Of a stretch of 64,000 nt of DNA, positions 1 through 64,000 are shown one piece after another. The stretch lies in NCBI RefSeq assembly GCF_000759025.1, contig NZ_JPOS01000018.1:248001-312000 (forward strand), read 5' to 3'. The stretch is from Phaeodactylibacter xiamenensis (lineage in GTDB: Bacteria; Bacteroidota; Bacteroidia; Chitinophagales; Saprospiraceae). Position numbers and translations under genes: made by a program. The notes beneath the pieces are model-generated. The model was not told the DNA's origin, did not search any database, and was given only the letters and a program-made list of their open reading frames with translations. The stretch's first letter is position 1. Each line of letters starts with the position of its first letter.

Positions 1-970
1 CTGTCAAAAAGCCAATGGTGTGCTTATCGGACAGGAAAAAGTCGGCCCCGAGGCGGTAGTTGAAAAACTCGCGCTCATTGCGGTGGTTGTTGACCTCATC
101 CAGCCGCAACCCGTTTTGGAAGCTCACGAAGTTCATTTTGTTGAAGCCCTCGCCTTCGCCGTAGCCGCCGCCACCGAAGATATTCATATTGCCATTACGG
201 AAATTGCCGCTGGCGTTCAGGTTAGAATTATTGAACCGCCCCTGACTGAAGGTGCCGTTCAAGGAGCCATTAGCGCCGATACTGTCGTCCTTTTTCATGC
301 GAATATCGATGATGCCTGCATTGCCTTCTGCCTCGTACCTTGCGCCCGGGTTGGTAATGATATCAATGCGGTCGATCTGATCCGCCGGGAGGTTTTGCAG
401 AAAGTTACTGAGGTCCTGCCCGCCGAGCGGCAGGCGTTTGCCATCCACATATACGAGTACGCCCGAACGGCCGAGCACGTTGATGTTATCATTATTGTCT
501 ACGGTCACGCCGGGCGCTTTGCGCAGTAGCGAGAGCCCATCAGAACCAGTGCTGTTGATAGTCCCTTGTACGTTGAAAACTGTGCGGTCAGGCTTGATTT
601 CCACCATAGCGCGCTGTGCCGTTACGGTAGCGCCGGCCAGTTCGATGGAAGTACTGCCGAATTGCAGGGCCCCCAGGTCCTTTTGCTCATCAGCGGCAAG
701 GGTGACCTCCGGCAGCCAAAGGTCGGCAGCGCCCACATAGGACGCTTTGAAGAGGTAAGTGCCCGCTGGCATATTCTGAAAACGGAATACCCCGGATTCA
801 TCGCTGACTTCCACTTTGAGGATGGTGGTGTCAGCCGGATTGTGAAGGACTACATTTGCAAAGGAGACCGGCTCCCCGGATTCATCCTGCAGTTGGCCTT
901 TGATGCTGCCCTCCTGGGCAAAAAGGGTGATGGAAAAAAGTAACAGGGTGAGTGATAATAAAGCTTTCAT
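1..970 (-). CDS. TonB-dependent receptor, outer membrane beta-barrel family (partial)
   Basis: The gene runs off the left edge; 323 N-terminal codons are present. Reading from the ATG at 970 there is a signal peptide ending in L-F-A-Q, then a carboxypeptidase-regulatory-like beta-sandwich of about 90 residues (SIKGQLQDESGEPVSFANV), then a TonB plug domain with LRKAPGVTVDNND, VLVYVDGKRLP and the typical NPGARYEAEGNAGIIDIRM. This architecture is that of the Bacteroidota outer membrane receptors whose barrel is called OMP_b-brl_3. Such proteins import large substrates across the outer membrane using TonB energy. The substrate cannot be told from this part. No SusD-like partner is visible on this side. 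Confidence 0.93.
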   Translation of the reverse strand, partial: MKALLSLTLLLFSITLFAQEGSIKGQLQDESGEPVSFANVVLHNPADTTILKVEVSDESGVFRFQNMPAGTYLFKASYVGAADLWLPEVTLAADEQKDLGALQFGSTSIELAGATVTAQRAMVEIKPDRTVFNVQGTINSTGSDGLSLLRKAPGVTVDNNDNINVLGRSGVLVYVDGKRLPLGGQDLSNFLQNLPADQIDRIDIITNPGARYEAEGNAGIIDIRMKKDDSIGANGSLNGTFSQGRFNNSNLNASGNFRNGNMNIFGGGGYGEGEGFNKMNFVSFQNGLRLDEVNNHRNEREFFNYRLGADFFLSDKHTIGFLT

Positions 971-1011
971 GGTATCGCAGTTGTATGGCGCTGCTTTCAC
1001 AGCCGGGTGTT

Positions 1012-1019
1012 CAAAACTA
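1012..1019 (-). promoter_or_regulatory. Putative -7 box of the TonB receptor
   Basis: On the minus strand TAGTTTTG matches the Bacteroidota -7 consensus TAnnTTTG. It lies about 42 bases upstream of the receptor ATG, which gives a leader of roughly 35 nt. A clear -33 TTG at the right distance is not obvious. Confidence 0.4.
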
Positions 1020-1181
1020 TAGGAGTGTAAACCAAAAAGTTAATTCTGTTCAATCCACCTTTCAGTGTAATGGAGACAAATATCTGACAATAGCTGCACA
1101 GGGGCACGCTTTTTTCGATAAACAGCCTCCTGAGCAGATGAATTAGCAATAAAGTGTACGAAGTAAGGATTGGGATGGATT

Positions 1182-2513
1182 TTACCCGGACATTTCACCC
1201 TGCAAAAAGTCGAGACACAGGGCGGCCGACCATGAAAACTGATCGGTACCGCAGCCGATTTCTCCTTCTGCAGGCCGACGGGGGTCGAAGTATTCATAAA
1301 ACCCGTGCCTGGAGAGTAACTCCAGGCTATGCTTCCGGATACGATCCGCCATTTCGGTCATATCGTACCGCATCAGGCCGTGGTAGAGCAGCCAATTGAG
1401 GTTGATCCACACCGGGCCACGCCAGTATTTTTTGTAGTTGATGTCTTTGGCCTCCATGCTGTAGGTGGGACAGAGCAGAATCCCGGAGTCTTTCCCGCCA
1501 AAAGCGGGGCTTTCCAGGGTACGCAACATGGCCTCGGCCTGTTCCTGTGTAGGTACCTCGCCGCATAGCGGGATGAGGCCGGAGGACGTATGGACGGGTA
1601 TGATTTCACCGGCGCGCAGGTCAAAGGCGTTGTAAATACCCCGGTCTTCGTCCCAGAGTTTTTCGTTCATTGACCAGACGGTGAGCTCGTGCCACTGCAT
1701 GGGTTCCGTAATATCCTCGCCAATGAGGCTGCCAATCTGAATGAGCGCTTCATTGGACCAGGAGAGGATACCGTTGAACAGCGGGTCCTGTATGAGGAAC
1801 GGGCATTCTTCGTAGATTTTCTGGTCATCGTAGTCGTGCTGCCGGAAGAGATCAACGAGGTAGACATAGCGGTCGTAATCCTCCTGAGTAGGGCGGTGCT
1901 CAGCAGCTTTGGGTTTTTGGAGATCTTTGCGCTCGTAGGCAGGCAGTTGATCACGGTCAATCTGCATACGTGACAAGGTACGGTCCCAGATCGGGCTGTT
2001 GTCGGTACCCCCTTCCCAGGGATGGCGGATGTAGACCAGGCCTTCCTCCTCCGGATCGCGGTAGTCGTAAAGGTAGCGGTGGAGTGCGAGCACCTTGGGG
2101 TACATTTCCTTAAGAAACGCTTTGGCCTGCGCCTTATCGGCAGCCACTTCGTACATCTTCCAAAGCACAAAACCATGTACCGGAGGCATAGTGATACCCG
2201 AAGTTTGGATATGCTCAGGCGCCTGAGCCGAACGGTGGGCCTGCCAAAAGCCAGGCCCCGGGAAGTACCGCGCCTGCGGGTCATCGCCAAAAACGATCTG
2301 CGGGACGAGCCCATTCTTCCACTGGGCACTAAAAAGGTGGCGCATTTCAGCCATCGCCCGACCGAAGTTATCGTAAGCGTTGCCAATAGCGATGAAGCCG
2401 GCATCCCAGTTCCATTGGTGCGGATAAAGGCTGGGGGCAGGTTTGGTAAATTGGCCGTTCCAGTTTTGGTCCAGTACGACCTGTGCCATCTGCTGAAGCT
2501 GGGCTTGATTCAT
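1182..2513 (-). CDS. MGH1-like / GH63-type glycoside hydrolase
   Basis: 443 residues with no signal peptide, so probably cytoplasmic. The sequence matches the (alpha/alpha)6-barrel glycosidases of the GH63/mannosylglycerate hydrolase (MGH1-like) group: an N-terminal WNWDAGFIAIG segment, the WEGGTDNSPIWDR motif near residue 170 carrying the probable general acid Asp, KYWRGPVWINLNWLLYHGL in the last third, and GFYEYFDP near the end with the probable catalytic Glu. The family hydrolyses alpha-glycosides such as glucosyl- or mannosylglycerate or short gluco-oligosaccharides; the substrate is not known here. It follows the secreted unknown gene at 2539-3966 by 25 bases on the same strand, so the two are probably co-transcribed. 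Confidence 0.85.
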   Translation of the reverse strand: MNQAQLQQMAQVVLDQNWNGQFTKPAPSLYPHQWNWDAGFIAIGNAYDNFGRAMAEMRHLFSAQWKNGLVPQIVFGDDPQARYFPGPGFWQAHRSAQAPEHIQTSGITMPPVHGFVLWKMYEVAADKAQAKAFLKEMYPKVLALHRYLYDYRDPEEEGLVYIRHPWEGGTDNSPIWDRTLSRMQIDRDQLPAYERKDLQKPKAAEHRPTQEDYDRYVYLVDLFRQHDYDDQKIYEECPFLIQDPLFNGILSWSNEALIQIGSLIGEDITEPMQWHELTVWSMNEKLWDEDRGIYNAFDLRAGEIIPVHTSSGLIPLCGEVPTQEQAEAMLRTLESPAFGGKDSGILLCPTYSMEAKDINYKKYWRGPVWINLNWLLYHGLMRYDMTEMADRIRKHSLELLSRHGFYEYFDPRRPAEGEIGCGTDQFSWSAALCLDFLQGEMSG

Positions 2514-2538
2514 AGGTATGATTTGGTTATCCGTCCGG

Positions 2539-3966
2539 TCAGTTGTATTCCAGGCGGGCGATTTTCAACCGGTTGCGGCGCTCACTCGGGATCAGGAGGG
2601 TATTGGCATCGACTTGCATGGCGTCGCGGAACCGGAGCCGCAATTTAAGATTTTCTGTGCTCATGAGGCTGTTGCGGTCAAAACGGCCGTTGCCACGCAG
2701 CACATATTCGCTCACGGTGTTCTCGTACTTGATTTCGTCATTGAATAAAAACCGCAGGCTGCTGGCCGTCTTGAAAACGAAGAAGGAAGAGTAAATCCCA
2801 TCATCATCCTGTGAGTATTGCTTTTTGTGCATCACCGTTGACCAGTGCAAATCACCATCCGGATGAATGGACAGCACAAATATCTCGTCGTAGTAATAGT
2901 CTACTGAAAACCGCCCCGTCCCATCGTAAAAGTTCCGGGTCATGTTAGCTCCATTACGCTCAAAGGTCCGGCTAAGCTCTCCAATAAGGAGCACGCCCCC
3001 GTCTTTACGCAGTACAACATCACGCAGCAGGCCCTCCGGTACACCTTTGGTTTTATCGGCTTCTTTGCCAAGGAGGCTCACGATAAACTCCTCCGTAAAG
3101 GGATGGCTGGCCTTCACGAAATCATCAGGCCGGTCAGGGTTGATGTTCAGGTAGAAAAACCCGTCGGAGCGCCCGAGGTTTTTCTCAGAGTAAAGCCCTG
3201 CCCCCACGATTCTTTTGTTGAGCGGATCAATGGAGAAAATCACATCGAAGGTCAGCTTCTCCGGCATGGTCAGGTCAAACCGGGTCAGGCGGTCGGTCCT
3301 GCCATCGTAGTGGTAAAATTCAAAATGGTGGTCTTCCCTTTTGGTGCGGTAGTTATCGCGCTCAGCCACAATGGTCATGTCGCCATCGTTATCGACCAGG
3401 ACCTCCAGGAAATTCTGGTAGAAGTTAAAATCCTGGGGCGTAACCACCGTTTGCCAGAGCAACTCCAACCGGTTATTATCAAAGCAAACGGCACGCATCA
3501 TATCCTGCTTTTCGGTAAAAAAGAAGAGGGTCTTGCTCTTGTCCTCCGAATAAACCGGTATGAACTTTGGGGTATAAAAAAGGTAGCCCAGGTCTACGAT
3601 AGTAATAGAATCCAAAAGGTTGGCGCCCGGGCCATACCGGTGGGCTTTCAGTTTGGTATGTGTCCGGTCTTTAAACTGGTAGAATAAGTTGAAGTGCCCA
3701 TCATCGGGCAAAATATCAATTACTTTGGGCAGGCGGCGGTCCAACTCCAGCTCTTTGGTCCAGGACTCCTTCATGGCTTTGTTGAGACCAACCACCTCAA
3801 AGGTGGTACTACGGTCACGAAAAAGCAGGGTATGGCTGCCCATTTCTCCCAAAAGATGATAGGCAATATCATTGCGCAGCACGATAGGCTCCGACAAGGT
3901 AACCGTTTGTGCATAAAGGGCCGCTCCGGTGGTCAGGAAGAGCAGCAGGCTGATTATTTTTTTCAT
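2539..3966 (-). CDS. Secreted protein of unknown function
   Basis: 475 residues with a clear signal peptide (MKKIISLLLFLTTGAALYAQ), so exported to the periplasm or cell surface. There is no lipobox Cys and no T9SS C-terminal domain. The body is made of short beta-strand-like stretches with recurring Asp/Gly turns, which would suit a propeller-like fold. Segments such as LSIHPDGDLHWSTVMHKKQ and SSLRFLFNDEI resemble a family seen in other Bacteroidota that lacks an assigned function. It is the first gene of a probable two-gene unit with the GH63-type glycosidase downstream. No catalytic motif was recognised. Confidence 0.75.
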   Translation of the reverse strand: MKKIISLLLFLTTGAALYAQTVTLSEPIVLRNDIAYHLLGEMGSHTLLFRDRSTTFEVVGLNKAMKESWTKELELDRRLPKVIDILPDDGHFNLFYQFKDRTHTKLKAHRYGPGANLLDSITIVDLGYLFYTPKFIPVYSEDKSKTLFFFTEKQDMMRAVCFDNNRLELLWQTVVTPQDFNFYQNFLEVLVDNDGDMTIVAERDNYRTKREDHHFEFYHYDGRTDRLTRFDLTMPEKLTFDVIFSIDPLNKRIVGAGLYSEKNLGRSDGFFYLNINPDRPDDFVKASHPFTEEFIVSLLGKEADKTKGVPEGLLRDVVLRKDGGVLLIGELSRTFERNGANMTRNFYDGTGRFSVDYYYDEIFVLSIHPDGDLHWSTVMHKKQYSQDDDGIYSSFFVFKTASSLRFLFNDEIKYENTVSEYVLRGNGRFDRNSLMSTENLKLRLRFRDAMQVDANTLLIPSERRNRLKIARLEYN

Positions 3967-4005
3967 AGCTTTAAATCTTGTTTGGTCTCTGGTTAGGGCT
4001 TCTCG

Positions 4006-4118
4006 AAAAATAAGTTTTCTAATTGGGTTTTGCTTTGATGAGGCACAAAACCAACCATCGGGCGGTTTTGTGCCTTATCGAGGCAAAAGCTACCAGAGCA
4101 ATTGGAAAACTTATTTTT
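4006..4118. repeat. 113-bp imperfect palindrome between divergent genes
   Basis: Outer arms of 19 bases (4006-4024 and 4100-4118) match as inverted repeats at 18 of 19 positions. An inner perfect 12-bp stem, AGGCACAAAACC (4041-4052) with GGTTTTGTGCCT (4064-4075), encloses an 11-base loop. The stretch between them pairs with several wobbles. The right end carries TATTTTTG (4112-4119), a match to the -7 consensus pointing towards the hydrolase. It could be a MITE-like insertion or a divergent regulatory region. Confidence 0.6.
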
Positions 4119-4219
4119 GCCCCACTACTTGGAAGGGTTACTGTAAGCCCTACCCATGAAAATACTGAAATTTAGCAATATGTTTCGTAAAACGGGATTC
4201 TTCCCAAAATACAGCAGGC

Positions 4220-5032
4220 ATGGCGGAGTGGATTAAGGCGGGGGCGGTGATTTTTGCCGCGGGCCTTGCGCTTTACCTGATTGTTGTACTCCTGGTATGG
4301 ATTGGGCAGGAACGGTTTATCTATCAGGCTCACTCCCTGCCTTTGGATTACCGCTATACTTTTGACGTCAGTTATGAGGAACTCCGCATACCCACCGCCG
4401 ATGGAGAGACCGTTAACGGCCTGTTTTTCCGCGCCAATGGAGACAAGAGAGGCGCGGTACTCTACTTCCACGGCAACCGGGGCAACTTAAGCCGGTGGGG
4501 GCACCTGCACCGCCCCTTTTCCAGCCGGGGCTATGATGTCCTGATGATTGACTACCGGGGGTATGGCAAGAGTACCGGAAAGCCATCAGAAACCGGGCTT
4601 TATAAGGATGGAGAGGCGGCGCTGCAATGGCTGTTGCGACATCACACGCTGGAGGAAGTCGTATTGTATGGACGGTCTCTTGGCAGTGGCGTGGCGGCTT
4701 ATCTGGCTTCCCGGCATACCCCGAAATCGCTTATTTTGGAAACACCCTATGATGTTTTGCCGAATGTCATTCAGCATCAGGTGATGTTGCCACTGCCAGG
4801 AGGCATTTTCCGCCACCACTTTCCAACCATCCGTTACCTCTCAAAAGCAAGGTGCCCAATTCATATACTTGCAGGGACCCATGACCGGCTCATTCCACTT
4901 CGGCTGCCCCTCGAACTAAAGCCGCTGCTCCGTTCTCCTTCAGATTTTCTAATCATACAGGGCGCCGGGCACCACAACTTATCGGCATTCCAAGCCTATC
5001 ATTTTGAATTAGACCGTTTGCTATTGCCTTGA
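4220..5032 (+). CDS. Alpha/beta hydrolase (S33/BEM46-like), membrane-anchored
   Basis: 270 residues. One N-terminal hydrophobic segment (residues 8-28) would anchor the enzyme in the inner membrane. The fold signatures follow: LYFHGNRGNLSRW (oxyanion-hole region), GYGKSTG, the nucleophile elbow GRSLGSG with Ser near 153, the acid in GTHDR near 221, and the base in GAGHHNL near 250. This layout matches the YfhR/BEM46/ABHD13 group of serine hydrolases, which are esterase-like with mostly unknown substrates. The ATG at 4220 was chosen because it gives the complete anchor. The stop is 46 bases before trmB, which has its own promoter. Confidence 0.88.
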   Translation: MAEWIKAGAVIFAAGLALYLIVVLLVWIGQERFIYQAHSLPLDYRYTFDVSYEELRIPTADGETVNGLFFRANGDKRGAVLYFHGNRGNLSRWGHLHRPFSSRGYDVLMIDYRGYGKSTGKPSETGLYKDGEAALQWLLRHHTLEEVVLYGRSLGSGVAAYLASRHTPKSLILETPYDVLPNVIQHQVMLPLPGGIFRHHFPTIRYLSKARCPIHILAGTHDRLIPLRLPLELKPLLRSPSDFLIIQGAGHHNLSAFQAYHFELDRLLLP

Positions 5033-5041
5033 CGGATTTCG

Positions 5042-5049
5042 TATCTTTG
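5042..5049 (+). promoter_or_regulatory. Probable trmB promoter, -7 box
   Basis: TATCTTTG is an exact TAnnTTTG match located 29 bases before the trmB ATG and just behind the hydrolase stop. Candidate -33 TTG trinucleotides lie 15 and 21 bases upstream of it. Confidence 0.55.
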
Positions 5050-5078
5050 CCGCAATAAGCGACAACACCACCTCAAGC

Positions 5079-5777
5079 ATGAGCAAAAGAAATAAGCTCC
5101 AGAAATTTACGGAGCTGCTGACCTTCCCGAATGTATACGAAAACTTCAACCCGAAGGAGCCACAACTGCATGGCCTGAAAGGGGCACCGGTTAGCCTGAA
5201 GGGGGAGTGGTGTACAAAGCATTTCCACAATGACAACCCCATCGTGGTGGAGCTGGCCTGCGGGCGTGGGGAGTACACCCTGGGCATGGGCCGCATTAGC
5301 CCCAACCGCAATTTTATCGGGGTGGATATCAAAGGGGCCAGAATTTGGAAAGGTGCGGGCATCGCTTTGGAGGAAGAGCTCGATAATGTTGCTTTTCTCC
5401 GCACCCGGATTGAGCAGCTGCACTTGTTTTTTGAACCCGGTGAAATCAGCGAAATCTGGATCACCTTCCCTGACCCTTTCCTACAGAAAAGTAAAGCCAA
5501 CCGCCGACTGACGGCACCTCGCTTTCTGGATGTTTATAAAAAGCTGTTACGCAAAGACGGGCTGATCCACCTCAAAACCGATGAGCCAAATCTGTACGAG
5601 TTCACGCTGGAAACCCTGCAGGAATACGAGGGTGCTCAGGTCCTCTACCACAGCGACGACATCTACAGCCTAGAAGAACTTCCTATGCCGGAGCTGGAAA
5701 TCAAAACCTATTATGAGCGGATGCACCTGGCGGCTCAGAAGACCATCAAGTACATCCGCTTCAGGTTGGAGCAGTAA
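5079..5777 (+). CDS. trmB: tRNA (guanine-N7-)-methyltransferase
   Basis: 232 residues, the usual length for the family. The enzyme uses S-adenosylmethionine to make m7G46 in the variable loop of tRNAs. Visible motifs are the SAM-binding VVELACGRGEYTLGMG near residue 57, FIGVDIKGARIWKGA for motif II, the substrate-side ITFPDPFLQKSKANRRL near residue 128 and the C-terminal TYYER region typical of TrmB. The insert before the SAM site, with short KHFHND/NP elements, is normal for Bacteroidota TrmB. Its stop codon directly abuts the stop of the convergent TlpA gene, leaving no room for a separate terminator. Confidence 0.96.
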   Translation: MSKRNKLQKFTELLTFPNVYENFNPKEPQLHGLKGAPVSLKGEWCTKHFHNDNPIVVELACGRGEYTLGMGRISPNRNFIGVDIKGARIWKGAGIALEEELDNVAFLRTRIEQLHLFFEPGEISEIWITFPDPFLQKSKANRRLTAPRFLDVYKKLLRKDGLIHLKTDEPNLYEFTLETLQEYEGAQVLYHSDDIYSLEELPMPELEIKTYYERMHLAAQKTIKYIRFRLEQ

Positions 5778-6281
5778 TTACTTGCCTGTCAGTTCTTTTA
5801 GCTTGTCTTCCAGTTCGTACTCATCGCCCGGCACATAGCCGTTATGGTTATAGACGATGTTGCCTTCCTTGTCGAGCACAAAGGTCTGCGGGATCGTCTG
5901 GAAGTTCAGCGCATTGCGCAGTTGCTGATTGGGGTCCGAAAGTATGGTGTAAGTCCAGCCTTTGGATTCCACCATAGGTTTCACTTTTGCCAGGGCACGC
6001 TGTGTGTCGATAGTGATGGCCACAAGCTCAGCATCGTATTCTTCCTGCCAAAAGCCGTAGAGATCAGCGATGGCATCGAGTTCCTTTTTGCAGGGAGAGC
6101 ACCAGGTAGCCCAGAAGCTCAGAATGGTAATTTTGCCGTCTTCAGCATACTGCCTGATATCCAGCGTCTGCCCGTCGAGGGTCTTCACTTCAACGGAAGG
6201 TATGCTCTTGCCTTCCTGTGCGAAGGTAGCCAGGCTGAAAGCAAATAAAGCGGCGATGGTCAGTAATAAGGCTTTTTTCAT
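5778..6281 (-). CDS. TlpA-family thiol-disulfide oxidoreductase
   Basis: 167 residues from the ATG at 6281; an upstream in-frame start at 6359 would add 26 residues in front of a good signal peptide and is unlikely. The signal peptide MKKALLLTIAALFAFSLATF ends in A-Q. The thioredoxin fold has ILSFWATWCSPCKKELD with active-site Cys61/Cys64 and the cis-Pro motif IPQTFVLDKEG. The protein would act in the periplasm as a reductase, for example in protein disulfide or cytochrome maturation. It is divergent from the DUF6029 and Omp28-like genes, the latter carrying another CxxC, which suggests a common thiol-related job. Confidence 0.9.
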   Translation of the reverse strand: MKKALLLTIAALFAFSLATFAQEGKSIPSVEVKTLDGQTLDIRQYAEDGKITILSFWATWCSPCKKELDAIADLYGFWQEEYDAELVAITIDTQRALAKVKPMVESKGWTYTILSDPNQQLRNALNFQTIPQTFVLDKEGNIVYNHNGYVPGDEYELEDKLKELTGK

Positions 6282-6309
6282 GGAGTTGATATTTTTCGAT
6301 ATTGGTGGA

Positions 6310-6317
6310 CAAAGATA
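6310..6317 (-). promoter_or_regulatory. Probable -7 box of the TlpA-family gene
   Basis: On the minus strand TATCTTTG, a perfect TAnnTTTG match, lies 28 bases upstream of the chosen ATG at 6281. It also argues against the longer start at 6359, which would lie upstream of this promoter. Confidence 0.5.
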
Positions 6318-6552
6318 AAACTTCCGAATTGAGGAGAGTAGCCCCTCAGAAGCTTCCAATTTGTTAGTCGAATGACTTTTTTTGCATAAAATTTCATTAT
6401 ACCGGCAATTCGCAGGATTTTTGCTGCCAATTTTAGGAAACGGTTGGTATCATCCAGACGTAAAACTACCAAATGGCCACCATCTGGTATACCCAAAGGC
6501 CAACCTTAACGCAACTTTAGGAATACACACCCCTCAGTACACAACGAAACGA

Positions 6553-8253
6553 ATGGACCTATTGCAGATTTTTCGAAAAACACTCACCGCTGGCGCACTG
6601 CTCGTCTTCGGGACAGTCATTAGCTTTAGCCAGAATAATAATGGAGGGACGCTTTCCGGCAACCTTGAAGCCAACGGCAACTTCTTCATCCGCGACAGCC
6701 TTATCGGAGCGGCCAATACCCCGCAGTACGACCGCCAACTGTACGGCGCTGATGCATGGCTCAACCTTTCTTATAATAATTGGGGCTTCGACTTTGGGCT
6801 GCGCTTCGACCTCTTCAATAATTCCAACCTGCTCAACCCTACCGGGTCTTTCACCGGAGAGGGGATTGGCCGGTGGTATGTGCATAAGAAAGTGGACAAA
6901 TTCGATATCTCAGTGGGCTACCTCTACGATCAAATCGGCAGTGGGATCATCTTCCGGGCATTTGAGCAGCGCCCTTTGCTGATTGACAACGCCCTATACG
7001 GTGCCCGCCTGGCTTATGACCTCGGTGAAAACTGGCAGATCAAAGGCTTCACCGGAAGGCAAAAGCAGCAATTCGATATATACGAGCCAGTAATTAAAGG
7101 CGGTGCCATCGATGGCTATCTGAGCTTTGGGGAAGAAGGCAGATTTTGGGCAATGGCACCTGGCCTGGGCGTGGTGAACCGCACCCTCGACGACCCCTCC
7201 ATGAATTCCATCGTGGCTACAGTCAATACTTACACTGCTGAAGATGCTTTTGTGCCCGTGTACAACACCTATGCCTTTTCGGCATACAATACACTCTCTG
7301 CCGGTCCCTGGACCTGGTATGTAGAGGCAGCGTACAAGACAGATGACAACCTGAGCGACCCCTTCGGGGAGTTTGTGCTTTCAGACTCCAGCGTGGTGGT
7401 AGGCGATAAGTTGTACAAAGCGCCGGGCACGGTATTCTACAGCAGCCTGAGCTACGCCAAAAGCGGCCTGGGCATTTCCGTGGAGGGCAAGCGTACGGAG
7501 AACTTTGACTTCCGGGTACGCCCGCAGGAACAACTCAACCGGGGACTGGTGAATTTTCTCCCGCCTATGGCCCGGGTCAATACCTACCGGATGACAGCCC
7601 GCTATAACGCAGCTACCCAATTTTTGGGTGAGATGGCAGTGCAGGCAGATATACGCTACAATTATAAGCGTAAGTTTGGAGTCAACGTCAACGTCTCCAA
7701 TATTACAGACCTCGACAACAACCTCCTGTACCGGGAGCTGTACACGGAGCTTACTTACAAGTATAAGCGCACCTGGCAATTCCTGGCCGGGCTGCAAATA
7801 CAGCGGTACAATCAGGAAGTCTTCGAATTCAAGCCAGATGCGCCGATCGTGGAAACGGTCACGCCTTACTTCGATATTCTCTACAAGTTTTCCCGCCGTA
7901 AGTCTATCCGTTTTGAAGGGCAGTACATGATTGCCGGTAAGGACGACAAAGGAGAGGGGCATGACTACGGTAGCTGGCTCTTTGGGCTGGTGGAGTTTAG
8001 TATTGCCCCAAGCTGGACCTTCACGGTTTCTGATATGTACAACATTGATCCAGGCAAAGCTTCGCCAATTGACGACAGTGGGGAGAAAGCAGCTTTGCAT
8101 TATCCCCGTTTTGATGTATTTTATACGCACGGAGCTAACCGCTTCTCCCTGAGTTACATCAAGCAGGTGGAAGGCGTGGTTTGTACTGGTGGGATTTGCC
8201 GCCTTGAACCAGCTTTCAGTGGCGTGCGTTTTACGGTTAATTCCAGTTTTTAA
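6553..8253 (+). CDS. DUF6029-family outer membrane protein
   Basis: 566 residues from the ATG at 6553, chosen because a signal peptide starts there (TAGALLVFGTVISFSQ); the frame is open further upstream to 6382. The sequence consists of alternating aromatic and polar beta-strand segments with Asn/Asp/Gly turns, for example WGFDFGLRFDLFNNSN and NPTGSFTGEGIGRWYVHKK, and ends in GVRFTVNSSF with a C-terminal Phe as in outer membrane barrels. This matches the Bacteroidota DUF6029 proteins. The function is unknown. It is followed after 11 bases by an Omp28-like lipoprotein, so the two are probably one operon and may form one envelope complex. Confidence 0.82.
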   Translation: MDLLQIFRKTLTAGALLVFGTVISFSQNNNGGTLSGNLEANGNFFIRDSLIGAANTPQYDRQLYGADAWLNLSYNNWGFDFGLRFDLFNNSNLLNPTGSFTGEGIGRWYVHKKVDKFDISVGYLYDQIGSGIIFRAFEQRPLLIDNALYGARLAYDLGENWQIKGFTGRQKQQFDIYEPVIKGGAIDGYLSFGEEGRFWAMAPGLGVVNRTLDDPSMNSIVATVNTYTAEDAFVPVYNTYAFSAYNTLSAGPWTWYVEAAYKTDDNLSDPFGEFVLSDSSVVVGDKLYKAPGTVFYSSLSYAKSGLGISVEGKRTENFDFRVRPQEQLNRGLVNFLPPMARVNTYRMTARYNAATQFLGEMAVQADIRYNYKRKFGVNVNVSNITDLDNNLLYRELYTELTYKYKRTWQFLAGLQIQRYNQEVFEFKPDAPIVETVTPYFDILYKFSRRKSIRFEGQYMIAGKDDKGEGHDYGSWLFGLVEFSIAPSWTFTVSDMYNIDPGKASPIDDSGEKAALHYPRFDVFYTHGANRFSLSYIKQVEGVVCTGGICRLEPAFSGVRFTVNSSF

Positions 8254-8264
8254 AAATTGAAGAT

Positions 8265-9113
8265 ATGAAAAGATTAAGTACCCTACTCGCAATCGTCGTT
8301 CTTTCATTTGGCTGTGAAGAAATCCCTCCGGTTATCACTCCGGTCATGCAGGTCGAAAGCATTTGTGATGAACCTGCACCGATCACTGATCAGCAGCGTC
8401 AGGTACTGGTTGAGGAATTCACCGGCGTTCGCTGCGTGAACTGCCCGGCCGGTAGTGCCGCTCTTGAGGAGCTTATCGGACAGCACGGCGACCAATTAGT
8501 TGCAGTATCTATTCATGCCGGTTCTTTTGCACCGCCTTATCCGGAGAGTTTCGATACTTTGCGTACGGCCAAGGGGGAAGAAATCCTAAGCTTTGTAGGA
8601 GAGCCCCTGGGCTACCCTACCGCAGTGGTCAACCGCAAGAAATTTCCCGGTGGTTTCAACCTGCAGTTGCCTCGTAATGGCTGGCCGGGCGCTATCGAAC
8701 AGGAGTTGCAGGAAGACCCGCGCGTCCTGATCGACATCAAAAATAACTACGACGAAGCTACCCGTGAACTGGAAACCTGCGTTACCCTGCAGATGATGGA
8801 CGACCTTAGCGTCGAGGAGTCGGTTTTCCTGACCGTAATGCTCCTGGAAAATAATGTAGTCGACCTTCAGCTTACTCCGGAAAGCTCAGAGCCTGACCCC
8901 AATTACGTGCACAAGCATGTTTTCAGGGATGTGCTCACCAGTGCGGCGGGCAATCTAATTCAGGATGAGGTCACTGCCGGCAGTTTTGTGCAGCAGTCTT
9001 TTGCCATTACCCTTAAGGAAAAATACAAAGCAGACGATTGCTCGATTATCGCTTTTGTCCATTTGGGCGGTGATACGAAAGTGGTCTTGCAGGCGGAAAA
9101 GGAGGGGTGGTAG
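8265..9113 (+). CDS. Omp28-related lipoprotein with thioredoxin-like CxxC
   Basis: 282 residues. The lipobox LSFGC gives a lipidated Cys17. A thioredoxin-like part begins with LVEEFTGVRCVNCPAGS, where Cys57 and Cys60 form a CxxC; the later LGYPTAVVNRKKF fits the cis-Pro region. This is the pattern of Omp28/Omp28-related proteins, first described as an outer membrane lipoprotein of Porphyromonas gingivalis. The C-terminal half (residues 150-280) looks like a beta-sandwich. Function is not established; the CxxC and the nearby TlpA gene point to redox activity or a redox partner. No T9SS sorting domain is seen. Confidence 0.87.
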   Translation: MKRLSTLLAIVVLSFGCEEIPPVITPVMQVESICDEPAPITDQQRQVLVEEFTGVRCVNCPAGSAALEELIGQHGDQLVAVSIHAGSFAPPYPESFDTLRTAKGEEILSFVGEPLGYPTAVVNRKKFPGGFNLQLPRNGWPGAIEQELQEDPRVLIDIKNNYDEATRELETCVTLQMMDDLSVEESVFLTVMLLENNVVDLQLTPESSEPDPNYVHKHVFRDVLTSAAGNLIQDEVTAGSFVQQSFAITLKEKYKADDCSIIAFVHLGGDTKVVLQAEKEGW

Positions 9114-9206
9114 GCTTGTTTTTGCAGAAAATGCTGATAGGAGGAATGCAGCCGGGAAAGACGGTCAAAGCGACTCACGAATAAAAGGACCTACCTGGTG
9201 AGCTGT

Positions 9207-9827
9207 TCAAACCTGCACATACAAATCCCCCACCCTAAACCGCACTACCCCCATCTCCAGCAGCTGCTCCCCATCGTCGTAGTCCGTGCTTTTCCAGCGG
9301 TAGGTATCGGGGATACGCTCGAACAGGGTGACAAAAGGCTGTGCCTGCTCAATGTACAGGATATGGTCCAAGCCGGGTATGGACTTATAGCCTTGTAGCT
9401 TTTCGCCGAAGTCGCGGTTGCGGCTGGAAGGCGATATGACTTCTGCTACCAGCCAGGGGTTGGTGTAAGCATTTTTTCCTTTGGCGTACTCATAAGATGA
9501 GGGTTGTCCTCGCACCACGGAGGCATCGGGGGCATAGGCTTTCTGCAATTCCGGGATATAGATGTGACGGTTGCTGCCATATCGCCCGTAGCCTGGCTTG
9601 TCTCTAAGCTCTACGTACAGGGCACCCAGCAGATTGGCGACAATGCGCTCGTGTTCATCCGTTGCGATACTCATGATAATAATTTCTCCACGCTCGTACT
9701 CTACCGGGTACTCTGCCTTTTCCAACAGCCCCACAAACTCCTCAAAGGTAGCCGGAAACCGTAGTGCTTCCGGCCCTAGCTCTAAGCGTTCGGTATGCGA
9801 GGTTGGTATGCTGACTTCTGTGCTCAT
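9207..9827 (-). CDS. Uma2 family (DUF820) PD-(D/E)XK nuclease-like protein
   Basis: 206 residues. The core shows the Uma2 signature: EERIV-type helix (HERIVANLLGALYVEL), the catalytic Asp in KAYAPDASVV, the Glu in VAEVISPSS, and a following RDFGEKLQGYKSIPGLDHILYI. Uma2 proteins are restriction-endonuclease-like, often numerous in cyanobacteria and Bacteroidota, and their biological role is unknown. The gene stands alone, convergent to the Omp28-like gene, and no methylase or toxin-antitoxin partner is adjacent. All residues expected for a metal-dependent nuclease appear present, but activity is inference. Confidence 0.88.
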   Translation of the reverse strand: MSTEVSIPTSHTERLELGPEALRFPATFEEFVGLLEKAEYPVEYERGEIIIMSIATDEHERIVANLLGALYVELRDKPGYGRYGSNRHIYIPELQKAYAPDASVVRGQPSSYEYAKGKNAYTNPWLVAEVISPSSRNRDFGEKLQGYKSIPGLDHILYIEQAQPFVTLFERIPDTYRWKSTDYDDGEQLLEMGVVRFRVGDLYVQV

Positions 9828-9888
9828 AATTATAAAAATACTAAACTAGACGAGATGTTGCAAGTGGCAGGCTGGAACTTCGTAGCAA

Positions 9889-11001
9889 TCACCCCACCTT
9901 CCGGTAATTCAACACCGCCAACCCATTCACCGCCAGCGCGTAGCCGCCCATCACCGCGATATGCTGACGGATATCCCAGACATCACTACCCTTCAGCAGC
10001 ACCAGCCGCATCACATCCACGAAGTAGGCCACCGGGTTAAAGCGGGTAATGTCCTGCGCCCAGGGCGGCATGCTCTCGATGGGCGTAAACAGGCCGCTCA
10101 TCAGAATGAAGATGATGAGGAAAAACCAGGCAATGAACATGGCTTGTTGCTGCGTCTCCGTCACGGTGCTGATGAGCAGCCCGAAGCCGAGGACGACGAG
10201 CAGGTACAAGCCGGCAAAGCCAAAGATGAGCCATAGGCTGCCCACGAAGGGGATGTGGAAGACCAGCTTGCCCACCACCAGCCCGATCGCCAGCTCCACC
10301 AACGCAATGATCCAAAATGGCAGTAGCTTACCGATGATGAACTCGTGCTTGCGGATGGGGCTCACGTTGATCTGCTCAATAGTACCGATCTCCTTTTCCT
10401 TCACGATGTTCATGCCCGCCAGGAACATGCCCACTAGCGTCACGAGGATTACCAGAATACCGGGCACCATGAAGGTCTGGTAGTTTTGCTCCGGGTTAAA
10501 CCAGTTAGCGGTCTCGATTTGCAGAGCAGCGGGCTGTGCGATCCCACCCCCGTAATTTTGCCGAAAGGCCGCATTGAAATCCCGGATAATCGCATTGGCG
10601 TAAGCCGAAGACAGCCCGGCTTTCACCCCGTTGATGGCATCTACTGCCACCTGCAGCTGACTCCTGCCATCGCGTAGCAGCTGCCGCTGAAAGTCAGGGG
10701 GGATTTCCAGGTAAAGATCGGCCTCGCCCTGTTGTATCTCATTTGATGCAATCTTGCCTGAAGCGGAGGCGCCAGTCAGGATGAAGTGCTCAGAAGCCTC
10801 AAATTGCCCTACGAGCTGCCGGGACGCCTGCGAGTGGTCCAGGTCCACGATGTGCAGCTTGACGTTATCCACCTCGTAGTCGGCAGCGAAAGCCAGCACC
10901 AGCAGCTGTATGACCGGCATGAGGAAAATCAGCGGCAGCATCACCCGATGGCGGAAGATTTGCCGGAATTCTTTCTGTACGATGTAGGGTACGGTTTTCA
11001 T
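9889..11001 (-). CDS. ABC-2 type transporter permease (YbhR-like)
   Basis: 370 residues. One N-terminal membrane segment (MLPLIFLMPVIQLLVLAFA), a long periplasmic region of about 150 residues, then five hydrophobic segments. The cytoplasmic loop MNIVKEKEIGTIEQINVSP is the hallmark of ABC-2 permeases of the YhhJ/YbhR/YbhS type. It is the last gene of the efflux operon and its start overlaps the stop of the preceding permease by four bases (ATGA), suggesting translational coupling and a heterodimeric permease. Together with the ATPases, HlyD and TolC proteins it would form a drug or cation export channel across both membranes. Confidence 0.93.
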   Translation of the reverse strand: MKTVPYIVQKEFRQIFRHRVMLPLIFLMPVIQLLVLAFAADYEVDNVKLHIVDLDHSQASRQLVGQFEASEHFILTGASASGKIASNEIQQGEADLYLEIPPDFQRQLLRDGRSQLQVAVDAINGVKAGLSSAYANAIIRDFNAAFRQNYGGGIAQPAALQIETANWFNPEQNYQTFMVPGILVILVTLVGMFLAGMNIVKEKEIGTIEQINVSPIRKHEFIIGKLLPFWIIALVELAIGLVVGKLVFHIPFVGSLWLIFGFAGLYLLVVLGFGLLISTVTETQQQAMFIAWFFLIIFILMSGLFTPIESMPPWAQDITRFNPVAYFVDVMRLVLLKGSDVWDIRQHIAVMGGYALAVNGLAVLNYRKVG

Positions 11002-12113
11002 GCGAGTCGGATATTAAAGCTGCGCACGCTCAGCGCAATGAAAAATACAGTCATGCCCAGCAGGATAAGCGTCTCCTGCCAGACCAGTTCCATCCCACCG
11101 CCTTTGAGCATCACATCCTTCAGAATGATGATGAACCACTTGGCGGGGATGATATTGCTGATTACCTGAAGGGGAAGAGGCATCGACTCAATCGGGAAGA
11201 TGAAACCGGACAGCAAAATCGTCGGCAGCATCAGCACCATCAGGCTGAAGAGCATAGCCACCTGCTGACTGTCGGTGCGGGTGGAAATGAGGATGCCGAG
11301 CGACAGGGCCGTAAGCACAAACAAAAAGCACTCCAGCCAGAGCAGGGCATAATTACCCCGGATTGGCATGCCGAAGACTTCCGTTCCCAGCAGTAGAATC
11401 ACTGCGGTATTGGCCAGTGCAAGCAAGATATACGGGATGACCTTACCGATTACAATGAGCGGGGGCGGCAGGGGCGAGGCGAGCAATACTTCCATCGTCC
11501 CCACCTCTTTTTCGCGGGTAATAGCGATGGAAGTCATCATAGCGGAGACCAGCATGAGGATGACCGTCATTACGCCGGGCACGAACATAAATACGCTCTT
11601 GAGCCCGGCGTTGTACAGCATCCGCACTTCGGTCTGTATGACCATAGGCTGCTGCTGCAGGGGTTGTTGCTCCTGCAAAAAATCGCCGATGATGGCTGAG
11701 GCGTAGTTGGATAAAGTCGTAGCGGTATTAGGGTCTGTGCCATCGGCAATGAGCTGTAGGCTCCCCGGAAGGCCCCGGGCGGTTTCCTCCCCAAACTTAG
11801 GCGGCAGGACCACTGCCATTTTGATGCTGCCCGCCCGGAAAGCCTCCTCTATTTCCTGTGTGCTGTGCAGGGGTAAAGCCAGGGTGAAGTATTCGGAGGC
11901 ACTCAGGCGCTGCGTGAGGCGCTGGCTTTGGTCATTCTGTGCATAGTCGAGCACGCCGATGTCCGCATTTTTAATCTCGTTGCTGATGGCAAAGCCAAAG
12001 AGCAGCACGAGCACCGCCGGCATGCCCAGCAGAATGAGCAGGGTCCGCCGGTCCCGCAGGATGTGGTAAAACTCCTTGCGGATGAAGATGGACAGCTTTT
12101 TGTTCGTACCCAT
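10998..12113 (-). CDS. ABC-2 type transporter permease (YbhS-like)
   Basis: 371 residues from the ATG at 12113. The open frame continues to 12215, but the extra residues are merely a translation of the repeat lying there (the hexapeptide YVPMCL occurs twice), so the shorter start is preferred. Features are an N-terminal helix in RRTLLILLGMPAVLVLLFGFA, a periplasmic domain, MTSIAITREKEVGTMEVLLASPLPP as the coupling loop, and further membrane helices. It would pair with the following permease. The gap of 255 bases to the ATPase gene upstream in the transcript is occupied by repeats. Confidence 0.93.
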   Translation of the reverse strand: MGTNKKLSIFIRKEFYHILRDRRTLLILLGMPAVLVLLFGFAISNEIKNADIGVLDYAQNDQSQRLTQRLSASEYFTLALPLHSTQEIEEAFRAGSIKMAVVLPPKFGEETARGLPGSLQLIADGTDPNTATTLSNYASAIIGDFLQEQQPLQQQPMVIQTEVRMLYNAGLKSVFMFVPGVMTVILMLVSAMMTSIAITREKEVGTMEVLLASPLPPPLIVIGKVIPYILLALANTAVILLLGTEVFGMPIRGNYALLWLECFLFVLTALSLGILISTRTDSQQVAMLFSLMVLMLPTILLSGFIFPIESMPLPLQVISNIIPAKWFIIILKDVMLKGGGMELVWQETLILLGMTVFFIALSVRSFNIRLA

Positions 12114-12153
12114 TGGGTTGATTTTAAAAAATTTGTAGTCTTGTTTCCTTTTT

Positions 12154-12210
12154 AAACACATAGGCACATAGCTCTTTTTGCCCGGGTTGCCTAAACACAT
12201 AGGCACATAG
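12154..12210. repeat. Two direct copies of an 18-bp repeat (AAACACATAGGCACATAG)
   Basis: Identical 18-mers at 12154-12171 and 12193-12210, the second followed by a further partial ACACATAG. They sit directly upstream of the permease start and in the opposite orientation to the copies at 12312-12378. Confidence 0.8.
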
Positions 12211-12311
12211 GACACATAGTCTTTTACTCGCTGCTTTGTATACCCATGTTCGCTACTCCCTCCCCACTGTATCTACACTTCCTCCTATCTATTTCCCCAC
12301 ATCCCGCGCCC

Positions 12312-12378
12312 CTATATGCCTATGTGTTTCAACCCAACACTGCACACTCACTATATGCCCCTATGTGCCTATGTGTTT
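12312..12378. repeat. Two inverted copies of the same 18-bp repeat
   Basis: CTATGTGCCTATGTGTTT is exact at 12361-12378 and has one mismatch at 12312-12329; the related CTATATGCCC lies at 12351. The copy at 12361-12378 overlaps the 3' end of the ABC ATPase gene and supplies its last two codons and its TAG stop. Confidence 0.8.
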
Positions 12379-13106
12379 CCCCCCCCCGGCCGCGTCAGCC
12401 GTAAAAACACCTCATTCATCGTCTCCACGCCGAAGGAAGCCTTCATCGCCTGCGGGGTGTCAAGTGCCGCAATCCGCCCTTCCACCATAATGGACACCCG
12501 GTTGCAGTACTCCGCCTCATCCATGTAGTGGGTAGTGACGAAGACGGTAGTGCCCTCATTCGCCGTTTTGTAGATCATCTCCCAGAACTGCCGCCGTGTC
12601 ACCGGGTCTACGCCACCAGTGGGCTCATCCAGAAAGACGATAGCGGGCCGGTGCAGGATGGCAATGGAAAAGGCCAGCTTTTGCCGCCACCCCAGCGGAA
12701 TACCGGACACCAGGCTATTCGCAAATTCCGACATGCCAAGCTCTTCGATCAGCCGGTCGGCTTCCTGCCGCACCTGCTTGCGGGGCAGCCCGTAGATACC
12801 GCCGTAGAAGCGGATGTTCTCCCGCACCTTCAGGTCTTCGTAGAGTGAAAATTTCTGGCTCATGTAGCCAATGCGGCGCTTGATCTGCTCAGGCTCGCGG
12901 TAGACATCGTAGCCGGCTACCATTGCCTCGCCTTCCGTAGGGCGCGACAGCCCGGTAAGCATGCGCATGGCCGTAGTCTTGCCCGCTCCGTTGGCACCGA
13001 GAAAGCCGAAGATTTCTCCTTTGTCCACTTCGAAAGAGATGGCGTCCACAGCAGTGAAGTCACCGAATCGCTTGGTTAGATTGTTGGCAGTGATGGCGTG
13101 GTTCAT
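12369..13106 (-). CDS. ABC transporter ATP-binding protein (second YbhF-like half)
   Basis: 245 residues, one nucleotide-binding domain. Walker A is GANGAGKTT near residue 36, the Q-loop is YMSQKFSLYEDL, and the Walker B/D-loop is AIVFLDEPTGGVDPVTRR. The signature motif is replaced by SGIPLGWRQKL instead of LSGGxxQ, as is usual in the C-terminal half of YbhF-type tandem ATPases. The start overlaps the stop of the other ATPase gene by four bases. In E. coli YbhF both domains are one polypeptide; here they are separate genes. The C-terminus (GGGNT) is encoded by the repeat at 12361-12378. Confidence 0.93.
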   Translation of the reverse strand: MNHAITANNLTKRFGDFTAVDAISFEVDKGEIFGFLGANGAGKTTAMRMLTGLSRPTEGEAMVAGYDVYREPEQIKRRIGYMSQKFSLYEDLKVRENIRFYGGIYGLPRKQVRQEADRLIEELGMSEFANSLVSGIPLGWRQKLAFSIAILHRPAIVFLDEPTGGVDPVTRRQFWEMIYKTANEGTTVFVTTHYMDEAEYCNRVSIMVEGRIAALDTPQAMKASFGVETMNEVFLRLTRPGGGNT

Positions 13107-14002
13107 ACCTGGCTTTTTTCCATGAAAATATCTTCGATAGTGGGCATAGCCTGCTTAATTTCGATATCCGCATGCCCCCTGTCCAGCAGGTAGCCGTGGA
13201 TCAGCTCAGGCCAAACCACCGACTTCAGGCTAAGATGCACGTACTCGCCGAAGGGGAATACGGTATGGGCCGGTTCGAACTGCCGCAGGTCCTGAATGAG
13301 TTGGTAAATATTCGCTGTTTTGACGGCCAGCAACGGTTTGTCGTAGCTGTTGACAATACTATCTGGCTCATCTACCTGCAGAATGGCACCGTCCTGCATG
13401 AGCGCTACGCGGTCGCACAGGCTCGCTTCGTCCATGTAGGGCGTGGAGACGAGGATGGTGATGTTTTTGGCCTTGAGCCGCTGCAGCATTTCCCAGAATT
13501 CCTGACGGGAGACAGGGTCTACGCCGGTGGTGGGCTCATCGAGCAGGAGCACCGTGGGCTTGTGGATCAGCGCACAGCATAGGGCGAGCTTTTGCTTCAT
13601 GCCTCCGGACAGCTTGCCCGCCCGCCGGTCTTTAAAGGGCTCCAACTGCACGTAAATATCCCGGATGAGCTCGTAGTTTTCCTCGATCGTAGTGCCGAAG
13701 ATGGTCGCAAAGAAGGTCAGGTTCTCTTCTACCGTCAGGTCCTGATAGAGGGAGAAGCGGCCCGGCATATACCCGATGCTCCGGCGGATGGCGCGGTAGT
13801 CTGCGACCACATCTTTGTGATCAAGCTGCGCGCTGCCCTCATCTGCCAGCAAGAGCGTAGCCAGGATGCGGATGAGCGTGGTCTTGCCTGCCCCGTCCGG
13901 CCCAATGAGCCCGAAGAGTTCGCCGGGCTGTACCTGCAGGTTGATGCCGCGCAGGGCAGGGGTGGTGCCGTAGGACTTGCGGAGATTTTGGGTTTGGATC
14001 AT
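13103..14002 (-). CDS. ABC transporter ATP-binding protein (first YbhF-like half)
   Basis: 299 residues. It has Walker A GPDGAGKTT, Q-loop MPGRFSLYQDLTV, an intact signature KLSGGMKQKLALCCALIHKP and Walker B TVLLLDEPTTGVDPVSRQ with an H-loop replaced by STPYMDEA (Pro-Tyr in place of the usual His), then a C-terminal extension of about 80 residues. That loss of the switch His together with the degenerate signature of the partner suggests an asymmetric heterodimer with one fully competent site; this is inference. The gene overlaps the second ATPase gene and is separated from hlyD by a 208-base repeat-filled gap. Confidence 0.93.
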   Translation of the reverse strand: MIQTQNLRKSYGTTPALRGINLQVQPGELFGLIGPDGAGKTTLIRILATLLLADEGSAQLDHKDVVADYRAIRRSIGYMPGRFSLYQDLTVEENLTFFATIFGTTIEENYELIRDIYVQLEPFKDRRAGKLSGGMKQKLALCCALIHKPTVLLLDEPTTGVDPVSRQEFWEMLQRLKAKNITILVSTPYMDEASLCDRVALMQDGAILQVDEPDSIVNSYDKPLLAVKTANIYQLIQDLRQFEPAHTVFPFGEYVHLSLKSVVWPELIHGYLLDRGHADIEIKQAMPTIEDIFMEKSQV

Positions 14003-14058
14003 GATGGTTGTTTTTTAAGACTTGACAAGGGCTTTGGGGGGCTGGGGAAACTTATCAA

Positions 14059-14214
14059 GTCAGGCGTTACACTACTAGACATTTTTCAAAAGGGATTAAT
14101 TTTTTCAGCCTCCGCACGCCCCCTAGCCCCCTAAAGGCGGGAACTACAGCCCGCAAAAATCAATCCCTTTTACTCATGAAATCCAGTTTGTCTAGTGGTT
14201 TGGTCAGGCGTTAC
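14059..14214. mobile_element. MITE-like palindromic insertion with 12-bp direct repeats
   Basis: The 12-mer GTCAGGCGTTAC occurs at 14059-14070 and 14203-14214 and looks like a target-site duplication; the second copy contains the hlyD stop codon. Between them the ends are inverted: ACTACTAGACA at 14071-14081 against TGTCTAGTGGT at 14189-14199, one mismatch, and AAAAGGGATTAATTTTT against AAAAATCAATCCCTTTT, one mismatch. The middle carries CCCCCTAGCCCCCTAAAGG. No reading frame is present, so any transposase must act in trans. Confidence 0.65.
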
Positions 14215-15119
14215 TGTTGGCTGTTTTGGAAAACCACTTCTCCCGGCATACCCATCTTCAGGCGGCCGTCATTTTTCACTTTCACCTTAAAGGCGTAAAC
14301 GAGGTTGACCCGCTCTTCTTTGGTCTGCACGGTTTTAGGCGTGAATTCCGCTTCATCGGCAATCCAACTGATAGTACCCGAGAGGCTGCGGTTGCTTTCC
14401 GCATCCTGATCAACAAGGACGGTGACTTCCTGCCCCAGTTTCAGCTCCGGCAATTGGGCACCGCTGACGTAGGCGCGCAGTTCCAGTTCTTCCAGGGGCG
14501 CGATGGTGTAGAGAGGCTTGCCGGCGGCAGTCATCTCGTAGGGCTCCGCCAGCTGCAGCAGGACGGTGCCTGATACGGGATTGTAGATGTAGCTGCGGCG
14601 GATTTGTTCTTCCACCACCTCAATCTGCGCCTCGATGGGAGCAATTTCGGACAAAATACCCCGGTTGGCCGTTTGGCTTTGGGCGCGGATGGCATCAATT
14701 TCCTTATCAATCACTTCGAGCTGCCCCTGCAGGTCATCGAGTTGCTTAGCGGGCGCCGCCTTGTCAGCGATGAGCGCCTTGAGCCGGCGCTCTTCCCGGA
14801 GCAGGTTTTGCTTGCGCTCCTGCAGTACGCGCACCTGAGGTTCTGCATCCTGTGTTTTGCCGGTCACAGCACGGATCTTTGCCCGGAGCTGTTCGCGCTG
14901 CAGGTGCAACAAGGTGGTGTCAATTAAGCCCACAAGCTCACCGGCTTTGAGCTGCTGCCCTTCTTCCACATCGAATTGGATAAGCTTGCCGCTGGCTTCC
15001 GCCGAAATGATGACTTCACGGGCTTCGAACTTGCCGTAGGCGTCGGAGGTGGCCTCGTTGTCCTGACAGGCGGCCAGGGGCAGGAGGGCCAGCAGGTAGA
15101 TGATTATTTTGGTATTCAT
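14211..15119 (-). CDS. HlyD-family periplasmic adaptor lipoprotein (YbhG/YhiI-like)
   Basis: 302 residues. The lipobox LPLAAC gives a lipidated Cys18. There is a biotinyl-lipoyl-like half (VIISAEASGKLIQFDVEEGQ), a coiled-coil hairpin from about 70 to 165 rich in Leu, Glu, Arg and Gln, the second lipoyl half (IYNPVSGTVLLQL) and a beta-barrel domain ending in RLKMGMPGEVVF. Membrane fusion proteins of this type connect the ABC-2 permeases to a TolC channel. The start lies two bases behind the tolC stop, so translation is probably coupled. The stop codon lies inside one copy of the direct repeat described at 14059-14214 and the C-terminus appears intact. Confidence 0.93.
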   Translation of the reverse strand: MNTKIIIYLLALLPLAACQDNEATSDAYGKFEAREVIISAEASGKLIQFDVEEGQQLKAGELVGLIDTTLLHLQREQLRAKIRAVTGKTQDAEPQVRVLQERKQNLLREERRLKALIADKAAPAKQLDDLQGQLEVIDKEIDAIRAQSQTANRGILSEIAPIEAQIEVVEEQIRRSYIYNPVSGTVLLQLAEPYEMTAAGKPLYTIAPLEELELRAYVSGAQLPELKLGQEVTVLVDQDAESNRSLSGTISWIADEAEFTPKTVQTKEERVNLVYAFKVKVKNDGRLKMGMPGEVVFQNSQQ

Positions 15120-15121
15120 AT

Positions 15122-16390
15122 TCAGAGTATTCCTTTGAGGGTGAGTAATTGGATGTACAGTTGCTGCTTTTGGAGGCGGTACTGCTCCACCTGCAGTTGC
15201 GCCTGCCGTACGGCTGCCGATTGGGTGATGTAATCGGCGGCCACAGCGGTGCCTTCACGGAGCTGCGCGTCGATTTGCTGCAGCACTTCTTCCTGAAGCT
15301 GTATGATGTCCTGGCCTTGCGCTATGAGTGGGTCAATTGCAGCCATTTCTGTACGGATTTGCACTTCCTGCCGCTCAATTTGTGTGGTGAAAGCCGCCTG
15401 CCGCTGACCAATCATCTCCCGCTGCAGGCTCAGCAATTGCCGGCTGCGGTCGGCCTTTCCCCAGTCTACAAAGTTCCAGGAAAAGCGGACGCCGCCCATG
15501 GCGAAGGGGCTCAGGCTGTTGTCGAAAAAGTTGAGCGGATTGGGCGCGCCAAAGCCCGCCTGCAGGAAAGCCCCAACAGTAGGCCGCTGATCGGCTTCTA
15601 TGCCCAATAAGCCCGCCATGAGCTGCTGCTGTTGCTGCTCGAACAGCTTTAGTTCCGGACGTTGCAAATCAGACGGCAGCATTTCGGCAGCGGGGGCAGG
15701 CAGTTCAAATTCCACACCTTCCGGAACGTCCTGCCCGAGGAGTACCGCGAGCCCTCCCCTCAGTGCGTCCGTCTTGCTTTTGACCTGGATTATTTCCGAC
15801 TGCAGCCGGAGTTGTTCTGCCTGCAAACGACTGAGCTCACCCGGCAGCAGGACACCATGCTCCACGCCGGCTTCTACCTGTGAGATCCGGCCCTGCAGCT
15901 GTTCCAGCCCGCTTTCCAGAATGTGCATCCGCTCCCGCTGCAGCAGTATGCCAAAGACGTATTGATTGACCTGAGCTTTGAGCGGTTCGAGCTCTACTTC
16001 CAACTGCGCTTCCGATACAGCCAGCTGCGCTGCTTCTGCTTCCAGTTTGGCCTCAATGCGCCCGCCATCGTAGAGACTGTACTGTGCATCGGCTGTGGTC
16101 TGAAACCGATAGAGCGGCAGGTCAAGGCCCGCGCCGCCCGGAATGGGCAGCTCAAAGGGGAATTCCACCACCTCGCTCTGCAGACTCGCCTGCGCATTCC
16201 AGCTGATCTGCGGCAGGCGCGCCTTATCGATTTGCTCTTGCCGCAGTGTGCTTGCCGAGCGCAGCAATCCGGCCTGTTGCGAGAGTGGGTGGGCTTGTTC
16301 AGCCATGCTGTAGGCTTGCTCAAGCTGGATGGGCTCCTGAGCCCGAGCCGGCAAGGCCAGAAGCAAGCATAAAAAAGGCAGGTATCTCAT
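15122..16390 (-). CDS. TolC-family outer membrane efflux protein
   Basis: 422 residues, signal peptide MRYLPFLCLLLALPARAQ, then two repeats of the outer membrane efflux protein domain: long helices with the SxAxxQxxxA heptad style (LEQAYSMAEQAHPLSQQAG) and short strands such as YSLYDGGRIEAKLEAEAAQL and RFSWNFVDWGKADRSRQLL, which are the typical barrel-helix junctions with the conserved (Y/W)-x-(D/G)-G element. It would form the trimeric outer membrane duct for the ABC exporter. The gene is the first structural gene of the operon and has its own probable promoter with an operator-like palindrome. Confidence 0.93.
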   Translation of the reverse strand: MRYLPFLCLLLALPARAQEPIQLEQAYSMAEQAHPLSQQAGLLRSASTLRQEQIDKARLPQISWNAQASLQSEVVEFPFELPIPGGAGLDLPLYRFQTTADAQYSLYDGGRIEAKLEAEAAQLAVSEAQLEVELEPLKAQVNQYVFGILLQRERMHILESGLEQLQGRISQVEAGVEHGVLLPGELSRLQAEQLRLQSEIIQVKSKTDALRGGLAVLLGQDVPEGVEFELPAPAAEMLPSDLQRPELKLFEQQQQQLMAGLLGIEADQRPTVGAFLQAGFGAPNPLNFFDNSLSPFAMGGVRFSWNFVDWGKADRSRQLLSLQREMIGQRQAAFTTQIERQEVQIRTEMAAIDPLIAQGQDIIQLQEEVLQQIDAQLREGTAVAADYITQSAAVRQAQLQVEQYRLQKQQLYIQLLTLKGIL

Positions 16391-16396
16391 ATTTTT

Positions 16397-16428
16397 AAAA
16401 TTTAACCATTTGGGTAAACTGAGTCCAA
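16397..16428 (-). promoter_or_regulatory. tolC promoter with TetR operator-like palindrome
   Basis: On the minus strand TTG (16426-16428) and TAAATTTT (16397-16404) are 21 bases apart. The palindrome TTAACCATTTGGGTAA at 16402-16417 overlaps the -7 box, in the same relation as the operator at the tetR promoter and with similar half-sites. Confidence 0.55.
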
Positions 16429-16434
16429 AAAAAA

Positions 16435-17040
16435 TTACGCCTTGCGTATGGCGCTGATGACAAATTCCGCCACCTCCTGCTTGCGCTGCTCCATCATTTC
16501 ATCGTATAACTTGCTACTCACCTGCATCATGCCCTGAAACATAGGGCGGGCGAGGAACGGGAAAACACAGAGCGACAGCATGTTGAGCACGAGTCCAACA
16601 GGATTGACCGGCTTGATGTTACCCGCAGCTACTTCCTGCTGAATCTGCATGACTAATGGCAGGGGGTTGGGGCGGGTCTGCCGGCTCAGCAATTCCTGCG
16701 CAAAGGCTTCGCCCTTTTGGTTGAGCTCGCTTATGACGAAGGCCGGCATAGCCGGATTCCGCATGAGCAGGCTGATGTAGCGGTCCACGAACTGTTCGAT
16801 CTTATCAAACAGGGGGATGTCGGCTTCAAACACCTGATTGATACCTGCCGAGAATTTGGCGAAAGCCTCATCGAAGACTGCCCGGAAGAGTTTGTTCTTG
16901 CTGCGGTAGTAGTAATGCAGCAGCCCCTTGTTGATCTCCGCCCGGTCGGCAATCTCCTGCATACGGGCTGCAGCGAAGCCTTTGGTCATAAAGACTTCAC
17001 GGGCGGCGTCCAGTATTTTTTCCTCTGCGGTGGGTTCCAT
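16435..17040 (-). CDS. TetR/AcrR-family repressor (CecR-like position)
   Basis: 201 residues. The N-terminal DNA-binding domain is typical: ILDAAREVFMTKGFAAARMQ followed by EIADRAEINKGLLHYYYRSK, the recognition helix and the YHYF-like end, residues 10-55. The C-terminal ligand-binding helices contain AMPAFVISELNQKGEAF. TetR proteins repress until a small ligand binds. Two palindromes directly upstream and a third in front of tolC make it the likely autorepressor of the whole efflux operon. The gene heads the operon with a 44-base gap to tolC. Confidence 0.94.
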   Translation of the reverse strand: MEPTAEEKILDAAREVFMTKGFAAARMQEIADRAEINKGLLHYYYRSKNKLFRAVFDEAFAKFSAGINQVFEADIPLFDKIEQFVDRYISLLMRNPAMPAFVISELNQKGEAFAQELLSRQTRPNPLPLVMQIQQEVAAGNIKPVNPVGLVLNMLSLCVFPFLARPMFQGMMQVSSKLYDEMMEQRKQEVAEFVISAIRKA

Positions 17041-17045
17041 AAGTT

Positions 17046-17061
17046 TTACCTGATTGGGTAA
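17046..17061. promoter_or_regulatory. TetR operator 1 (TTACCTGATTGGGTAA)
   Basis: Palindrome with half-sites TTACC and GGTAA around a six-base centre, located 6-21 bases in front of the tetR ATG, at the predicted transcription start. A 16-base sister site lies 28 bases upstream. Confidence 0.65.
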
Positions 17062-17068
17062 TTTTTGA

Positions 17069-17099
17069 CAAATTTACCTGATTAGGTAATACCAGTCAA
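17069..17099 (-). promoter_or_regulatory. tetR promoter (TTG-N20-TAAATTTG)
   Basis: On the minus strand TTG (17097-17099) and TAAATTTG (17069-17076) are separated by 20 bases, a textbook Bacteroidota sigma-A promoter. Operator 2 lies in the spacer and overlaps the -7 box. Confidence 0.7.
17074..17089. promoter_or_regulatory. TetR operator 2 (TTACCTGATTAGGTAA)
   Basis: Half-sites TTACCT and AGGTAA are perfect inverted repeats around a four-base centre. The site fills most of the space between the -33 and -7 boxes of the tetR promoter, so a bound repressor would block RNA polymerase. Confidence 0.7.
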
Positions 17100-17214
17100 G
17101 TTTTTGATTCATTTTTTGTAAATGATTCTGCTGGAGAGAACTGTTAAATGCCAGAAACCGGGCAGCATTTTGCCATTGTCACACGTCTATTAAAGACACT
17201 AACTCCGCCTGACC

Positions 17215-17907
17215 ATGTCAAAATTCATTGCGCTTGCTCTAATCTTTATGGGCTTATGCCCTTCCCTGAAGGCACAATCTTCTTTTCGCATTCACGCCAT
17301 GGCCTTAACCACGTCGGAACGGTTTGAGCTGTCCCCTGAAGTCATGGGCTACCGACCGGAACGAAGCCAGAGTTATGGCAATCAGGTGTCTGCACAGTGG
17401 GTTTCCAAAAGCCGGATTGGCGCCATTGCCAGTGTAATTTGGCAGACCCTTTCAAATAATGACGACCGATACTACGATGAATTGCAGGAGCTACGGCATG
17501 AAGCAGAGGGCAACAGCGACCGTAGTTTTGAATGCATGACCGGTGTGAGCTACCATGTGTTTCCGGAAGGCAAGCCTGTGCAAATTGAGCTTCGGGCTTT
17601 GGGAGGGTACCGTAGCCTTTCACTTGGGCAGCAGACCGAAACCTACATTAGCACGGTCACTTACCAGCAAGAGCAGCGGACCTACCAATTTGAACAACAG
17701 GGTGGATGGGTTTTTATGCCCGGTATTGTTGTTGAGGTCTGCCCTCAGGAGTCGCCCATTGGTGGTGTTTTGCAAATTAGCAGCTGGCATGCTTCGAGCC
17801 AACAAGATTTACAGGTGCTATCGGTCGACGGGCAGGAGCGCATGGAAAGTTTCCGGATGAAATCCAATGGGGTCAGCCTTGCTGTAGGCCTGGTTTATGC
17901 TTTTTAA
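17215..17907 (+). CDS. Exported barrel-like protein of unknown function
   Basis: 230 residues, signal peptide FIALALIFMGLCPSLKAQ. The rest alternates hydrophobic and polar residues in strand-like stretches (VQIELRALGGYRSLSLGQ, GVSLAVGLVYAF) and ends in Phe after an aromatic pattern, as small outer membrane barrels do. No family was recognised. It is followed after 11 bases by a small lipoprotein. The same pair layout, barrel-like protein then lipoprotein, occurs three times at 59.3-63.6 kb, and this pair may be a distant relative. Confidence 0.7.
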   Translation: MSKFIALALIFMGLCPSLKAQSSFRIHAMALTTSERFELSPEVMGYRPERSQSYGNQVSAQWVSKSRIGAIASVIWQTLSNNDDRYYDELQELRHEAEGNSDRSFECMTGVSYHVFPEGKPVQIELRALGGYRSLSLGQQTETYISTVTYQQEQRTYQFEQQGGWVFMPGIVVEVCPQESPIGGVLQISSWHASSQQDLQVLSVDGQERMESFRMKSNGVSLAVGLVYAF

Positions 17908-17918
17908 AACCTACTCAC

Positions 17919-18494
17919 ATGAAAAACGTACTGCTTGCTTCTTTTCTATTCGTTCTCCTCTTTTCCGCCTGCCGTAATGTTCAGCTTTACAATGAGACGA
18001 CTTACCCTTCGGAGGAGGATTTTGCGACCACAGACACCCTGGCTTTTTACCTGGAGGATTTACTGTGGATACCCTTTGGCTGGTCTGCCGGGCTTGGTTT
18101 CTTCAATCCTGAGCCCAATACTTTTAATTATAATTTTCGGCAGGAAGCGCCGGGCGGATACGCTTTCGAAATCTTATCTGCTATGCGTATTGCCACAGAC
18201 AACGATATCATTTTGGATCAAACCATTCATGCTGAGCTGAACAACATTGTCCTTTCTGAATTACCCGGGGTGTTTGTTCTTGACAGTACTTCAAACCGGT
18301 ACTGGACGCTAAAGGATCAAAAGCAAGACAAGCTTTTTATTTCCACTGCTGACCATCCAATCACCCTGGAGATTCCGGTATTTGACACCTTGCAGGGCCG
18401 TATGGAGGGATTCTTCGAAGGGCAGTTGGTTAACCGGGAGGACCCATCAGAGGTTGTCACTGTCACGGAAGGACGTTTCAGCATTTCTTTTTAA
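17919..18494 (+). CDS. Putative lipoprotein, unknown function
   Basis: 191 residues. The lipobox LLFSAC predicts lipidation at Cys18. The mature part has no recognised domain. Its end, GRMEGFFEGQLV followed by a T-E-G-R-F strand, resembles the close of the lipoproteins at 60003-63646 (FEGxIGxY and a final strand ending in aromatic residues), which suggests a shared beta-sandwich module. It is co-directional with the preceding barrel-like gene and probably co-expressed. Membership of one family is inference from short motifs only. Confidence 0.65.
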   Translation: MKNVLLASFLFVLLFSACRNVQLYNETTYPSEEDFATTDTLAFYLEDLLWIPFGWSAGLGFFNPEPNTFNYNFRQEAPGGYAFEILSAMRIATDNDIILDQTIHAELNNIVLSELPGVFVLDSTSNRYWTLKDQKQDKLFISTADHPITLEIPVFDTLQGRMEGFFEGQLVNREDPSEVVTVTEGRFSISF

Positions 18495-18741
18495 GGTGTC
18501 GGTCATTGGGAAATGATCCACTCGGATGATCGGAGAACACGCTTGGGTGTATCTTAACTTTGAAGTGTAGAGGTATCTGATTGACCCTAACTGGCTGAAT
18601 ACCCGTATGCACCTTTAGAAGCGTTCGTTACTGTTGCACGCCCCCATTTAGTTTCGGTCAGAAATGCAGTTCGGGGTTTACCCTCATTTTTCTAAAATAT
18701 TTGTTGAGGCCACGTCTGCCAATTTTCGTTATCTTGTCCAC

Positions 18742-20289
18742 ATGAAGCAGTTACCCATCGGCATACAAGATTTCAAGGTACTACGGGAGGGCAACTACAT
18801 CTATGTAGACAAGACAGAACACATCCACCGGCTGGCGACTACCGGGAAGTACTATTTTCTGTCCAGGCCACGACGGTTTGGAAAGTCCTTGCTGCTCACC
18901 ACTATTCGCGACTTGTATGCAGGCAGGAAGTCTCTGTTTGAGGGGCTGTGGATTGAGGATCATTGGGACTGGGCTGCCACATCTCCAGTGCTGCACTTCT
19001 ATTTTGACAAGATCAATTACGCTCAGAAAGGCCTCGCCAATGCATTGGTATACGACCTGAACCGAAAGGCGGAGCACTACGGACTTACCCTTGCTGCAAC
19101 AGATTACAAATCGCTGTTTGTAGAACTCCTGGAAAAATTGGCTGCTAAGAACGGCCCCGTAGTTTTGCTGATTGATGAGTACGATAAACCTATTCTCGAT
19201 TATCTAAGCGAAGAGGATTTGGACACTGCGAAAGCGAATCGTCATATTTTGCGTGAATTTTATGGTATCATAAAAGGTTCAGATGCCGATTTGCGGTTTG
19301 TTTTACTCACTGGCGTATCCAAATTTGCCAAGGTTTCTGTGTTTTCTCACCTCAACAACCTCAATGACCTTACGCTACACCGCGAATACGCAACGCTTAC
19401 TGGATACACGCAAGAAGAGCTGGAACATTACTTTACAGATTACATAACAGCTGCAAAAACAGCTCTGGAAATCAGCGAGGCAGCCCTTCTAAAAACCATG
19501 AAGGACTGGTACAATGGCTATTCCTGGGACGGCGAGCATAAAGTCTACAATCCATTTGGAATCCTCAACTTCTTCAGCAACAAAGCATTTTCCAATTTCT
19601 GGTTCTCAACAGGTAGCCCAAGGTTTCTGATCGAGCAGATGAAAGAGCAGGGGGTTTATCAGGTAGAGGATATCGAAGTCAGCAATACGGCTTTGGAGCG
19701 CTTTGATATTGAAAATTTGACACTTGTCCCTCTGTTGTTTCAGGCAGGCTACCTTACGGTAAAATCTTCCAACCGGATGACGGGAGAATACATTCTGGGC
19801 TACCCCAATCTCGAGGTGCAGGAAAGCATGTACGAGCATCTGATCGATGAGCTGGCGCATAATCCGAGCCGGCTAAATACCGGCCGAACGATTCAGGACA
19901 TGCAGCGTGCTTTTATAAGAAATGAACTGGATGAGGTACGCAATATTTTGGAAGCTATCCTGTCTGACCTTCCCTATGAAGTTTTTGACCGCAAATCTGA
20001 AGGGTTATACCATGGCCTGGTTCATCTGATTTTCAATTACCTGGGGATTTATGCCCAAAGTGAGGTGCATTCCTCCAAAGGCCGGGCGGATGCCATAGTG
20101 GAAACCCCAACGCATGTATATATTTTTGAATTCAAGTTTGATCAATCTGCAGAGGCAGCCCTTGAGCAAATACTTTCAAATGCATACGCTGACCGATACC
20201 GAAGCTCTAAAAAAAAGATCACCGGCATAGGCGTTAACTTCAAACCCGACCAACGGACGGCTTTAGATTGGAAGGTAGCCCACTTATAG
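18742..20289 (+). CDS. AAA-ATPase-like / PDDEXK_9 (DUF1703) protein
   Basis: 515 residues from the ATG at 18742; an upstream in-frame ATG at 18664 would add 26 unconserved residues. The N-terminal AAA-ATPase-like domain begins LPIGIQDFKVLREGNYIYVD, with Walker A SRPRRFGKSLLL near residue 50 and Walker B VVLLIDEYDKPI near residue 145. The C-terminal domain shows a PD-(D/E)XK nuclease core: Asp in GRADAIVETP and Glu-x-Lys in IFEFKF. This family is present in many copies in Bacteroidota, and its role is unknown, perhaps in defence or mobile-element control. A TATCTTGT box just upstream (18731-18738) could be the promoter. Confidence 0.9.
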   Translation: MKQLPIGIQDFKVLREGNYIYVDKTEHIHRLATTGKYYFLSRPRRFGKSLLLTTIRDLYAGRKSLFEGLWIEDHWDWAATSPVLHFYFDKINYAQKGLANALVYDLNRKAEHYGLTLAATDYKSLFVELLEKLAAKNGPVVLLIDEYDKPILDYLSEEDLDTAKANRHILREFYGIIKGSDADLRFVLLTGVSKFAKVSVFSHLNNLNDLTLHREYATLTGYTQEELEHYFTDYITAAKTALEISEAALLKTMKDWYNGYSWDGEHKVYNPFGILNFFSNKAFSNFWFSTGSPRFLIEQMKEQGVYQVEDIEVSNTALERFDIENLTLVPLLFQAGYLTVKSSNRMTGEYILGYPNLEVQESMYEHLIDELAHNPSRLNTGRTIQDMQRAFIRNELDEVRNILEAILSDLPYEVFDRKSEGLYHGLVHLIFNYLGIYAQSEVHSSKGRADAIVETPTHVYIFEFKFDQSAEAALEQILSNAYADRYRSSKKKITGIGVNFKPDQRTALDWKVAHL

Positions 20290-20311
20290 CGCCCCTCCCC
20301 CAATAATTCCT

Positions 20312-20319
20312 TACCTTTG
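20312..20319 (+). promoter_or_regulatory. Probable dapD promoter, -7 box
   Basis: TACCTTTG matches TAnnTTTG and lies 20 bases before the dapD ATG. No good -33 TTG is seen. Confidence 0.5.
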
Positions 20320-20338
20320 CGCCCTCAAACATCCCGAT

Positions 20339-21157
20339 ATGGAAAATCTGCAACAACTCATCGATAATGCCTGGGAAGACCGCTCCCAGCTTAAGGAAAA
20401 GCCGGTACAGGAAGCTATTCAGCATGTGATGGCCAAGCTCGATCAGGGCAAGCTGCGCGTAGCCGAGCCCACCAAAGATGGCGAATGGAAAGTCAACGAG
20501 TGGGTTAAAAAAGCCGTGGTGCTTTACTTTCCGCTGGCGCAAATGGAGACCATCGAAGTGGGGCCGTTTGAATTTCACGACAAGATTCCGCTCAAAAAGA
20601 ACTATAAGGCACAGGGCGTACGCGTCGTACCTCATGCTATTGCGCGCTACGGTGCCTACCTGGAAGAAGGTGTTATCATGATGCCGAGCTACGTGAACCT
20701 TGGGGCATGGGTAGGCAGCGGTACTATGGTGGATACCTGGGCTACTGTGGGCTCCTGCGCTCAGATTGGCCGCAATGTACACCTGAGCGGGGGTGTAGGC
20801 ATTGGGGGCGTACTGGAACCTTTGCAGGCCACACCGACCATCATTGAAGACAACTGCTTCATCGGGTCCCGCAGTATCGTAGTGGAAGGCGTGCGCGTGG
20901 AAAAAGAAGCGGTGCTGGGCGCCAATGTGGTGCTCACCCAGTCTACCCGCATCATTGATGTGACCGGAGAGGAGCCCGTGACTTACAAAGGCCGGGTACC
21001 GGCGCGATCAGTTGTTATCCCTGGTACTTATCCCAAGGAATTCCCGGCAGGCACTTATCAGGTAGCCTGCGCGTTGATCATCGGGCAGCGCAAACCGAGT
21101 ACAGACAAGAAAACGTCTCTGAACGATGCCCTGCGCGAGTTCAATGTAGCCGTTTAA
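20339..21157 (+). CDS. dapD: 2,3,4,5-tetrahydropyridine-2,6-dicarboxylate N-succinyltransferase
   Basis: 272 residues, the normal length. The enzyme transfers succinyl from succinyl-CoA in the lysine/diaminopimelate pathway, supplying peptidoglycan and lysine. The left-handed beta-helix hexapeptide repeats start at about residue 115 (MPSYVNLGAWVGSGTMVDTW, then ATVGSCAQIGRNVHLSGGVG), and the family motifs GVLEPLQATPTIIEDNCFIG and GARS-like IGSRSIVVEG are present. The C-terminal VPARSVVIPGT is also conserved. Its stop overlaps the pth start by one base (TAATG), so the two are translationally coupled. Confidence 0.97.
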   Translation: MENLQQLIDNAWEDRSQLKEKPVQEAIQHVMAKLDQGKLRVAEPTKDGEWKVNEWVKKAVVLYFPLAQMETIEVGPFEFHDKIPLKKNYKAQGVRVVPHAIARYGAYLEEGVIMMPSYVNLGAWVGSGTMVDTWATVGSCAQIGRNVHLSGGVGIGGVLEPLQATPTIIEDNCFIGSRSIVVEGVRVEKEAVLGANVVLTQSTRIIDVTGEEPVTYKGRVPARSVVIPGTYPKEFPAGTYQVACALIIGQRKPSTDKKTSLNDALREFNVAV

Positions 21158-21771
21158 TGAACTGGCTATTCGATTTATTCCGGAAAAAAGAGACCATACC
21201 TGCGGATCCTATGAAGTATCTGATTGCGGGCCTCGGCAATATTGGGGCGAAATACGACAACACCCGGCACAACATCGGCTTCGACGTAGTGGATGCCCTT
21301 GCAGAAAAGTACGGGGGCGAGTGGGCGACTGAAAAGCTGGGCGATATGGCAACGATCAAGCAGCGGGGGCGCACCTTCGTTTTGCTCAAGCCCTCCACCT
21401 ACATGAACCGCAGCGGCAAAGCGGTCCATTATTGGATGCAAAAGGAGAAGATCGACAAGAACCGCCTGTTAGTGGTGATCGACGATCTGAACCTCGATTT
21501 TGGCAAAATCCGCCTGCGCGGCAAAGGCAGCGACGGCGGGCACAACGGGCTGAAAGATATCGATCAGGTGACGGGGGGAAATAACTATGCCCGCCTGCGC
21601 ATCGGCATTGGCAATGATTACCATCAGGGGCAGCAGGTCGATTACGTGCTGGGCGAGTGGTCTTCTGAGCAGCAGGACGAACTCCCTAAGCTCATCAAGC
21701 GGGCGGCGGAAGCCTGTGTGGCATTTGGAGCGATCGGTCTACAGCATGCCATGAATAAATACAATGGATAA
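21157..21771 (+). CDS. pth: Peptidyl-tRNA hydrolase
   Basis: 204 residues. It releases tRNA from peptidyl-tRNA that has dropped off ribosomes. The catalytic core starts at MKYLIAGLGNIGAKYDNTRH (residue 19), with the essential His in TRHNIGF, the Asn in KPSTYMNRSG, the Asp in VVIDDLNLDFG and GSDGGHNGLKDI. The first 18 residues (MNWLFDLFRKKE...) form a basic amphipathic extension often found in Bacteroidota Pth; the alternative start at 21211 would give the classical length. The 1-base overlap with dapD favours the longer form. Confidence 0.96.
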   Translation: MNWLFDLFRKKETIPADPMKYLIAGLGNIGAKYDNTRHNIGFDVVDALAEKYGGEWATEKLGDMATIKQRGRTFVLLKPSTYMNRSGKAVHYWMQKEKIDKNRLLVVIDDLNLDFGKIRLRGKGSDGGHNGLKDIDQVTGGNNYARLRIGIGNDYHQGQQVDYVLGEWSSEQQDELPKLIKRAAEACVAFGAIGLQHAMNKYNG

Positions 21772-21793
21772 CGCAGGAAAGTGTCAAACCCAC

Positions 21794-22063
21794 TCAAACC
21801 TCTTTTAGCCGGATAATCTTCACCGGGCAGTTGGCTGCAGCACGGGCATTGGCATCATATTCCAGCCAATTGACTTCCTTGAGGAAGTACTGCCCCCTTT
21901 GCCGGCTTTTGCGCAGGTAGCTTTTGCCATCTGTTTTAGAGATGACCCAGTGCTCGGGCGCGGCTTCCACGCAGGCATTGCAGCCAATACATTTGTGCCG
22001 CAGAAAACTAATTTGTATTTGGCTCAACTTTGTACAATTTATCGGATGGGCGGATTTTTTCAC
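21794..22063 (-). CDS. Ferredoxin, 4Fe-4S type, overlapping the U32 gene
   Basis: 89 residues if started at GTG 22063, which overlaps the 3' end of the U32 peptidase gene by 56 bases. The cluster ligands are CIGCNACVEAAP (Cys 25, 28, 31) and the later ANCPV. Only one CxxCxxC set is present, so one 4Fe-4S cluster is expected. The stretch between them is longer than in simple clostridial ferredoxins. There is no ATG in frame; a TTG further in could also serve. Translation is probably coupled to the U32 gene, which suggests it donates electrons to that Fe-S enzyme; this is inference. Confidence 0.82.
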   Translation of the reverse strand: MKKSAHPINCTKLSQIQISFLRHKCIGCNACVEAAPEHWVISKTDGKSYLRKSRQRGQYFLKEVNWLEYDANARAAANCPVKIIRLKEV

Positions 22064-23246
22064 CTACCGGCATAGAGAAATGAGCACCACGCCTGTTGAT
22101 GACTTCCACCGGCTGTGCCTCCAGATGCAGAGAGGTGACTTTAGTGCGCAGGTAGCCGGTCGTAGGCCCGGTGATAATGACCTCATCGCCCAGGCGCAGG
22201 TCGCCCGACTGTAATTTGAACTCACCTATACCGATACCGCTAAAGTATTTGATGCCCGTGCCCAGGAAGACTTTGCGTTCTTTGGCCACAGAGCCCGGTG
22301 CATCCGTCCATTCACCCATCTTCTGCCCCAGGTAGTAGCCACCCCAGAAGCCCCGGTTGTAGACCTGTTCCAGGCGTTCCATCCATGCATCTACTTTTGT
22401 GCTGCTGAAGGTACCGTCCTGTATAGCGTCCAGCGCTTCCCGGTAGCAGCGGGTCACTTCGTACACGTATTCCGGGCCTTTGCTGCGGCCTTCTATTTTG
22501 AAAACGCCCACTCCAGCCTCTGCCAGCTTGTCGAGAAAGCCGATGGTATTCAGATCTTTGGGCGACATGATGTATTCGTTATCGATAAGCAGCTCGTGCC
22601 CCTCTTCATCCTTTACGGTATACGTGCGGCGGCAGTTTTGCTTGCAGGCACCCCGATTGGCAGAGGAGTTGTGGGTGTGCAGGCTGAGGTAACATTTGCC
22701 GGAAACGGCCATACAAAGCGCACCATGCACAAAAGCTTCAATTTGTACCGGTTTACCAGAAGGGCCGCAGATATTTTGCTGCTCAAGAGCCCGGCAAATT
22801 TGCGCCACCTGAGAAAGGGTAAGTTCCCGGGAGAGCACCATCACCTCCGCAAACTGCGCATAGAACTTCACCGCTTCCACATTGGTGATATTCGCCTGCG
22901 TGGACAGGTGAACATCCACGCCCAGCTCGCGGGCATACTGCATCACACCAGGCTCCATAGCAATGACAGCGTCAATCTGATGCTCGGCTGCTGTGCCCAC
23001 AATACGGCGCATCATAGGCAGATCGTGGTCGTAGAGTACGGTATTGAGCGTGATATAGGAACGTACCCCGGCAGCCCGGCACAGGCGGCTCACCTCCGGC
23101 AGGTCTTCCAGCGTAAAGTTGTTGGCAGAGCGGGCACGCATATTCAGCTGCTCCACCCCAAAGTAAACCGCATCTGCGCCAGCGTCTATCGCAGCGGTCA
23201 GGCTATCAAAAGCCCCGGCGGGGGCCAGCAATTCCAGTTTTTGCAT
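22008..23246 (-). CDS. Peptidase U32 family protein (TrhP/YegQ-like)
   Basis: 412 residues. The start MQKLELLAPAGAFDSLTAAI with DAGADAVYFG is the family hallmark, and VHGALCMAVSGKCYLS with GACKQNCRR carries the conserved Cys residues that bind an iron-sulfur cluster in this group. E. coli YegQ (TrhP) and relatives are needed for 5-hydroxyuridine at tRNA position 34 in an oxygen-independent reaction that uses prephenate; others were annotated as collagenases. Length and motifs fit TrhP best. The overlapping ferredoxin downstream supports an Fe-S redox function. A GATCTTTG box (23270-23277) on the minus strand may be its -7 element. Confidence 0.9.
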   Translation of the reverse strand: MQKLELLAPAGAFDSLTAAIDAGADAVYFGVEQLNMRARSANNFTLEDLPEVSRLCRAAGVRSYITLNTVLYDHDLPMMRRIVGTAAEHQIDAVIAMEPGVMQYARELGVDVHLSTQANITNVEAVKFYAQFAEVMVLSRELTLSQVAQICRALEQQNICGPSGKPVQIEAFVHGALCMAVSGKCYLSLHTHNSSANRGACKQNCRRTYTVKDEEGHELLIDNEYIMSPKDLNTIGFLDKLAEAGVGVFKIEGRSKGPEYVYEVTRCYREALDAIQDGTFSSTKVDAWMERLEQVYNRGFWGGYYLGQKMGEWTDAPGSVAKERKVFLGTGIKYFSGIGIGEFKLQSGDLRLGDEVIITGPTTGYLRTKVTSLHLEAQPVEVINRRGAHFSMPVGEKIRPSDKLYKVEPNTN

Positions 23247-23387
23247 TTTCCGGTAGCATTTTCAGCCTGCAAAGATCGGGGGAAACCGCCGGACAGCAGG
23301 TGACATTTGTCATACGCACTATGTCGATATTAACCTTGTGTTAAGCAACTAGCAGGCTCTAAATCTGTATCATGAAGCAGAAGCTCC

Positions 23388-23395
23388 TATATTTG
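23388..23395 (+). promoter_or_regulatory. Probable lptC operon promoter, -7 box
   Basis: TATATTTG, an exact TAnnTTTG match, lies 23 bases before the lptC ATG. It would serve lptC, the CNNM gene and DUF2461, which are tightly packed. Confidence 0.55.
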
Positions 23396-23418
23396 TATTA
23401 TGATATCAAATCGCACTT

Positions 23419-23976
23419 ATGATTAGAGCCTTTTGGGTAAGTATGGTTTTGCTGCTTGCGGCGGGTTGCAAGAACGACCTTGCAGAAATTGAAGCGCTCA
23501 ATGAGCAGCTGCGCGTAGATGTGGAAACAGCAAAGGAAGTGGAAATCCTGTACAGCGATTCGGCGCAGGTACGGGTACGGGTCACCGGGCCTACCATGCT
23601 TTACCACCTCAACCGGTCAGAGCCGGAGCAGGAATTCCCGGATGGGGTCAATGTAGAGTTTTTCGGGCCAGACGGCGAGGTGACGAGCCAGCTAACGGCA
23701 CTGTACGGGCTGCGCCGGCAGAACAAGAAAGAAGTAGTGGTGCGCGACAGCGTGGTCTGGAAAAGCGTGGAAGGAGATACCCTGGAGACTGAAGAGCTCT
23801 TTTGGGATGAACGCCGGGAAAAGATCTACTCCAATAAGTTCGTCGTCATCACCCGGCCCGATGAGGTCATCTATGGCCATGGCTTTGAAGCCGACCAGGA
23901 CTTTTCCTACTCCCGCATTAATGCTATAGAAGGGCGCATCAAGGTAGACAACCCCGATAAACAGGATAACCCGTAA
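23419..23976 (+). CDS. lptC: LPS export periplasmic protein LptC (lipoprotein form)
   Basis: 185 residues. The start MIRAFWVSMVLLLAAGC is a lipoprotein signal with lipidated Cys17, as common in Bacteroidota LptC. The beta-jellyroll repeats with alternating strands contain the family-typical FPDGVNVEFFGPDGEVTSQL and the W-x-(S/K)-x-x-G-D-T-L-E-T-E-E-L-F-W-D pattern. LptC joins the LptB2FG transporter to the LptA bridge that carries lipopolysaccharide to the outer membrane. It overlaps the next gene by one base. Confidence 0.92.
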   Translation: MIRAFWVSMVLLLAAGCKNDLAEIEALNEQLRVDVETAKEVEILYSDSAQVRVRVTGPTMLYHLNRSEPEQEFPDGVNVEFFGPDGEVTSQLTALYGLRRQNKKEVVVRDSVVWKSVEGDTLETEELFWDERREKIYSNKFVVITRPDEVIYGHGFEADQDFSYSRINAIEGRIKVDNPDKQDNP

Positions 23977-25238
23977 TGCTGATTGGACTAATCATATTAT
24001 CTCTGGTGCTCTCTGCGCTGTTTTCCGGTACGGAAATCGCCTTTGTCTCGGCTAATAAGCTACGGGTAGAAATCAAGAAAAAGAAAAGCGCCCGCCGGGG
24101 CAGCATCATCTCCGGTTTTTACAATGACCCGGCCAGTTTCCTTGGCACCATGCTCGTAGGCAATAATATTGCCCTCGTGCTGTTCACCACTCTTATGACC
24201 AAGCTCATAGAGCCCTATTTTTTGGAGTGGATGCCCTTTCTGGCGGAGCGTCCACTGGCCCTTCTACTGCTGGAGACGCTCGTCATTACCATCGTGGTGC
24301 TCATTTTCGGCGAGTTCCTGCCCAAAACCCTATTCCGCCTTTTTGCCGATCAGGTGCTTTACTTTTTGGCCGTGCCCCTGCAACTGCTCAAGTGGATTTT
24401 ACTGGCCCCTTCCTGGCTCATGACCAAGCTGTCCAATCAGCTGTTGCGCCTGCTGCGCACGCCGGTGGAACAGGTCGACAATGCCTTTACCCGCCTGGAC
24501 CTGGAGCATTTCATACAAGGCACGCAGGGAAATGAGGAAGAAGATATCGACAGGGAACTCTTTGGCAAAGCCCTTAACCTGAGGGGCGTACGGGTAAGGG
24601 AGTGCATGATCCCCCGGCCTGAGATTGAAAATATTGATGTGACTGCCACGGTGGAAGACCTGGAACAGCTCTTCCGGGAAACCAAGCTCTCGCGCATCAT
24701 CATCACTAATCAGGATATCGACAATGTACTTGGGTATATCCACCACCAACAACTGCTCAAACGGCCCAGGTCCATCAGCCGGGAGATTATGGAGCTGCCC
24801 TATGTTCCGGAAGCCATGCCGGTAGCGGATCTCCTGAGCCGGTTTATCCGCGACCGCATCAACATAGCCATGGTGGTCGACGAATTCGGTGGCATTTCAG
24901 GGCTCATCACCATGGAGGACATTCTGGAGGAGCTCTTTGGTGAGATTGAAGACGAGCACGATCAGGAAGAGCACGTGGAGCGCGTCATTGAGGAAGGGCA
25001 GGAGTACATCTTTTCCGGCCGCCTGGAAGTCGACTACCTCAATGAAAAGTACGATCTGGATTTGCCGGAAGGCGAATACCACACCCTGTCCGGCTACATC
25101 GTCACCCAAACCGGCACCATACCCGAGCAAAACGATGAGCTGATTTTTGGCGGGTATAGATTTGTGCTGGAGCTCGTCAGCGATACTAAAATCGAGACCA
25201 TACGCATGATCAAAAAAGAACCTTTATCTTTGGAATAA
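23976..25238 (+). CDS. CNNM/CorC-type membrane protein with CBS pair (hemolysin family)
   Basis: 420 residues. The N-terminal CNNM (DUF21) domain has four hydrophobic segments (LIGLIILSLVLSALFSGTEI; LLVGNN-like MLVGNNIALVLFTTL; LLLLETLVITIVVLIFGEFLPK). Two CBS repeats follow (MIPRPEIENIDVTATVEDLE and ELPYVPEAMPVADLLSRF) and then a CorC_HlyC domain (residues 345-415). The family is linked to magnesium/cobalt efflux, not to true haemolysis; in flavobacteria the related GldE affects gliding. The start overlaps lptC, a common arrangement in Bacteroidota. DUF2461 follows after one base. Confidence 0.93.
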   Translation: MLIGLIILSLVLSALFSGTEIAFVSANKLRVEIKKKKSARRGSIISGFYNDPASFLGTMLVGNNIALVLFTTLMTKLIEPYFLEWMPFLAERPLALLLLETLVITIVVLIFGEFLPKTLFRLFADQVLYFLAVPLQLLKWILLAPSWLMTKLSNQLLRLLRTPVEQVDNAFTRLDLEHFIQGTQGNEEEDIDRELFGKALNLRGVRVRECMIPRPEIENIDVTATVEDLEQLFRETKLSRIIITNQDIDNVLGYIHHQQLLKRPRSISREIMELPYVPEAMPVADLLSRFIRDRINIAMVVDEFGGISGLITMEDILEELFGEIEDEHDQEEHVERVIEEGQEYIFSGRLEVDYLNEKYDLDLPEGEYHTLSGYIVTQTGTIPEQNDELIFGGYRFVLELVSDTKIETIRMIKKEPLSLE

Positions 25239-25239
25239 A

Positions 25240-25917
25240 ATGAGTGCCGCCATGATCACCCCGCCTACCTTTGAGTTCCTCCTCGACCTGAAAGCCAACA
25301 ACAACCGCGACTGGTTCACCGAACATAAGCCCCGCTATCAAAAGGCGCATAAGGAGTTCAAGGCTTTCGCCAATGTACTGCTGGATGAAGTGTCCCACCA
25401 CGACGAAATTGAAAACCTCAAGCTCTTCCGTATTTACCGCGATGTGCGCTTTTCCAAAGACAAATCGCCTTACAAGCCTCACTTCAGCGGAAGTATGGTA
25501 CGGGCGACCAAATGGCGGCGCGGCGGTTACTACTTCCATATTTCTCCCGGTGGCTCCTTTGCCGGCGGTGGATTTTGGGACCCCAATACGGATGATCTGA
25601 AGCGGATCCGGACAGAAATTGCCAACCACCCCGAAGAAATGCGCGAAGTCCTTCAGCACCCGGAGCTCCAACAATACTTTAACGGGCTGGAAGGCGATCA
25701 GGTGAAGACCGCGCCCCGCGGCTTCACCAAGGACCACCCGGCCATCGACCTGCTGCGCTATAAACAGTTTTTACTGACCCACCCTTTCACTGATGAGGAA
25801 GTGCTCGCACCGGGCTTCGCACAACAACTGAGCCGGGTCTTTCAGGCCATGCGCCCCTTCTTCGATTATATGAGCGAGGTACTGACGACGGATGAGAATG
25901 GGGTGCCGATTGAATGA
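25240..25917 (+). CDS. DUF2461 family protein
   Basis: 225 residues of the DUF2461 (TIGR02453) family. Typical elements are FEFLLDLKANNNRDWFTEHK at the start, the RIYRDVRFSKDKSPYKPHFS motif near residue 65, GGYYFHISPGGSFAGGGFW near residue 92 and the APRGFTKDHPAIDLLRYKQF motif. No biochemical function is known for this family. It lies one base behind the CNNM gene and is presumably co-transcribed with lptC. A TATCTTTG box is embedded in the end of the preceding gene (25225-25232) but is too close to the ATG to be convincing. Confidence 0.93.
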   Translation: MSAAMITPPTFEFLLDLKANNNRDWFTEHKPRYQKAHKEFKAFANVLLDEVSHHDEIENLKLFRIYRDVRFSKDKSPYKPHFSGSMVRATKWRRGGYYFHISPGGSFAGGGFWDPNTDDLKRIRTEIANHPEEMREVLQHPELQQYFNGLEGDQVKTAPRGFTKDHPAIDLLRYKQFLLTHPFTDEEVLAPGFAQQLSRVFQAMRPFFDYMSEVLTTDENGVPIE

Positions 25918-26144
25918 GGTTGACTTTCTTAACATAATCAACTACGACACCCCAAATTCATAGCTCAACCCAAAATGCTGACCTACAGTGCCTGAGGCCA
26001 CTTATAGTGAACGGTTTAGACTATATAAAAAAAGAGCTATATATTTTATACCTTAGCCGGACCAATTTTAGTCTAACCCCCTGTCATTAAAGACTAAGCC
26101 ATTACTAAAATAGCGGCTTGCGCTTGTATAGCCTACAACAAAAT

Positions 26145-28085
26145 ATGCACTTACCAAAAATCAATAAACAGGCCCGCCAGCTGCTCTGCACTGGCATAGC
26201 AGGCAGATTGCATAAAAAAATATTCCTGACCTTTTTTATTTCGCTGGTTGCGCCCCTGGTAATCCCCTCCAATGCGTTTGGCCAAATTAACACGCCCTGT
26301 GACACCATAAGCCACGACTACTGGTCAGGCCGTTCTCCCCAAATACTGCTCGATACTGTTATTGCCAGATTCAATACAGGCAGCCCTGAATTTGGCTGTT
26401 ATGACGAGCTGTACCGGGAATTGCACTTCTCAGAGGAATTGGATCGCTATAACTATTACCAGCTGATCATCAAAGCGTTACTCTATCAGGGTAATAGCTC
26501 CAAAACAGAAGAGGTATTTCAGGAATTCAGATCTTTTGCATTCGCAGCCGAGGACAAGAGTTGCGAGGCCGGGTATTGGTATTCTACCGGCAATTATTAC
26601 TGGATGGTCGTGGCCGAACAGCTGGACAGTGCTATTTATGCTTATCAGAAAGCAGCTGCTCTTTATATTGAAAACGGGGACAAGCACAAGCTCTATCTTA
26701 TATACTGTAATCTGAGCAGTGTTTATCTGGATCAAAAGAAGTACGATGCCGCCTATCAGTACCTGCTTATGGCTGAAAAACTGATGAATGAGCGGGAAGG
26801 GCTGGTTCGTGAATTGGAACGCGCTATTTTGAGGAACAACATAGGCGTGACGCACCTGCGCAGGAAGCAGTATGAAAAAGCAGATTCCATTTTCCGGAAA
26901 GTTGAAGAAAGTATGCTGCATTCAGAGGAAGGGGCCTATCCGATTGCATTGAGCTTGCTCAATCGTATGGATATTGCAATAACCCTTGAGGAATGGGAAA
27001 AGGCAGCTGCAATTCAACAGAAACTAGGCCCTTATCTCAGTGAATTTGAATACTTCTTTCCATTTTATGCCAAGATAGCTTTCGATCTCCACCTGGGAGC
27101 CGGGGACTATGAGAAGGCCCGGGCTATGATCAATCGTTTTGAAGCCTATATTCTGAAGAAAGATATTGAAAAGCCAGCAGACTACTTCGCCATGCAAATT
27201 GACTACCACCTGGCATTTAAGCAGGCCAAAGAGGCTTTAAAAGATATACAGCAGGCGGCATCTCTGGCAGATCTGGACCGGAAAACCCTCATTTACTTAT
27301 CTCGCAGCCGGCTGAACGCCTACCTTTTACAAGGTGACGAAGCCTCAGCGCTCAGCGAATCAAAAAACCTGCAGGAACAAAGCGAGGCCCTGCAAGAAGA
27401 ACAGCAGCAGAGACATCAGGAGGAAATGGCTGCTATCTATGAGCTGGAATCTTACAAAGCTGCCAGGGACCGCGCCGAAAGTATCGCCAAATTAGCAGAG
27501 GAACGCACAAAGCTCCTGGAGCGTAATTATCTATACCTGGGAGCTGCCTTACTGTTTGCCATGGCAGGGCTCGTTGTGCTCGGTTTTTTATTCAAAAGCA
27601 ATAAGCAGCGCGTGCTGGAAGAGCAAATCCGCGTTCAGACCGCTAAAAAGCACAGTCAGCAATTGGAGAAGCAACTTAAGGTACAACGCCAAAACGCCTT
27701 TCAAAGTGGAATTGGAGCCGCACAACTCAAGACCAATATCATGGATGCAGTCGGCCGTTACGCCCCTAAAGCCAAAATGCTGAAGCGCAAGTTAAGCATC
27801 CTTCTGCACGAGTATGCTGAACAGAGCAACTTCGTGGAGCTTTTCCTTTTGTCCTATCCTGATTTTTTCAAAGCGCTCACCAAAATAGCACCCGACTTAA
27901 CGCAATCGCAGCTCCGTTACGCCATTCTCATTGCACTGGGTGCTTCTATGGTAGAGATATCAGAGACACTGGGGGTTAGTGAGCATGCTGTAAAGATGGC
28001 GCGCTATCGGCTAAAAGGAAAGCTGGGGCTCGATAAAGAGGAAAGCATTGAGCAGTACCTGCGCGAGTTGCTGTTACAGGAATAG
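26145..28085 (+). CDS. TPR regulator with membrane segment and LuxR-like HTH
   Basis: 646 residues from the ATG at 26145 (the open frame extends to a TTG at 26118). An N-terminal signal/anchor ends near residue 45 (PLVIPSNAFGQ), followed by TPR-like helices to about 415, a coiled coil of Gln/Glu/Ala, a membrane helix (YLYLGAALLFAMAGLVVLGF) near 476-497, a second coiled coil and a C-terminal HTH: LTQSQLRYAILIALGASMVE with ISETLGVSEHAVKMARYRLK. The sensor part would be periplasmic and the DNA-binding part cytoplasmic. The AT-rich leader (25918-26144) has no gene. It faces the pilus-like operon and is a candidate regulator of it. Confidence 0.85.
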   Translation: MHLPKINKQARQLLCTGIAGRLHKKIFLTFFISLVAPLVIPSNAFGQINTPCDTISHDYWSGRSPQILLDTVIARFNTGSPEFGCYDELYRELHFSEELDRYNYYQLIIKALLYQGNSSKTEEVFQEFRSFAFAAEDKSCEAGYWYSTGNYYWMVVAEQLDSAIYAYQKAAALYIENGDKHKLYLIYCNLSSVYLDQKKYDAAYQYLLMAEKLMNEREGLVRELERAILRNNIGVTHLRRKQYEKADSIFRKVEESMLHSEEGAYPIALSLLNRMDIAITLEEWEKAAAIQQKLGPYLSEFEYFFPFYAKIAFDLHLGAGDYEKARAMINRFEAYILKKDIEKPADYFAMQIDYHLAFKQAKEALKDIQQAASLADLDRKTLIYLSRSRLNAYLLQGDEASALSESKNLQEQSEALQEEQQQRHQEEMAAIYELESYKAARDRAESIAKLAEERTKLLERNYLYLGAALLFAMAGLVVLGFLFKSNKQRVLEEQIRVQTAKKHSQQLEKQLKVQRQNAFQSGIGAAQLKTNIMDAVGRYAPKAKMLKRKLSILLHEYAEQSNFVELFLLSYPDFFKALTKIAPDLTQSQLRYAILIALGASMVEISETLGVSEHAVKMARYRLKGKLGLDKEESIEQYLRELLLQE

Positions 28086-28132
28086 CTGATTCTTTTAAGG
28101 CAGATGGCTTAGAATAAGTACCCGGGCAAGGT

Positions 28133-30682
28133 CTACTGAACATCAAAAGCGACTTTCACTGACTGTCCGTACCTTGAGGGCTTTATCTCTATAAGCCAGC
28201 CGTCTTCCTTTCCTAAAGTATACCGTGGGTTCATTGTCAACCAATACCTGCCTGGGCGTATCTGAGTGAAGGAGAAGTAGCCATCCCGCTCCGGATAGGT
28301 TTGTGCAAGCAGCTTGCCGTCCCGGTCATACAAGTATACCACAGCGGCCATGATACGGGCTTGTGCATCTGCGCCATCAGGCTGCAAGTAACCGTAGATT
28401 TCGTGATAGGGCAGCACCGGTATATCAATCCGTTTGTACTGATTGGGGTCTGGCACGACAGCTGCGGATTGATAGGCAGGCTCCCAGAAGATATCCTCAA
28501 AAAAGCCTGGTGAAAATTCCAGCCGTACCTCCCGGGAAGCCTGCAGCCCTTTGACCAGGATTACACTATCCCTGGGCTGCTCTTCTACCCGCCCTCCTTT
28601 GGCCTCCACGCCCAGGCCAAGCACAGCGTATTCCAATTCATCCCGGCGGCCATTATGGTTGGCATCCACAAACGGGCGCAAAAGAATACCAGTTTCACCG
28701 GGGACAGGCTGGGCATTGAGCTGTAGCCCGCCGCCTGACCCTACCCAAAAAAGGTGCCCGGATGCCGATTGGTCCAGTGACAAGCGGGTATCCGAGCGGG
28801 AGGCATTACCGGATAATTGTACAGGACCGACAACCAAACTGTAATTAATGCCGAAGGAATGCCGCCCCTGATCAACGCCATAACTGTAGTTGATGCCAAG
28901 CCGGGCACCTTTGGAGAATTGTTTTGACAAGTTCGCCTGTAGCCCGTTGAGCCTCAAGGGATGGAGGCTCGCCTGAACAACTCCGGAAAAGGAGATGGCT
29001 TTCCACAACTGACGAGATAGACTGAAGTTGCTGCCCAAACCTATATCCCGTAAACCAGAAGGCATAGCTAGCAATTGCGCGCGCAGGGCCGTCCCCTTTA
29101 GGTTAGAGGAGAGGCCCAGCTGATACTGCCCCCGCCACGGCCCGCCATTGCGGATCCAAGTGCCTTGGGCATTCACCCCAATCCGGTGACGGCCAAGCTT
29201 CAGGCTTGTCCGGGCCTGCACCCGGTGCTCCTCCTGATTGGGGATGAACGCCCCTTCGAGGTCCTCCGTGTAGCGTTCGCCCTGATACTGCACTGACAAC
29301 TGCCTGAAAGGTTGGACAGAAAGGCGCAGAGACTGCCGGAAGCCCGGGGCAATACCTGCTTCCAGAGACAAACCTGCGGATGGCTGGAACAGGCCTTCAA
29401 GGTAATACACCGGAAGCCCGCCCCTTAGGCTGCTGAAACTTTCCAGTCCGCCCCGCACCATAAAATGAGGCGTCACGCCCATTCCTATGTCAATTTTGTG
29501 AAAGCGACCATCTGAGCCTTGTATGATTCGGCTGCTTTCCAAAGAATAGGTCCATTGTCCGGGTTTGGGAATACGGCCCGGAAGGTAATACACCTCTTTG
29601 TAAGTATGCTCTTCCCCGGAAGGCCCGAGCTCACGTACGGTAAATTCATTAATACCTCGTTTAAGTGGGATATCGAAGCGGTAAGCGCCATCCTGGCCTG
29701 ATTTTTTCCAATCCAGCAATTGCCGGCCTTCGTATACTTCCACCACCCAGCCGGGCGTAGTATTGCTACTGATGGTGTACATGGAAGCAGATGCATCTCT
29801 GGTGGTTGCATTTTTGTGCAAGCGTACGCCCGCCCGTGGCCGAATCAACCGTATCATCCCGGTGCCGCCACTACTGAGCGTTCCCACTTCTGCGGAACTC
29901 AGGTAAGGGTTAGCTTGCGGGGTATACAGCCACTGCAGGCGTTGCCGTTCCCAACGAAAATCTTGTTCGGATGCGTGCTGCAGGCTGATAGTCGTGCTGC
30001 CACCAAGGAGCTCAAACCCGGCATCCACGCGCGCCTGCCAAAGCCCTGCTCCATTACCACTGCCGCGCCAATTGGCTTGATAGTCTGCACTTCCGCCCCT
30101 CAGCCAATGACGATGCCTGGAAAAAACGGTATCCGGTGGAGACCCCTCCGTTTTCTTGCCTTCCCCAGCTCTGTTACGCTTTTCTGCCAGCCGGGCATTG
30201 CGGATTATTGGCAACTCCACCTCTGGCTTCATGGTTGCCGTTAGCGCCTGCAGATCAAAAGTGGTGGGCAGCCGGAAAGCACGGCCCCAATATTCCAGGC
30301 CTAAGTAGCAGCTTCCATCGCTGTGCATAGTGAGCGCGGAAGCTTCCAGCCGGAACAGGGTATCAAAGACGAACAGGGACTTTTCGGGAAAGGAAAGCCG
30401 GTAAGGATTGTCCTCCTGCAGATAAAACCCGCTAAGTTCCTGTGGCAGAGTGTCAGGGCTTACCTTAACGCTGAAGGCCTGCAGCAGCGCCCGTACCGGC
30501 AATTTGACGGCGTTGGTTTCCAGGTCAATCAGGGCAGAAACATTGAATGCGCCAGCTTCCTCGACCTCCAGGCGCAGCACGAATTCTTCTTCCGCAGACT
30601 GCGCCCGGCTCACCACCTGCAGCGCCACCAACAGCAGCAGTACGAGCCCGGTACTGAGAACAGCAGGAGCAGGACATCTCAT
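28133..30682 (-). CDS. Usher-like outer membrane protein
   Basis: 849 residues with signal peptide (LLLLVALQVVSRAQ). An N-terminal domain (about 30-170) has two similar halves of the kind FNVSALIDLETNAVKLPVRA and GSCYLGLEYWGRAF. Then comes a plug-like beta-domain near 310-385: PGWVVEVYEGRQLL, AYRFDIPLKRGINEF, EVYYLPGRIPKPGQWTYSLE. That is the pattern of fimbrial ushers. A long beta-strand region (380-680) would form the barrel, and a C-terminal part opens with a Ca-binding-like DANHNGRRDELE followed by a carboxypeptidase-like domain. It is the last gene of an operon with a PapD-like chaperone and DUF4402 subunits. Divergent from proteobacterial PapC. Confidence 0.75.
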   Translation of the reverse strand: MRCPAPAVLSTGLVLLLLVALQVVSRAQSAEEEFVLRLEVEEAGAFNVSALIDLETNAVKLPVRALLQAFSVKVSPDTLPQELSGFYLQEDNPYRLSFPEKSLFVFDTLFRLEASALTMHSDGSCYLGLEYWGRAFRLPTTFDLQALTATMKPEVELPIIRNARLAEKRNRAGEGKKTEGSPPDTVFSRHRHWLRGGSADYQANWRGSGNGAGLWQARVDAGFELLGGSTTISLQHASEQDFRWERQRLQWLYTPQANPYLSSAEVGTLSSGGTGMIRLIRPRAGVRLHKNATTRDASASMYTISSNTTPGWVVEVYEGRQLLDWKKSGQDGAYRFDIPLKRGINEFTVRELGPSGEEHTYKEVYYLPGRIPKPGQWTYSLESSRIIQGSDGRFHKIDIGMGVTPHFMVRGGLESFSSLRGGLPVYYLEGLFQPSAGLSLEAGIAPGFRQSLRLSVQPFRQLSVQYQGERYTEDLEGAFIPNQEEHRVQARTSLKLGRHRIGVNAQGTWIRNGGPWRGQYQLGLSSNLKGTALRAQLLAMPSGLRDIGLGSNFSLSRQLWKAISFSGVVQASLHPLRLNGLQANLSKQFSKGARLGINYSYGVDQGRHSFGINYSLVVGPVQLSGNASRSDTRLSLDQSASGHLFWVGSGGGLQLNAQPVPGETGILLRPFVDANHNGRRDELEYAVLGLGVEAKGGRVEEQPRDSVILVKGLQASREVRLEFSPGFFEDIFWEPAYQSAAVVPDPNQYKRIDIPVLPYHEIYGYLQPDGADAQARIMAAVVYLYDRDGKLLAQTYPERDGYFSFTQIRPGRYWLTMNPRYTLGKEDGWLIEIKPSRYGQSVKVAFDVQ

Positions 30683-30688
30683 AGTCGC

Positions 30689-31363
30689 TTAGTTGGTGGC
30701 TGTGATGTACAGTGAAATTTGGATGACTTCACTTGGTTTAACACCAGGTGGGATAAACAATTGCCCACCGATGCGCAGCACGCATTCGCCCGTATGGGCC
30801 CCTGTGCAGTCCAATTCCCACTCTGGCTCAAAGCGGGCACCATGATTACTGAAGCTTTCTTTTGCCCTAACTGATATGATTGGGGCCTGCCCTTCCGACA
30901 ACCGTAGCCCTTGCAAACTGAGGATAGCCGGCCGGGCGCGCGCTCCAACGGAAATAAGCCCGCCGGACACAGAGGTCTGACCTCTGGGGGTTAGCAGCAG
31001 TACGCCTCCGTTTTCTTCAGCGTACAATTGCCCAAAGTCCAGTTCCTGAGTAACCCAGAGCGATAGCGAAAAAGGACCCTCCACCCCTGCATCCTCAACC
31101 GGGGCCGGATGAGTAGTCGGCCATGACCCGTAACTGCTAGCCTCAGCCGGAAGGCGCTCCAACTCATTAGGAGCCGCCTTGGGCTTAAAACCAGACTTAG
31201 ACATGTTGTATTTCTCAGGATATCCCTGGCGCTCGGGGACTGGCGGCTGTCCATAACTCTTTGCAACAGGATGGAACAGCACAAAACAGATTAGCAACAG
31301 GATGAAAAAGGGCGATCGGATACCCTTTTTCTCTACGCTGCTTTGTGCGGTCTTCCTTGTCAT
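30689..31363 (-). CDS. DUF4402-like secreted protein, possible minor/tip pilus subunit
   Basis: 224 residues. The signal sequence lies after a basic lead (FFILLLICFVLFHPVAKSYG). The mature protein has a variable Pro-rich start and a beta-rich core with LSLWVTQELDFGQLYAEENG, GGVLLLTPRGQTSVSGG and a final IGGQLFIPPGVKPSEV plus terminal strands ISLYITATN, which resembles the DUF4402 pattern (LDFGxxx, GG-LxIPxG, alternating last strand). A final alternating hydrophobic strand is expected of a chaperone-usher subunit. It lies 6 bases before the usher and 11 behind the chaperone gene. Two Cys residues near 190-200 (LDCTGAHTGEC) could form a disulfide. Role as minor subunit is inferred. Confidence 0.65.
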   Translation of the reverse strand: MTRKTAQSSVEKKGIRSPFFILLLICFVLFHPVAKSYGQPPVPERQGYPEKYNMSKSGFKPKAAPNELERLPAEASSYGSWPTTHPAPVEDAGVEGPFSLSLWVTQELDFGQLYAEENGGVLLLTPRGQTSVSGGLISVGARARPAILSLQGLRLSEGQAPIISVRAKESFSNHGARFEPEWELDCTGAHTGECVLRIGGQLFIPPGVKPSEVIQISLYITATN

Positions 31364-31374
31364 AGACCTGTCCG

Positions 31375-32241
31375 TTACTTTGGTATATCGTAGAGGGCTT
31401 CCGCATAAACCGTGGGCTTGCGTTTGTCCATATCTTCCATAAAACGGATGCGCAGCTGGCTGCCCGGCGGCAGTGCAGTGCCCTCAGCCAAATCAAGGGG
31501 GAAAGTGAAGTTGCGGAACAAATTGGGCGTAAACAAGGTCATCCCCTTGCGCTTGATGATTGCTTCAGGTTTTTTATCGGGCTGCAGCAGTTCCACCAGG
31601 AAATCACCATGTAGTGACTGATTGCCACTTCGGTTGACCCGGAAGCCCAGCTTTGAAGGTTCATCTTCTTCTCCGGGGATCAACCGGAGGCTGTCGATGG
31701 CTGCACTGGCACTGGTTTCTCCATGGCGTACGATGACCGGTATCGTAATACCGAACAGCATACTAATGGATACGCCTATTTCTCCGCTTTCTTCCTGGCC
31801 TGTGCCGGGGTTGCGGGCCGCAGCCTCTTGCTGCGTATCCACCTGCCGGAAGCTGAGGTGAGAACGGTACTCCCCCGGCGCAAGGTCGGGCCGGCTACGG
31901 AATTGTACTCTCAGAGTTTGAGACTCACCGGGCTGCAAGGTGAAACGGCGGGGAAACAGCCGCAGATAAGGAGAAGCGGCCCGGTCTTCCTCCCGAAGCG
32001 TGTCTATAGTCCTGTATTGCCCTTCCGGGCTTACGGCGTACTCCACAAAGGAGGCTACATAGGTCAGGGGCTCATCGCTTACGTTGAGCAGATTGAGCTC
32101 CCCTACGTTTTTACGACCTTCCAGGACTATACGCTTGGGAGTCAATAGCAGCCCGCCTTGTGCTATGGCAGTCCCTGCCCATCCTATAAAAAGTATAAGA
32201 GGTATTACACTGTATAGTAGATTTACAGCCGGTTTGCTCAT
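31375..32241 (-). CDS. PapD-like periplasmic pilus chaperone
   Basis: 288 residues from the ATG at 32241; a longer frame to 32310 would add 23 residues in front of the signal peptide. The signal ends in AGTAIAQ. The first Ig-like domain shows LLTPKRIVLEGRKNVGELNL and LLNVSDEPLTY, the usual F1/G1 region FTLQPGESQTLRVQFRSRPD and GEYRSHLSF, which match the fimbrial chaperone family (COG3121), including the conserved Arg near the start. The second domain is present to the end. It would bind pilus subunits in the periplasm by donor-strand complementation and hand them to the usher. Neighbours support this. Confidence 0.85.
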   Translation of the reverse strand: MSKPAVNLLYSVIPLILFIGWAGTAIAQGGLLLTPKRIVLEGRKNVGELNLLNVSDEPLTYVASFVEYAVSPEGQYRTIDTLREEDRAASPYLRLFPRRFTLQPGESQTLRVQFRSRPDLAPGEYRSHLSFRQVDTQQEAAARNPGTGQEESGEIGVSISMLFGITIPVIVRHGETSASAAIDSLRLIPGEEDEPSKLGFRVNRSGNQSLHGDFLVELLQPDKKPEAIIKRKGMTLFTPNLFRNFTFPLDLAEGTALPPGSQLRIRFMEDMDKRKPTVYAEALYDIPK

Positions 32242-32378
32242 GAAGGAATCTTTTTTAGGTCCAAAAATAGAGCCCGAAATAATCCCGGTTATATGGCTCT
32301 TCCTACCCACGCACAGAGAGCAGAACAGCAGTATGGGGCCAAGGGCATGAAAACACCCCTGACTCCACTGCTGTGAGC

Positions 32379-32915
32379 TTATTGATAGGTTACAGTGATA
32401 TTAATCGTTCCTGAATAGCTGCCAGAGGAATCATACGATTCTATTCCTGCTAAAGTACCTCCTATAAGAATAGTTTCGCTGACCCCATTTGAGATTATTG
32501 CGTTCCCTACGATGTCATCACCATTAGCCGTAAAAGCCCCTAAACCACTTTGCGCAGCTGGTGAAAATGTAAACTCTGATATACTACCGTCACCTAGTGC
32601 TACACTCCCATCTATAGTTATACCTACGGTACCACTAGAGCCGGATACACTAAATGAACCTAAAGTCGGATTCGATACAAGAGCTAGCCCATTGGAAGTT
32701 ACCTCCCCATCAACAGTATTAATGGTCAAATCCCCTTGATTACTACCATCCAATAGTACAAAACTCCCTAGATTGAGATCAACTTGGTTAACAATTTGTA
32801 AGCCCTGCAACAACTCTGCGGTGACGTTCATTGTCGCCGAAGCAGTCTGCGCCAGGGCCGAAACCGACATCACAGCCACAAGACCTAATGTGAAAAATAA
32901 TTTACATGTTTTCAT
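32379..32915 (-). CDS. DUF4402 protein, probable major pilus subunit
   Basis: 178 residues, signal peptide FFTLGLVAVMSVSALAQ, then a pilin-like beta-sandwich: TASATMNVTAELLQGLQIVN, VDLNLGSFVLLDG, the GxG-rich strands in the middle, and a final SYSGTINITVTYQ. That is the DUF4402 family pattern: an N-terminal alternating strand with A-T-A-T-style residues, L-x-F/L-G-x, and the last strand G-x-x-x-V-T-V-x-Y. The N-terminal strand could serve in donor-strand exchange. Small size and first place in the operon suit the main subunit. The gene is noticeably AT-richer than its neighbours, a possible sign of transfer or diversification. Confidence 0.75.
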   Translation of the reverse strand: MKTCKLFFTLGLVAVMSVSALAQTASATMNVTAELLQGLQIVNQVDLNLGSFVLLDGSNQGDLTINTVDGEVTSNGLALVSNPTLGSFSVSGSSGTVGITIDGSVALGDGSISEFTFSPAAQSGLGAFTANGDDIVGNAIISNGVSETILIGGTLAGIESYDSSGSYSGTINITVTYQ

Positions 32916-33087
32916 AAGATGTTCAATTTTGAATAATGATTAACAAATAAGTGATACTCGTGCAAGAGGGGGATATAAGCTGAACGGACTGATAAGCAGC
33001 CCAGCCGATACCGTCGTTGCCCCACCAAGTGTTAACCCGGAGGCGCCAACTGCTGTGCTAAAGTAAAGGCTAAGATAGGTTGGGGTA

Positions 33088-33143
33088 GTCCCAAGTTCTG
33101 AAAACAAAGTTGGGACACCCTGTTTTTCAGGACTTGGGACACC
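33088..33143. repeat. TTGGGACACC repeat cluster upstream of the pilus operon
   Basis: Within 56 bases there are TTGGGACACC copies at 33110-33119 and 33134-33143 and a partial inverted one, GTCCCAA, at 33088-33094, with TCTGAAAAC and TTTTTCAGGAC between them. The same elements make a hairpin at 47247-47280. The block is about 170-230 bases upstream of the DUF4402 start, in the 257-base gap between that gene and the T9SS gene at 33173. Confidence 0.6.
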
Positions 33144-33172
33144 TTTCAGAGGATGGGCAATGTCGAATGCGA

Positions 33173-36100
33173 TCAGTACCTTACCAGCTTAAGCGTCTGG
33201 CGCCCCTGCGCTCCGGCAGACCTGCACTGGACGGTGTATACGCCTGCCGGAAGCCCCTCCATATCCAGTTTCAATTGCTGCTGCCCGGCCACCGCCTGCT
33301 GAACCGGCAGGGCCAACTGCCCCAGCGGGCCATATATCCGTACTTCCGCTCCTGCCTCCAGAGGTACCGCCCATTCCAGTACCGCAGCGCCAGCCGTTGG
33401 GTTGGGCCAGATAATCAGCCCGTTGCCAGGGCCGGATGTATGGCTCGTGACCGGAGGCGACCACACCTGCTGCTCCAGTACCACGACCCGCACCTTGCTC
33501 ACCGAACCCGACATGCTGCCCGATGGGTCCACCGTAAAGCCCCCCACTCCCACTTCAAAACAGCTCCCCAATGGCTGTGGCATCGATACCGCCGCCAGGT
33601 TCAGCCACCCTGCGCCCAGTATCTGATAACGCCCGCGCCACGTCCCGTTGGAATATTCCAGGCGGATCTTTTTCGCATTCGGCGCATCCAGCAGCGTAAC
33701 TTCACGCAGGGCACCGTCTGCTTCGCGGACTTCCCAGCGCAACAGCCCGCTGCCATTCCAATATAAGCCGGCCATAGCCGCATCCGGCAACAGGCTGCTC
33801 CGCACGCTCAGCCCAATATAGCTGTCCCCGGAGACCGCGCCCAGGTCCAACTGCAGCCCACCTTTGCTCGCACAAAACGGCTGGTGCACAAACAGGTAGC
33901 CGTCTGGGCTGCCGCCACTGCCTGAATGATAACCCCCTGACCATAGGTTCAGTGTCCCGCTATCCGTACAGATGTCCCACGTGGCACTGCCCGGTGAACC
34001 GTTCAGCCCCGTCACCGACCACTCCGGTGGCAGCCCCGGGCTCTGCTGTACGCTCACCGTGGAGGTGCAGGACGACTCGTTCCCATTTACATCTATCGAC
34101 GTGACCTGCACTTCGTACGTGCCCCCGATGTCTTCACAGGTGTAAATGGCGGCGTCGTACAGTATTGTATCTATACCGCAGGCATCAAACCCGCCTGCAT
34201 AAACATCGCTCAGCAATAGCTCGTAAGTGCCATCGTAACTCACCTGCACCTCCGGCGAGCTGCATAATACCGAGGGCGGGGACAAATCCTCTACTGTGAC
34301 CAGTGCTTCGCAACTGCTGCTGTTACCGTTCACGTCTGTGCCCGTTAAGGTAACGGACTGAACACCAACATCACCACAATCAAAAGATGACTGGCTCAGG
34401 CTCAGGCTCACTGCGCCGCAGGCGTCATTGCTGCCGGCATTCACATGAGCTGCTGACAGCGAGCCCGTACCGAAGACGCTCAGTGTTACCGTCCGGCTCT
34501 GGCACAGCATTACAGGGCCCACAGTATCCCTTACCGCTATGGTGGCCGTACAAGTGCCGCTGTTGCCGTTTTCATCAACGCCCGTTAGCGTGACCGGCAG
34601 CTCCCCGACATCACTACAACCGAAAACCGTCCGGCTCAGGAAGAGCGTGTCCAGGCCGCAGGCATCGTTGCTGCCGCCGTCTATATCGCCTAACGCTATG
34701 CTGCCAATACCATCTCCATCAAGGTAGACGGTGTGGTCCGTGCACAACAACTGCGGGGCAATGCTGTCCAGCACGGTCACCGTAGCCGTGCAGAAAGCTT
34801 CATTATCGTTCTTATCCACTGCGGTGAGCGTAACCGTATTCGGGCCCACATCGCTGCAACCGAAAACCGTCTGGCTCAGAAAGAGCGTGTCCAGACCGCA
34901 GGCATCGTTGCTGCCGCCGTCTATATCGCCTACCGCTATGCTGCCGATGCCCTCCTCATCCAGGTAGATAGTGTGGCCTGTGCACAACATATGCGGGGGC
35001 ACCGTATCCTGGACCATCAGCACATAGGTATGCCTGATGCTGTTGCTGTCCGCGTCCGTGGCCCATAGCTCCAGTTGGTTCGCCCCTACGCCCGCAAACA
35101 GGCTCAGCGTGCTGCCCGCTATGGCTGCTTCGGGCATTTCACTGCACCCTTCACAGGATACGCTGTACTGCAGCGGTGGCGCAGTGCAGTTGTCTGACAC
35201 CTCTGCCTGCCACGATAACGACAGCCCGCAGGCCTCGGGGCCAGCGAAATACTGCAGCGTGTCAGAAGCCGGCAGAGCCCCGCTGCCTGCATCCACAAAA
35301 AGAGCGGGGCTGAGGCTGTCCTGGCTCACCAACTGCGCCAAACTGTCTGTAATAAATGGGAAACAGCTGCTGCTGTACGTGCAGCTGCCCGCTTCTGACA
35401 GTTCTATACGGAGGCTATATGTACCCGCTCCCAGCGACTCTACCCGGAATGTGTCCGGCAGCAACTGCCCGCTGCCCAGTTGCTGAACCGGCAGCGATGC
35501 CTCTTCCAGATAAATATCAAAACGGCCGCCGCTGCAATAGGGCGTTGTCAGGCCGATCTCCACATGCCCGTCCGTAGCTTCCGGGCAGGACGGGCCCGCT
35601 GCGCTCAGCACCTCCACTTCTATGAGCGGGTTGCAGGGGTCCCCATCATCAGGGTCTACGTCCGCGTATACCCCATCCCCATCTGCATCGCAGTTCCCGT
35701 TCAGGGCATCAGGGTTACAGGCATCATCAGGATCCGGGTCCAACTGATCGCACAGCCCGTCCCCATCCGTATCAGGGCCCGAGCAAAACAATACAGTGAC
35801 CGTATCCTGAAGCTCGGCAGGGTAGCTGCAGTCTGATGCACGGAACTGCACCTCCTCCACGCCTTCCCAGCCTGGCACGCGCAGGCCTACCGACAGCGCG
35901 CCCGTCTGACTGTCAAGGGTGTAGGACAGAGGGGAAAAGTCCAGAATCTGAGGTTGAGAAGGGGTGCCCAATTGGCCACCACTGACGAAATCAAAAGTAT
36001 CAGGCAAGACAAAAACCCGTTTCAGAGAATCGCTGAAGTAACGGAACTCAATCTCACCATCAATGGCCGTATGGTAGACCTGCATGGTAAAGAGGCGCTG

Positions 36101-37108
36101 CCCATTGATTATCTGCGCGGAGGCCGCCCCCCTTAATTCTCCACCGATGAATGCGCCAAGCTTATCTTCATCTGACTGGAACAGGAAAGATGGGCTGTAC
36201 GTTGTCGTAGCCAGTACACTCATCGTAAAAGGCCAGCCGCCGCCTCCAATGACCCATGAAGCCTGCTGTTCCGGCATACCAATAGCCGGCACTGGCTTGT
36301 AGCTGTAGCTGAGGCAATTACCGGTATAGCTGCTTTCGTAGTCCCCAAGCATCAGGGAAGGAAAAGGCTGACCGGTCATCACGCTTTGAACAGGAATCGA
36401 ATCGAAAGCGGGCCCGTTCAACCCCGGCTCCACGGTCAATACCAGGTTTTGTGATGCACTGTAAGCATTGACTGTTTGTTCAGTGGCCGTTATGGTCAGT
36501 GTATCTGTACCGGTCCAGTCAGGGTCCGCAACCGAAAGGAAAAGCGTATCTCCAGCAATCGAATGCTGGAAATAAAGGCTATTGCTGACTGACCAGCTAA
36601 CCGGGTCCGTGTCTGCCTGATTCAGGTAATCCCGGAGCGGAACAGGAAAAAAGCTCAATCCCTGCAAGCGGGCCTGAGTGGGGAGGCTGTCCAAACTGAT
36701 CAGCAGGTCCCCGTCTGAACTCAGCTGCACGCTGTAGGGCGTACTGGCGCTGCCGGTAACCGATGACTGATCAAAAACAAAAGAAGAAACTGAAGTATAG
36801 ACTTCGTCATCAGCAGCGATGTAAGCCCGGAGCTCTATTTCCTCACCGGTTGGCACATTTGAAAAAATCGTCATAAAATGAAGGACCTTCCCATTTAGGT
36901 CAACGGCCATGGCTTTACCACGGATCTCGTCCCCCACAAAAGCAGCCAGCTGATCATTGGCACTGAGGCTCACCTGCCCATCAAGCTCTAAGACGGCGGT
37001 GAGGTTAGCAGAGTAGCTGAATGCACTGCCATTGGGGGCAGACCACTGAGGGGCTTGTGCCCTGGCCCAGAGCGGTATACTCAACAATAAGAGTAGAAAA
37101 TATCGCAT
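33173..37108 (-). CDS. Large surface protein with HYR-like repeats and T9SS sorting domain
   Basis: 1311 residues, signal peptide LLLLSIPLWARAQ. Two copies of a ~100-residue module (AAFVGDEIRGKAMAV near 67 and GAFIGGELRGAASAQ near 305) are followed by Ca-binding TSP3-like DTDGDGLCDQLDPDPDDACN near residue 450, Ig-like parts, and four HYR-like repeats of about 80 residues, each starting near a D-x-x-x-P-x-x-L-C element with CGLDTLFLS in two of them. The C-terminus (LIIWPNPTAGAAVLEW ... GLPAGVYTVQC ... LKLVRY) is a T9SS type A sorting domain, so the protein crosses the outer membrane by T9SS and is anchored or released at the surface. It probably acts as adhesin; that is inference. Confidence 0.87.
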   Translation of the reverse strand: MRYFLLLLLSIPLWARAQAPQWSAPNGSAFSYSANLTAVLELDGQVSLSANDQLAAFVGDEIRGKAMAVDLNGKVLHFMTIFSNVPTGEEIELRAYIAADDEVYTSVSSFVFDQSSVTGSASTPYSVQLSSDGDLLISLDSLPTQARLQGLSFFPVPLRDYLNQADTDPVSWSVSNSLYFQHSIAGDTLFLSVADPDWTGTDTLTITATEQTVNAYSASQNLVLTVEPGLNGPAFDSIPVQSVMTGQPFPSLMLGDYESSYTGNCLSYSYKPVPAIGMPEQQASWVIGGGGWPFTMSVLATTTYSPSFLFQSDEDKLGAFIGGELRGAASAQIINGQRLFTMQVYHTAIDGEIEFRYFSDSLKRVFVLPDTFDFVSGGQLGTPSQPQILDFSPLSYTLDSQTGALSVGLRVPGWEGVEEVQFRASDCSYPAELQDTVTVLFCSGPDTDGDGLCDQLDPDPDDACNPDALNGNCDADGDGVYADVDPDDGDPCNPLIEVEVLSAAGPSCPEATDGHVEIGLTTPYCSGGRFDIYLEEASLPVQQLGSGQLLPDTFRVESLGAGTYSLRIELSEAGSCTYSSSCFPFITDSLAQLVSQDSLSPALFVDAGSGALPASDTLQYFAGPEACGLSLSWQAEVSDNCTAPPLQYSVSCEGCSEMPEAAIAGSTLSLFAGVGANQLELWATDADSNSIRHTYVLMVQDTVPPHMLCTGHTIYLDEEGIGSIAVGDIDGGSNDACGLDTLFLSQTVFGCSDVGPNTVTLTAVDKNDNEAFCTATVTVLDSIAPQLLCTDHTVYLDGDGIGSIALGDIDGGSNDACGLDTLFLSRTVFGCSDVGELPVTLTGVDENGNSGTCTATIAVRDTVGPVMLCQSRTVTLSVFGTGSLSAAHVNAGSNDACGAVSLSLSQSSFDCGDVGVQSVTLTGTDVNGNSSSCEALVTVEDLSPPSVLCSSPEVQVSYDGTYELLLSDVYAGGFDACGIDTILYDAAIYTCEDIGGTYEVQVTSIDVNGNESSCTSTVSVQQSPGLPPEWSVTGLNGSPGSATWDICTDSGTLNLWSGGYHSGSGGSPDGYLFVHQPFCASKGGLQLDLGAVSGDSYIGLSVRSSLLPDAAMAGLYWNGSGLLRWEVREADGALREVTLLDAPNAKKIRLEYSNGTWRGRYQILGAGWLNLAAVSMPQPLGSCFEVGVGGFTVDPSGSMSGSVSKVRVVVLEQQVWSPPVTSHTSGPGNGLIIWPNPTAGAAVLEWAVPLEAGAEVRIYGPLGQLALPVQQAVAGQQQLKLDMEGLPAGVYTVQCRSAGAQGRQTLKLVRY
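34621..34995 (-). repeat. 240-bp tandem repeat inside the HYR-type gene
   Basis: Two neighbouring 240-base units, beginning near 34621 and 34861, are nearly identical over their first 100-130 bases and encode 80-residue HYR-like repeats. The other two repeat units of the gene are more diverged. High identity suggests a recent duplication or gene conversion. Confidence 0.75.
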
Positions 37109-37122
37109 TGGTATTTTTTAGT

Positions 37123-37152
37123 GCTCCTTGCGGCATTTTAGCCGCAAGGAGC
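37123..37152. promoter_or_regulatory. Perfect 12-bp hairpin between the two T9SS genes
   Basis: GCTCCTTGCGGC and GCCGCAAGGAGC flank a six-base loop. It lies in the 59-base gap between the 2291- and 1311-residue genes. There is no U-tract on the minus strand, so it is more likely an RNA-processing or stability element, or an attenuator, than a simple terminator. Confidence 0.6.
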
Positions 37153-37167
37153 AATGATACTGATGGG

Positions 37168-40100
37168 TTAGCGCAGTTCCAGCAACTTTGACACGGCCTT
37201 CTGCCCATGGAGCAGGGTTACAGTGTATAACCCTCGTGGCCATTGCCCGGCCTGCCAGTTCAGCAGGTTAGCCCCGGCTCCGGCTTCTGCCTCCACACGC
37301 CCTATCTGACGGCCGAGCGCATCGGTTATCAACAGTTGTACCGGCCCAGGCTCAGACAATACAAATTCAAAGAACACCTCTTCTTTTGCCGGATTAGGGA
37401 ATACCTTAAACCCGTCCAGTCTGCGCCTCTCTTCCCTGGCAGATACCGGTGTGCTGAATGTCAGGACTTCCGGCGCTTCAATACTGCCTTCCAGCCGGTT
37501 GGCAATGAATACATAGCTCTCATTCAGCCCCGTTTCAGTCTCAGCAACAGCATCATACATTTTGAAAGTGATAGGTTCTCCGCCCTGCTCGTTGGAATAA
37601 ATCGTCAGGAACAGCAGGTAAGCATCAAGGGCTTCAATATAGACTGGCTTGCCACTGCCCCGAACCTCTTCGCCAACAAAGGCGGCGATTTCGTGGTCAG
37701 CAGACAAACAATTGTCCACCTCCTCACTGGCCACCACGGCCACAAGGTTCATGGTGTACTCAAAAGCGAAGGGGTCCACTTCCCAGTAATGGCCTAAGGC
37801 ACCACTACGTTCAGCGATGGCCGGCCCCCGATACTGCGCTGTACTTCCGCCCGTGAAATTAGCAGGGTAAGTCAGTGTCCCGGGGTTGCTCAGGTATAAG
37901 AGGTAGCCACGTGGGAAGCTCATAAAATCGAGGCTTCCCAGCCAGCCAGCCCCGGCATCGTAGAGTGCAAAGCCGGTTTGCCCTTTGATCAGGTCACCGT
38001 TGAGTGGGCTGAGAGAAGCCAGTGCCTCATTAACACCCATGCCTTGCTGCGGCAAATAACCGATCCAGTTCCAGCCCGCTTGCAGGGCCAGGGGGCTGGC
38101 AGAAGGGTCAATCGGCTGGCCGGCAAGCAGGATGGAATCAAAGACAGTAGACTGATATTGATACATGGTCTCGTGAGACAGCGTGTTCAATGAGCCCGCC
38201 CAGGTTGTAGCTTCGGCAAAATACTGGCTGAATGCCGTTTGCCCTTTGATCGTAGCCCCTGCCGGATTGCTCAAGCTGCCCAGGGCAGCATTTATAGATG
38301 GGTCGGGCAGGTTGACATTATAAGAAATCCAGTTCCAGCCCGGGTAAATTGGGATTTGCCGCAAGACCAGATTATTGGTCGTGAGGACTTCCGGGTTTTG
38401 CAGGGAGCCTACAAAACTGTCGGCTACAAACGGGAAGGACTGTGCTACCGGCCCGTAAACCAGACAGGCAGAGGCATCCCAGACCCTGAACTCGACCGTC
38501 TGTCCGTTTGGTGCATTGCTGTAAACCGTAAGGAACGCCATGTGGGTATTTAGCTCCGGCACAGCTTCTACTTTAGCGTAGCCGCGCAGTTGCCCGTCGA
38601 TAAATGCTCCGACAATATCCAGCTTGTCGGTAGAAAGCACCCCTTCAATATTAAGCTGTAAGGCAAGGTTCATGGAGTAGGAATAATCTGCCGGGTTAAT
38701 ATTCCAGGCCGGCGGCGGGCAGGCTACCCTCAGGTCAATGTTCAGGGGCTCGTTACCCTCACTCGTTTCCATGCGCAACGTACCATTGAATAGCCCTCCG
38801 ACCAGGTCAGCCGGGAACTCAAAGGTAATGGTTTCAAAGGCCCCCGGCGCAATCAGCCCGGCAGTGGGGAATACATCCACCCAGTCCGGGATATCCTCCA
38901 GGTTGAAACTTGCTGAGAAGCCCCCCTGATTGCGGATATTGCGGGTGACCGTGACCGACTCGCCTTCCATGGCAACGGTGTTGATGTCCCCGCCTTCCCA
39001 AAAGAGGGTGGAACGGTTGACGAGGAACTCCCAGACGATGGGCGCCTCAATCTGATTGCCGACCAGGTCTTCGATCTCCTCCAGCCTTACCCGCAGTACG
39101 CGGTTTTCGATAAACTGATTGGCGACGTTAGGGACAATCCGGATTTCATCATCCACACAGGTTACGATGGCGTCAATCAGCGCACCAGTAGTGGCATCGT
39201 ACAGCCCCAGGTTATTATTGTCAATCATCCCTGTTCCGGTGCCTGCCGCCTGAATGATACTATTACAGTTGATCCGTTTGGTAAACATGACCGAGATTTC
39301 ATCTCCGGGGCTCAGCACGCCATCGGCAGGTTGAGGCGTACCAAATACCTTAGGAGGCTCTGTTTCTTTCCGCCCCTTGATGATTTTAGAATACCCGGAT
39401 GCCAGGGTCGGATCTGTGCATACAGTCAGGGCGCGGACTTCGTATTCGCCATCAGCCAGCTGAGACATATTCCAGGTGACTTCCTGGAACAAATTGCCCA
39501 ACTGCTGTCGGGGAATTTCGGTGATATTTATCCAGTTACCATCGCCCATGCTCAGGCGGTATTGCACGCGGATGAGCTCAAGGCTTTCTTCATCTGCATC
39601 GTAGCCTGCAAGGATGAGTTTCAACTCGTTGTTATCATTGGGCGTGATGACCCAACCTTCCCCCGGGTCAGTGATCTGGACCTCACTACAAGGCTCCCGG
39701 AAATAGACATTAAACTCCAGCTCCCGGTAGAATTTGGGGTCTATCTGCTCCCGGGACATGCCCAGGGATACTGCTCTTTCGTATTCGCACTGCGAAAACA
39801 GGGCTACTCTGATCCCTTCATAAGTATAAGCCTCCGGCCCCCGCTCAATGGTCAGGGTCACCGGGATGCTTTCCCCGGCAGGGATGGTATAGACTTCGCC
39901 ATCGCCTGCCAAGCCATCTCCGTTCAGCAACAGGGCAGCACCGTTGGGATTGCTCTCCGGTACGAGTGCCAGAGTGTAAAATCCAATATCGCCGGAGGGG
40001 GCCGCATTGCCAAGCAGTAGGTTGAAGGAAGCGCCCTCATCAGCCTCCACATTGGTGGCAATCGTTGTGTTGGCCTGCAGCTGCACCTCTTCCCGGTGCT

Positions 40101-43100
40101 GCGTATTCGGTTCGTGCGGGCAGGAAGTCTGCCCGCTGAGCAGTTTGAAGACTGGCGTCATGTACATCAGGTCTCTGGTGACCCGCACATTCATATTGTC
40201 AAAGGCATCATCATCTGCCAGTACATAGCCCACGGTACTGGAGGTGGATGAAGAAGCAGATCCTTCAATACGACCGCCTGTCGTGATGCCAATATCTACT
40301 TCTGCAACAGCACCTACCCCAGCAACGGTTACTCCTAATCCCACTGATGCCCCTACTCTAACTTCACGCTCAAGCCCAATAGTGGTTTCAGCACTTCCCT
40401 CAATGGTGGATGATTCTTCATAAGTTACGCCATTCCCGTAAAGGTAAGAACCAGCACCAACAGGCAATACCGCCGCTGCCTTCAAAACTTCATTGTAAGT
40501 GATAATGCTCTCCCACATCGCAATACTGGTCTCATCGCCCAGGGTTTCCAGCTGTGGAATGACGTTGTTTTTGATGTGGTTTTCCGTGTACAGGAAAGTG
40601 GATGCGATGCCAAAGGGGTTGGCCCATATCCCGTTATCGAGTTGATACCTTGGCCCCTGCTCGTCCTCCAGGTATTGGAGTTCGTCGGTAACCCCGTAGG
40701 TGACGGCTAAGGCTGCACCTACATACACATCTCCTCCCATTTCGCTACCCACAATCAGGTCACTATCATCGGTAGAAATAGTGTTAGTTGTGGTTAAGCA
40801 GGCATTTAAAGATGATTCGGTGTAGGCTGTGAGCGTTGAAGAAAGACTAGCTCCGTAATCTTGGGTAATATCTACAGGAACCTGCGCAACGACAGGCCCT
40901 GCATCAAAATCAGGCCCTAAATGCGCCGTAATGGATTTCGTTGCATCGACCCCTGCGTAAGCTCCAAGCGTCATGCCCAGACAAAACGTTTGACCCGATT
41001 CTATATAAGAGTAGCTGCCATCGCCCGGTGGGTCCCTTAAAATCAAAAAGGGAATACTAGGAGTCGTAGCCACCGAGGTAGCTGCCCGGGGCTTGCGTCC
41101 CAAAATCACCATATCAAATACGGTATTAGAATTCGCTCCATTCGCCACAGCCAGGACTTCCAGGTTTTTCTTGTAAGGGGCAACCACATTGGGAAAGGTG
41201 GTTGTAAAATGATGCCGCAGCACGCCGTTGGTCATCACGGTATCAATATCGCCCAAATCAGCAATACCGTTTTTGATGGTTAGCTCAGCAGAGTCCAGGT
41301 AACAGACTTCTGTGGGTTCTAAATACACCTCTTGTACCCTAATGTCTACAAAAGTAGGCTCTGCAAAACTAGCAAATTTATCGCCCAGCGCATTCGTACC
41401 GAAGTAGTCCTGTATGACTACCTGAGGGGCAGACCTGTAAATAAATTCCACGGAGTCCAGCTCGGTTGACCGCATATCGAGGGTCAATCCACCCTGATTG
41501 CCAAAATACTGCAGTATGGTATCGACTGGGTGCCCGGTCACAGCAATTGTCACAGAATCGGGGGGCACATTATCGAATTCAAACCACCCCGCTTCGTTAT
41601 CAATTACGACTTTTTCTTTATAACAGCCATTCAGAGTCTCCACCGTCACTTCCACCGCTCCAGTCTCCGGAATGACAGACTTCTTGCACAGTCCACCGGC
41701 TACCTGCCCCCGGATGGTGCGTTTGGTCTTATTCAAAAACTGTACGCCAGCCAGAGGGGTTTGTAAGCTGTAAGCTTCAAATTGCAGGGGGTCGAAGGTC
41801 GTCCCCCCCAAGTTGGTCACGGAAAGTCGGATGTTGGAGCCTGGCTCAAAATCCCCCAGGAAGCGTCCGTTTTCATCCGTATAAATAGGTGGGGTTGCCC
41901 CGGCCCCATTGACCAGGATCTCCGCTCCTGCTTCAAAGCAATCGGTATCTGCAAAACGGACTACTCCGGATACCGGGACAGCGGAGTTGTCGGTAAAGTC
42001 GATTTGACTGACTGCGGTATTGCTGTTGTTCAAATTGACAATACGGGTTTCCGGTGTAAAAAGACGGTTGTCTTCTTCCTGCCGGATTCCCAGGGGGGTG
42101 AACATAGCACCCTCAACTGCCCCAAAACCGGTCATGGCAATACCGGCATCCCGGACTTCTACTCCGCCACCTTCGTTGAAACTGAAGTAGTGCAGCAGGG
42201 AGGGCGTGCCGGGGTCAATGCCGGCACTGGCCGGAGAAGCATGTACCTGCAGCTCATTGACCGTCAGTAATTCATCAAAAACAGCCACTTCGTCTACCAG
42301 CCCCAACAAGGTGTAGGGGTCGTTCGGATTGGGCTGAGCGCCTACGTGCCAAAACTGTTGTGCGAGGTCATCCGTAAAGGTGCCGATGTTGAAGGTGGCA
42401 GACTCCACCCCATCAATAAAAAACGCAGCAGCGCCGGTGGCCCGGTTGAGGTGCAGCGCCAGCCCCTGATAGCCCTGCCCCACAGTTCCAAGGGCGTGGG
42501 TTTGCCCGTTCGCCTGTATATGATACTGTCCGTTGTGTACATACCACTCCATAGCGCCGCTTTCGTGGTACAAGAGCGTCTGCCGGGTTTGTGCATCAAA
42601 AGGTTGAGCAATGATTTCAATCGTGGCCGTATCCGGCAGATTGAATTTTGTCAGCTTCACCCGGCTGTTGAATACCGGGTTGAACTCCAGCGCATAGTTG
42701 CTGTAGAACTTTTTGGTCGGGACCGCCGTAAAGGATTGCCCCGAACTGTAGTTGATACTCTCAATGGTGTAGAACCCGCCGGCATCCGTAATGCCCGCAT
42801 TTAAGATGCCGGGGTTGTCGGTGGTGAACGTGGCACCTCCAACCGGGGTGTCAAAATCATTAGCGGTTACGTCAAATGTTTTTCCCCCCATGCCTTCATC
42901 AAACTTCCAGTAGGCAATCAGCCCCTCTGTATTGGAAGACAACGTAATTTTTTGGTAGGCGATGATTTCGGACTGCTTCAACACCCGGTTGAAGATGCGG
43001 ATGTCATCGAGCTGCCCTTTGAAGCGTCTCGACTGCGTGCGGTCGCTGCCGATGTTAAACAGGGCAGGCTGATGCGCCATTGCACCATTTAGCGTGCCGG

Positions 43101-44043
43101 CGAATTGCCCGTCAACGTAAAGTACGCCCCTGCCACTACCGTAGGTGAAGGTGATTTGGTGCCAGATATCGGGCCCGGTCGGATATTCATAGGCGAGTTC
43201 AGCACGACCGGTCCCGTTACCCAAGCCTACGATAACGCCTTTGTTTTGCCCGGCCGCTGTGGTTTCTATCCACCAGTTGTGATTGAGATCGCTCCCCAGG
43301 TCAATGATGCCGCTGCGGTCGTATTGATTGCCTATCTTCACCCAGGCCATGACGGTAAAGTCTGACTGAGGCAAGGTATCCTGATAAGATACGCAGAGGT
43401 AGTCCTCCTCCCCATCGAAGCTAAGGGAATAGCCCTTGGTGGGCTGCAGGGCGACTTCCACTCCAGCTACCGGATTGTTGCTTGTGGTGCGAATTGAACC
43501 GGTGACCACTCCGTTAGGGTTGACAAAACCGACGTTCTCACCCGGGCGCCCCTCTCCAAAAGCATTAATCCCGGCGATTTCATACTCGTAAAACTCACCA
43601 GCCTGTACATTAAAGTCAATGTAGTTTCGGGCATTGGGGCCGATAACCGCCAACAGGGAGCCATTGCGATAGATATTGAAGCCCTCGGTCACCCCTGAGC
43701 TCAGGGGGTCGAGCGCCCAGGATAATTCGATGCGGTCTGCGAAGTCGCCCTCTGAAGCCCGCACTAAAGTGGGTAAGGGCGGCAGCAGGTAGCGGGCCCA
43801 GAAGCCGCCCTCCGTGGAGCGGTTGGGAGAAAAAGCCTGCCCGGTGAGCAACTGCCCAAAGGTGAAATCCATGCGGCGGGAACTGCTGACCGCGTTGACC
43901 ATACCGCCGTAGGAAAGGAAGACTTCCCCCGATGCGGGAGCCGTATCACCGAGGGGGTTACACTCCGTCTCTTGCTGCTGCCCGTAGGCTGCCTGAATGG
44001 CTATGCCCCATAGGCACAGCAATACTATGGTTATTTTTTTCAT
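37168..44043 (-). CDS. Giant LamG-domain surface protein with T9SS sorting domain
   Basis: 2291 residues, signal peptide IVLLCLWGIAIQAAYGQ. Order: a short start domain seen in Bacteroidota surface proteins, FN3-like domain (95-170), LamG jellyroll 1 (about 204-365), LamG 2 (about 451-620), carboxypeptidase-like beta domains (700-860), a ~450-residue region of unknown fold with RDPPGDGSYSY at 1001 and a Gly/Ser/Val-rich stretch around 1200-1240, a Big_5-like Ig domain (about 1559-1675), two ~100-residue modules (GAFIDGQLRGYAKVE, AAFVGEEVRGSGKPV) and a C-terminal T9SS sorting domain (KVFPNPAKEEVFFEF ... PRGLYTVTL). LamG domains usually bind sugars. Likely surface adhesin or carbohydrate binder. 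It follows the tail-collar genes by 20 bases. Confidence 0.87.
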   Translation of the reverse strand: MKKITIVLLCLWGIAIQAAYGQQQETECNPLGDTAPASGEVFLSYGGMVNAVSSSRRMDFTFGQLLTGQAFSPNRSTEGGFWARYLLPPLPTLVRASEGDFADRIELSWALDPLSSGVTEGFNIYRNGSLLAVIGPNARNYIDFNVQAGEFYEYEIAGINAFGEGRPGENVGFVNPNGVVTGSIRTTSNNPVAGVEVALQPTKGYSLSFDGEEDYLCVSYQDTLPQSDFTVMAWVKIGNQYDRSGIIDLGSDLNHNWWIETTAAGQNKGVIVGLGNGTGRAELAYEYPTGPDIWHQITFTYGSGRGVLYVDGQFAGTLNGAMAHQPALFNIGSDRTQSRRFKGQLDDIRIFNRVLKQSEIIAYQKITLSSNTEGLIAYWKFDEGMGGKTFDVTANDFDTPVGGATFTTDNPGILNAGITDAGGFYTIESINYSSGQSFTAVPTKKFYSNYALEFNPVFNSRVKLTKFNLPDTATIEIIAQPFDAQTRQTLLYHESGAMEWYVHNGQYHIQANGQTHALGTVGQGYQGLALHLNRATGAAAFFIDGVESATFNIGTFTDDLAQQFWHVGAQPNPNDPYTLLGLVDEVAVFDELLTVNELQVHASPASAGIDPGTPSLLHYFSFNEGGGVEVRDAGIAMTGFGAVEGAMFTPLGIRQEEDNRLFTPETRIVNLNNSNTAVSQIDFTDNSAVPVSGVVRFADTDCFEAGAEILVNGAGATPPIYTDENGRFLGDFEPGSNIRLSVTNLGGTTFDPLQFEAYSLQTPLAGVQFLNKTKRTIRGQVAGGLCKKSVIPETGAVEVTVETLNGCYKEKVVIDNEAGWFEFDNVPPDSVTIAVTGHPVDTILQYFGNQGGLTLDMRSTELDSVEFIYRSAPQVVIQDYFGTNALGDKFASFAEPTFVDIRVQEVYLEPTEVCYLDSAELTIKNGIADLGDIDTVMTNGVLRHHFTTTFPNVVAPYKKNLEVLAVANGANSNTVFDMVILGRKPRAATSVATTPSIPFLILRDPPGDGSYSYIESGQTFCLGMTLGAYAGVDATKSITAHLGPDFDAGPVVAQVPVDITQDYGASLSSTLTAYTESSLNACLTTTNTISTDDSDLIVGSEMGGDVYVGAALAVTYGVTDELQYLEDEQGPRYQLDNGIWANPFGIASTFLYTENHIKNNVIPQLETLGDETSIAMWESIITYNEVLKAAAVLPVGAGSYLYGNGVTYEESSTIEGSAETTIGLEREVRVGASVGLGVTVAGVGAVAEVDIGITTGGRIEGSASSSTSSTVGYVLADDDAFDNMNVRVTRDLMYMTPVFKLLSGQTSCPHEPNTQHREEVQLQANTTIATNVEADEGASFNLLLGNAAPSGDIGFYTLALVPESNPNGAALLLNGDGLAGDGEVYTIPAGESIPVTLTIERGPEAYTYEGIRVALFSQCEYERAVSLGMSREQIDPKFYRELEFNVYFREPCSEVQITDPGEGWVITPNDNNELKLILAGYDADEESLELIRVQYRLSMGDGNWINITEIPRQQLGNLFQEVTWNMSQLADGEYEVRALTVCTDPTLASGYSKIIKGRKETEPPKVFGTPQPADGVLSPGDEISVMFTKRINCNSIIQAAGTGTGMIDNNNLGLYDATTGALIDAIVTCVDDEIRIVPNVANQFIENRVLRVRLEEIEDLVGNQIEAPIVWEFLVNRSTLFWEGGDINTVAMEGESVTVTRNIRNQGGFSASFNLEDIPDWVDVFPTAGLIAPGAFETITFEFPADLVGGLFNGTLRMETSEGNEPLNIDLRVACPPPAWNINPADYSYSMNLALQLNIEGVLSTDKLDIVGAFIDGQLRGYAKVEAVPELNTHMAFLTVYSNAPNGQTVEFRVWDASACLVYGPVAQSFPFVADSFVGSLQNPEVLTTNNLVLRQIPIYPGWNWISYNVNLPDPSINAALGSLSNPAGATIKGQTAFSQYFAEATTWAGSLNTLSHETMYQYQSTVFDSILLAGQPIDPSASPLALQAGWNWIGYLPQQGMGVNEALASLSPLNGDLIKGQTGFALYDAGAGWLGSLDFMSFPRGYLLYLSNPGTLTYPANFTGGSTAQYRGPAIAERSGALGHYWEVDPFAFEYTMNLVAVVASEEVDNCLSADHEIAAFVGEEVRGSGKPVYIEALDAYLLFLTIYSNEQGGEPITFKMYDAVAETETGLNESYVFIANRLEGSIEAPEVLTFSTPVSAREERRRLDGFKVFPNPAKEEVFFEFVLSEPGPVQLLITDALGRQIGRVEAEAGAGANLLNWQAGQWPRGLYTVTLLHGQKAVSKLLELR

Positions 44044-44063
44044 CGTTTTTGTGCTTTAATCGT

Positions 44064-45023
44064 TTAGCGGGTGCGCATGTAGATGTACAGGTTGATGTTT
44101 TTGGGGCGGGTCTCGGTGCCGCCGGACATACCTATATCATGGGTATGGGAAAGTATATTGAAAGTATTGCCTTCAGCATTTGACATTGGAATAAGTACAA
44201 AATGCATACCTCCTGCCCCACACCCATAATTACCTCCTCTTATTGCATGCAGTGAAGTAGTTGAAAATGCATTAGTACTTCCAGAAGTAGCAATTGATGT
44301 AGAAAAAAGATTATACACTCTAGGACCATCGGTAACATCGAAGGATCCATTGAAGTCACCATCATTGACCTGACCGTCTAGTGCTAAATTATGATTATGC
44401 CGTTTGAAAACACTGTTTTGGTAGGTCCCCGCTTGTGGGTTATTCCCACGGTCTGAATCATTACCATCCACACCCCGGCTATCAAAACTCCTCAAAAAGC
44501 GGCCCCGGACATCCGGTAGGTTTTGCCAGTTGGTCAGCCCGGCCAGTTTGCTTTCCGCCGGTAGCGCCTGCCCGCTCATCAGTTCCCAGCATGCGCCGTT
44601 TTCGGCAGTAAACTCTTCGGGATTGAGCACCGACATTTTCACATCGCCCACCGCACCAGTACAGCCCGTGAGCGCAATGGCATAGGGCGTGACCGTGAAT
44701 GTACTGCGGGGGGTGAGCTCTACGCCTTCCACACTCACGCCTAAATAGACCGTATTTTCAAAAATCCGCTGATCAATAGGCGTGAGGCTCCCCAGGTAGT
44801 GTTGGTAAGCGCCACCAGATATCTGAAGGGTGACGGTTTCTGACCATAGGGCGTCATTGCTGACCGCATCCGGGTACAGCCGGAACGTCAGTTCCTGTGG
44901 CCCATCCTCCACCGGGAAACCATCGGCATCTTTCAGTACGCCCTGCGCATCCAGCATGGGATGAAACTGAGCGGAAAGGCTCAGGGTAAGGGTTACAAAA
45001 AACAAGGTCAATATTTCCTTCAT
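44064..45023 (-). CDS. Tail-collar-like exported protein, paralogue A
   Basis: 319 residues, signal peptide ILTLFFVTLTLSLSAQ. The N-terminal domain (20-140) has LWSETVTLQISGGAYQHYLG and YLGVSVEGVELTPRS and ends in PYA, as in Bacteroidota surface fibre proteins. Then a collar-like part: GAVGDVKMSVLNPEEF, ENGACWELMSGQ, LPDVRGRFLRSFD, DRGNNPQAGTYQ, an HxH motif RHNHN, a divergent AT-rich segment, a second HxH in LSHTHD, and the closing GGTETRPKNINLYIYMRTR. This resembles phage tail-collar/receptor-binding tips in which HxH pairs hold metal ions in a trimer. It is the third paralogue in the transcript and precedes the LamG gene. Confidence 0.78.
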   Translation of the reverse strand: MKEILTLFFVTLTLSLSAQFHPMLDAQGVLKDADGFPVEDGPQELTFRLYPDAVSNDALWSETVTLQISGGAYQHYLGSLTPIDQRIFENTVYLGVSVEGVELTPRSTFTVTPYAIALTGCTGAVGDVKMSVLNPEEFTAENGACWELMSGQALPAESKLAGLTNWQNLPDVRGRFLRSFDSRGVDGNDSDRGNNPQAGTYQNSVFKRHNHNLALDGQVNDGDFNGSFDVTDGPRVYNLFSTSIATSGSTNAFSTTSLHAIRGGNYGCGAGGMHFVLIPMSNAEGNTFNILSHTHDIGMSGGTETRPKNINLYIYMRTR

Positions 45024-45162
45024 GTTCTGTTATTTTTGGAGCCCGCAACGGGCTGTATGAGTTAGAGGACTGACAACAATTTGCCGGTTTGTGTGCAGAT
45101 TCACAGACACTTGCTGCAAGCGCCTGGAAAAACACCAGCTAATCGCGATAATGATGATTGCA

Positions 45163-46137
45163 TTAACGAATACGGATATAGGTATATAGGTTGACGTTAT
45201 CAGGTCGGGTTTCGCTACCGCCTGTTTCAGAGATTTCATGACTGTGGTTCAGAATATTCGTCTCCTTTGTAAAAGTTTCTGCCAGGGGATAATTAGCTGG
45301 CACCGCACCATCACCATTCCATGCAGGACCCCACAGCATAGTGAAATTACCACCATTAACGTTTCCATAACAGTTCGTTGCATCTACATGAACGTCAAGT
45401 ATTTCAACACTTTCACTGTATCCGCCTAAATTTGGCATAGACCAGTCGAAGGGTACCGGCATTTTAAACGTCCCGTCTAACAAATTTTTGTTTTGTCCTA
45501 CTGTGTGATTATGGCCACGTATTACATCTGCCTGAAAAGAACCGACAACGGGATTGGCTCCCCGGTCCGGGTCCAACCCGTTGCTACCTCTTTCATCTAT
45601 CGATCGTAGGAAGGTACCTCTTGCATCCGGTATTTCCTGCCGGCCCGTTGTGATCAGCAAGCGGTCGCTTTGGCTCAGTTCCCGCCCATCCAATTCCACC
45701 CAGCAATCCCCATTTTCGGCTATGAACTGGGCAGGCGGCAGGGCAGACATCTTGATATCGCCCAGGGCACCTTTACAGCCAACCTGCGTCAGCCCGTAGG
45801 GTGCAGCCGTCAGTACGCTGCGGGGCGTCAGTTCGACACCGCCTACCGCAATACCCAGGTAAAGCGGTTTGGAAAAGATACCGGCATTGATGGGGTTTTC
45901 ACTGCCCAGATAGTGATTGTAAATACCGCCGGTCAGGTTCAGCTCTACGGTCTCCGCCCATATTGAGCTGCCTCCCTGCGCCTGCTCGTACAGCCGGAAG
46001 GCCATCACCTGTGGCCCATCCGGGAGGACGGTACCGTTGGATGTTTTTAATGCACCCTGTATATTCAGCAGATACGGAGACTGAGCGGAGAGCATCAGCA
46101 CACTGCTCATGCTTAGGATTAGAAAAGTCAACTTCAT
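45163..46137 (-). CDS. Tail-collar-like exported protein, paralogue B
   Basis: 324 residues from the ATG at 46137, where the signal peptide begins (LTFLILSMSSVLMLSAQ). An upstream ATG at 46179 overlapping the previous stop as ATGA would add 14 residues and is possible. Domains are as in paralogue A: GSSIWAETVELNLTGGIYNH, LGIAVGGVELTPRS, GALGDIKMSALPPAQF, ENGDCWVELDG, IPDARGTFLRSID, DRGANPVVGSFQ, HNH and NHSH motifs and the end GGSETRPDNVNLYTYIRIR. The central part (about 45230-45500) differs fully from A and C and is AT-rich. A 139-base gap follows before paralogue A, containing no gene. Confidence 0.78.
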   Translation of the reverse strand: MKLTFLILSMSSVLMLSAQSPYLLNIQGALKTSNGTVLPDGPQVMAFRLYEQAQGGSSIWAETVELNLTGGIYNHYLGSENPINAGIFSKPLYLGIAVGGVELTPRSVLTAAPYGLTQVGCKGALGDIKMSALPPAQFIAENGDCWVELDGRELSQSDRLLITTGRQEIPDARGTFLRSIDERGSNGLDPDRGANPVVGSFQADVIRGHNHTVGQNKNLLDGTFKMPVPFDWSMPNLGGYSESVEILDVHVDATNCYGNVNGGNFTMLWGPAWNGDGAVPANYPLAETFTKETNILNHSHEISETGGSETRPDNVNLYTYIRIR

Positions 46138-46175
46138 GGTACAATTGAGTTTGGCTCGTGTAAGGATAGGGTTCT

Positions 46176-47087
46176 TCATCGGATACGGATATAGGTATAA
46201 TAGCTGGTATTTTTGGGGCGGGTTTCACTTCCCGATCCAGGTCCTAAATCCATATTGTGTGTGTGATAAAAAGGGTGCTTGTTTATTTCCGTTAAAAAAG
46301 GTAATTGAGTAGTCGTCCTCCTCAGAAGCATTATGAACTGTTTCCAATCCGATTTATAACCTATAGATAATTCAACCGCTTTTAGACGTTGACTTTGGAT
46401 ATCTTGGAATGACGTATTCCTTGTAGGTACATTCTCCCGATCTGAAGCGCCGATGCCATGCGTATGCGCCCCAAAGCTATCCCCCTGAAAGGAGCCAACG
46501 GGCGGATTGGGCCCCCGGTCCGGGTCGTTGGCCCCGGTGGGGTCGTAACCCCGGATGAAGCTGCCCCGGGCATCGGGTATGTTTTGCCAGCCCTTGATCT
46601 GTGCGAGGCGGTCGCTGCTGTTTATGCCCCGCCCATCCATCAATACCCAGCAATCCCCATTTTCTGCGATAAAGTCATCCGGCTCCAGGATGGACATTTT
46701 GACATCGCCCACCGTCCCTTTGCAGCCCAGGATTTCAAGTACATAAGGCGCAGCTGTCATGGGAGTACGGTTGGAGAGTTCCATCCCATTGGAAATCGTA
46801 GCCAGATAGAGTTGTTGGTTGAAGATGGCGGGGTCAAGCGGAGTAGCGCTCCCCAAATTATGGTTGTACAGGCCGCGTACTATGTTGACCTCGGTCGTTT
46901 CTGACCAGAGTTGGTTGCCTGCTTCAGCCTGATCGAACAGGGCAAAGGTGATCGTCTGAAGGCCATCAGGAACGGAAGCGCCCTGCATCGTCTTCAGGGT
47001 GCCCTGAATATTCAGCAGCGGCCCTTCCTGCGCCAGCAGGGCCATGCCCAGCCCAAAACTGAGCAGAATTGTACATATTCGTTTCAT
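46176..47087 (-). CDS. Tail-collar-like exported protein, paralogue C
   Basis: 303 residues, signal peptide ICTILLSFGLGMALLAQ. The N-terminal domain has NQLWSETTEVNIVRGLYNHN and YLATISNGMELSNRT; the collar part has GTVGDVKMSILEPDDF, ENGDCWVLMDGRG, IPDARGSFIRGYD, DRGPNPPVGSFQ, HTH (residues near 205), a divergent AT-rich segment, another YHTHN and the close GSGSETRPKNTSYYTYIRIR. It is the first gene of the probable five-gene surface operon (three collar-like proteins, then two T9SS proteins). None of the three collar-like proteins has a T9SS domain, so they may stay attached through a partner or use another route. Confidence 0.78.
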   Translation of the reverse strand: MKRICTILLSFGLGMALLAQEGPLLNIQGTLKTMQGASVPDGLQTITFALFDQAEAGNQLWSETTEVNIVRGLYNHNLGSATPLDPAIFNQQLYLATISNGMELSNRTPMTAAPYVLEILGCKGTVGDVKMSILEPDDFIAENGDCWVLMDGRGINSSDRLAQIKGWQNIPDARGSFIRGYDPTGANDPDRGPNPPVGSFQGDSFGAHTHGIGASDRENVPTRNTSFQDIQSQRLKAVELSIGYKSDWKQFIMLLRRTTTQLPFLTEINKHPFYHTHNMDLGPGSGSETRPKNTSYYTYIRIR

Positions 47088-47246
47088 GTCTTATCTTAAT
47101 GAGATTAGTGATAAAAACTTAGTGTTGCCCGGTCGTGTCTGAGTTGGTGTTTTTTGTTGTATCTGGTTATCGGGGGGGGTGGTGGATAACGTTGTGAACA
47201 AACGTATTTGAAATACAGAAACAAAGTATTCTAATACCTGAAAACG

Positions 47247-47280
47247 GGTGTCCCAATACCTGAAAAAAAAGTGGGACACC
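47247..47280. repeat. GGTGTCCCA hairpin upstream of the collar operon
   Basis: GGTGTCCCA at 47247-47255 and TGGGACACC at 47272-47280 are perfect inverted repeats with a 16-base loop. AATACCTGAAAA occurs twice around it (47233-47244 and 47255-47266). The same TGGGACACC motif clusters at 33088-33143. Both blocks lie 150-230 bases upstream of minus-strand operons for surface proteins. Confidence 0.6.
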
Positions 47281-47621
47281 ATGAAGCCTCCTGATTTACA
47301 GCATATTAAAATGCTGTTATTTTCAAGAGGAATGATCCGTTTTTTTCCTGATCAAAATGGCAGCCAGCATTTCGCAACCACTGAAAGCCGTACTCCCGGG
47401 ACTTCACGCTGGTTATACCGACGACGAAGTAGTTTGGGACCAAACATGACTTCGGGTCGGCATACCTGTGCGTACCGGCATAATCGTGCATCGGGTTTGT
47501 GCACTACGCCCAAACCTCTCCGTTCCGAGTATAGTAACGAAGCCATACGGCGTGGAAGATACGTTTCCCAGATAGGTGTCAAAATTCATATCCGTCTGAC
47601 CAAAATATGCCTGATAAACCC

Positions 47622-47629
47622 TATTTTTG
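47622..47629 (+). promoter_or_regulatory. Probable promoter of the TPR-AraC gene, -7 box
   Basis: TATTTTTG matches TAnnTTTG and lies 28 bases before the ATG at 47658. No good -33 TTG at the usual distance. Confidence 0.45.
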
Positions 47630-47657
47630 GCATAACTAATATCCCGTTATTACAGAT

Positions 47658-49310
47658 ATGCACCACATAACCAAGGTACTCCTGACCGCATCAGGGCTAT
47701 TCCTAATGATCCCCCACAGTTGGGGGCTTACCCCAGGACAGGTAAAGCCTTTACCGGCAGATACCCTGCTGAACCGGGCACTTTCCCTGCTCCCGGACTA
47801 TGCAGACTCCAGCGCGGCTTATGCTGAAGCTGTACTAAGGATTGCCATAGATGATAACGTAGACTCTTTACTCTTTAAATCCAATCAGTTACTGGGATAC
47901 GCCTACTACTACAAGGGTGATTACAGAAAGTCAAATTTTTTTTATGAAAAAACCCTGGGCACCCAGTACATAGCGACCCACCCTCAGGCAGCAGCGTCTG
48001 TATACAATAACATAGGTATCAATTACGAAATCCTGGATGAGTATGATAAAGCCATCGATACCTATCTACAGTCTATCCTCGCCGAAGAATCCATTGGGAA
48101 TATGGACGGGAAGTATATGACATGGATCAATCTAAGTATCTTATCTGCGAAGATCAACGATATTAAAGAAGCTAAACGGTATGCCAGGGGAGCCCTGCGG
48201 TATTTTGAAAGCCGCCAGGACAGTATACAAATCGCGCTTTGCCATCAAAACCTTGGTGTTGCGTACACAATGGAGCAGAAGTTTGACTCGGCAATGATTT
48301 ATAATCAGCAGGCGCTCAGTTATTACCTGAAACAAGACCTTAAGTTTGATTATCTCCAAATACTATTCAACACTGTAGTTAATCATTTGCAGCAAGGAAA
48401 TCTGGATCTGGCCCAATACTACCTCAACCAGGCCCAACCATTTAAGAGCTACATTGATTCTGATATCCTGCTCAGCGGCACTTACAAATTGTACCATGGC
48501 CGGTTGATGCTGGAAACCGGAAACGGGGCAAAGGCCAGGGTGAAGCTGGAGGAAGCTTTGCACCTATTGAAGCAGACCGATATCAAAAACTTCCAATTAG
48601 AAACCCTGGACAACATCCTTAAGTCTTTCGTACCAGCAGCTCAATTACCCGGGTACAAAAACTACATGAATGAATTCCGTAGAATCAGATCAGAGATGTT
48701 CTCCCAGGAGGTAGCTTCCAACCTCAGTAAAGCGAAGGTAGAGTTTGACGTTGCTATACTGGAAAAAAACCTGGAACTGCAGGAAGCTCAAACCCAACTG
48801 CACCAGAGGTGGAATCAGGGGCTGTTGATCATTCTAAGCCTGATCACCATAGCCACTTTGATTATCTATCTGCTTTGGCGTAAACAGCGCAGCCAAAACA
48901 AGGCGCTCTTCCAGTTAAATCAGGATTTGACCGAAAAGTGGAAGATCAGCAATCTGAAGGCTTACCAAAAGCACGGCGACTTATTCCAGGACATCCATAG
49001 CATCATGGAAGACAAAAAGCTGTACGCCAACCCCGATCTGACCATAAATACGCTTGCCTCAGCTATTGGCAGCAATCAAAAGTATGTAAGTGAAAGCATC
49101 AATACGCACCATGGGGGCAACTTCTTCCAGTTTGTTAATGCTTACCGCATAGAACATGCCAAACAACTGCTGCTCCGGCAACCAGAGCTTACCATGGAGG
49201 CCATTGCTGATTCTTCCGGGTTCAGTAGCCGGTCTACCTTTTACCGGGCTTTCAAAAAAGCTACAGGGATGTCGCCCGGAGCTTATGCCGAGCAGGGCAA
49301 GTATAAATAA
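47658..49310 (+). CDS. TPR regulator with membrane segment and AraC-type HTH
   Basis: 550 residues. Signal peptide or anchor at the start (VLLTASGLFLMIPHSWG), TPR-like helices from about 40 to 350 (for example YNNIGINYEILDEYDKAIDT and CHQNLGVAYTMEQKFDSAMI), a coiled coil, a membrane helix near 390-412 (LLIILSLITIATLIIYLLW) and a C-terminal AraC HTH: TINTLASAIGSNQKYVSESI and AIADSSGFSSRSTFYRAFKK followed by GMSPGAY. The TPR part would be periplasmic and the DNA-binding part cytoplasmic. It is divergent from the collar/T9SS operon and precedes the REC and histidine kinase genes, so it could control either. Confidence 0.88.
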   Translation: MHHITKVLLTASGLFLMIPHSWGLTPGQVKPLPADTLLNRALSLLPDYADSSAAYAEAVLRIAIDDNVDSLLFKSNQLLGYAYYYKGDYRKSNFFYEKTLGTQYIATHPQAAASVYNNIGINYEILDEYDKAIDTYLQSILAEESIGNMDGKYMTWINLSILSAKINDIKEAKRYARGALRYFESRQDSIQIALCHQNLGVAYTMEQKFDSAMIYNQQALSYYLKQDLKFDYLQILFNTVVNHLQQGNLDLAQYYLNQAQPFKSYIDSDILLSGTYKLYHGRLMLETGNGAKARVKLEEALHLLKQTDIKNFQLETLDNILKSFVPAAQLPGYKNYMNEFRRIRSEMFSQEVASNLSKAKVEFDVAILEKNLELQEAQTQLHQRWNQGLLIILSLITIATLIIYLLWRKQRSQNKALFQLNQDLTEKWKISNLKAYQKHGDLFQDIHSIMEDKKLYANPDLTINTLASAIGSNQKYVSESINTHHGGNFFQFVNAYRIEHAKQLLLRQPELTMEAIADSSGFSSRSTFYRAFKKATGMSPGAYAEQGKYK

Positions 49311-49369
49311 CTATGAAACAATGTTTTATAACAAAAATACAGCTATTTTTTAGCCTTCCTGTTTTTTTG

Positions 49370-49377
49370 TATATTTG
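49370..49377 (+). promoter_or_regulatory. Possible promoter of the REC/histidine kinase unit, -7 box
   Basis: TATATTTG matches TAnnTTTG about 140 bases before the ATG at 49517, in an AT-rich stretch. The leader would be unusually long and a second promoter nearer the gene is possible. Confidence 0.35.
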
Positions 49378-49516
49378 ACATCAGAATTGGACTCCATCCG
49401 CTTACACCTATCCCTCCCCAATCATCCAAAACTAAATGTTTCTTTAAGTAAAGTGTCTTACGATTACGCCAGGTAAACTTTACTTATATTGTTTATAATT
49501 GATATGCACAAATTCT

Positions 49517-50593
49517 ATGCAACCAAAAGACAAAATTCTCCTCATTGAGGACGAAACATCCATACGAGAAACACTCGAAGATTTAATGCTTGCCCGGGGC
49601 TATGATTATGTCAGCTTTGACAACTCCGAAGATGCCTACCTCTACTTAATGAACAACCACGATATTGATCTGATCCTTAGTGATATTATGCTGCCGGGCC
49701 GAAGCGGGCTGGATATGCTGGACAGTATCCGGAGCCGGTCTGATTTTGACCTCATACCCGTGATTCTGCTCACCGCCAAAGTCGAAGAGGAGGATGTCCG
49801 GAGAGGGATTCAAAAAGGCGCAGACGACTATATTCGCAAACCTTTCAAAACCAAACACTTATACGCATCGATTGCTACACAACTGGAGCGTTATAAGAAA
49901 CTCAGAACCTCACAGCAACGCATCAAAGATACCGTTGATGTGCAGGACGAGCTGCTCGAAAGTATAGCGGTCATCAACAGCCACTGGGTGCGGGCTCCGC
50001 TGACCAATATTTTTGCCCTGCTCAATGTAGCAGAGGAACAAGGACAGCCTATCAAAGACCAGGAGCTCAAATATATGCGTGCCCAGCTGGAAACACTGGA
50101 CGAAATGCTCAAAGCGGTAGCAGCTCAGGTCAATGGCTACCGGGCAAGTGGAAGTTTCCGCTTCCGGGACTTCCGGCTCCCCTCGCCGGAAGTAAACATT
50201 GTTGCTGTGGATGATGACCCTATGCAACTGACGCTCTTAAAATTCCTTTTCAGGAAACACCTGCCTGATGCCAATCTTACCTGCTACAGCAGTCCGGAAG
50301 AAGCTCTGGAACGCATCACTTCTGATGCGACGCGCCCTGACCTCCTGATCACCGACCTGCAAATGGGAGACATGAGTGGTTTTGACCTGGTAGAACAGTT
50401 GGTGCAGCAAGAGATTCACCTACCCGTTTTCATCCTGACCAGCAGCATGCATGCTACTGATATCGAGAGGGCTATGCAGTACAAGAATATTTATCAGTTT
50501 TTGCAAAAGCCTATTGATGGCCAAAAACTCAGGCAGGTTTTTGCTCCGTCTTCCGAACGCAGCGGAAGCATTCAGGCCTGGAGCTCTGAGTAA
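49517..50593 (+). CDS. REC-DHp-REC protein without ATPase domain
   Basis: 358 residues from the ATG at 49517 (frame open to a TTG at 49499). REC1 (5-120) has acidic pair Glu11-Asp12, phospho-acceptor Asp56 in LILSDIMLPG, LLTAK and YIRKPF. A middle helical segment (135-205) carries INSHWVRAPLTNIFALL, an H-box like those of histidine kinases, with His156. REC2 (226-345) has VVAVDDDP-like AVDDDPMQ, Asp280 in LLITDLQMGD, TSS and FLQKPI. No HATPase domain follows. It would therefore relay phosphate between receivers, and the two kinases right downstream are natural donors. No output domain is present. Confidence 0.85.
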   Translation: MQPKDKILLIEDETSIRETLEDLMLARGYDYVSFDNSEDAYLYLMNNHDIDLILSDIMLPGRSGLDMLDSIRSRSDFDLIPVILLTAKVEEEDVRRGIQKGADDYIRKPFKTKHLYASIATQLERYKKLRTSQQRIKDTVDVQDELLESIAVINSHWVRAPLTNIFALLNVAEEQGQPIKDQELKYMRAQLETLDEMLKAVAAQVNGYRASGSFRFRDFRLPSPEVNIVAVDDDPMQLTLLKFLFRKHLPDANLTCYSSPEEALERITSDATRPDLLITDLQMGDMSGFDLVEQLVQQEIHLPVFILTSSMHATDIERAMQYKNIYQFLQKPIDGQKLRQVFAPSSERSGSIQAWSSE

Positions 50594-50663
50594 CAGGCTA
50601 AGGTCTGTTGCTTACCTGGGATACAAGGCACCAGGGAGCATACTTAAAAATCGCTGAACAAAT

Positions 50664-52907
50664 ATGCAAACCAACAATAAAGGCGGTGTAATAGCTCTGG
50701 CTCAGCTCATGGACCGCACCGCCAAAACTCCGTACTACTTCATCGCTCCTGACAAGGATACCTTTTTCCTTAGCCAAAATTTGCAGCAAGCTCTTTCAGC
50801 TTCATCTCATTGGATTGGCGCTACATCTTTCCTGGCTTTTTTCGATGAAAAGGTAAGCCACTGGATAAAAGGACAAATACCAGCTTCAAAAGCGAGTGCC
50901 CTGCCAGAGGAGTACAGCACTCCAATAAAAGACACCTCCCCCCCGCTTAAGCTGACGAGCCTGAATCTGACATCATTTCATTTGGGCTCACTGAACTGTA
51001 GGATTGGGCTTTTACAAGTAGAATTTAACCTGCCTGAAGTAATCACCACGAGCTATCCACTTGCACCTGAGGCTGTTTTTAAGCAACTCCGTTTTGGCCC
51101 TCTTATCGACAGCGGCTTGTCAGGTATATTCTTTACTGATACCAATCAGAGCCGTTCTTATATCAGCCCGGCTTTCAACACATTCCGGGGTTACAGCGCA
51201 GAAACCGTACCCGTTCCCTGGGAGGAGTCGATCTTAGAACAGGATATGCCACTTGCCATGGCATATTTAGAAAAGATAGCCCAGGATACCACGGGCCAGC
51301 CTCATAAAGCGATTTTCCGGCATCGGCATCAGGCCGGGCATATCGCGCACATCATGGCTGTTGCCCAGTGCCGAACCACCTTCGACGGCAGCCCCTCCGG
51401 CGAGGTGTTTGGACTGTGGGTGGATGTGACTGAACAGGAAGAATTGAAGCACAAGCTCGAAGTTGCCGTTTTGGAGAAGCAAGCTACAAGTGACTACCTG
51501 GACCGCTTGCTGAACGGAGTACCGGAAGCCATCGTGGTACTGGACCAGCATACCGAAACCATTATGGACTGTAACGAGGCCGCGGCCGATAAATTTGGCT
51601 ACAGCAAACAGGCGCTCATCGGAAAACACCATTCCATCTTACAGGCTACCGGGCAGGATAATCCCATTAGTCAAACTCTTAAGCGGCAATCCAATATATC
51701 TGATACTTATACCTTTTTCAGGCCTGACGGGTCTTCTATGCACCTTAGTCTCACCTATACTGAAGCCCAGCTTAAAGGCAAAGCGGTCTACATCATGACT
51801 TTTGCAGATATAACAGAGATAATAAAGGCGCGAAAAAAGCTCAAACAACAGGAATCCCTCTACCGGCAACTGATCCAATATTCCAGTGAATACATCACCA
51901 TTATGCGCCCGGACTTTACTGTGCTATGGTCTTCGGATAACTTTTCTAAATTATTGGGAGTGCCCCAAAAGCAGCTTTTGGGGAAACAGCTAAATACGTT
52001 TGCTCATCCAGAGGACAACAAACGAGTGAAGGTGGTATTCAAAAAAGCAATGGAGTGCGGGGAAAAGGTCATCAATTTTGAGGGGCGGTTCCATACTGCT
52101 AAGGGCGAATATATTTGGATGAAGAGCAAATCCGTTTTACTAACGGACGAACAGGGCGAACAGAGAATATATACTTATCGCCAGGACATCAGCCGGGAAA
52201 AAGCCATTGCGGATGAACAGATCGAAATCAGCCGCCTTAAAAGCGAGTTTGTGTCTATGACCAGTCATCAACTGCGGACACCGATTGCAGTATTTGCTTC
52301 CAATTTAGAACTGCTGGACGGCCTGCTGAATGAAGAGCATCCGGCTGCCCGGCGCATTCTCACCCGGCTCCAAAAGGAATCTGATCGTATGGTCCACCTG
52401 CTGGACGAAGTGCTGCTCATAAGCCGCCTTGAAAGCGGCAGGCTGGAACAAGCAACTCTGCAGAAAGTTGACCTCGTTTCTGTAATCAGAAATTTTTGTG
52501 AAAATGGAATGTGCAGTGTTAATCAGGTCCGAACAGTTCTACCTGAAGAGCCAGTATATGCCCGGCTCGACAAGAGCCAGTTTGAACATATCCTGATGAA
52601 CCTGATCTCCAATGCACTTAAGTATACGCCAAAAGATCATCCAAAACCTGAATTAATCCTCAGGGTGGACAAAGAGCGCAGCGAAGCTATAATAGTTGTT
52701 CGTGATTATGGCATAGGTATCCCTAAGGAAGATCAAAGTAAGCTTTTCCGTCAGTTTTTCAGAGCTAAAAATACGGCCAATATCCCTGGTACCGGGCTAG
52801 GCCTTTATATAGTCAACCGGTTTGCTGCTCAAAACAACATCAGAATTAACCTGGACAGCCAAATCAAGCAAGGCACCAGGATAGAACTAATCGTCCCAAC
52901 GCTATAA
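50664..52907 (+). CDS. Multi-PAS sensor histidine kinase 1
   Basis: 747 residues, no membrane segment, so probably cytoplasmic. A poorly conserved N-terminal sensor part (1-150) and then three PAS domains: about 160-265 (GLSGIFFTDTNQSRSYISPA), 280-390 (GVPEAIVVLDQHTETIMDCN) and 395-515 (FTVLWSSDNFSKLLGV). The kinase core has H-box FVSMTSHQLRTPIAVFA, N-box NLISNALKYTP, G1 DYGIGIP and G2 GTGLGLYIV. All catalytic motifs are intact. It is the first of three related kinases in a row, 70 bases behind the REC-DHp-REC gene and 10 before the next kinase. It has no receiver or output domain. Confidence 0.92.
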   Translation: MQTNNKGGVIALAQLMDRTAKTPYYFIAPDKDTFFLSQNLQQALSASSHWIGATSFLAFFDEKVSHWIKGQIPASKASALPEEYSTPIKDTSPPLKLTSLNLTSFHLGSLNCRIGLLQVEFNLPEVITTSYPLAPEAVFKQLRFGPLIDSGLSGIFFTDTNQSRSYISPAFNTFRGYSAETVPVPWEESILEQDMPLAMAYLEKIAQDTTGQPHKAIFRHRHQAGHIAHIMAVAQCRTTFDGSPSGEVFGLWVDVTEQEELKHKLEVAVLEKQATSDYLDRLLNGVPEAIVVLDQHTETIMDCNEAAADKFGYSKQALIGKHHSILQATGQDNPISQTLKRQSNISDTYTFFRPDGSSMHLSLTYTEAQLKGKAVYIMTFADITEIIKARKKLKQQESLYRQLIQYSSEYITIMRPDFTVLWSSDNFSKLLGVPQKQLLGKQLNTFAHPEDNKRVKVVFKKAMECGEKVINFEGRFHTAKGEYIWMKSKSVLLTDEQGEQRIYTYRQDISREKAIADEQIEISRLKSEFVSMTSHQLRTPIAVFASNLELLDGLLNEEHPAARRILTRLQKESDRMVHLLDEVLLISRLESGRLEQATLQKVDLVSVIRNFCENGMCSVNQVRTVLPEEPVYARLDKSQFEHILMNLISNALKYTPKDHPKPELILRVDKERSEAIIVVRDYGIGIPKEDQSKLFRQFFRAKNTANIPGTGLGLYIVNRFAAQNNIRINLDSQIKQGTRIELIVPTL

Positions 52908-52917
52908 AAAAACAACG

Positions 52918-55143
52918 ATGCACCTTCCCCAACATGAAATCACTCTTCCACCAAATGAAGAGCGGGCACTCCTGGAGACATACCCCTACCTCCAATCCTT
53001 ACCCGCTTTTCTGTTGCTCTCCTGCGGGCACATATGGGTAAGCCCTGCCCTGGCTTCAGAATATCCTGTACTGGGCGAGCAGTTTTCAATTCACAAACTC
53101 ACCCGGTTTTTACCAGAGCCTCAGCGCAATATACTTGAGCCTCTGGTCCATGACCGCTATCGGCTGCTGGCCGCTACCTTTGACCAGAAAATCCCGCTAC
53201 TGCCTCCATTAGACCATACCCTGCTTGCTATTCGTCAACTCTTTTACCATGACGGGCCCAACTGGCTGGGCATACTGTACCCAAGCCAGTTTACAGATCG
53301 CCCGAAAGCAGGTATTGCCCCTGCTGTACCACCACCCATCACCGACTTTGAGCCCCTGCTCCAATCCAGTGACATAGGCTTCTGGCAATTTGACAGGCAA
53401 ACCCGGCAAGTCTATTTTTCAGATGCCATATACAAGTTGCTGGGATATGCACCGGGTGAGCTCAAGTCTCCTGTAGAAGCCATATCCCCCACTGACTATA
53501 ACCTGGTACGGGTCATTTTAGAAGCCATGATTCAGTATCCCGCCCCTAAAGACAATAAGATAGAAGTTAACTTCTGCCATAAATCAGGATCTTCGATCCC
53601 CATTTTATTCACCATCCATGCTGAGGGTACAAGATACCTTGGCACTTATCACAGTGTGGAAGAGTCTGCGGCTCTCCGCAAAGCGCTAAAACGGGTCACC
53701 GAGAAAGCAGAACTGAGGGCATACCGGTTTCAGGTTTTGTTTGATACCCTACCTGAGATGGTCTTCATAGCAGATAAACAAACCGGGACAATAATCAACT
53801 GCAACCGAGTCGTCAAAGACAAACTTGGCTACGAACCGGAAGAACTAACCGGGCAGCATTTCACTATACTTCTTCCTGAGGGTCACAAAAACGAAGGGCT
53901 TGCGAAATTTAATAGTGACAGTACCGCTCATTCCTTTTTGATATTCACCCTGCGGACGAAAAGCGGTCAATTGGTAGATACGCAGATTTCAGAGACCATT
54001 ATTGACCACTATGGGAAACCGGCACGGCTGACTATCTTCTCAGATAAAACCAAGCTTGTGGCAGCCGAACGGCGGGCAGAACGACGGGAACGGCAATACC
54101 GGCAGCTCATCAAATACTCCAGCGATGTCATTTCTATCAGCAGCAAAGCATTCCGGATACTTTGGGTGTCAGACAATATAAAAAGTAAAATAGGCTATGC
54201 TTCTCATGAAATGATTGGCACCAAACTACTTGACCTGATACACCCGGAAGACCTGCGTGCCGCTACACAGTACCTCCTGCAACAAATTGAGCAGGATCAA
54301 CCTGAGTTTACCTATACTGCCCGGTACAAACATAAAGACGGGCACTATCTGTGGCTGGAAAACCATACTATCCGCACCGTTGATGACGAAGGTAAGCCTA
54401 TTGGTATCACCTACAGCCGGGACATTACGGTACAGGTCGAACTACAGGAAAAAAGAGCCGAAATGGACCGCCTGAAGCGCGAGTTTGTCTCCATGGCCAG
54501 CCATCAGCTTCGTACCCCCATGGCTGTTTTTGCTGCCAATTTGGAAATGCTCATGGAAGCAGAAGAGGCACAATCCCCTTTCTTGAAGCGTATCCTCTCC
54601 CGCATGGAACGGGAATCCAACCGTATGGTTAGCCTGGTGGATGATGTACTTGCGGTAAGTAAGCTCAACTCCAATGAAGAACTACAGGCCAATAAGACTC
54701 CTGTCGAAATTGTAAGCTTCCTGCGCCAGATTCTCGCTGATGAATCTTTCTATTTTGAAGAAGCTCCGATTGTGCTCCGTAGCGAAATACAAAGTGGAGA
54801 AATTATAGCTGATGAAGAGCAACTGACTCACCTTTTGCAAAACCTGCTCTCTAATGCCATTAAATACTCTGAGCGCCGCGACCCGCCAGAGGTCCACACC
54901 TGCCAACTAACAGATGGCAGGATTCAGATCAACATCAAAGACCATGGCATTGGCATTCCTGAAATGGACCGCCCAAACCTCTTCCAGCAATTTCACCGGG
55001 CGGCTAATGCCAAAAAAATTGCCGGTACCGGTCTGGGTCTGTATATTGTCAAGCGTTTTGCTGATGCCAACAATATCCACATAGCAGTTAACAGCAAAGA
55101 GGATATAGGCACCACCTTCTCCTTGACCTTTAACAACACCTAG
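52918..55143 (+). CDS. Multi-PAS sensor histidine kinase 2
   Basis: 741 residues, similar in layout to kinase 1. N-terminal part (1-140), then PAS domains at about 145-250 (SSDIGFWQFDRQTRQVYFSD), 260-375 (TLPEMVFIADKQTGTIINCN) and 385-505 (FRILWVSDNIKSKIGY with PAC part YKHKDGHYLWLENH). The kinase core is complete: FVSMASHQLRTPMAVFAANL, NLLSNAIKYSE, DHGIGIP and GTGLGLYIV. No membrane helices, so cytoplasmic signals such as redox state or small ligands are likely. Ten bases behind kinase 1 and two before the broken kinase 3. The three arose by duplication, as shown by the nearly identical H-box regions. Confidence 0.92.
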   Translation: MHLPQHEITLPPNEERALLETYPYLQSLPAFLLLSCGHIWVSPALASEYPVLGEQFSIHKLTRFLPEPQRNILEPLVHDRYRLLAATFDQKIPLLPPLDHTLLAIRQLFYHDGPNWLGILYPSQFTDRPKAGIAPAVPPPITDFEPLLQSSDIGFWQFDRQTRQVYFSDAIYKLLGYAPGELKSPVEAISPTDYNLVRVILEAMIQYPAPKDNKIEVNFCHKSGSSIPILFTIHAEGTRYLGTYHSVEESAALRKALKRVTEKAELRAYRFQVLFDTLPEMVFIADKQTGTIINCNRVVKDKLGYEPEELTGQHFTILLPEGHKNEGLAKFNSDSTAHSFLIFTLRTKSGQLVDTQISETIIDHYGKPARLTIFSDKTKLVAAERRAERRERQYRQLIKYSSDVISISSKAFRILWVSDNIKSKIGYASHEMIGTKLLDLIHPEDLRAATQYLLQQIEQDQPEFTYTARYKHKDGHYLWLENHTIRTVDDEGKPIGITYSRDITVQVELQEKRAEMDRLKREFVSMASHQLRTPMAVFAANLEMLMEAEEAQSPFLKRILSRMERESNRMVSLVDDVLAVSKLNSNEELQANKTPVEIVSFLRQILADESFYFEEAPIVLRSEIQSGEIIADEEQLTHLLQNLLSNAIKYSERRDPPEVHTCQLTDGRIQINIKDHGIGIPEMDRPNLFQQFHRAANAKKIAGTGLGLYIVKRFADANNIHIAVNSKEDIGTTFSLTFNNT

Positions 55144-55145
55144 CT

Positions 55146-57034
55146 ATGCACGAGCAAACCCAACAAATAAAAGATTCTCCCAATACGTTAGTTCGTTTGC
55201 TCAATGATATGTACAGCGCCCAAGGGCAATACGTTAGCCTGCTCTGCACCAGTACCGGACAGCACTTTTGGGAAACCGCTCTGTCTGATCTGTTTAAGGC
55301 TCAGCCCGGGGAAGCAGAAATCACAGATGCAGCTGCCTTATTAAAAAAATAAAACCGGAATACCGCGGCAAAATACAACGCCTGCTTGACCCTGCCTCTA
55401 CCCTGTACAACAAGCCCGTCAGCATTGAACTAAAGAATGGGCTACAATTCACCGTGCGTAGTTTTCGGTACAAGGAAAGGGAAACCCCTTTTCAGATTTT
55501 TGTATGGGGCAGAACAAATTAGGCTTCCAGTTACAATGCCGGGCAGTTGTCCCATTATCCGATGTCCAGCGAGCTGTACGAGGAGCTATTGGAGGTGTCT
55601 ATGGCTGGTTTTTGGGACTGGAATATGGTCACCAACTACGAATACCTCAGCCCCAGGGGCAAATCGAATGGGTTTCGGATAATGTGGAGCGGCAACTGGG
55701 GTATACCCCGGCAGCCGTTCAGGAAAACCGTTTCTTCCTTGGCTATCTGCACCCCGATGACCAGGACCGGGTGCTGGCAGAGGTAACATCATTTGCAAGC
55801 AATAAAGAGGAAGAAGCCACTTAATACCGCCCGGCTGCTTAACAAAGATGGCATATACCGATGGTATGAGGTCTTTCTGCACTTCTTCTATAACGAAACC
55901 CGGCAGCTTGAGCGGGTATTCAACTACTGCAAGGATATCCACGAAGCGAAAATAGCCAATGAGGCTCTTGCTGCTCAAAAGGAAGAATATGCTAACCTGA
56001 TCGAGTACTCTGCGGACATCGTAGTCATTTATGATGAGTACTTCCGTATATCCTGGGTCTCCAACAATATTGAGCACCGGTTTGGGTATAAGCCCGGTGA
56101 GATCTTCGGTCAGCCCTATTCGGCTTTTATCCCCCCGCAGCAGGAGCAGGAAATCACACTCCTGTTTCAGCAATGGATCAACAACCAAGTTGATACAGCC
56201 GAATATACGGCCCAGTTCATAGTAAAATCCGGAGAAATGCGCTGGTTTAATATATTCCTCCGCTTTTTTTATAACGAACATGGCAAACCGAAAAAAATCA
56301 TTAATTACTGCAAGGATATCCACGAACAGCGCACCGCGCAGCAAGAGCGGGAGGCCCTCAACCAGCTCAAATCAGAGTTTGTCTCTATGGCGAGCCATCA
56401 GTTCCGCACACCTATGGCCGTATTCGCAGCCAACCTGGAAATACTTCAGGGCATGGAACAGGCAGAAGACCCGTTAGTCAGGCGCATCCTGGACCGGATG
56501 TCTATTGAGTCAGACCGGATGATCAAGCTGGTTGACGACGTTCTCCTGGTCAGCAAAATGGATACTAAAGGTGAAACTGCCAATCCTGAAGTCGTTGACC
56601 TCATCGAATTGGTGGAAAACCTGATTCAGCAGCTTTTGCCCGGACTCGGTGACCGCTCCATAGAGCTGGACACTGCGCTGGAGCACGTAACTGTAAAAGC
56701 CGACCGTACCCTACTGGAACATATCCTCAAAAACCTTTTAGAAAATGCTGTTAAATACTCTCCCGGTAAAGCAGACCCTGTAATTACAATATGGAAAGCA
56801 CCATCAGGTGAAGTACAAGCCGCTGTAACCGATTTTGGCATGGGTATCCCTGAAAATAATATCGAGGGCCTGTTTCAGCAGTTTTACCGGGGAGACAACG
56901 TCAAAAATATTGTAGGTACCGGGCTGGGGCTGTATGTCGTCAAGCGGTTTGCAGACCTGAACCATATCGAAGTGGAAGTGCGCAGCAAGCTCAAACAGGG
57001 CACCACTTTTACCCTTACTTTTCAGGAAAAGTAA
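55146..57034 (+). pseudogene. Broken third PAS histidine kinase gene
   Basis: Starting at the ATG at 55146 the frame breaks in an A7 run near 55349; an eighth A would restore it. The second frame reads on until an in-frame TAG at 55520, then through ELLEVSMAGFWDWNMVTNYE. Near 55652 a C seems lost from a C-run, after which the frame continues as GQIEWVSDNVERQLGYTPAA and GYLHPDDQDRVLAEV. Near 55817 one base seems gained, and from there it is open to 57034 with a PAS domain (FRISWVSNNIEHRFGY), H-box FVSMASHQFRTPMAVFAANL, N-box NLLENAVKYSP and GTGLGLYVV. Three shifts and a stop in 500 bases indicate decay of the sensor half; read errors would be an alternative. Confidence 0.75.
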
Positions 57035-57100
57035 AAAAATTCCACTTTCCCACTCACCCTTTCCCATTGCCAAACGATAGTATAGGTAAAACAGCCACCT

Positions 57101-57664
57101 ATGCCAATCAGTGCTAACAGTACGGACGAAGAGCTGCGGCGGGCCTGCCTGAAGGGCGACCGGCGGGCGCAGCAAGCGTTGTACCAAAAGTACTATGGCA
57201 AGCTATTGGGTATCCCGATGCGCTATACAGGCAATCAGGCAGAAGCTAAAGATTTGCTCAATCAGGCATTCCTTCAGATTTTCCGGAGCCTGCCAGACTA
57301 CACCGATTCCGGCAGCTTTGCGGGGTGGATGTCTACCATTACCTTCCGGGTGACGATGGACCACCTGCGCATGGAGCAACGCTACCGGGAACGCTACCGT
57401 ATGGAAGTGCCTGAGCGGACCGCCATTGACAGCCGTATTGAGGGACAGCTTGAGGCAGCCGATATCTTCCGCTGCATACAACAACTGCCCGATTACCTGA
57501 GGGTAGTATTCAGCCTGTACGTCATAGATGGCTACCAACACAAAGACATTGCAGCCATGATCGGCATCACTGCCGATACCAGTAAATGGCGCCTGCGCAA
57601 GGCCCGCCAACTTTTGCAGGCTGCCCTGGAACAAGATTATTTAAACAACGATCAGTCGGCATGA
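57101..57664 (+). CDS. ECF-type RNA polymerase sigma factor
   Basis: 187 residues. Region 2 runs from about 10 to 85: ACLKGDRRAQQALYQKYYGK, AKDLLNQAFLQIFRSLPDY and FAGWMSTITFRVTMDHLR. Region 4 near 125-175: IQQLPDYLRVVFSLYVIDGY, HKDIAAMIGITADTSKWRLR and KARQLLQ. Typical Bacteroidota ECF sigma of the sigma-70 family. It lies 66 bases behind the broken kinase. Its stop overlaps the start of a membrane protein that is a likely anti-sigma partner. The targets are not known; the envelope protein cluster that follows on the same strand is a candidate. Confidence 0.94.
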   Translation: MPISANSTDEELRRACLKGDRRAQQALYQKYYGKLLGIPMRYTGNQAEAKDLLNQAFLQIFRSLPDYTDSGSFAGWMSTITFRVTMDHLRMEQRYRERYRMEVPERTAIDSRIEGQLEAADIFRCIQQLPDYLRVVFSLYVIDGYQHKDIAAMIGITADTSKWRLRKARQLLQAALEQDYLNNDQSA

Positions 57665-58257
57665 AAGACGAAGCACAACAACCTTGGGAAGCACAAGTGC
57701 GCCGGGTGGTCGAGACGCACGAATTTGACTACGACCCGGCAGCCTGGGCGGGTATGGAGCAGCTCCTGGACAGCACTCCGCCCGCCGCAGGTAGCCATGC
57801 TGGAAATTGGTGGGCAAGCGTCTGGAAATGGCTGCTGCCGGCCGGCTTGATCCTGGCAGGGGGGGTGTGGTGGATGGTGAACCGGCCAGTGGCGCCTTCA
57901 TTGCAGGGGAGCTTGCCGGTAAGCACCGGAAAGGAGGATATTCAGCCTGATAAAGACAGGGAGAACGATGCAACCCTTTCAGAAATACCAGAGCGGGAAA
58001 ACAACCTCAATCCGGGCATAACTTACATAAAGCCTGTTCGGACCATCCCGGTTACACCCTTTCGTATCGTAGCTACCTATGACCCTGGCTTGCCTGCAGT
58101 ACAACGGGTACTTCCTCCGGAACTCCCATTGTTACCCGCACGGCAGCTGCCAAAAGTTCTGATGCCAACGACCGTAAAGCAAGAGCCCATGGAAGTTGGG
58201 TTCAAAAGAAAGCGCAACCGAAAAGCCCTGTTCCCGGAAATTTTTGAAAGCTACTAA
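57661..58257 (+). CDS. Single-pass membrane protein, probable anti-sigma partner
   Basis: 198 residues from the ATG at 57661, which overlaps the sigma factor stop as ATGA; an open frame further up to 57586 is only a shadow of the sigma gene. Cytoplasmic start with the FDYDPAAWAGMEQLLD motif that often accompanies Bacteroidota ECF sigma genes, one membrane helix at about 61-82 (WKWLLPAGLILAGGVWWMV), then a Pro-rich periplasmic part with no recognised domain and a basic end (FKRKRNRKALFPEIFESY). An anti-sigma role is inferred from topology and gene order; no anti-sigma zinc-finger motif is present. Confidence 0.75.
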   Translation: MKDEAQQPWEAQVRRVVETHEFDYDPAAWAGMEQLLDSTPPAAGSHAGNWWASVWKWLLPAGLILAGGVWWMVNRPVAPSLQGSLPVSTGKEDIQPDKDRENDATLSEIPERENNLNPGITYIKPVRTIPVTPFRIVATYDPGLPAVQRVLPPELPLLPARQLPKVLMPTTVKQEPMEVGFKRKRNRKALFPEIFESY

Positions 58258-58348
58258 TGCGACTAGACCGAATTAATTGATAGTATTTCCACGCTTAAGC
58301 CTTGTCGGGTGCGTAGCCTTTAACTGTCAAAAATTTACGGCTCAATCC

Positions 58349-58519
58349 ACTAGTGGTCTGTCAAGTGTTAATTTATGGGTTGAGTGGGAGCGAATTTTGA
58401 GGCTAATCGAGGCGGATGTTCCCGCGCATAGCAGCGCTACGTAAGGGGTTGTCCAACGAAGAGTAGCCTCAAAATTCGCCGCAGGCAACCCCTAGTTTTA
58501 GCCTTGACAGACCACTAGT
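58349..58519. mobile_element. 171-bp MITE-like palindromic element
   Basis: Terminal inverted repeats of 16 perfect bases: ACTAGTGGTCTGTCAA (58349-58364) and TTGACAGACCACTAGT (58504-58519). Inner perfect 16-base inverted repeats: GCGAATTTTGAGGCTA (58390-58405) and TAGCCTCAAAATTCGC (58464-58479). A third pair is AGGGGTTG (58444-58451) with CAACCCCT (58486-58493). No coding capacity. The element fills most of the 286-base gap between the anti-sigma-like gene and the first barrel-like gene, whose ATG is 25 bases downstream. Confidence 0.75.
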
Positions 58520-58543
58520 ATCCCGTACTAAACATGACCTGAA

Positions 58544-59251
58544 ATGAAAAGATACCAATTGCTATTTTACTTCTTTCTATTATCCGGGATCGGTTTCAGC
58601 CAGGAAGCAGCCCTATCCCGCTGGACAGTAGGCCTGGAGACCGGGCTTAATTTCAGAGTAAGCTGTCCGGAATGCCCATTCGATGGTCATGACCACCTGG
58701 GTGATGCCGTACCGGTTGCAGCTCGTACTTCTTATCGGTTGTTCCCATGGCTAAGCATGGAGGGCGCTTTTAGCTATCAGCCGGCCCGGTACAGCCAACT
58801 GGCTGGGCTCAATTCGGGGGTGGGCGTTTATGACCTGGAGTTTCGTCTGCCAGCATTGCACCTCACCGCAGGGCCAAGGATTCAGGTACGGATAGGGCAG
58901 GGGGACCTGGGGCTGGAATACCGCATGGGATTGCTTACTTACACTCAATCGGTGCAAGTACAAAACAACACAGGGTACGCACAACGCTTCAGCTACGACT
59001 GGCAAACCGCTATTGCAGAAGCCTGGCGCCTAAGCTATACCTACTGGCCTACCGCCCGCATTGCGGTATCCGTCAACTATGAGCTGTTCACTTCACGGAG
59101 TGGGGAATACCTGAACCTGGACGCCCGGTCGGCCGAACGCTTGCCTGACAGCCCCGCTCTGCAAGGTGCACTTCAGCCCCCCACAGATACATTTTGGTTC
59201 GACAATTTTTATTTTTCTAACCTCCTGATAGGAATTCACTATCGGCTGTAA
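58544..59251 (+). CDS. Barrel-like outer membrane protein of unknown function
   Basis: 235 residues, signal peptide LLFYFFLLSGIGFSQ. Alternating strand pattern with aromatic girdle residues and a C-terminal strand NLLIGIHYRL, which suits an 8- to 10-stranded outer membrane barrel. A CPECP pair of Cys near residue 42-45 lies in an early loop. A similar style is seen in OmpA-like or PorT-like beta-barrel families of Bacteroidota, but no family was recognised. It heads a run of seven envelope genes on the same strand and is followed after 8 bases by the next barrel-like gene. It does not obviously belong to the barrel/lipoprotein family downstream. Confidence 0.7.
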   Translation: MKRYQLLFYFFLLSGIGFSQEAALSRWTVGLETGLNFRVSCPECPFDGHDHLGDAVPVAARTSYRLFPWLSMEGAFSYQPARYSQLAGLNSGVGVYDLEFRLPALHLTAGPRIQVRIGQGDLGLEYRMGLLTYTQSVQVQNNTGYAQRFSYDWQTAIAEAWRLSYTYWPTARIAVSVNYELFTSRSGEYLNLDARSAERLPDSPALQGALQPPTDTFWFDNFYFSNLLIGIHYRL

Positions 59252-59259
59252 AACCTTGA

Positions 59260-59991
59260 ATGATGGAAAAACATCTATTCCTGCTGTTCATAATATGGAG
59301 CTTTATTCTGCCTAATTCCAGCTTTGCCCAAAAAGAACCTAGTGCAGGGCTGCGCCTTCAGGTACATGCTCCGGTGGTCCATTGGCTGCAATTTGGGCAG
59401 GGCTCTGGGGCTGCAGCATGGGCAGCAATTCCACTTTCCACCCAGGGCAGCCTTGAGTTTTCGCTGGGCTATCAGCATTTCAGTGGCTACCAGCGTGGCT
59501 TGGTCACGATCAATGAAATCATTACTCCATTAGAGTACTGGCGTGCTACCCATAATCTGCAACTTGACGGTATGACTTTTTCCACAGCAGGCATCAGCTA
59601 TGAGCAGCAACTGCCGAATAGCCGATGGTCTGTTCTTACAGGAGTTCGTTTGTCCAGGCTTATTCGCTCGGAAGGCTTTCAGCAGATCAGTACCAGGTAC
59701 CAGCAACAGCGCATACAGTCCAGTTCATTCATCAACTCGTTGAATGTTGATATAGATCAGAACCATCAAAGTGGAGGCCACACTCAGGCTGCAGCCCCCC
59801 TTAATGAAGAACAGTTGAATTTTTTCGATTGCGGGCTGCAGGCTGCACTAAGGTGCCGGCTTGTAAAAGGGCTGACCGCAGAGGCAGGTATTTACCAGGG
59901 GTTAATCAATCGGTGGTCCGACAACTACAGCGACCTGAAAAAACTTCACATCACCTCATTCAACCTGGGGCTTTCTGCCCGGATTTTTTAA
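59260..59991 (+). CDS. Barrel-like protein of pair 1
   Basis: 243 residues, signal peptide LLFIIWSFILPNSSFAQ. The start of the mature part, GLRLQVHAPVVHWLQFGQGS followed by GAAAWAAIPL, resembles the same region in the barrels of pairs 2 and 3 (shared GQG-x-x-AA-x-W). Near the end AGIYQGLINRWSDN and a final NLGLSARIF again match them. Strand-like alternation and a C-terminal Phe fit a small outer membrane barrel. The lipoprotein of the pair starts 11 bases later. It is the most diverged barrel of the three. No known family was recognised. Confidence 0.72.
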   Translation: MMEKHLFLLFIIWSFILPNSSFAQKEPSAGLRLQVHAPVVHWLQFGQGSGAAAWAAIPLSTQGSLEFSLGYQHFSGYQRGLVTINEIITPLEYWRATHNLQLDGMTFSTAGISYEQQLPNSRWSVLTGVRLSRLIRSEGFQQISTRYQQQRIQSSSFINSLNVDIDQNHQSGGHTQAAAPLNEEQLNFFDCGLQAALRCRLVKGLTAEAGIYQGLINRWSDNYSDLKKLHITSFNLGLSARIF

Positions 59992-60002
59992 ACCTGAAAT
60001 CT

Positions 60003-60713
60003 ATGAAAAAGCTAATGCTATTTTTAGCCATACTGAGTTGCACAACCTGCCAGGAACCTACTCTTGAGGTACGAATGACTCAGCAAAGGGATTCCTTTTA
60101 TTTCCGGTTTGAAGTAAAGGATACGATATCCGAAGACTATCAATATGTGGATTATACGCTGGGAGACTCGATATGGATATCCGACCGCTTCGATACCGCC
60201 TACCACTATATCACCTGGCACAATCAACTTGAAAACATAAACAGCACCCATTATTTCCAAACGGGAGTGTCAGAGGTCCGATCTTTCTCGGTTAGCGAAC
60301 CTCTTTTTGGCTTTGGTTTTGCAATTCCTGGGTTGGAGCCAGGGAAAATACCCTCGGAAGCAATACTTGAGGACTTTTTTTACCCGGGCCGTAGCATCCC
60401 CTTTGGTCTGGGGCCTGAAAAAGTAAATACCCTTTTAAGGTTGCAGATTGGTAATCCTGCCTTTGGTCTCCCTTCCCAAACGGTATTTCTATATGAACCC
60501 TACGGTGAGCTAGTGATTCAGGAGGTGGAAGACTATGAAATGCAATACCGCACCTGGCCCGAAGAGGTACGCAGAGGCAAGCGTATTACCTCCACCTTTG
60601 AAGGGGGCATTGGGGTATACGAACCTCAACCATCTGTAGATGCTATTTCGTATACCGATGTTGCCATTGACCTTCGAAACGGGGAAGCCGTATTCTTCAT
60701 GCCATACGAGTAG
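60003..60713 (+). CDS. Lipoprotein of pair 1
   Basis: 236 residues from the ATG at 60003; frames further upstream overlap the barrel gene and lack a signal peptide. The signal LMLFLAILSC predicts lipidation at Cys13. In the mature part, IPFGLGPEKVNTLLRLQ and STFEGGIGVYEPQ correspond to FSFGEGPGKVDLSFAH and CTFEGSIGQYDRF of pair 2, so this is a divergent member of the same family. A small beta-sandwich domain near the C-terminus is likely. Function unknown; close linkage with the barrel suggests they form an outer membrane complex, or that the lipoprotein occupies the surface side. Confidence 0.72.
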   Translation: MKKLMLFLAILSCTTCQEPTLEVRMTQQRDSFYFRFEVKDTISEDYQYVDYTLGDSIWISDRFDTAYHYITWHNQLENINSTHYFQTGVSEVRSFSVSEPLFGFGFAIPGLEPGKIPSEAILEDFFYPGRSIPFGLGPEKVNTLLRLQIGNPAFGLPSQTVFLYEPYGELVIQEVEDYEMQYRTWPEEVRRGKRITSTFEGGIGVYEPQPSVDAISYTDVAIDLRNGEAVFFMPYE

Positions 60714-60751
60714 TCCACCTCCATCAGATGCGCACCATAAAACCAAGAGTT

Positions 60752-61414
60752 ATGACAAGACTATTTCTAATTACAATACTACTTGCTCTGCAAGCCTTTG
60801 GGCTCTTCGCCCAGCCCATTTCCTTCGGGCTTACCCCACGGCTGGTAGCACCGGTTGTAACCGACGCTAAAATCGGTCAGGGCTGGGCGGCAGAAGCCTG
60901 GTCCAAAGTCGAAATCGGCCCCGGCAACGGACTAAAGTTGAAATTGGGCTACCAGCAGATTGGCGATTATAACAGCGCGGTGGAAACGAAGCGCACCTAT
61001 GTTTTTCCTGACCGCACCATTAGACAAACAGAGTCCGCAAGAATAAAGGGGCTGGAGACCTGGTATGTGGACCTCTCTTTCTGGCAGTATACCTGGGACA
61101 TCAAAAGCCGATGGTCCTTTGAGCTGGGGGCACGGTATAGTTTTTCCACCCAGGCCCGGGGACCATATGAATTAAGGCAATCCCTGGGCTTTGGATCAGG
61201 GCGGTTCTTCAGTGGAGGCTTTGGTGAAGAGATGCTCAGAGGGCATGACTTTGGGCTCCACCTTTCCGGCGCATTTGAGCTCTTCGATGGATGCTGGCTG
61301 GAAGCACAAGCTTATCAGGGGCTGCTCAATCAATGGAAGGATTTTGAGGATTTCGAAGGCCCTACTGTTTACGTCACTACGCTATCTGTCGGGCTGGCTT
61401 TCCGGCTGTTCTAA
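60752..61414 (+). CDS. Barrel-like protein of pair 2
   Basis: 220 residues from the ATG at 60752, where the signal peptide begins (LFLITILLALQAFGLFAQ); the frame is open from 60728. FGLTPRLVAPVVTDAKIGQG followed by WAAEAWSKVEI is shared almost word for word with pair 3. LRGHDFGLHLSGAF, LEAQAYQGLLNQWKDF and the final SVGLAFRLF also match. Small outer membrane beta-barrel of unknown family. Lipoprotein partner starts 12 bases behind. High similarity with pair 3 suggests a fairly recent tandem duplication of the whole two-gene unit. Confidence 0.75.
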   Translation: MTRLFLITILLALQAFGLFAQPISFGLTPRLVAPVVTDAKIGQGWAAEAWSKVEIGPGNGLKLKLGYQQIGDYNSAVETKRTYVFPDRTIRQTESARIKGLETWYVDLSFWQYTWDIKSRWSFELGARYSFSTQARGPYELRQSLGFGSGRFFSGGFGEEMLRGHDFGLHLSGAFELFDGCWLEAQAYQGLLNQWKDFEDFEGPTVYVTTLSVGLAFRLF

Positions 61415-61426
61415 ACCAAGTTAATC

Positions 61427-62125
61427 ATGAAGAATCTATGCTACTTTTCGCTCACACTTGTGATTGCTGCGCTTGCTTCAAACTGTGAAAAGGAACCACC
61501 CCTGATCACTTTTGAAGAAGTTTATGTCTCTCCTGTTTACACCCAGTTTGAATACCGGGATACGGGACAGGTCGGTTACACCCTTCAGGAATACCGACTG
61601 GGCAGCTTTCTGAATTCGGACACCCCGGTCTACCAATGGAACGAATGGGACAAAGTCACCAGCCGGGGCCCAGCGCTCTTAGTCGACATCAGAGAACGGT
61701 TGGGCTGGAATAATTTTTACCGATTTGGGCTGGAGTTTTGGGCAACACCGGGGGAAGAGGCCCTGTGGTCGGAAGCCCATTTGAAGAAAATGTTTGAACC
61801 GGGCAGTACTTTTTCATTCGGAGAGGGGCCTGGAAAAGTAGACCTCAGTTTTGCGCACCGGGACCCGGATTTTTTCGAGGATGAGCGCTCAAAAGCTTCT
61901 TTTCTGAAGCAGCCTGACGGGCAATTGTCCGTTACACAAACCGAAGACTACAGCTACACCTCGCCCGGACAGGAAACGGTTAGGGGCATGCTGGTGCACT
62001 GCACTTTTGAAGGCAGCATCGGACAGTATGACCGGTTTGAAGGGGCCTGGCTTGATGATTTTACCACCAATACGGCACTGGAAATCAGGGAGGGGAAAGC
62101 TACCTTTTTTGTCGCTTACCGATGA
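61427..62125 (+). CDS. Lipoprotein of pair 2
   Basis: 232 residues. Signal LTLVIAALASNC predicts lipidation at Cys20; Asn at -1 is less usual. Shared with pair 3: YTQFEYRDTGQVGYTLQEYR, HLKKMFEPGSTFSFGEGPGK, VDLSFAH, QTEDYSY and LVHCTFEGSIGQYD. The last part, EIREGKATFFVAYR, is a closing strand. No database family was recognised. The Asp/Tyr/Glu-rich surface could suit ligand or metal binding, but there is no specific site visible. Always encoded directly behind a barrel gene in this cluster. Confidence 0.75.
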   Translation: MKNLCYFSLTLVIAALASNCEKEPPLITFEEVYVSPVYTQFEYRDTGQVGYTLQEYRLGSFLNSDTPVYQWNEWDKVTSRGPALLVDIRERLGWNNFYRFGLEFWATPGEEALWSEAHLKKMFEPGSTFSFGEGPGKVDLSFAHRDPDFFEDERSKASFLKQPDGQLSVTQTEDYSYTSPGQETVRGMLVHCTFEGSIGQYDRFEGAWLDDFTTNTALEIREGKATFFVAYR

Positions 62126-62270
62126 TGGTATACAAACTACTTTTATGCCCGTTTGTAAAGTATTTAGAGATGAGACCGTACTACTTCTTCGGCCCTATTT
62201 GGCATTCAAATGAATGCACAGGCCTGGACAATGTCAGATAAAAGCCTTATCTTAATAGAAACTTTAAACT

Positions 62271-62951
62271 ATGAAGCAACTGACCGCTCTTTTGTTGCTG
62301 CTCTTGGGTTCTGTCCCTGTAGTCGCCCAATCTTTTTCCGCTGGCTTGTCTCCCCGCCTGATGGCTCCAATTGTAACGGATGCAACAATAGGGCAGGGAT
62401 GGGGCGCAGCAGTGTGGTCGAGGATTGAGCTGGACGATGGCAAAGGCCTGGCACTACAGTTGGGATGGCAGGAAATCCGTGGCTATAACAGCGCGGTGGA
62501 AATTCTGGATACCCGGGTACTGCCGGAAGGGAGCATCTCTTGGCTTGAAGAAACAGCCCGGTTGAAAAGATTGCAGATGTGGCTGATCGACCTCTCTTTT
62601 GGGCAACAAGCCTGGAACGAGAACAGCCCCCTGACTCTGGAAGCGGGCATGCGCTACAGCTTCGGCGTAACGGGCACCGGGAATTACCAATTCAGGAATA
62701 TTTACAGTATTGGAGGAGCTACAACGGTCAGTCGCCGGGGTCTGGGGGAAGAAGTACTCCGGGGCCACGATTTGGGTATTCGGATTGCGGGCTATTATAA
62801 ATTACAGGAAAGGCTCTCACTGGAAGCAGAAGCTTATCAGGGCTTTCTTAATCAATGGGAAAGCTTTGAAGGGTTCGCAGGGCCTACAACGTATGTGACC
62901 ACCTTTTCCATTGGGCTCGCCCTGCGGCTCTATCAAACTAAATCATTATGA
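62271..62951 (+). CDS. Barrel-like protein of pair 3
   Basis: 226 residues, signal peptide LLLLLLGSVPVVAQ. AGLSPRLMAPIVTDATIGQG with WGAAVWSRIEL, LRGHDLGIRIAGYY, LEAEAYQGFLNQWESF and SIGLALRLY follow the pair 2 barrel throughout. The C-terminus has five extra residues (QTKSL) behind the expected final aromatic strand, because the stop overlaps the start of the lipoprotein gene (ATGA). A 145-base gap separates it from pair 2 and may hold a promoter; TTATCTTAA near 62247 is the nearest -7-like sequence. Outer membrane barrel of unknown function. Confidence 0.75.
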   Translation: MKQLTALLLLLLGSVPVVAQSFSAGLSPRLMAPIVTDATIGQGWGAAVWSRIELDDGKGLALQLGWQEIRGYNSAVEILDTRVLPEGSISWLEETARLKRLQMWLIDLSFGQQAWNENSPLTLEAGMRYSFGVTGTGNYQFRNIYSIGGATTVSRRGLGEEVLRGHDLGIRIAGYYKLQERLSLEAEAYQGFLNQWESFEGFAGPTTYVTTFSIGLALRLYQTKSL

Positions 62952-63646
62952 GAAGCTTGCTTTACACTACATCACTGATCTTATCATTGGCTATGGCCTG
63001 GAGTTGTCAGCAGGAACCGGAGCTCATAGTACACGAATCCAGCTACATACCTCCCCTGTATACCCAATTGGAATACCGGGACACCGGGCAGATTGATTAT
63101 TCCGCTCAGGAATTCCGCCTATCTCTCCCTTTTATTGGCGATACCTATAACTATGGCTGGTACGACGGACCTGTAACAACAGCGGAAGGCCCCGCGATGC
63201 AAATAAACATCGCACATGACACCAATTGGTTTGTGACTTATTTATTTGGGTTTAGGTTTTGGGCAGACTCAGAAGAGGAAAGCCTATGGACCGCAGGCCA
63301 CCTCAAAAATATGTTTGAACCCGGGCGGGTCTTTCTGTTTGGGAAAGGCGCGGGCAGGGTAGACATCAGTTTTGCCCACGAAGGCAGGATTACCCATGTC
63401 GATCAGCGTTCACGGGCCTCCTATCTGGAAGAACCGGAAGGTCAGCTGCAGATAGTCAGTACAGAAGACTACAGCTACCTGCACCCCATTGAGGGACAGG
63501 TAGAGGGCCTGTTGGTCCACTGCTCTTTTGAGGGCAAACTGGGGCTGTACGATCCGGCGCTGACTCCTGTAACAGAGCACTTCAAAACGGACGCAGCGTT
63601 AACCCTTAAAAATGGGACAGCTGCCTTTTTGGTCACGTATGAGTAA
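62948..63646 (+). CDS. Lipoprotein of pair 3
   Basis: 232 residues, exactly as long as the lipoprotein of pair 2. Signal LILSLAMAWSC predicts lipidation at Cys20. Shared elements are YTQLEYRDTGQIDYSAQEFR, HLKNMFEPGRVFLFGKGAGR, VDISFAH, STEDYSY and LVHCSFEGKLGLYD, closing with TLKNGTAAFLVTYE. The ATGA overlap with its barrel gene indicates translational coupling and probably equal amounts of the two proteins. The 241 bases that follow (63647-63887) contain no gene; a -7-like box for the next gene lies near their end. Confidence 0.75.
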   Translation: MRSLLYTTSLILSLAMAWSCQQEPELIVHESSYIPPLYTQLEYRDTGQIDYSAQEFRLSLPFIGDTYNYGWYDGPVTTAEGPAMQINIAHDTNWFVTYLFGFRFWADSEEESLWTAGHLKNMFEPGRVFLFGKGAGRVDISFAHEGRITHVDQRSRASYLEEPEGQLQIVSTEDYSYLHPIEGQVEGLLVHCSFEGKLGLYDPALTPVTEHFKTDAALTLKNGTAAFLVTYE

Positions 63647-63853
63647 GCCTTAATACAACCATGGGCAAGCTGTACATGGCGCTCTTCGCCCCTCTTTCAA
63701 CAGGAAATGGGCCTTTCGGTAGCCTGTCCGTCCCGGGCAAGGCACCAAAACGAGTTTCAGAGATAAATCAGGGTATACCTGAACAAGTACAAGCCGAATT
63801 GGTATAACCAGTATCCGCCCATACCGGAGTTTCAGACTGTAAACCCTATTCCT

Positions 63854-63861
63854 TACTTTTG
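63854..63861 (+). promoter_or_regulatory. Probable promoter of the DUF481-like gene, -7 box
   Basis: TACTTTTG matches TAnnTTTG and lies 26 bases before the ATG at 63888. The -33 region has no clear TTG. Confidence 0.45.
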
Positions 63862-63887
63862 CAGCCGGACCCCGAAAACTGCTGCTG

Positions 63888-64000
63888 ATGAGAAACTGCC
63901 TTTTCATTTTACTGTTTATGCCTGCTTTCCTTTCTGCCCAGGTCGTCAATACCGAAAAGCTCCGTTCCACCAATGAAGACGGCTGGCTGGCAGAAGCAGG
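63888..64000 (+). CDS. DUF481-like outer membrane protein (partial, 5' end)
   Basis: Only 37 codons are present before the window ends. The signal peptide ends in FLSAQ, followed by VVNTEKLRSTNEDGWLAEA, which resembles the start of DUF481-family outer membrane proteins of Bacteroidota (Q-V-V-N-x-E-x-x-R ... G-W). The remaining barrel is not visible, so the call rests on this short stretch. It has its own -7 box and lies 241 bases behind the last lipoprotein gene, so it may be a separate unit. Confidence 0.6.
   Translation, partial: MRNCLFILLFMPAFLSAQVVNTEKLRSTNEDGWLAEA

Follow-up and report, generated by a model that had tools for sequence, protein, structure and literature searches.

A probable, divergent chaperone-usher system with DUF4402 subunits in the Bacteroidota species Phaeodactylibacter xiamenensis

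Archaic chaperone-usher systems are assigned to Proteobacteria, Cyanobacteria and Deinococcus-Thermus in the relevant passage of PMC4654587, and the usher family row in a table of PMC4827864 lists Proteobacteria, Spirochaetae, Cyanobacteria and Deinococcus/Thermus; Bacteroidota appear neither in that passage nor in that row. A passage of PMC9452303 places archaic pili in 'a wide range of phyla'. The window analysed here, a stretch of 64,000 nucleotides from Phaeodactylibacter xiamenensis, contains four genes that very probably encode a divergent chaperone-usher system, complete for secretion and assembly, which would form a fibre. No description of such a system was recognised among the literature matches listed, a set mostly without subscription papers and without preprints. 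The preliminary description had read the cluster as chaperone-usher-like, and this reading is borne out by profile homology and a structural model of the usher candidate, by the subunit and chaperone matches, and by a recurring gene order.

The genes encode, in order, P0004, the main pilin candidate (32379-32915, 178 aa); P0002, a putative periplasmic PapD-like chaperone (31375-32241 from an ATG start, 288 aa); P0003, a candidate minor subunit (30689-31363, 224 aa); and P0001, the predicted outer-membrane usher (28133-30682, 849 aa). All four lie on the minus strand, as first described, but with successive intergenic gaps of 137, 11 and 6 nt the tight spacing ascribed to them applies to three of the four only; the sequence motifs quoted at that stage are present in the translations. 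A longer P0002 frame begins at GTG 32310 (31375-32310, 311 aa). ATG 32241 appears the likelier start, because MSK at that point opens a signal-peptide-like stretch and because the 76%-identical homologue in the nearest relative, L071, has MSK at the same place. Since L071 carries the same four genes in identical order (identities 46, 76, 45 and 57%), the cluster is not a chance arrangement. Promoter and terminator scans gave chance-level results only.

We examined the putative usher by structure prediction and by profile comparison. The AlphaFold2 model of P0001 (pTM 0.57) resembles the classical FimC/FimD and PapD/PapC systems in having 6 + 18 = 24 long candidate strands in the barrel, the first six separated from the rest by a six-strand plug, and C-terminal domains (strands counted from the DSSP list over residues 194-647, short strands at 185-187 and 652-656 excluded). 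In a structural search with this model, ranks 1-15 were all PapC or FimD. The protein begins with a signal-peptide-like stretch and an N-terminal domain at about 31-151; barrel strands fall within 194-290 and 377-647, the plug occupies residues about 301-367 as placed by sub-profile and model (29582-29782, minus strand), and the C-terminal domains span about 665-849. P0001 is best read as an usher of the outer membrane whose 24-strand pore is shut by a plug. The initial call of an usher-like protein with a plug-type domain holds for this model, in which the plugged 24-strand barrel whose absence had been set in advance as the test is predicted to be present.

Standard family searches gave a different picture. 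Pfam Usher (PF00577) matched neither P0001 nor anything else in the genome (G000), and P0001 had weak SdrD_B and carboxypeptidase-regulatory matches, all below cut-off, as would be expected if it were an unrelated outer-membrane barrel lying by chance beside Ig-like secreted proteins. However, a 72-sequence usher family profile aligned with five Escherichia coli K-12 ushers across barrel, plug and C-terminal domains (hhalign E 2.2e-11; reversed sequences and unrelated barrels were negative), and the plug sub-profile (285-385) alone matched the K-12 plug at E 2.3e-6 versus 0.63 for its reversed control. The strand count, the PapC/FimD matches and the repeated gene order likewise speak against an unrelated barrel, which we consider most improbable; it was rejected on usher profile homology and the PapC/FimD structural matches. 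An usher family assignment is found at the level of the family profile and not in Pfam. This profile signal appears to lean much on HtrE: compared with single K-12 ushers, the 72-sequence family reached probabilities of 95.7% for HtrE, 39.4% for EcpC and 7.3% for FimD, while A4 matched HtrE alone clearly (94.8%), with FimD, ElfC, SfmD and EcpC singly at 1.1% or less. The P0001 N-terminal domain had no detectable similarity to K-12 usher N-terminal domains (probability 1.0), the first barrel part matched K-12 ushers out of register only (E 0.03), and the match of the C-terminal domains by themselves was weak (E 0.02). Searching PDB sequences with the usher profile returned no usher entry; matches fell on its C-terminal domain and on the SPOR tail that relatives carry, besides a match of profile positions 296-346 to a biofilm surface protein (0.022) and one more at 1.2. 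Taken at the sequence level, these comparisons point to homology of P0001 with the usher superfamily, strongest via HtrE. Unlike classical ushers, P0001 combines the unmatched N-terminal domain with a DxNxNG loop before the C-terminal domains, and its relatives carry C-terminal SPOR (often) or OmpA tails. The loop, the SdrD-B-like motif DANHNGRRDELE (28631-28666, minus strand, residues 673-684), opens the first C-terminal domain, and its D673 and N675 are nearly invariant in A4.

The PapD-like chaperone named earlier is likewise recognisable through its family. P0002 alone falls below the PapD_N (PF00345) cut-off (E 0.028, 14.8 bits vs 23), but at E<=0.1 PapD_N is matched by 21 of the 40 proteins of the family (best 1.2e-6) and the chaperone profile aligns with four K-12 chaperones (hhalign E 5e-6), which suggests PapD-type homology at profile level. 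A PDB sequence search with this profile returned no PapD entry, the best match being a WxL-interacting protein (0.0028). Positions corresponding to the classical subunit anchors were placed by hhalign alignment with K-12 chaperones, and we take the aligned Arg and Lys positions to be the anchor residues themselves. Unlike in classical chaperones, the Lys-anchor strand, over eight aligned positions, has Lys or Arg in 0/40 family members, and the Arg anchor is found in 8/38, P0002 included. In the relevant passage of PMC4654587, two basic anchors (Arg, Lys) serve the subunit C-terminus and archaic chaperones are without both, as is most of the P0002 family. The family thus appears, from its aligned residues, to depart from the two-anchor arrangement of the classical chaperone-usher family.

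P0004 consists of a signal-peptide-like stretch, donor-strand-like residues at about 24-39, an Ig-like DUF4402 body and a C-terminus ending in ...GSYSGTINITVTYQ. It is a member of Pfam DUF4402 (PF14352, labelled a domain of unknown function), scoring above cut-off (E 6.5e-11, 43.4 bits, cut-off 25.2). Its AlphaFold2 model (pLDDT 88.1) places segment 24-39 outside the Ig fold. Foldseek ranks 1-25 were all chaperone-usher subunits, with E values from 1.1e-3 and none below 0.001, the 25 chains stemming from few proteins, mostly Caf1; in VIA-align, chaperone-usher subunits filled 36 of 50 rows and other proteins 14, with a middling best Z of 8.2. The model is consistent with an Ig-like pilin subunit fold, and the first gene stands as the DUF4402 subunit it was proposed to be. 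In the N-terminal segment hydrophobic residues (V, I, L, M, F, Y, W or A) alternate with others, and one small residue hardly varies (Ala in 32/34), as would suit a donor strand; when Ala, Tyr and Trp are not counted as hydrophobic, the share at positions 29, 31, 33 and 35 is 79, 47, 3 and 97%. As in classical type 1 and P pili, a PapD-like chaperone accompanies Ig-like subunits with an N-terminal extension, and P0004 has the Gly(-14) and Tyr(-2) of K-12 pilins. Among 185 family subunits (E under 1e-5, chaperones removed, deduplicated by the last 40 residues), Gly(-14) occurs in 109 and Tyr/Phe(-2) in 116, compared with Gly in 17/18 and Tyr in 16/18 in K-12. Because the subunit model was built up in iterations on the same loci, the subunit counts are partly self-supporting; independently of it, Pfam DUF4402 at E<=0.1 matched 28 of 34 subunit members, and SCPU matched once only (E 0.051). 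The subunit-pilin profile match (E 6.6e-5) covers residues 1-54 only, signal peptides included; the subunit profile found nothing better than 0.066 among PDB sequences, and A5 matched single K-12 subunits weakly (best EcpA, E 9e-4).

P0003 has a signal-peptide-like stretch, about 60 Pro-rich residues and a divergent DUF4402 body (1.9e-4). It resembles DUF4402, as the term 'second DUF4402-like subunit' implied, but like P0002 in the PapD_N search it stays below cut-off, leaving P0004 as the one protein placed above. No donor-strand-like segment was seen in P0003, nor Gly(-14) or Tyr(-2). In L071 a homologue (45%) is flanked by chaperone and usher, and weaker local matches occur in L072, L073 and L032. 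With two subunit genes in the operon, two DUF4402 matches in the genome and Caf1 structures heading the P0004 Foldseek list, the system might make a thin, single-subunit, capsule-like coat, comparable to F1 antigen, rather than a tipped pilus. We regard this as unlikely, though worth weighing, since P0003 is unlike P0004 and looks single-use, and at least three different subunits occur in 22/40 and 22/36 loci of two locus sets, closer to Csu pili (some contigs are common to both sets, and the counts include L063, where the chaperone match falls within a 1986-aa ORF and phmmer scores it weakly, at 0.41). Type V pili and the T9SS are both used in Bacteroidota, and the upstream gene encodes a T9SS substrate (Por_Secre_tail); the proximity to T9SS surface proteins noted earlier is real for this one protein, as a matter of position. 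The cluster almost certainly encodes neither a Bacteroidales type V pilus nor a surface system that depends on the T9SS: to our knowledge ushers are components of neither, and this reading was rejected on the finding, made by eye, that no lipobox cysteine ends the signal-peptide-like stretches of P0003 and P0004.

Bacteroidota and relatives repeat the gene order of the operon. P0001-type proteins were found in 73 of 395 phylum genomes, and PF00577 above cut-off in 0 of 390, in a different draw. The same order occurs on plasmids, some conjugative, of Polaromonas, Sphingopyxis, Novosphingobium and Pseudoalteromonas (loci opened: five of seven plasmid matches, all but H6 and H8). Such plasmids, together with a patchy distribution in the host's own family, where none of five other genomes sampled had a full usher, could indicate an ordinary classical operon recently imported from Proteobacteria. 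Yet kinship to classical K-12 ushers is seen by profiles only, the chaperone Lys-anchor strand is without Lys or Arg in 40/40, and a midpoint-rooted tree places the window sequence among Bacteroidota-side sequences (support 0.742). Recent import is very unlikely, and was rejected on the anchor residues and tree position. The lineage is instead divergent, because a PapC-type N-terminal domain is not detectable in it, its chaperones lack the classical lysine and, in relatives, a SPOR tail is frequent; the 'distinct branch' proposed at the outset survives in this sense but is not confined to Bacteroidota, being found on proteobacterial plasmids too.

Other chaperone-usher families offer partial parallels. 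Many relatives encode four subunits, a chaperone and an usher, like the archaic (sigma) Csu pili of Acinetobacter, and CsuA/B is among the structural neighbours of P0004; in contrast, the subunits here match DUF4402, and SCPU once only. To the alternative (alpha) systems, CFA/I and ECP, the cluster is linked by the weak EcpC match of the 72-sequence family (E 3e-4, residues 569-805), by EcpC against A1 (E 1e-3), by EcpB against the chaperone profile (E 2.6e-4) and by CfaB and CfaE as P0004 neighbours; in contrast, most of the usher is unmatched, and EcpA is without the Gly(-14) and Tyr(-2) that P0004 has.

Based on these comparisons, DUF4402 subunits would reach the periplasm via Sec, given signal-peptide-like starts read from sequence without a predictor, and by homology the chaperone would lend a strand to each incomplete Ig fold. 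At the plugged 24-strand pore that structure prediction and profile homology assign to P0001 in the outer membrane, each incoming subunit would displace the chaperone strand with its own N-terminal strand, and the fibre would grow outside. P0004 would be the main subunit and, more tentatively, P0003 a subunit used once, at the tip or end. We lean towards a joint reading in which this would be a separate, FCB-centred family beside the classical, alternative and archaic ones, a different N-terminal domain takes in chaperone-subunit complexes, many ushers are tied to peptidoglycan via C-terminal SPOR or OmpA domains, and the family has spread to Pseudomonadota, partly by plasmid, and been overlooked with its usher filed as carboxypeptidase-regulatory/SdrD_B. 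We propose that, where DUF4402 proteins are encoded in operons of this kind, they are pilins of the chaperone-usher type. The cluster looks like a full kit for hair-like surface fibres whose key usher gene standard catalogues have missed. If it is widespread in Bacteroidota, it would give DUF4402 a function and many environmental bacteria a likely fibre, and would provide a distant relative for asking what parts of an usher are indispensable and by what means one can be anchored to the cell wall.

The four minus-strand ORFs are found where the preliminary description had placed them, in the transcription order subunit, chaperone, subunit, usher: the DUF4402 subunit and main pilin candidate P0004 (32379-32915), the PapD-like chaperone P0002 (31375-32241, with the more probable ATG as start), the second subunit candidate P0003 (30689-31363) and the 849-aa usher P0001 (28133-30682). 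Gaps in this order are 137, 11 and 6 nt, and all four proteins have a signal-peptide-like start by eye. In HMM searches P0004 matched DUF4402 above the Pfam cut-off, while P0003 to DUF4402 and P0002 to PapD_N matched below it, P0001 had no usher match in Pfam, and none of the four exceeded a cut-off in NCBIfam. Upstream of the pilin gene, at 257 nt on the same strand, lies a gene for a HYR-repeat protein of 1311 aa that carries a T9SS sorting domain at its C-terminus (33173-37108), adjoined by one for a 2291-aa protein with two Laminin_G_3 stretches (37168-44043, minus strand). A plus-strand gene (26118-28085), convergent with the usher gene and separated from it by 47 nt, encodes a TPR protein whose C-terminus gives a weak match, below cut-off, to a LuxR-type HTH. 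Regulator-like genes are also close to the relatives L071, L072 and L119, and such neighbours might regulate the pili. Farther away on the plus strand are adjacent genes for PAS-domain histidine kinases of similar architecture (50664-52907 and 52918-55143), perhaps a duplication, and a gene for an AAA-ATPase_like and PDDEXK_9 protein (18664-20289).

Matches to P0001 were detected in 73 of 395 phylum genomes (tblastn, E<=1e-5). A pattern scan of an 84,980-genome collection gave 121 stretches, 36 of which encode a relative; by record label these belong to Saprospirales, Balneolaceae, Bacteroidales, Cecembia, Neomarinimicrobiota, Ignavibacteriales, Cloacimonadota and a few others. The nearest relative, L071, whose usher is 57% identical, shares the window's arrangement of all four genes. 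Gene order was counted in 40 regions from the tblastn set and in the 36 from the pattern scan, given in this order below. Chaperone and usher share a strand in 39/40 and 34/36, the exceptions (L040, L103 and L106) having the usher at or close to a contig end, and the chaperone lies -60 to 150 nt from the usher in 31/40 and 28/36. At least one subunit gene is present at 34/40 and 28/36 loci, and at least three at 22/40 and 22/36; the most frequent layout among the gene maps is four subunits, chaperone, usher. Locus L089 contains, besides its full usher, an ORF of 501 aa (13241-14746) that the usher profile also matches (5.8e-28).

DUF4402 occurs in 63 of 390 phylum genomes, of which 56 also carry an usher by tblastn and the remaining 7 by the profile of family alignment A4 (35 sequences), six of these being partial, divergent matches. 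The genome carrying the window has one usher and two DUF4402 genes, both in the operon. The draw included five other genomes of its family; neither DUF4402 nor a full usher was detected in any of them, and two have just short matches to the usher C-terminal domain. The chaperone profile alone matches 132/390 genomes, a broader set that includes weak matches. Four genomes of family f38 (G258, G167, G215 and G270), missed by P0001 tblastn, contain divergent, apparently multiple usher-like frames.

PapD_N was matched by 21/40 chaperone family members at E<=0.1 (best 1.2e-6), and hhalign aligned the family with four E. coli K-12 chaperones across the N-terminal domain (E 5e-6). P0002 has the Arg anchor, which occurs in only 8/38 family members, and the strand corresponding to the Lys anchor is devoid of Lys and Arg in all 40. 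Both classical anchors are missing in archaic chaperones, according to PMC4654587.

The Pfam Usher model PF00577 exceeded its cut-off in none of 390 phylum genomes, reaching E 0.001 in four, and was matched by 2/38 usher family members at E<=0.1 (best 2.2e-4). Profile comparison shows the kinship with K-12 ushers. A4 matched four of them with E 8e-7 over 494 columns, and a 72-sequence family matched five with probability 97.3 and E 2.2e-11 over 576 columns, spanning P0001 193-817 against FimD 181-847; the reversed alignment gave 0.6% and LptD, BamA and partial FepA at most 0.3%. Counting against this, the signal leans on HtrE. Against single ushers, A4 matched HtrE (E 5e-8) and gave no match to FimD, ElfC, SfmD or EcpC, and the 72-sequence family scored 95.7% with HtrE, 39.4% with EcpC and 7.3% with FimD. 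Domain by domain, the plug alone matches the K-12 plug (E 2.3e-6), the second barrel part matches weakly at its start only (3e-4, 45 columns), the C-terminal domains align in register (E 0.02) and the first barrel part out of register (E 0.03), and nothing matches the N-terminal domain (probability 1.0).

Classical ushers are not known to continue past their second C-terminal domain. In the present family, tails with SPOR or OmpA domains occur (19/38 and 2/38 ushers of alignment A1, E<=0.1), with examples in Rhodohalobacter, Aliifodinibius and a Pseudoalteromonas plasmid. SPOR and OmpA domains bind peptidoglycan, so that cell-wall anchoring is likely in the ushers bearing them, and the SPOR tails at L121:6790-9978, L082:1139-5506 and L090:6974-10687 suggest peptidoglycan anchoring there. 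P0001 has no such tail, and this reading does not extend to it.

On plasmids, tblastn found P0002 in 7 records and the DUF4402 subunit in 2, all from Pseudomonadota genera. In all five regions whose gene content was read, a protein of 893-1062 aa comes directly after the chaperone; its annotation is carboxypeptidase regulatory-like (3), SdrD B-like (1) or hypothetical (1). The family usher profile matches all five of these long proteins (E 1.1e-85 to 6.6e-150), and PF00577 matches none at E<=0.1. An upstream DUF4402 protein is annotated in four regions; the fifth, from Pseudoalteromonas, has a 169-aa protein there without a Pfam match. One of the five chaperones was already annotated as a fimbria/pilus chaperone, and three of the plasmids are typed conjugative (L119, Polaromonas; L120, Sphingopyxis; L123, Novosphingobium). 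In a midpoint-rooted FastTree usher tree (n=72), the plasmid sequences cluster with seven of genome family f18, perhaps Chlorobi, and the window and L071 fall on the opposite side (support 0.742).

Computation shows the gene set and its conserved order, usher and chaperone homology, a predicted pore with a plug, and a pilin-like subunit. Usher and pilin are recognizable at the superfamily level, and PF00577 and the classical chaperone anchors do not identify the system; it is therefore treated here as a divergent lineage of the chaperone-usher pathway and not assigned to a named subfamily. Subunits would undergo donor-strand complementation and exchange in a presumed order of assembly, with a putative role for P0003, and the resulting fibre, if formed, may be used in adhesion or biofilm.
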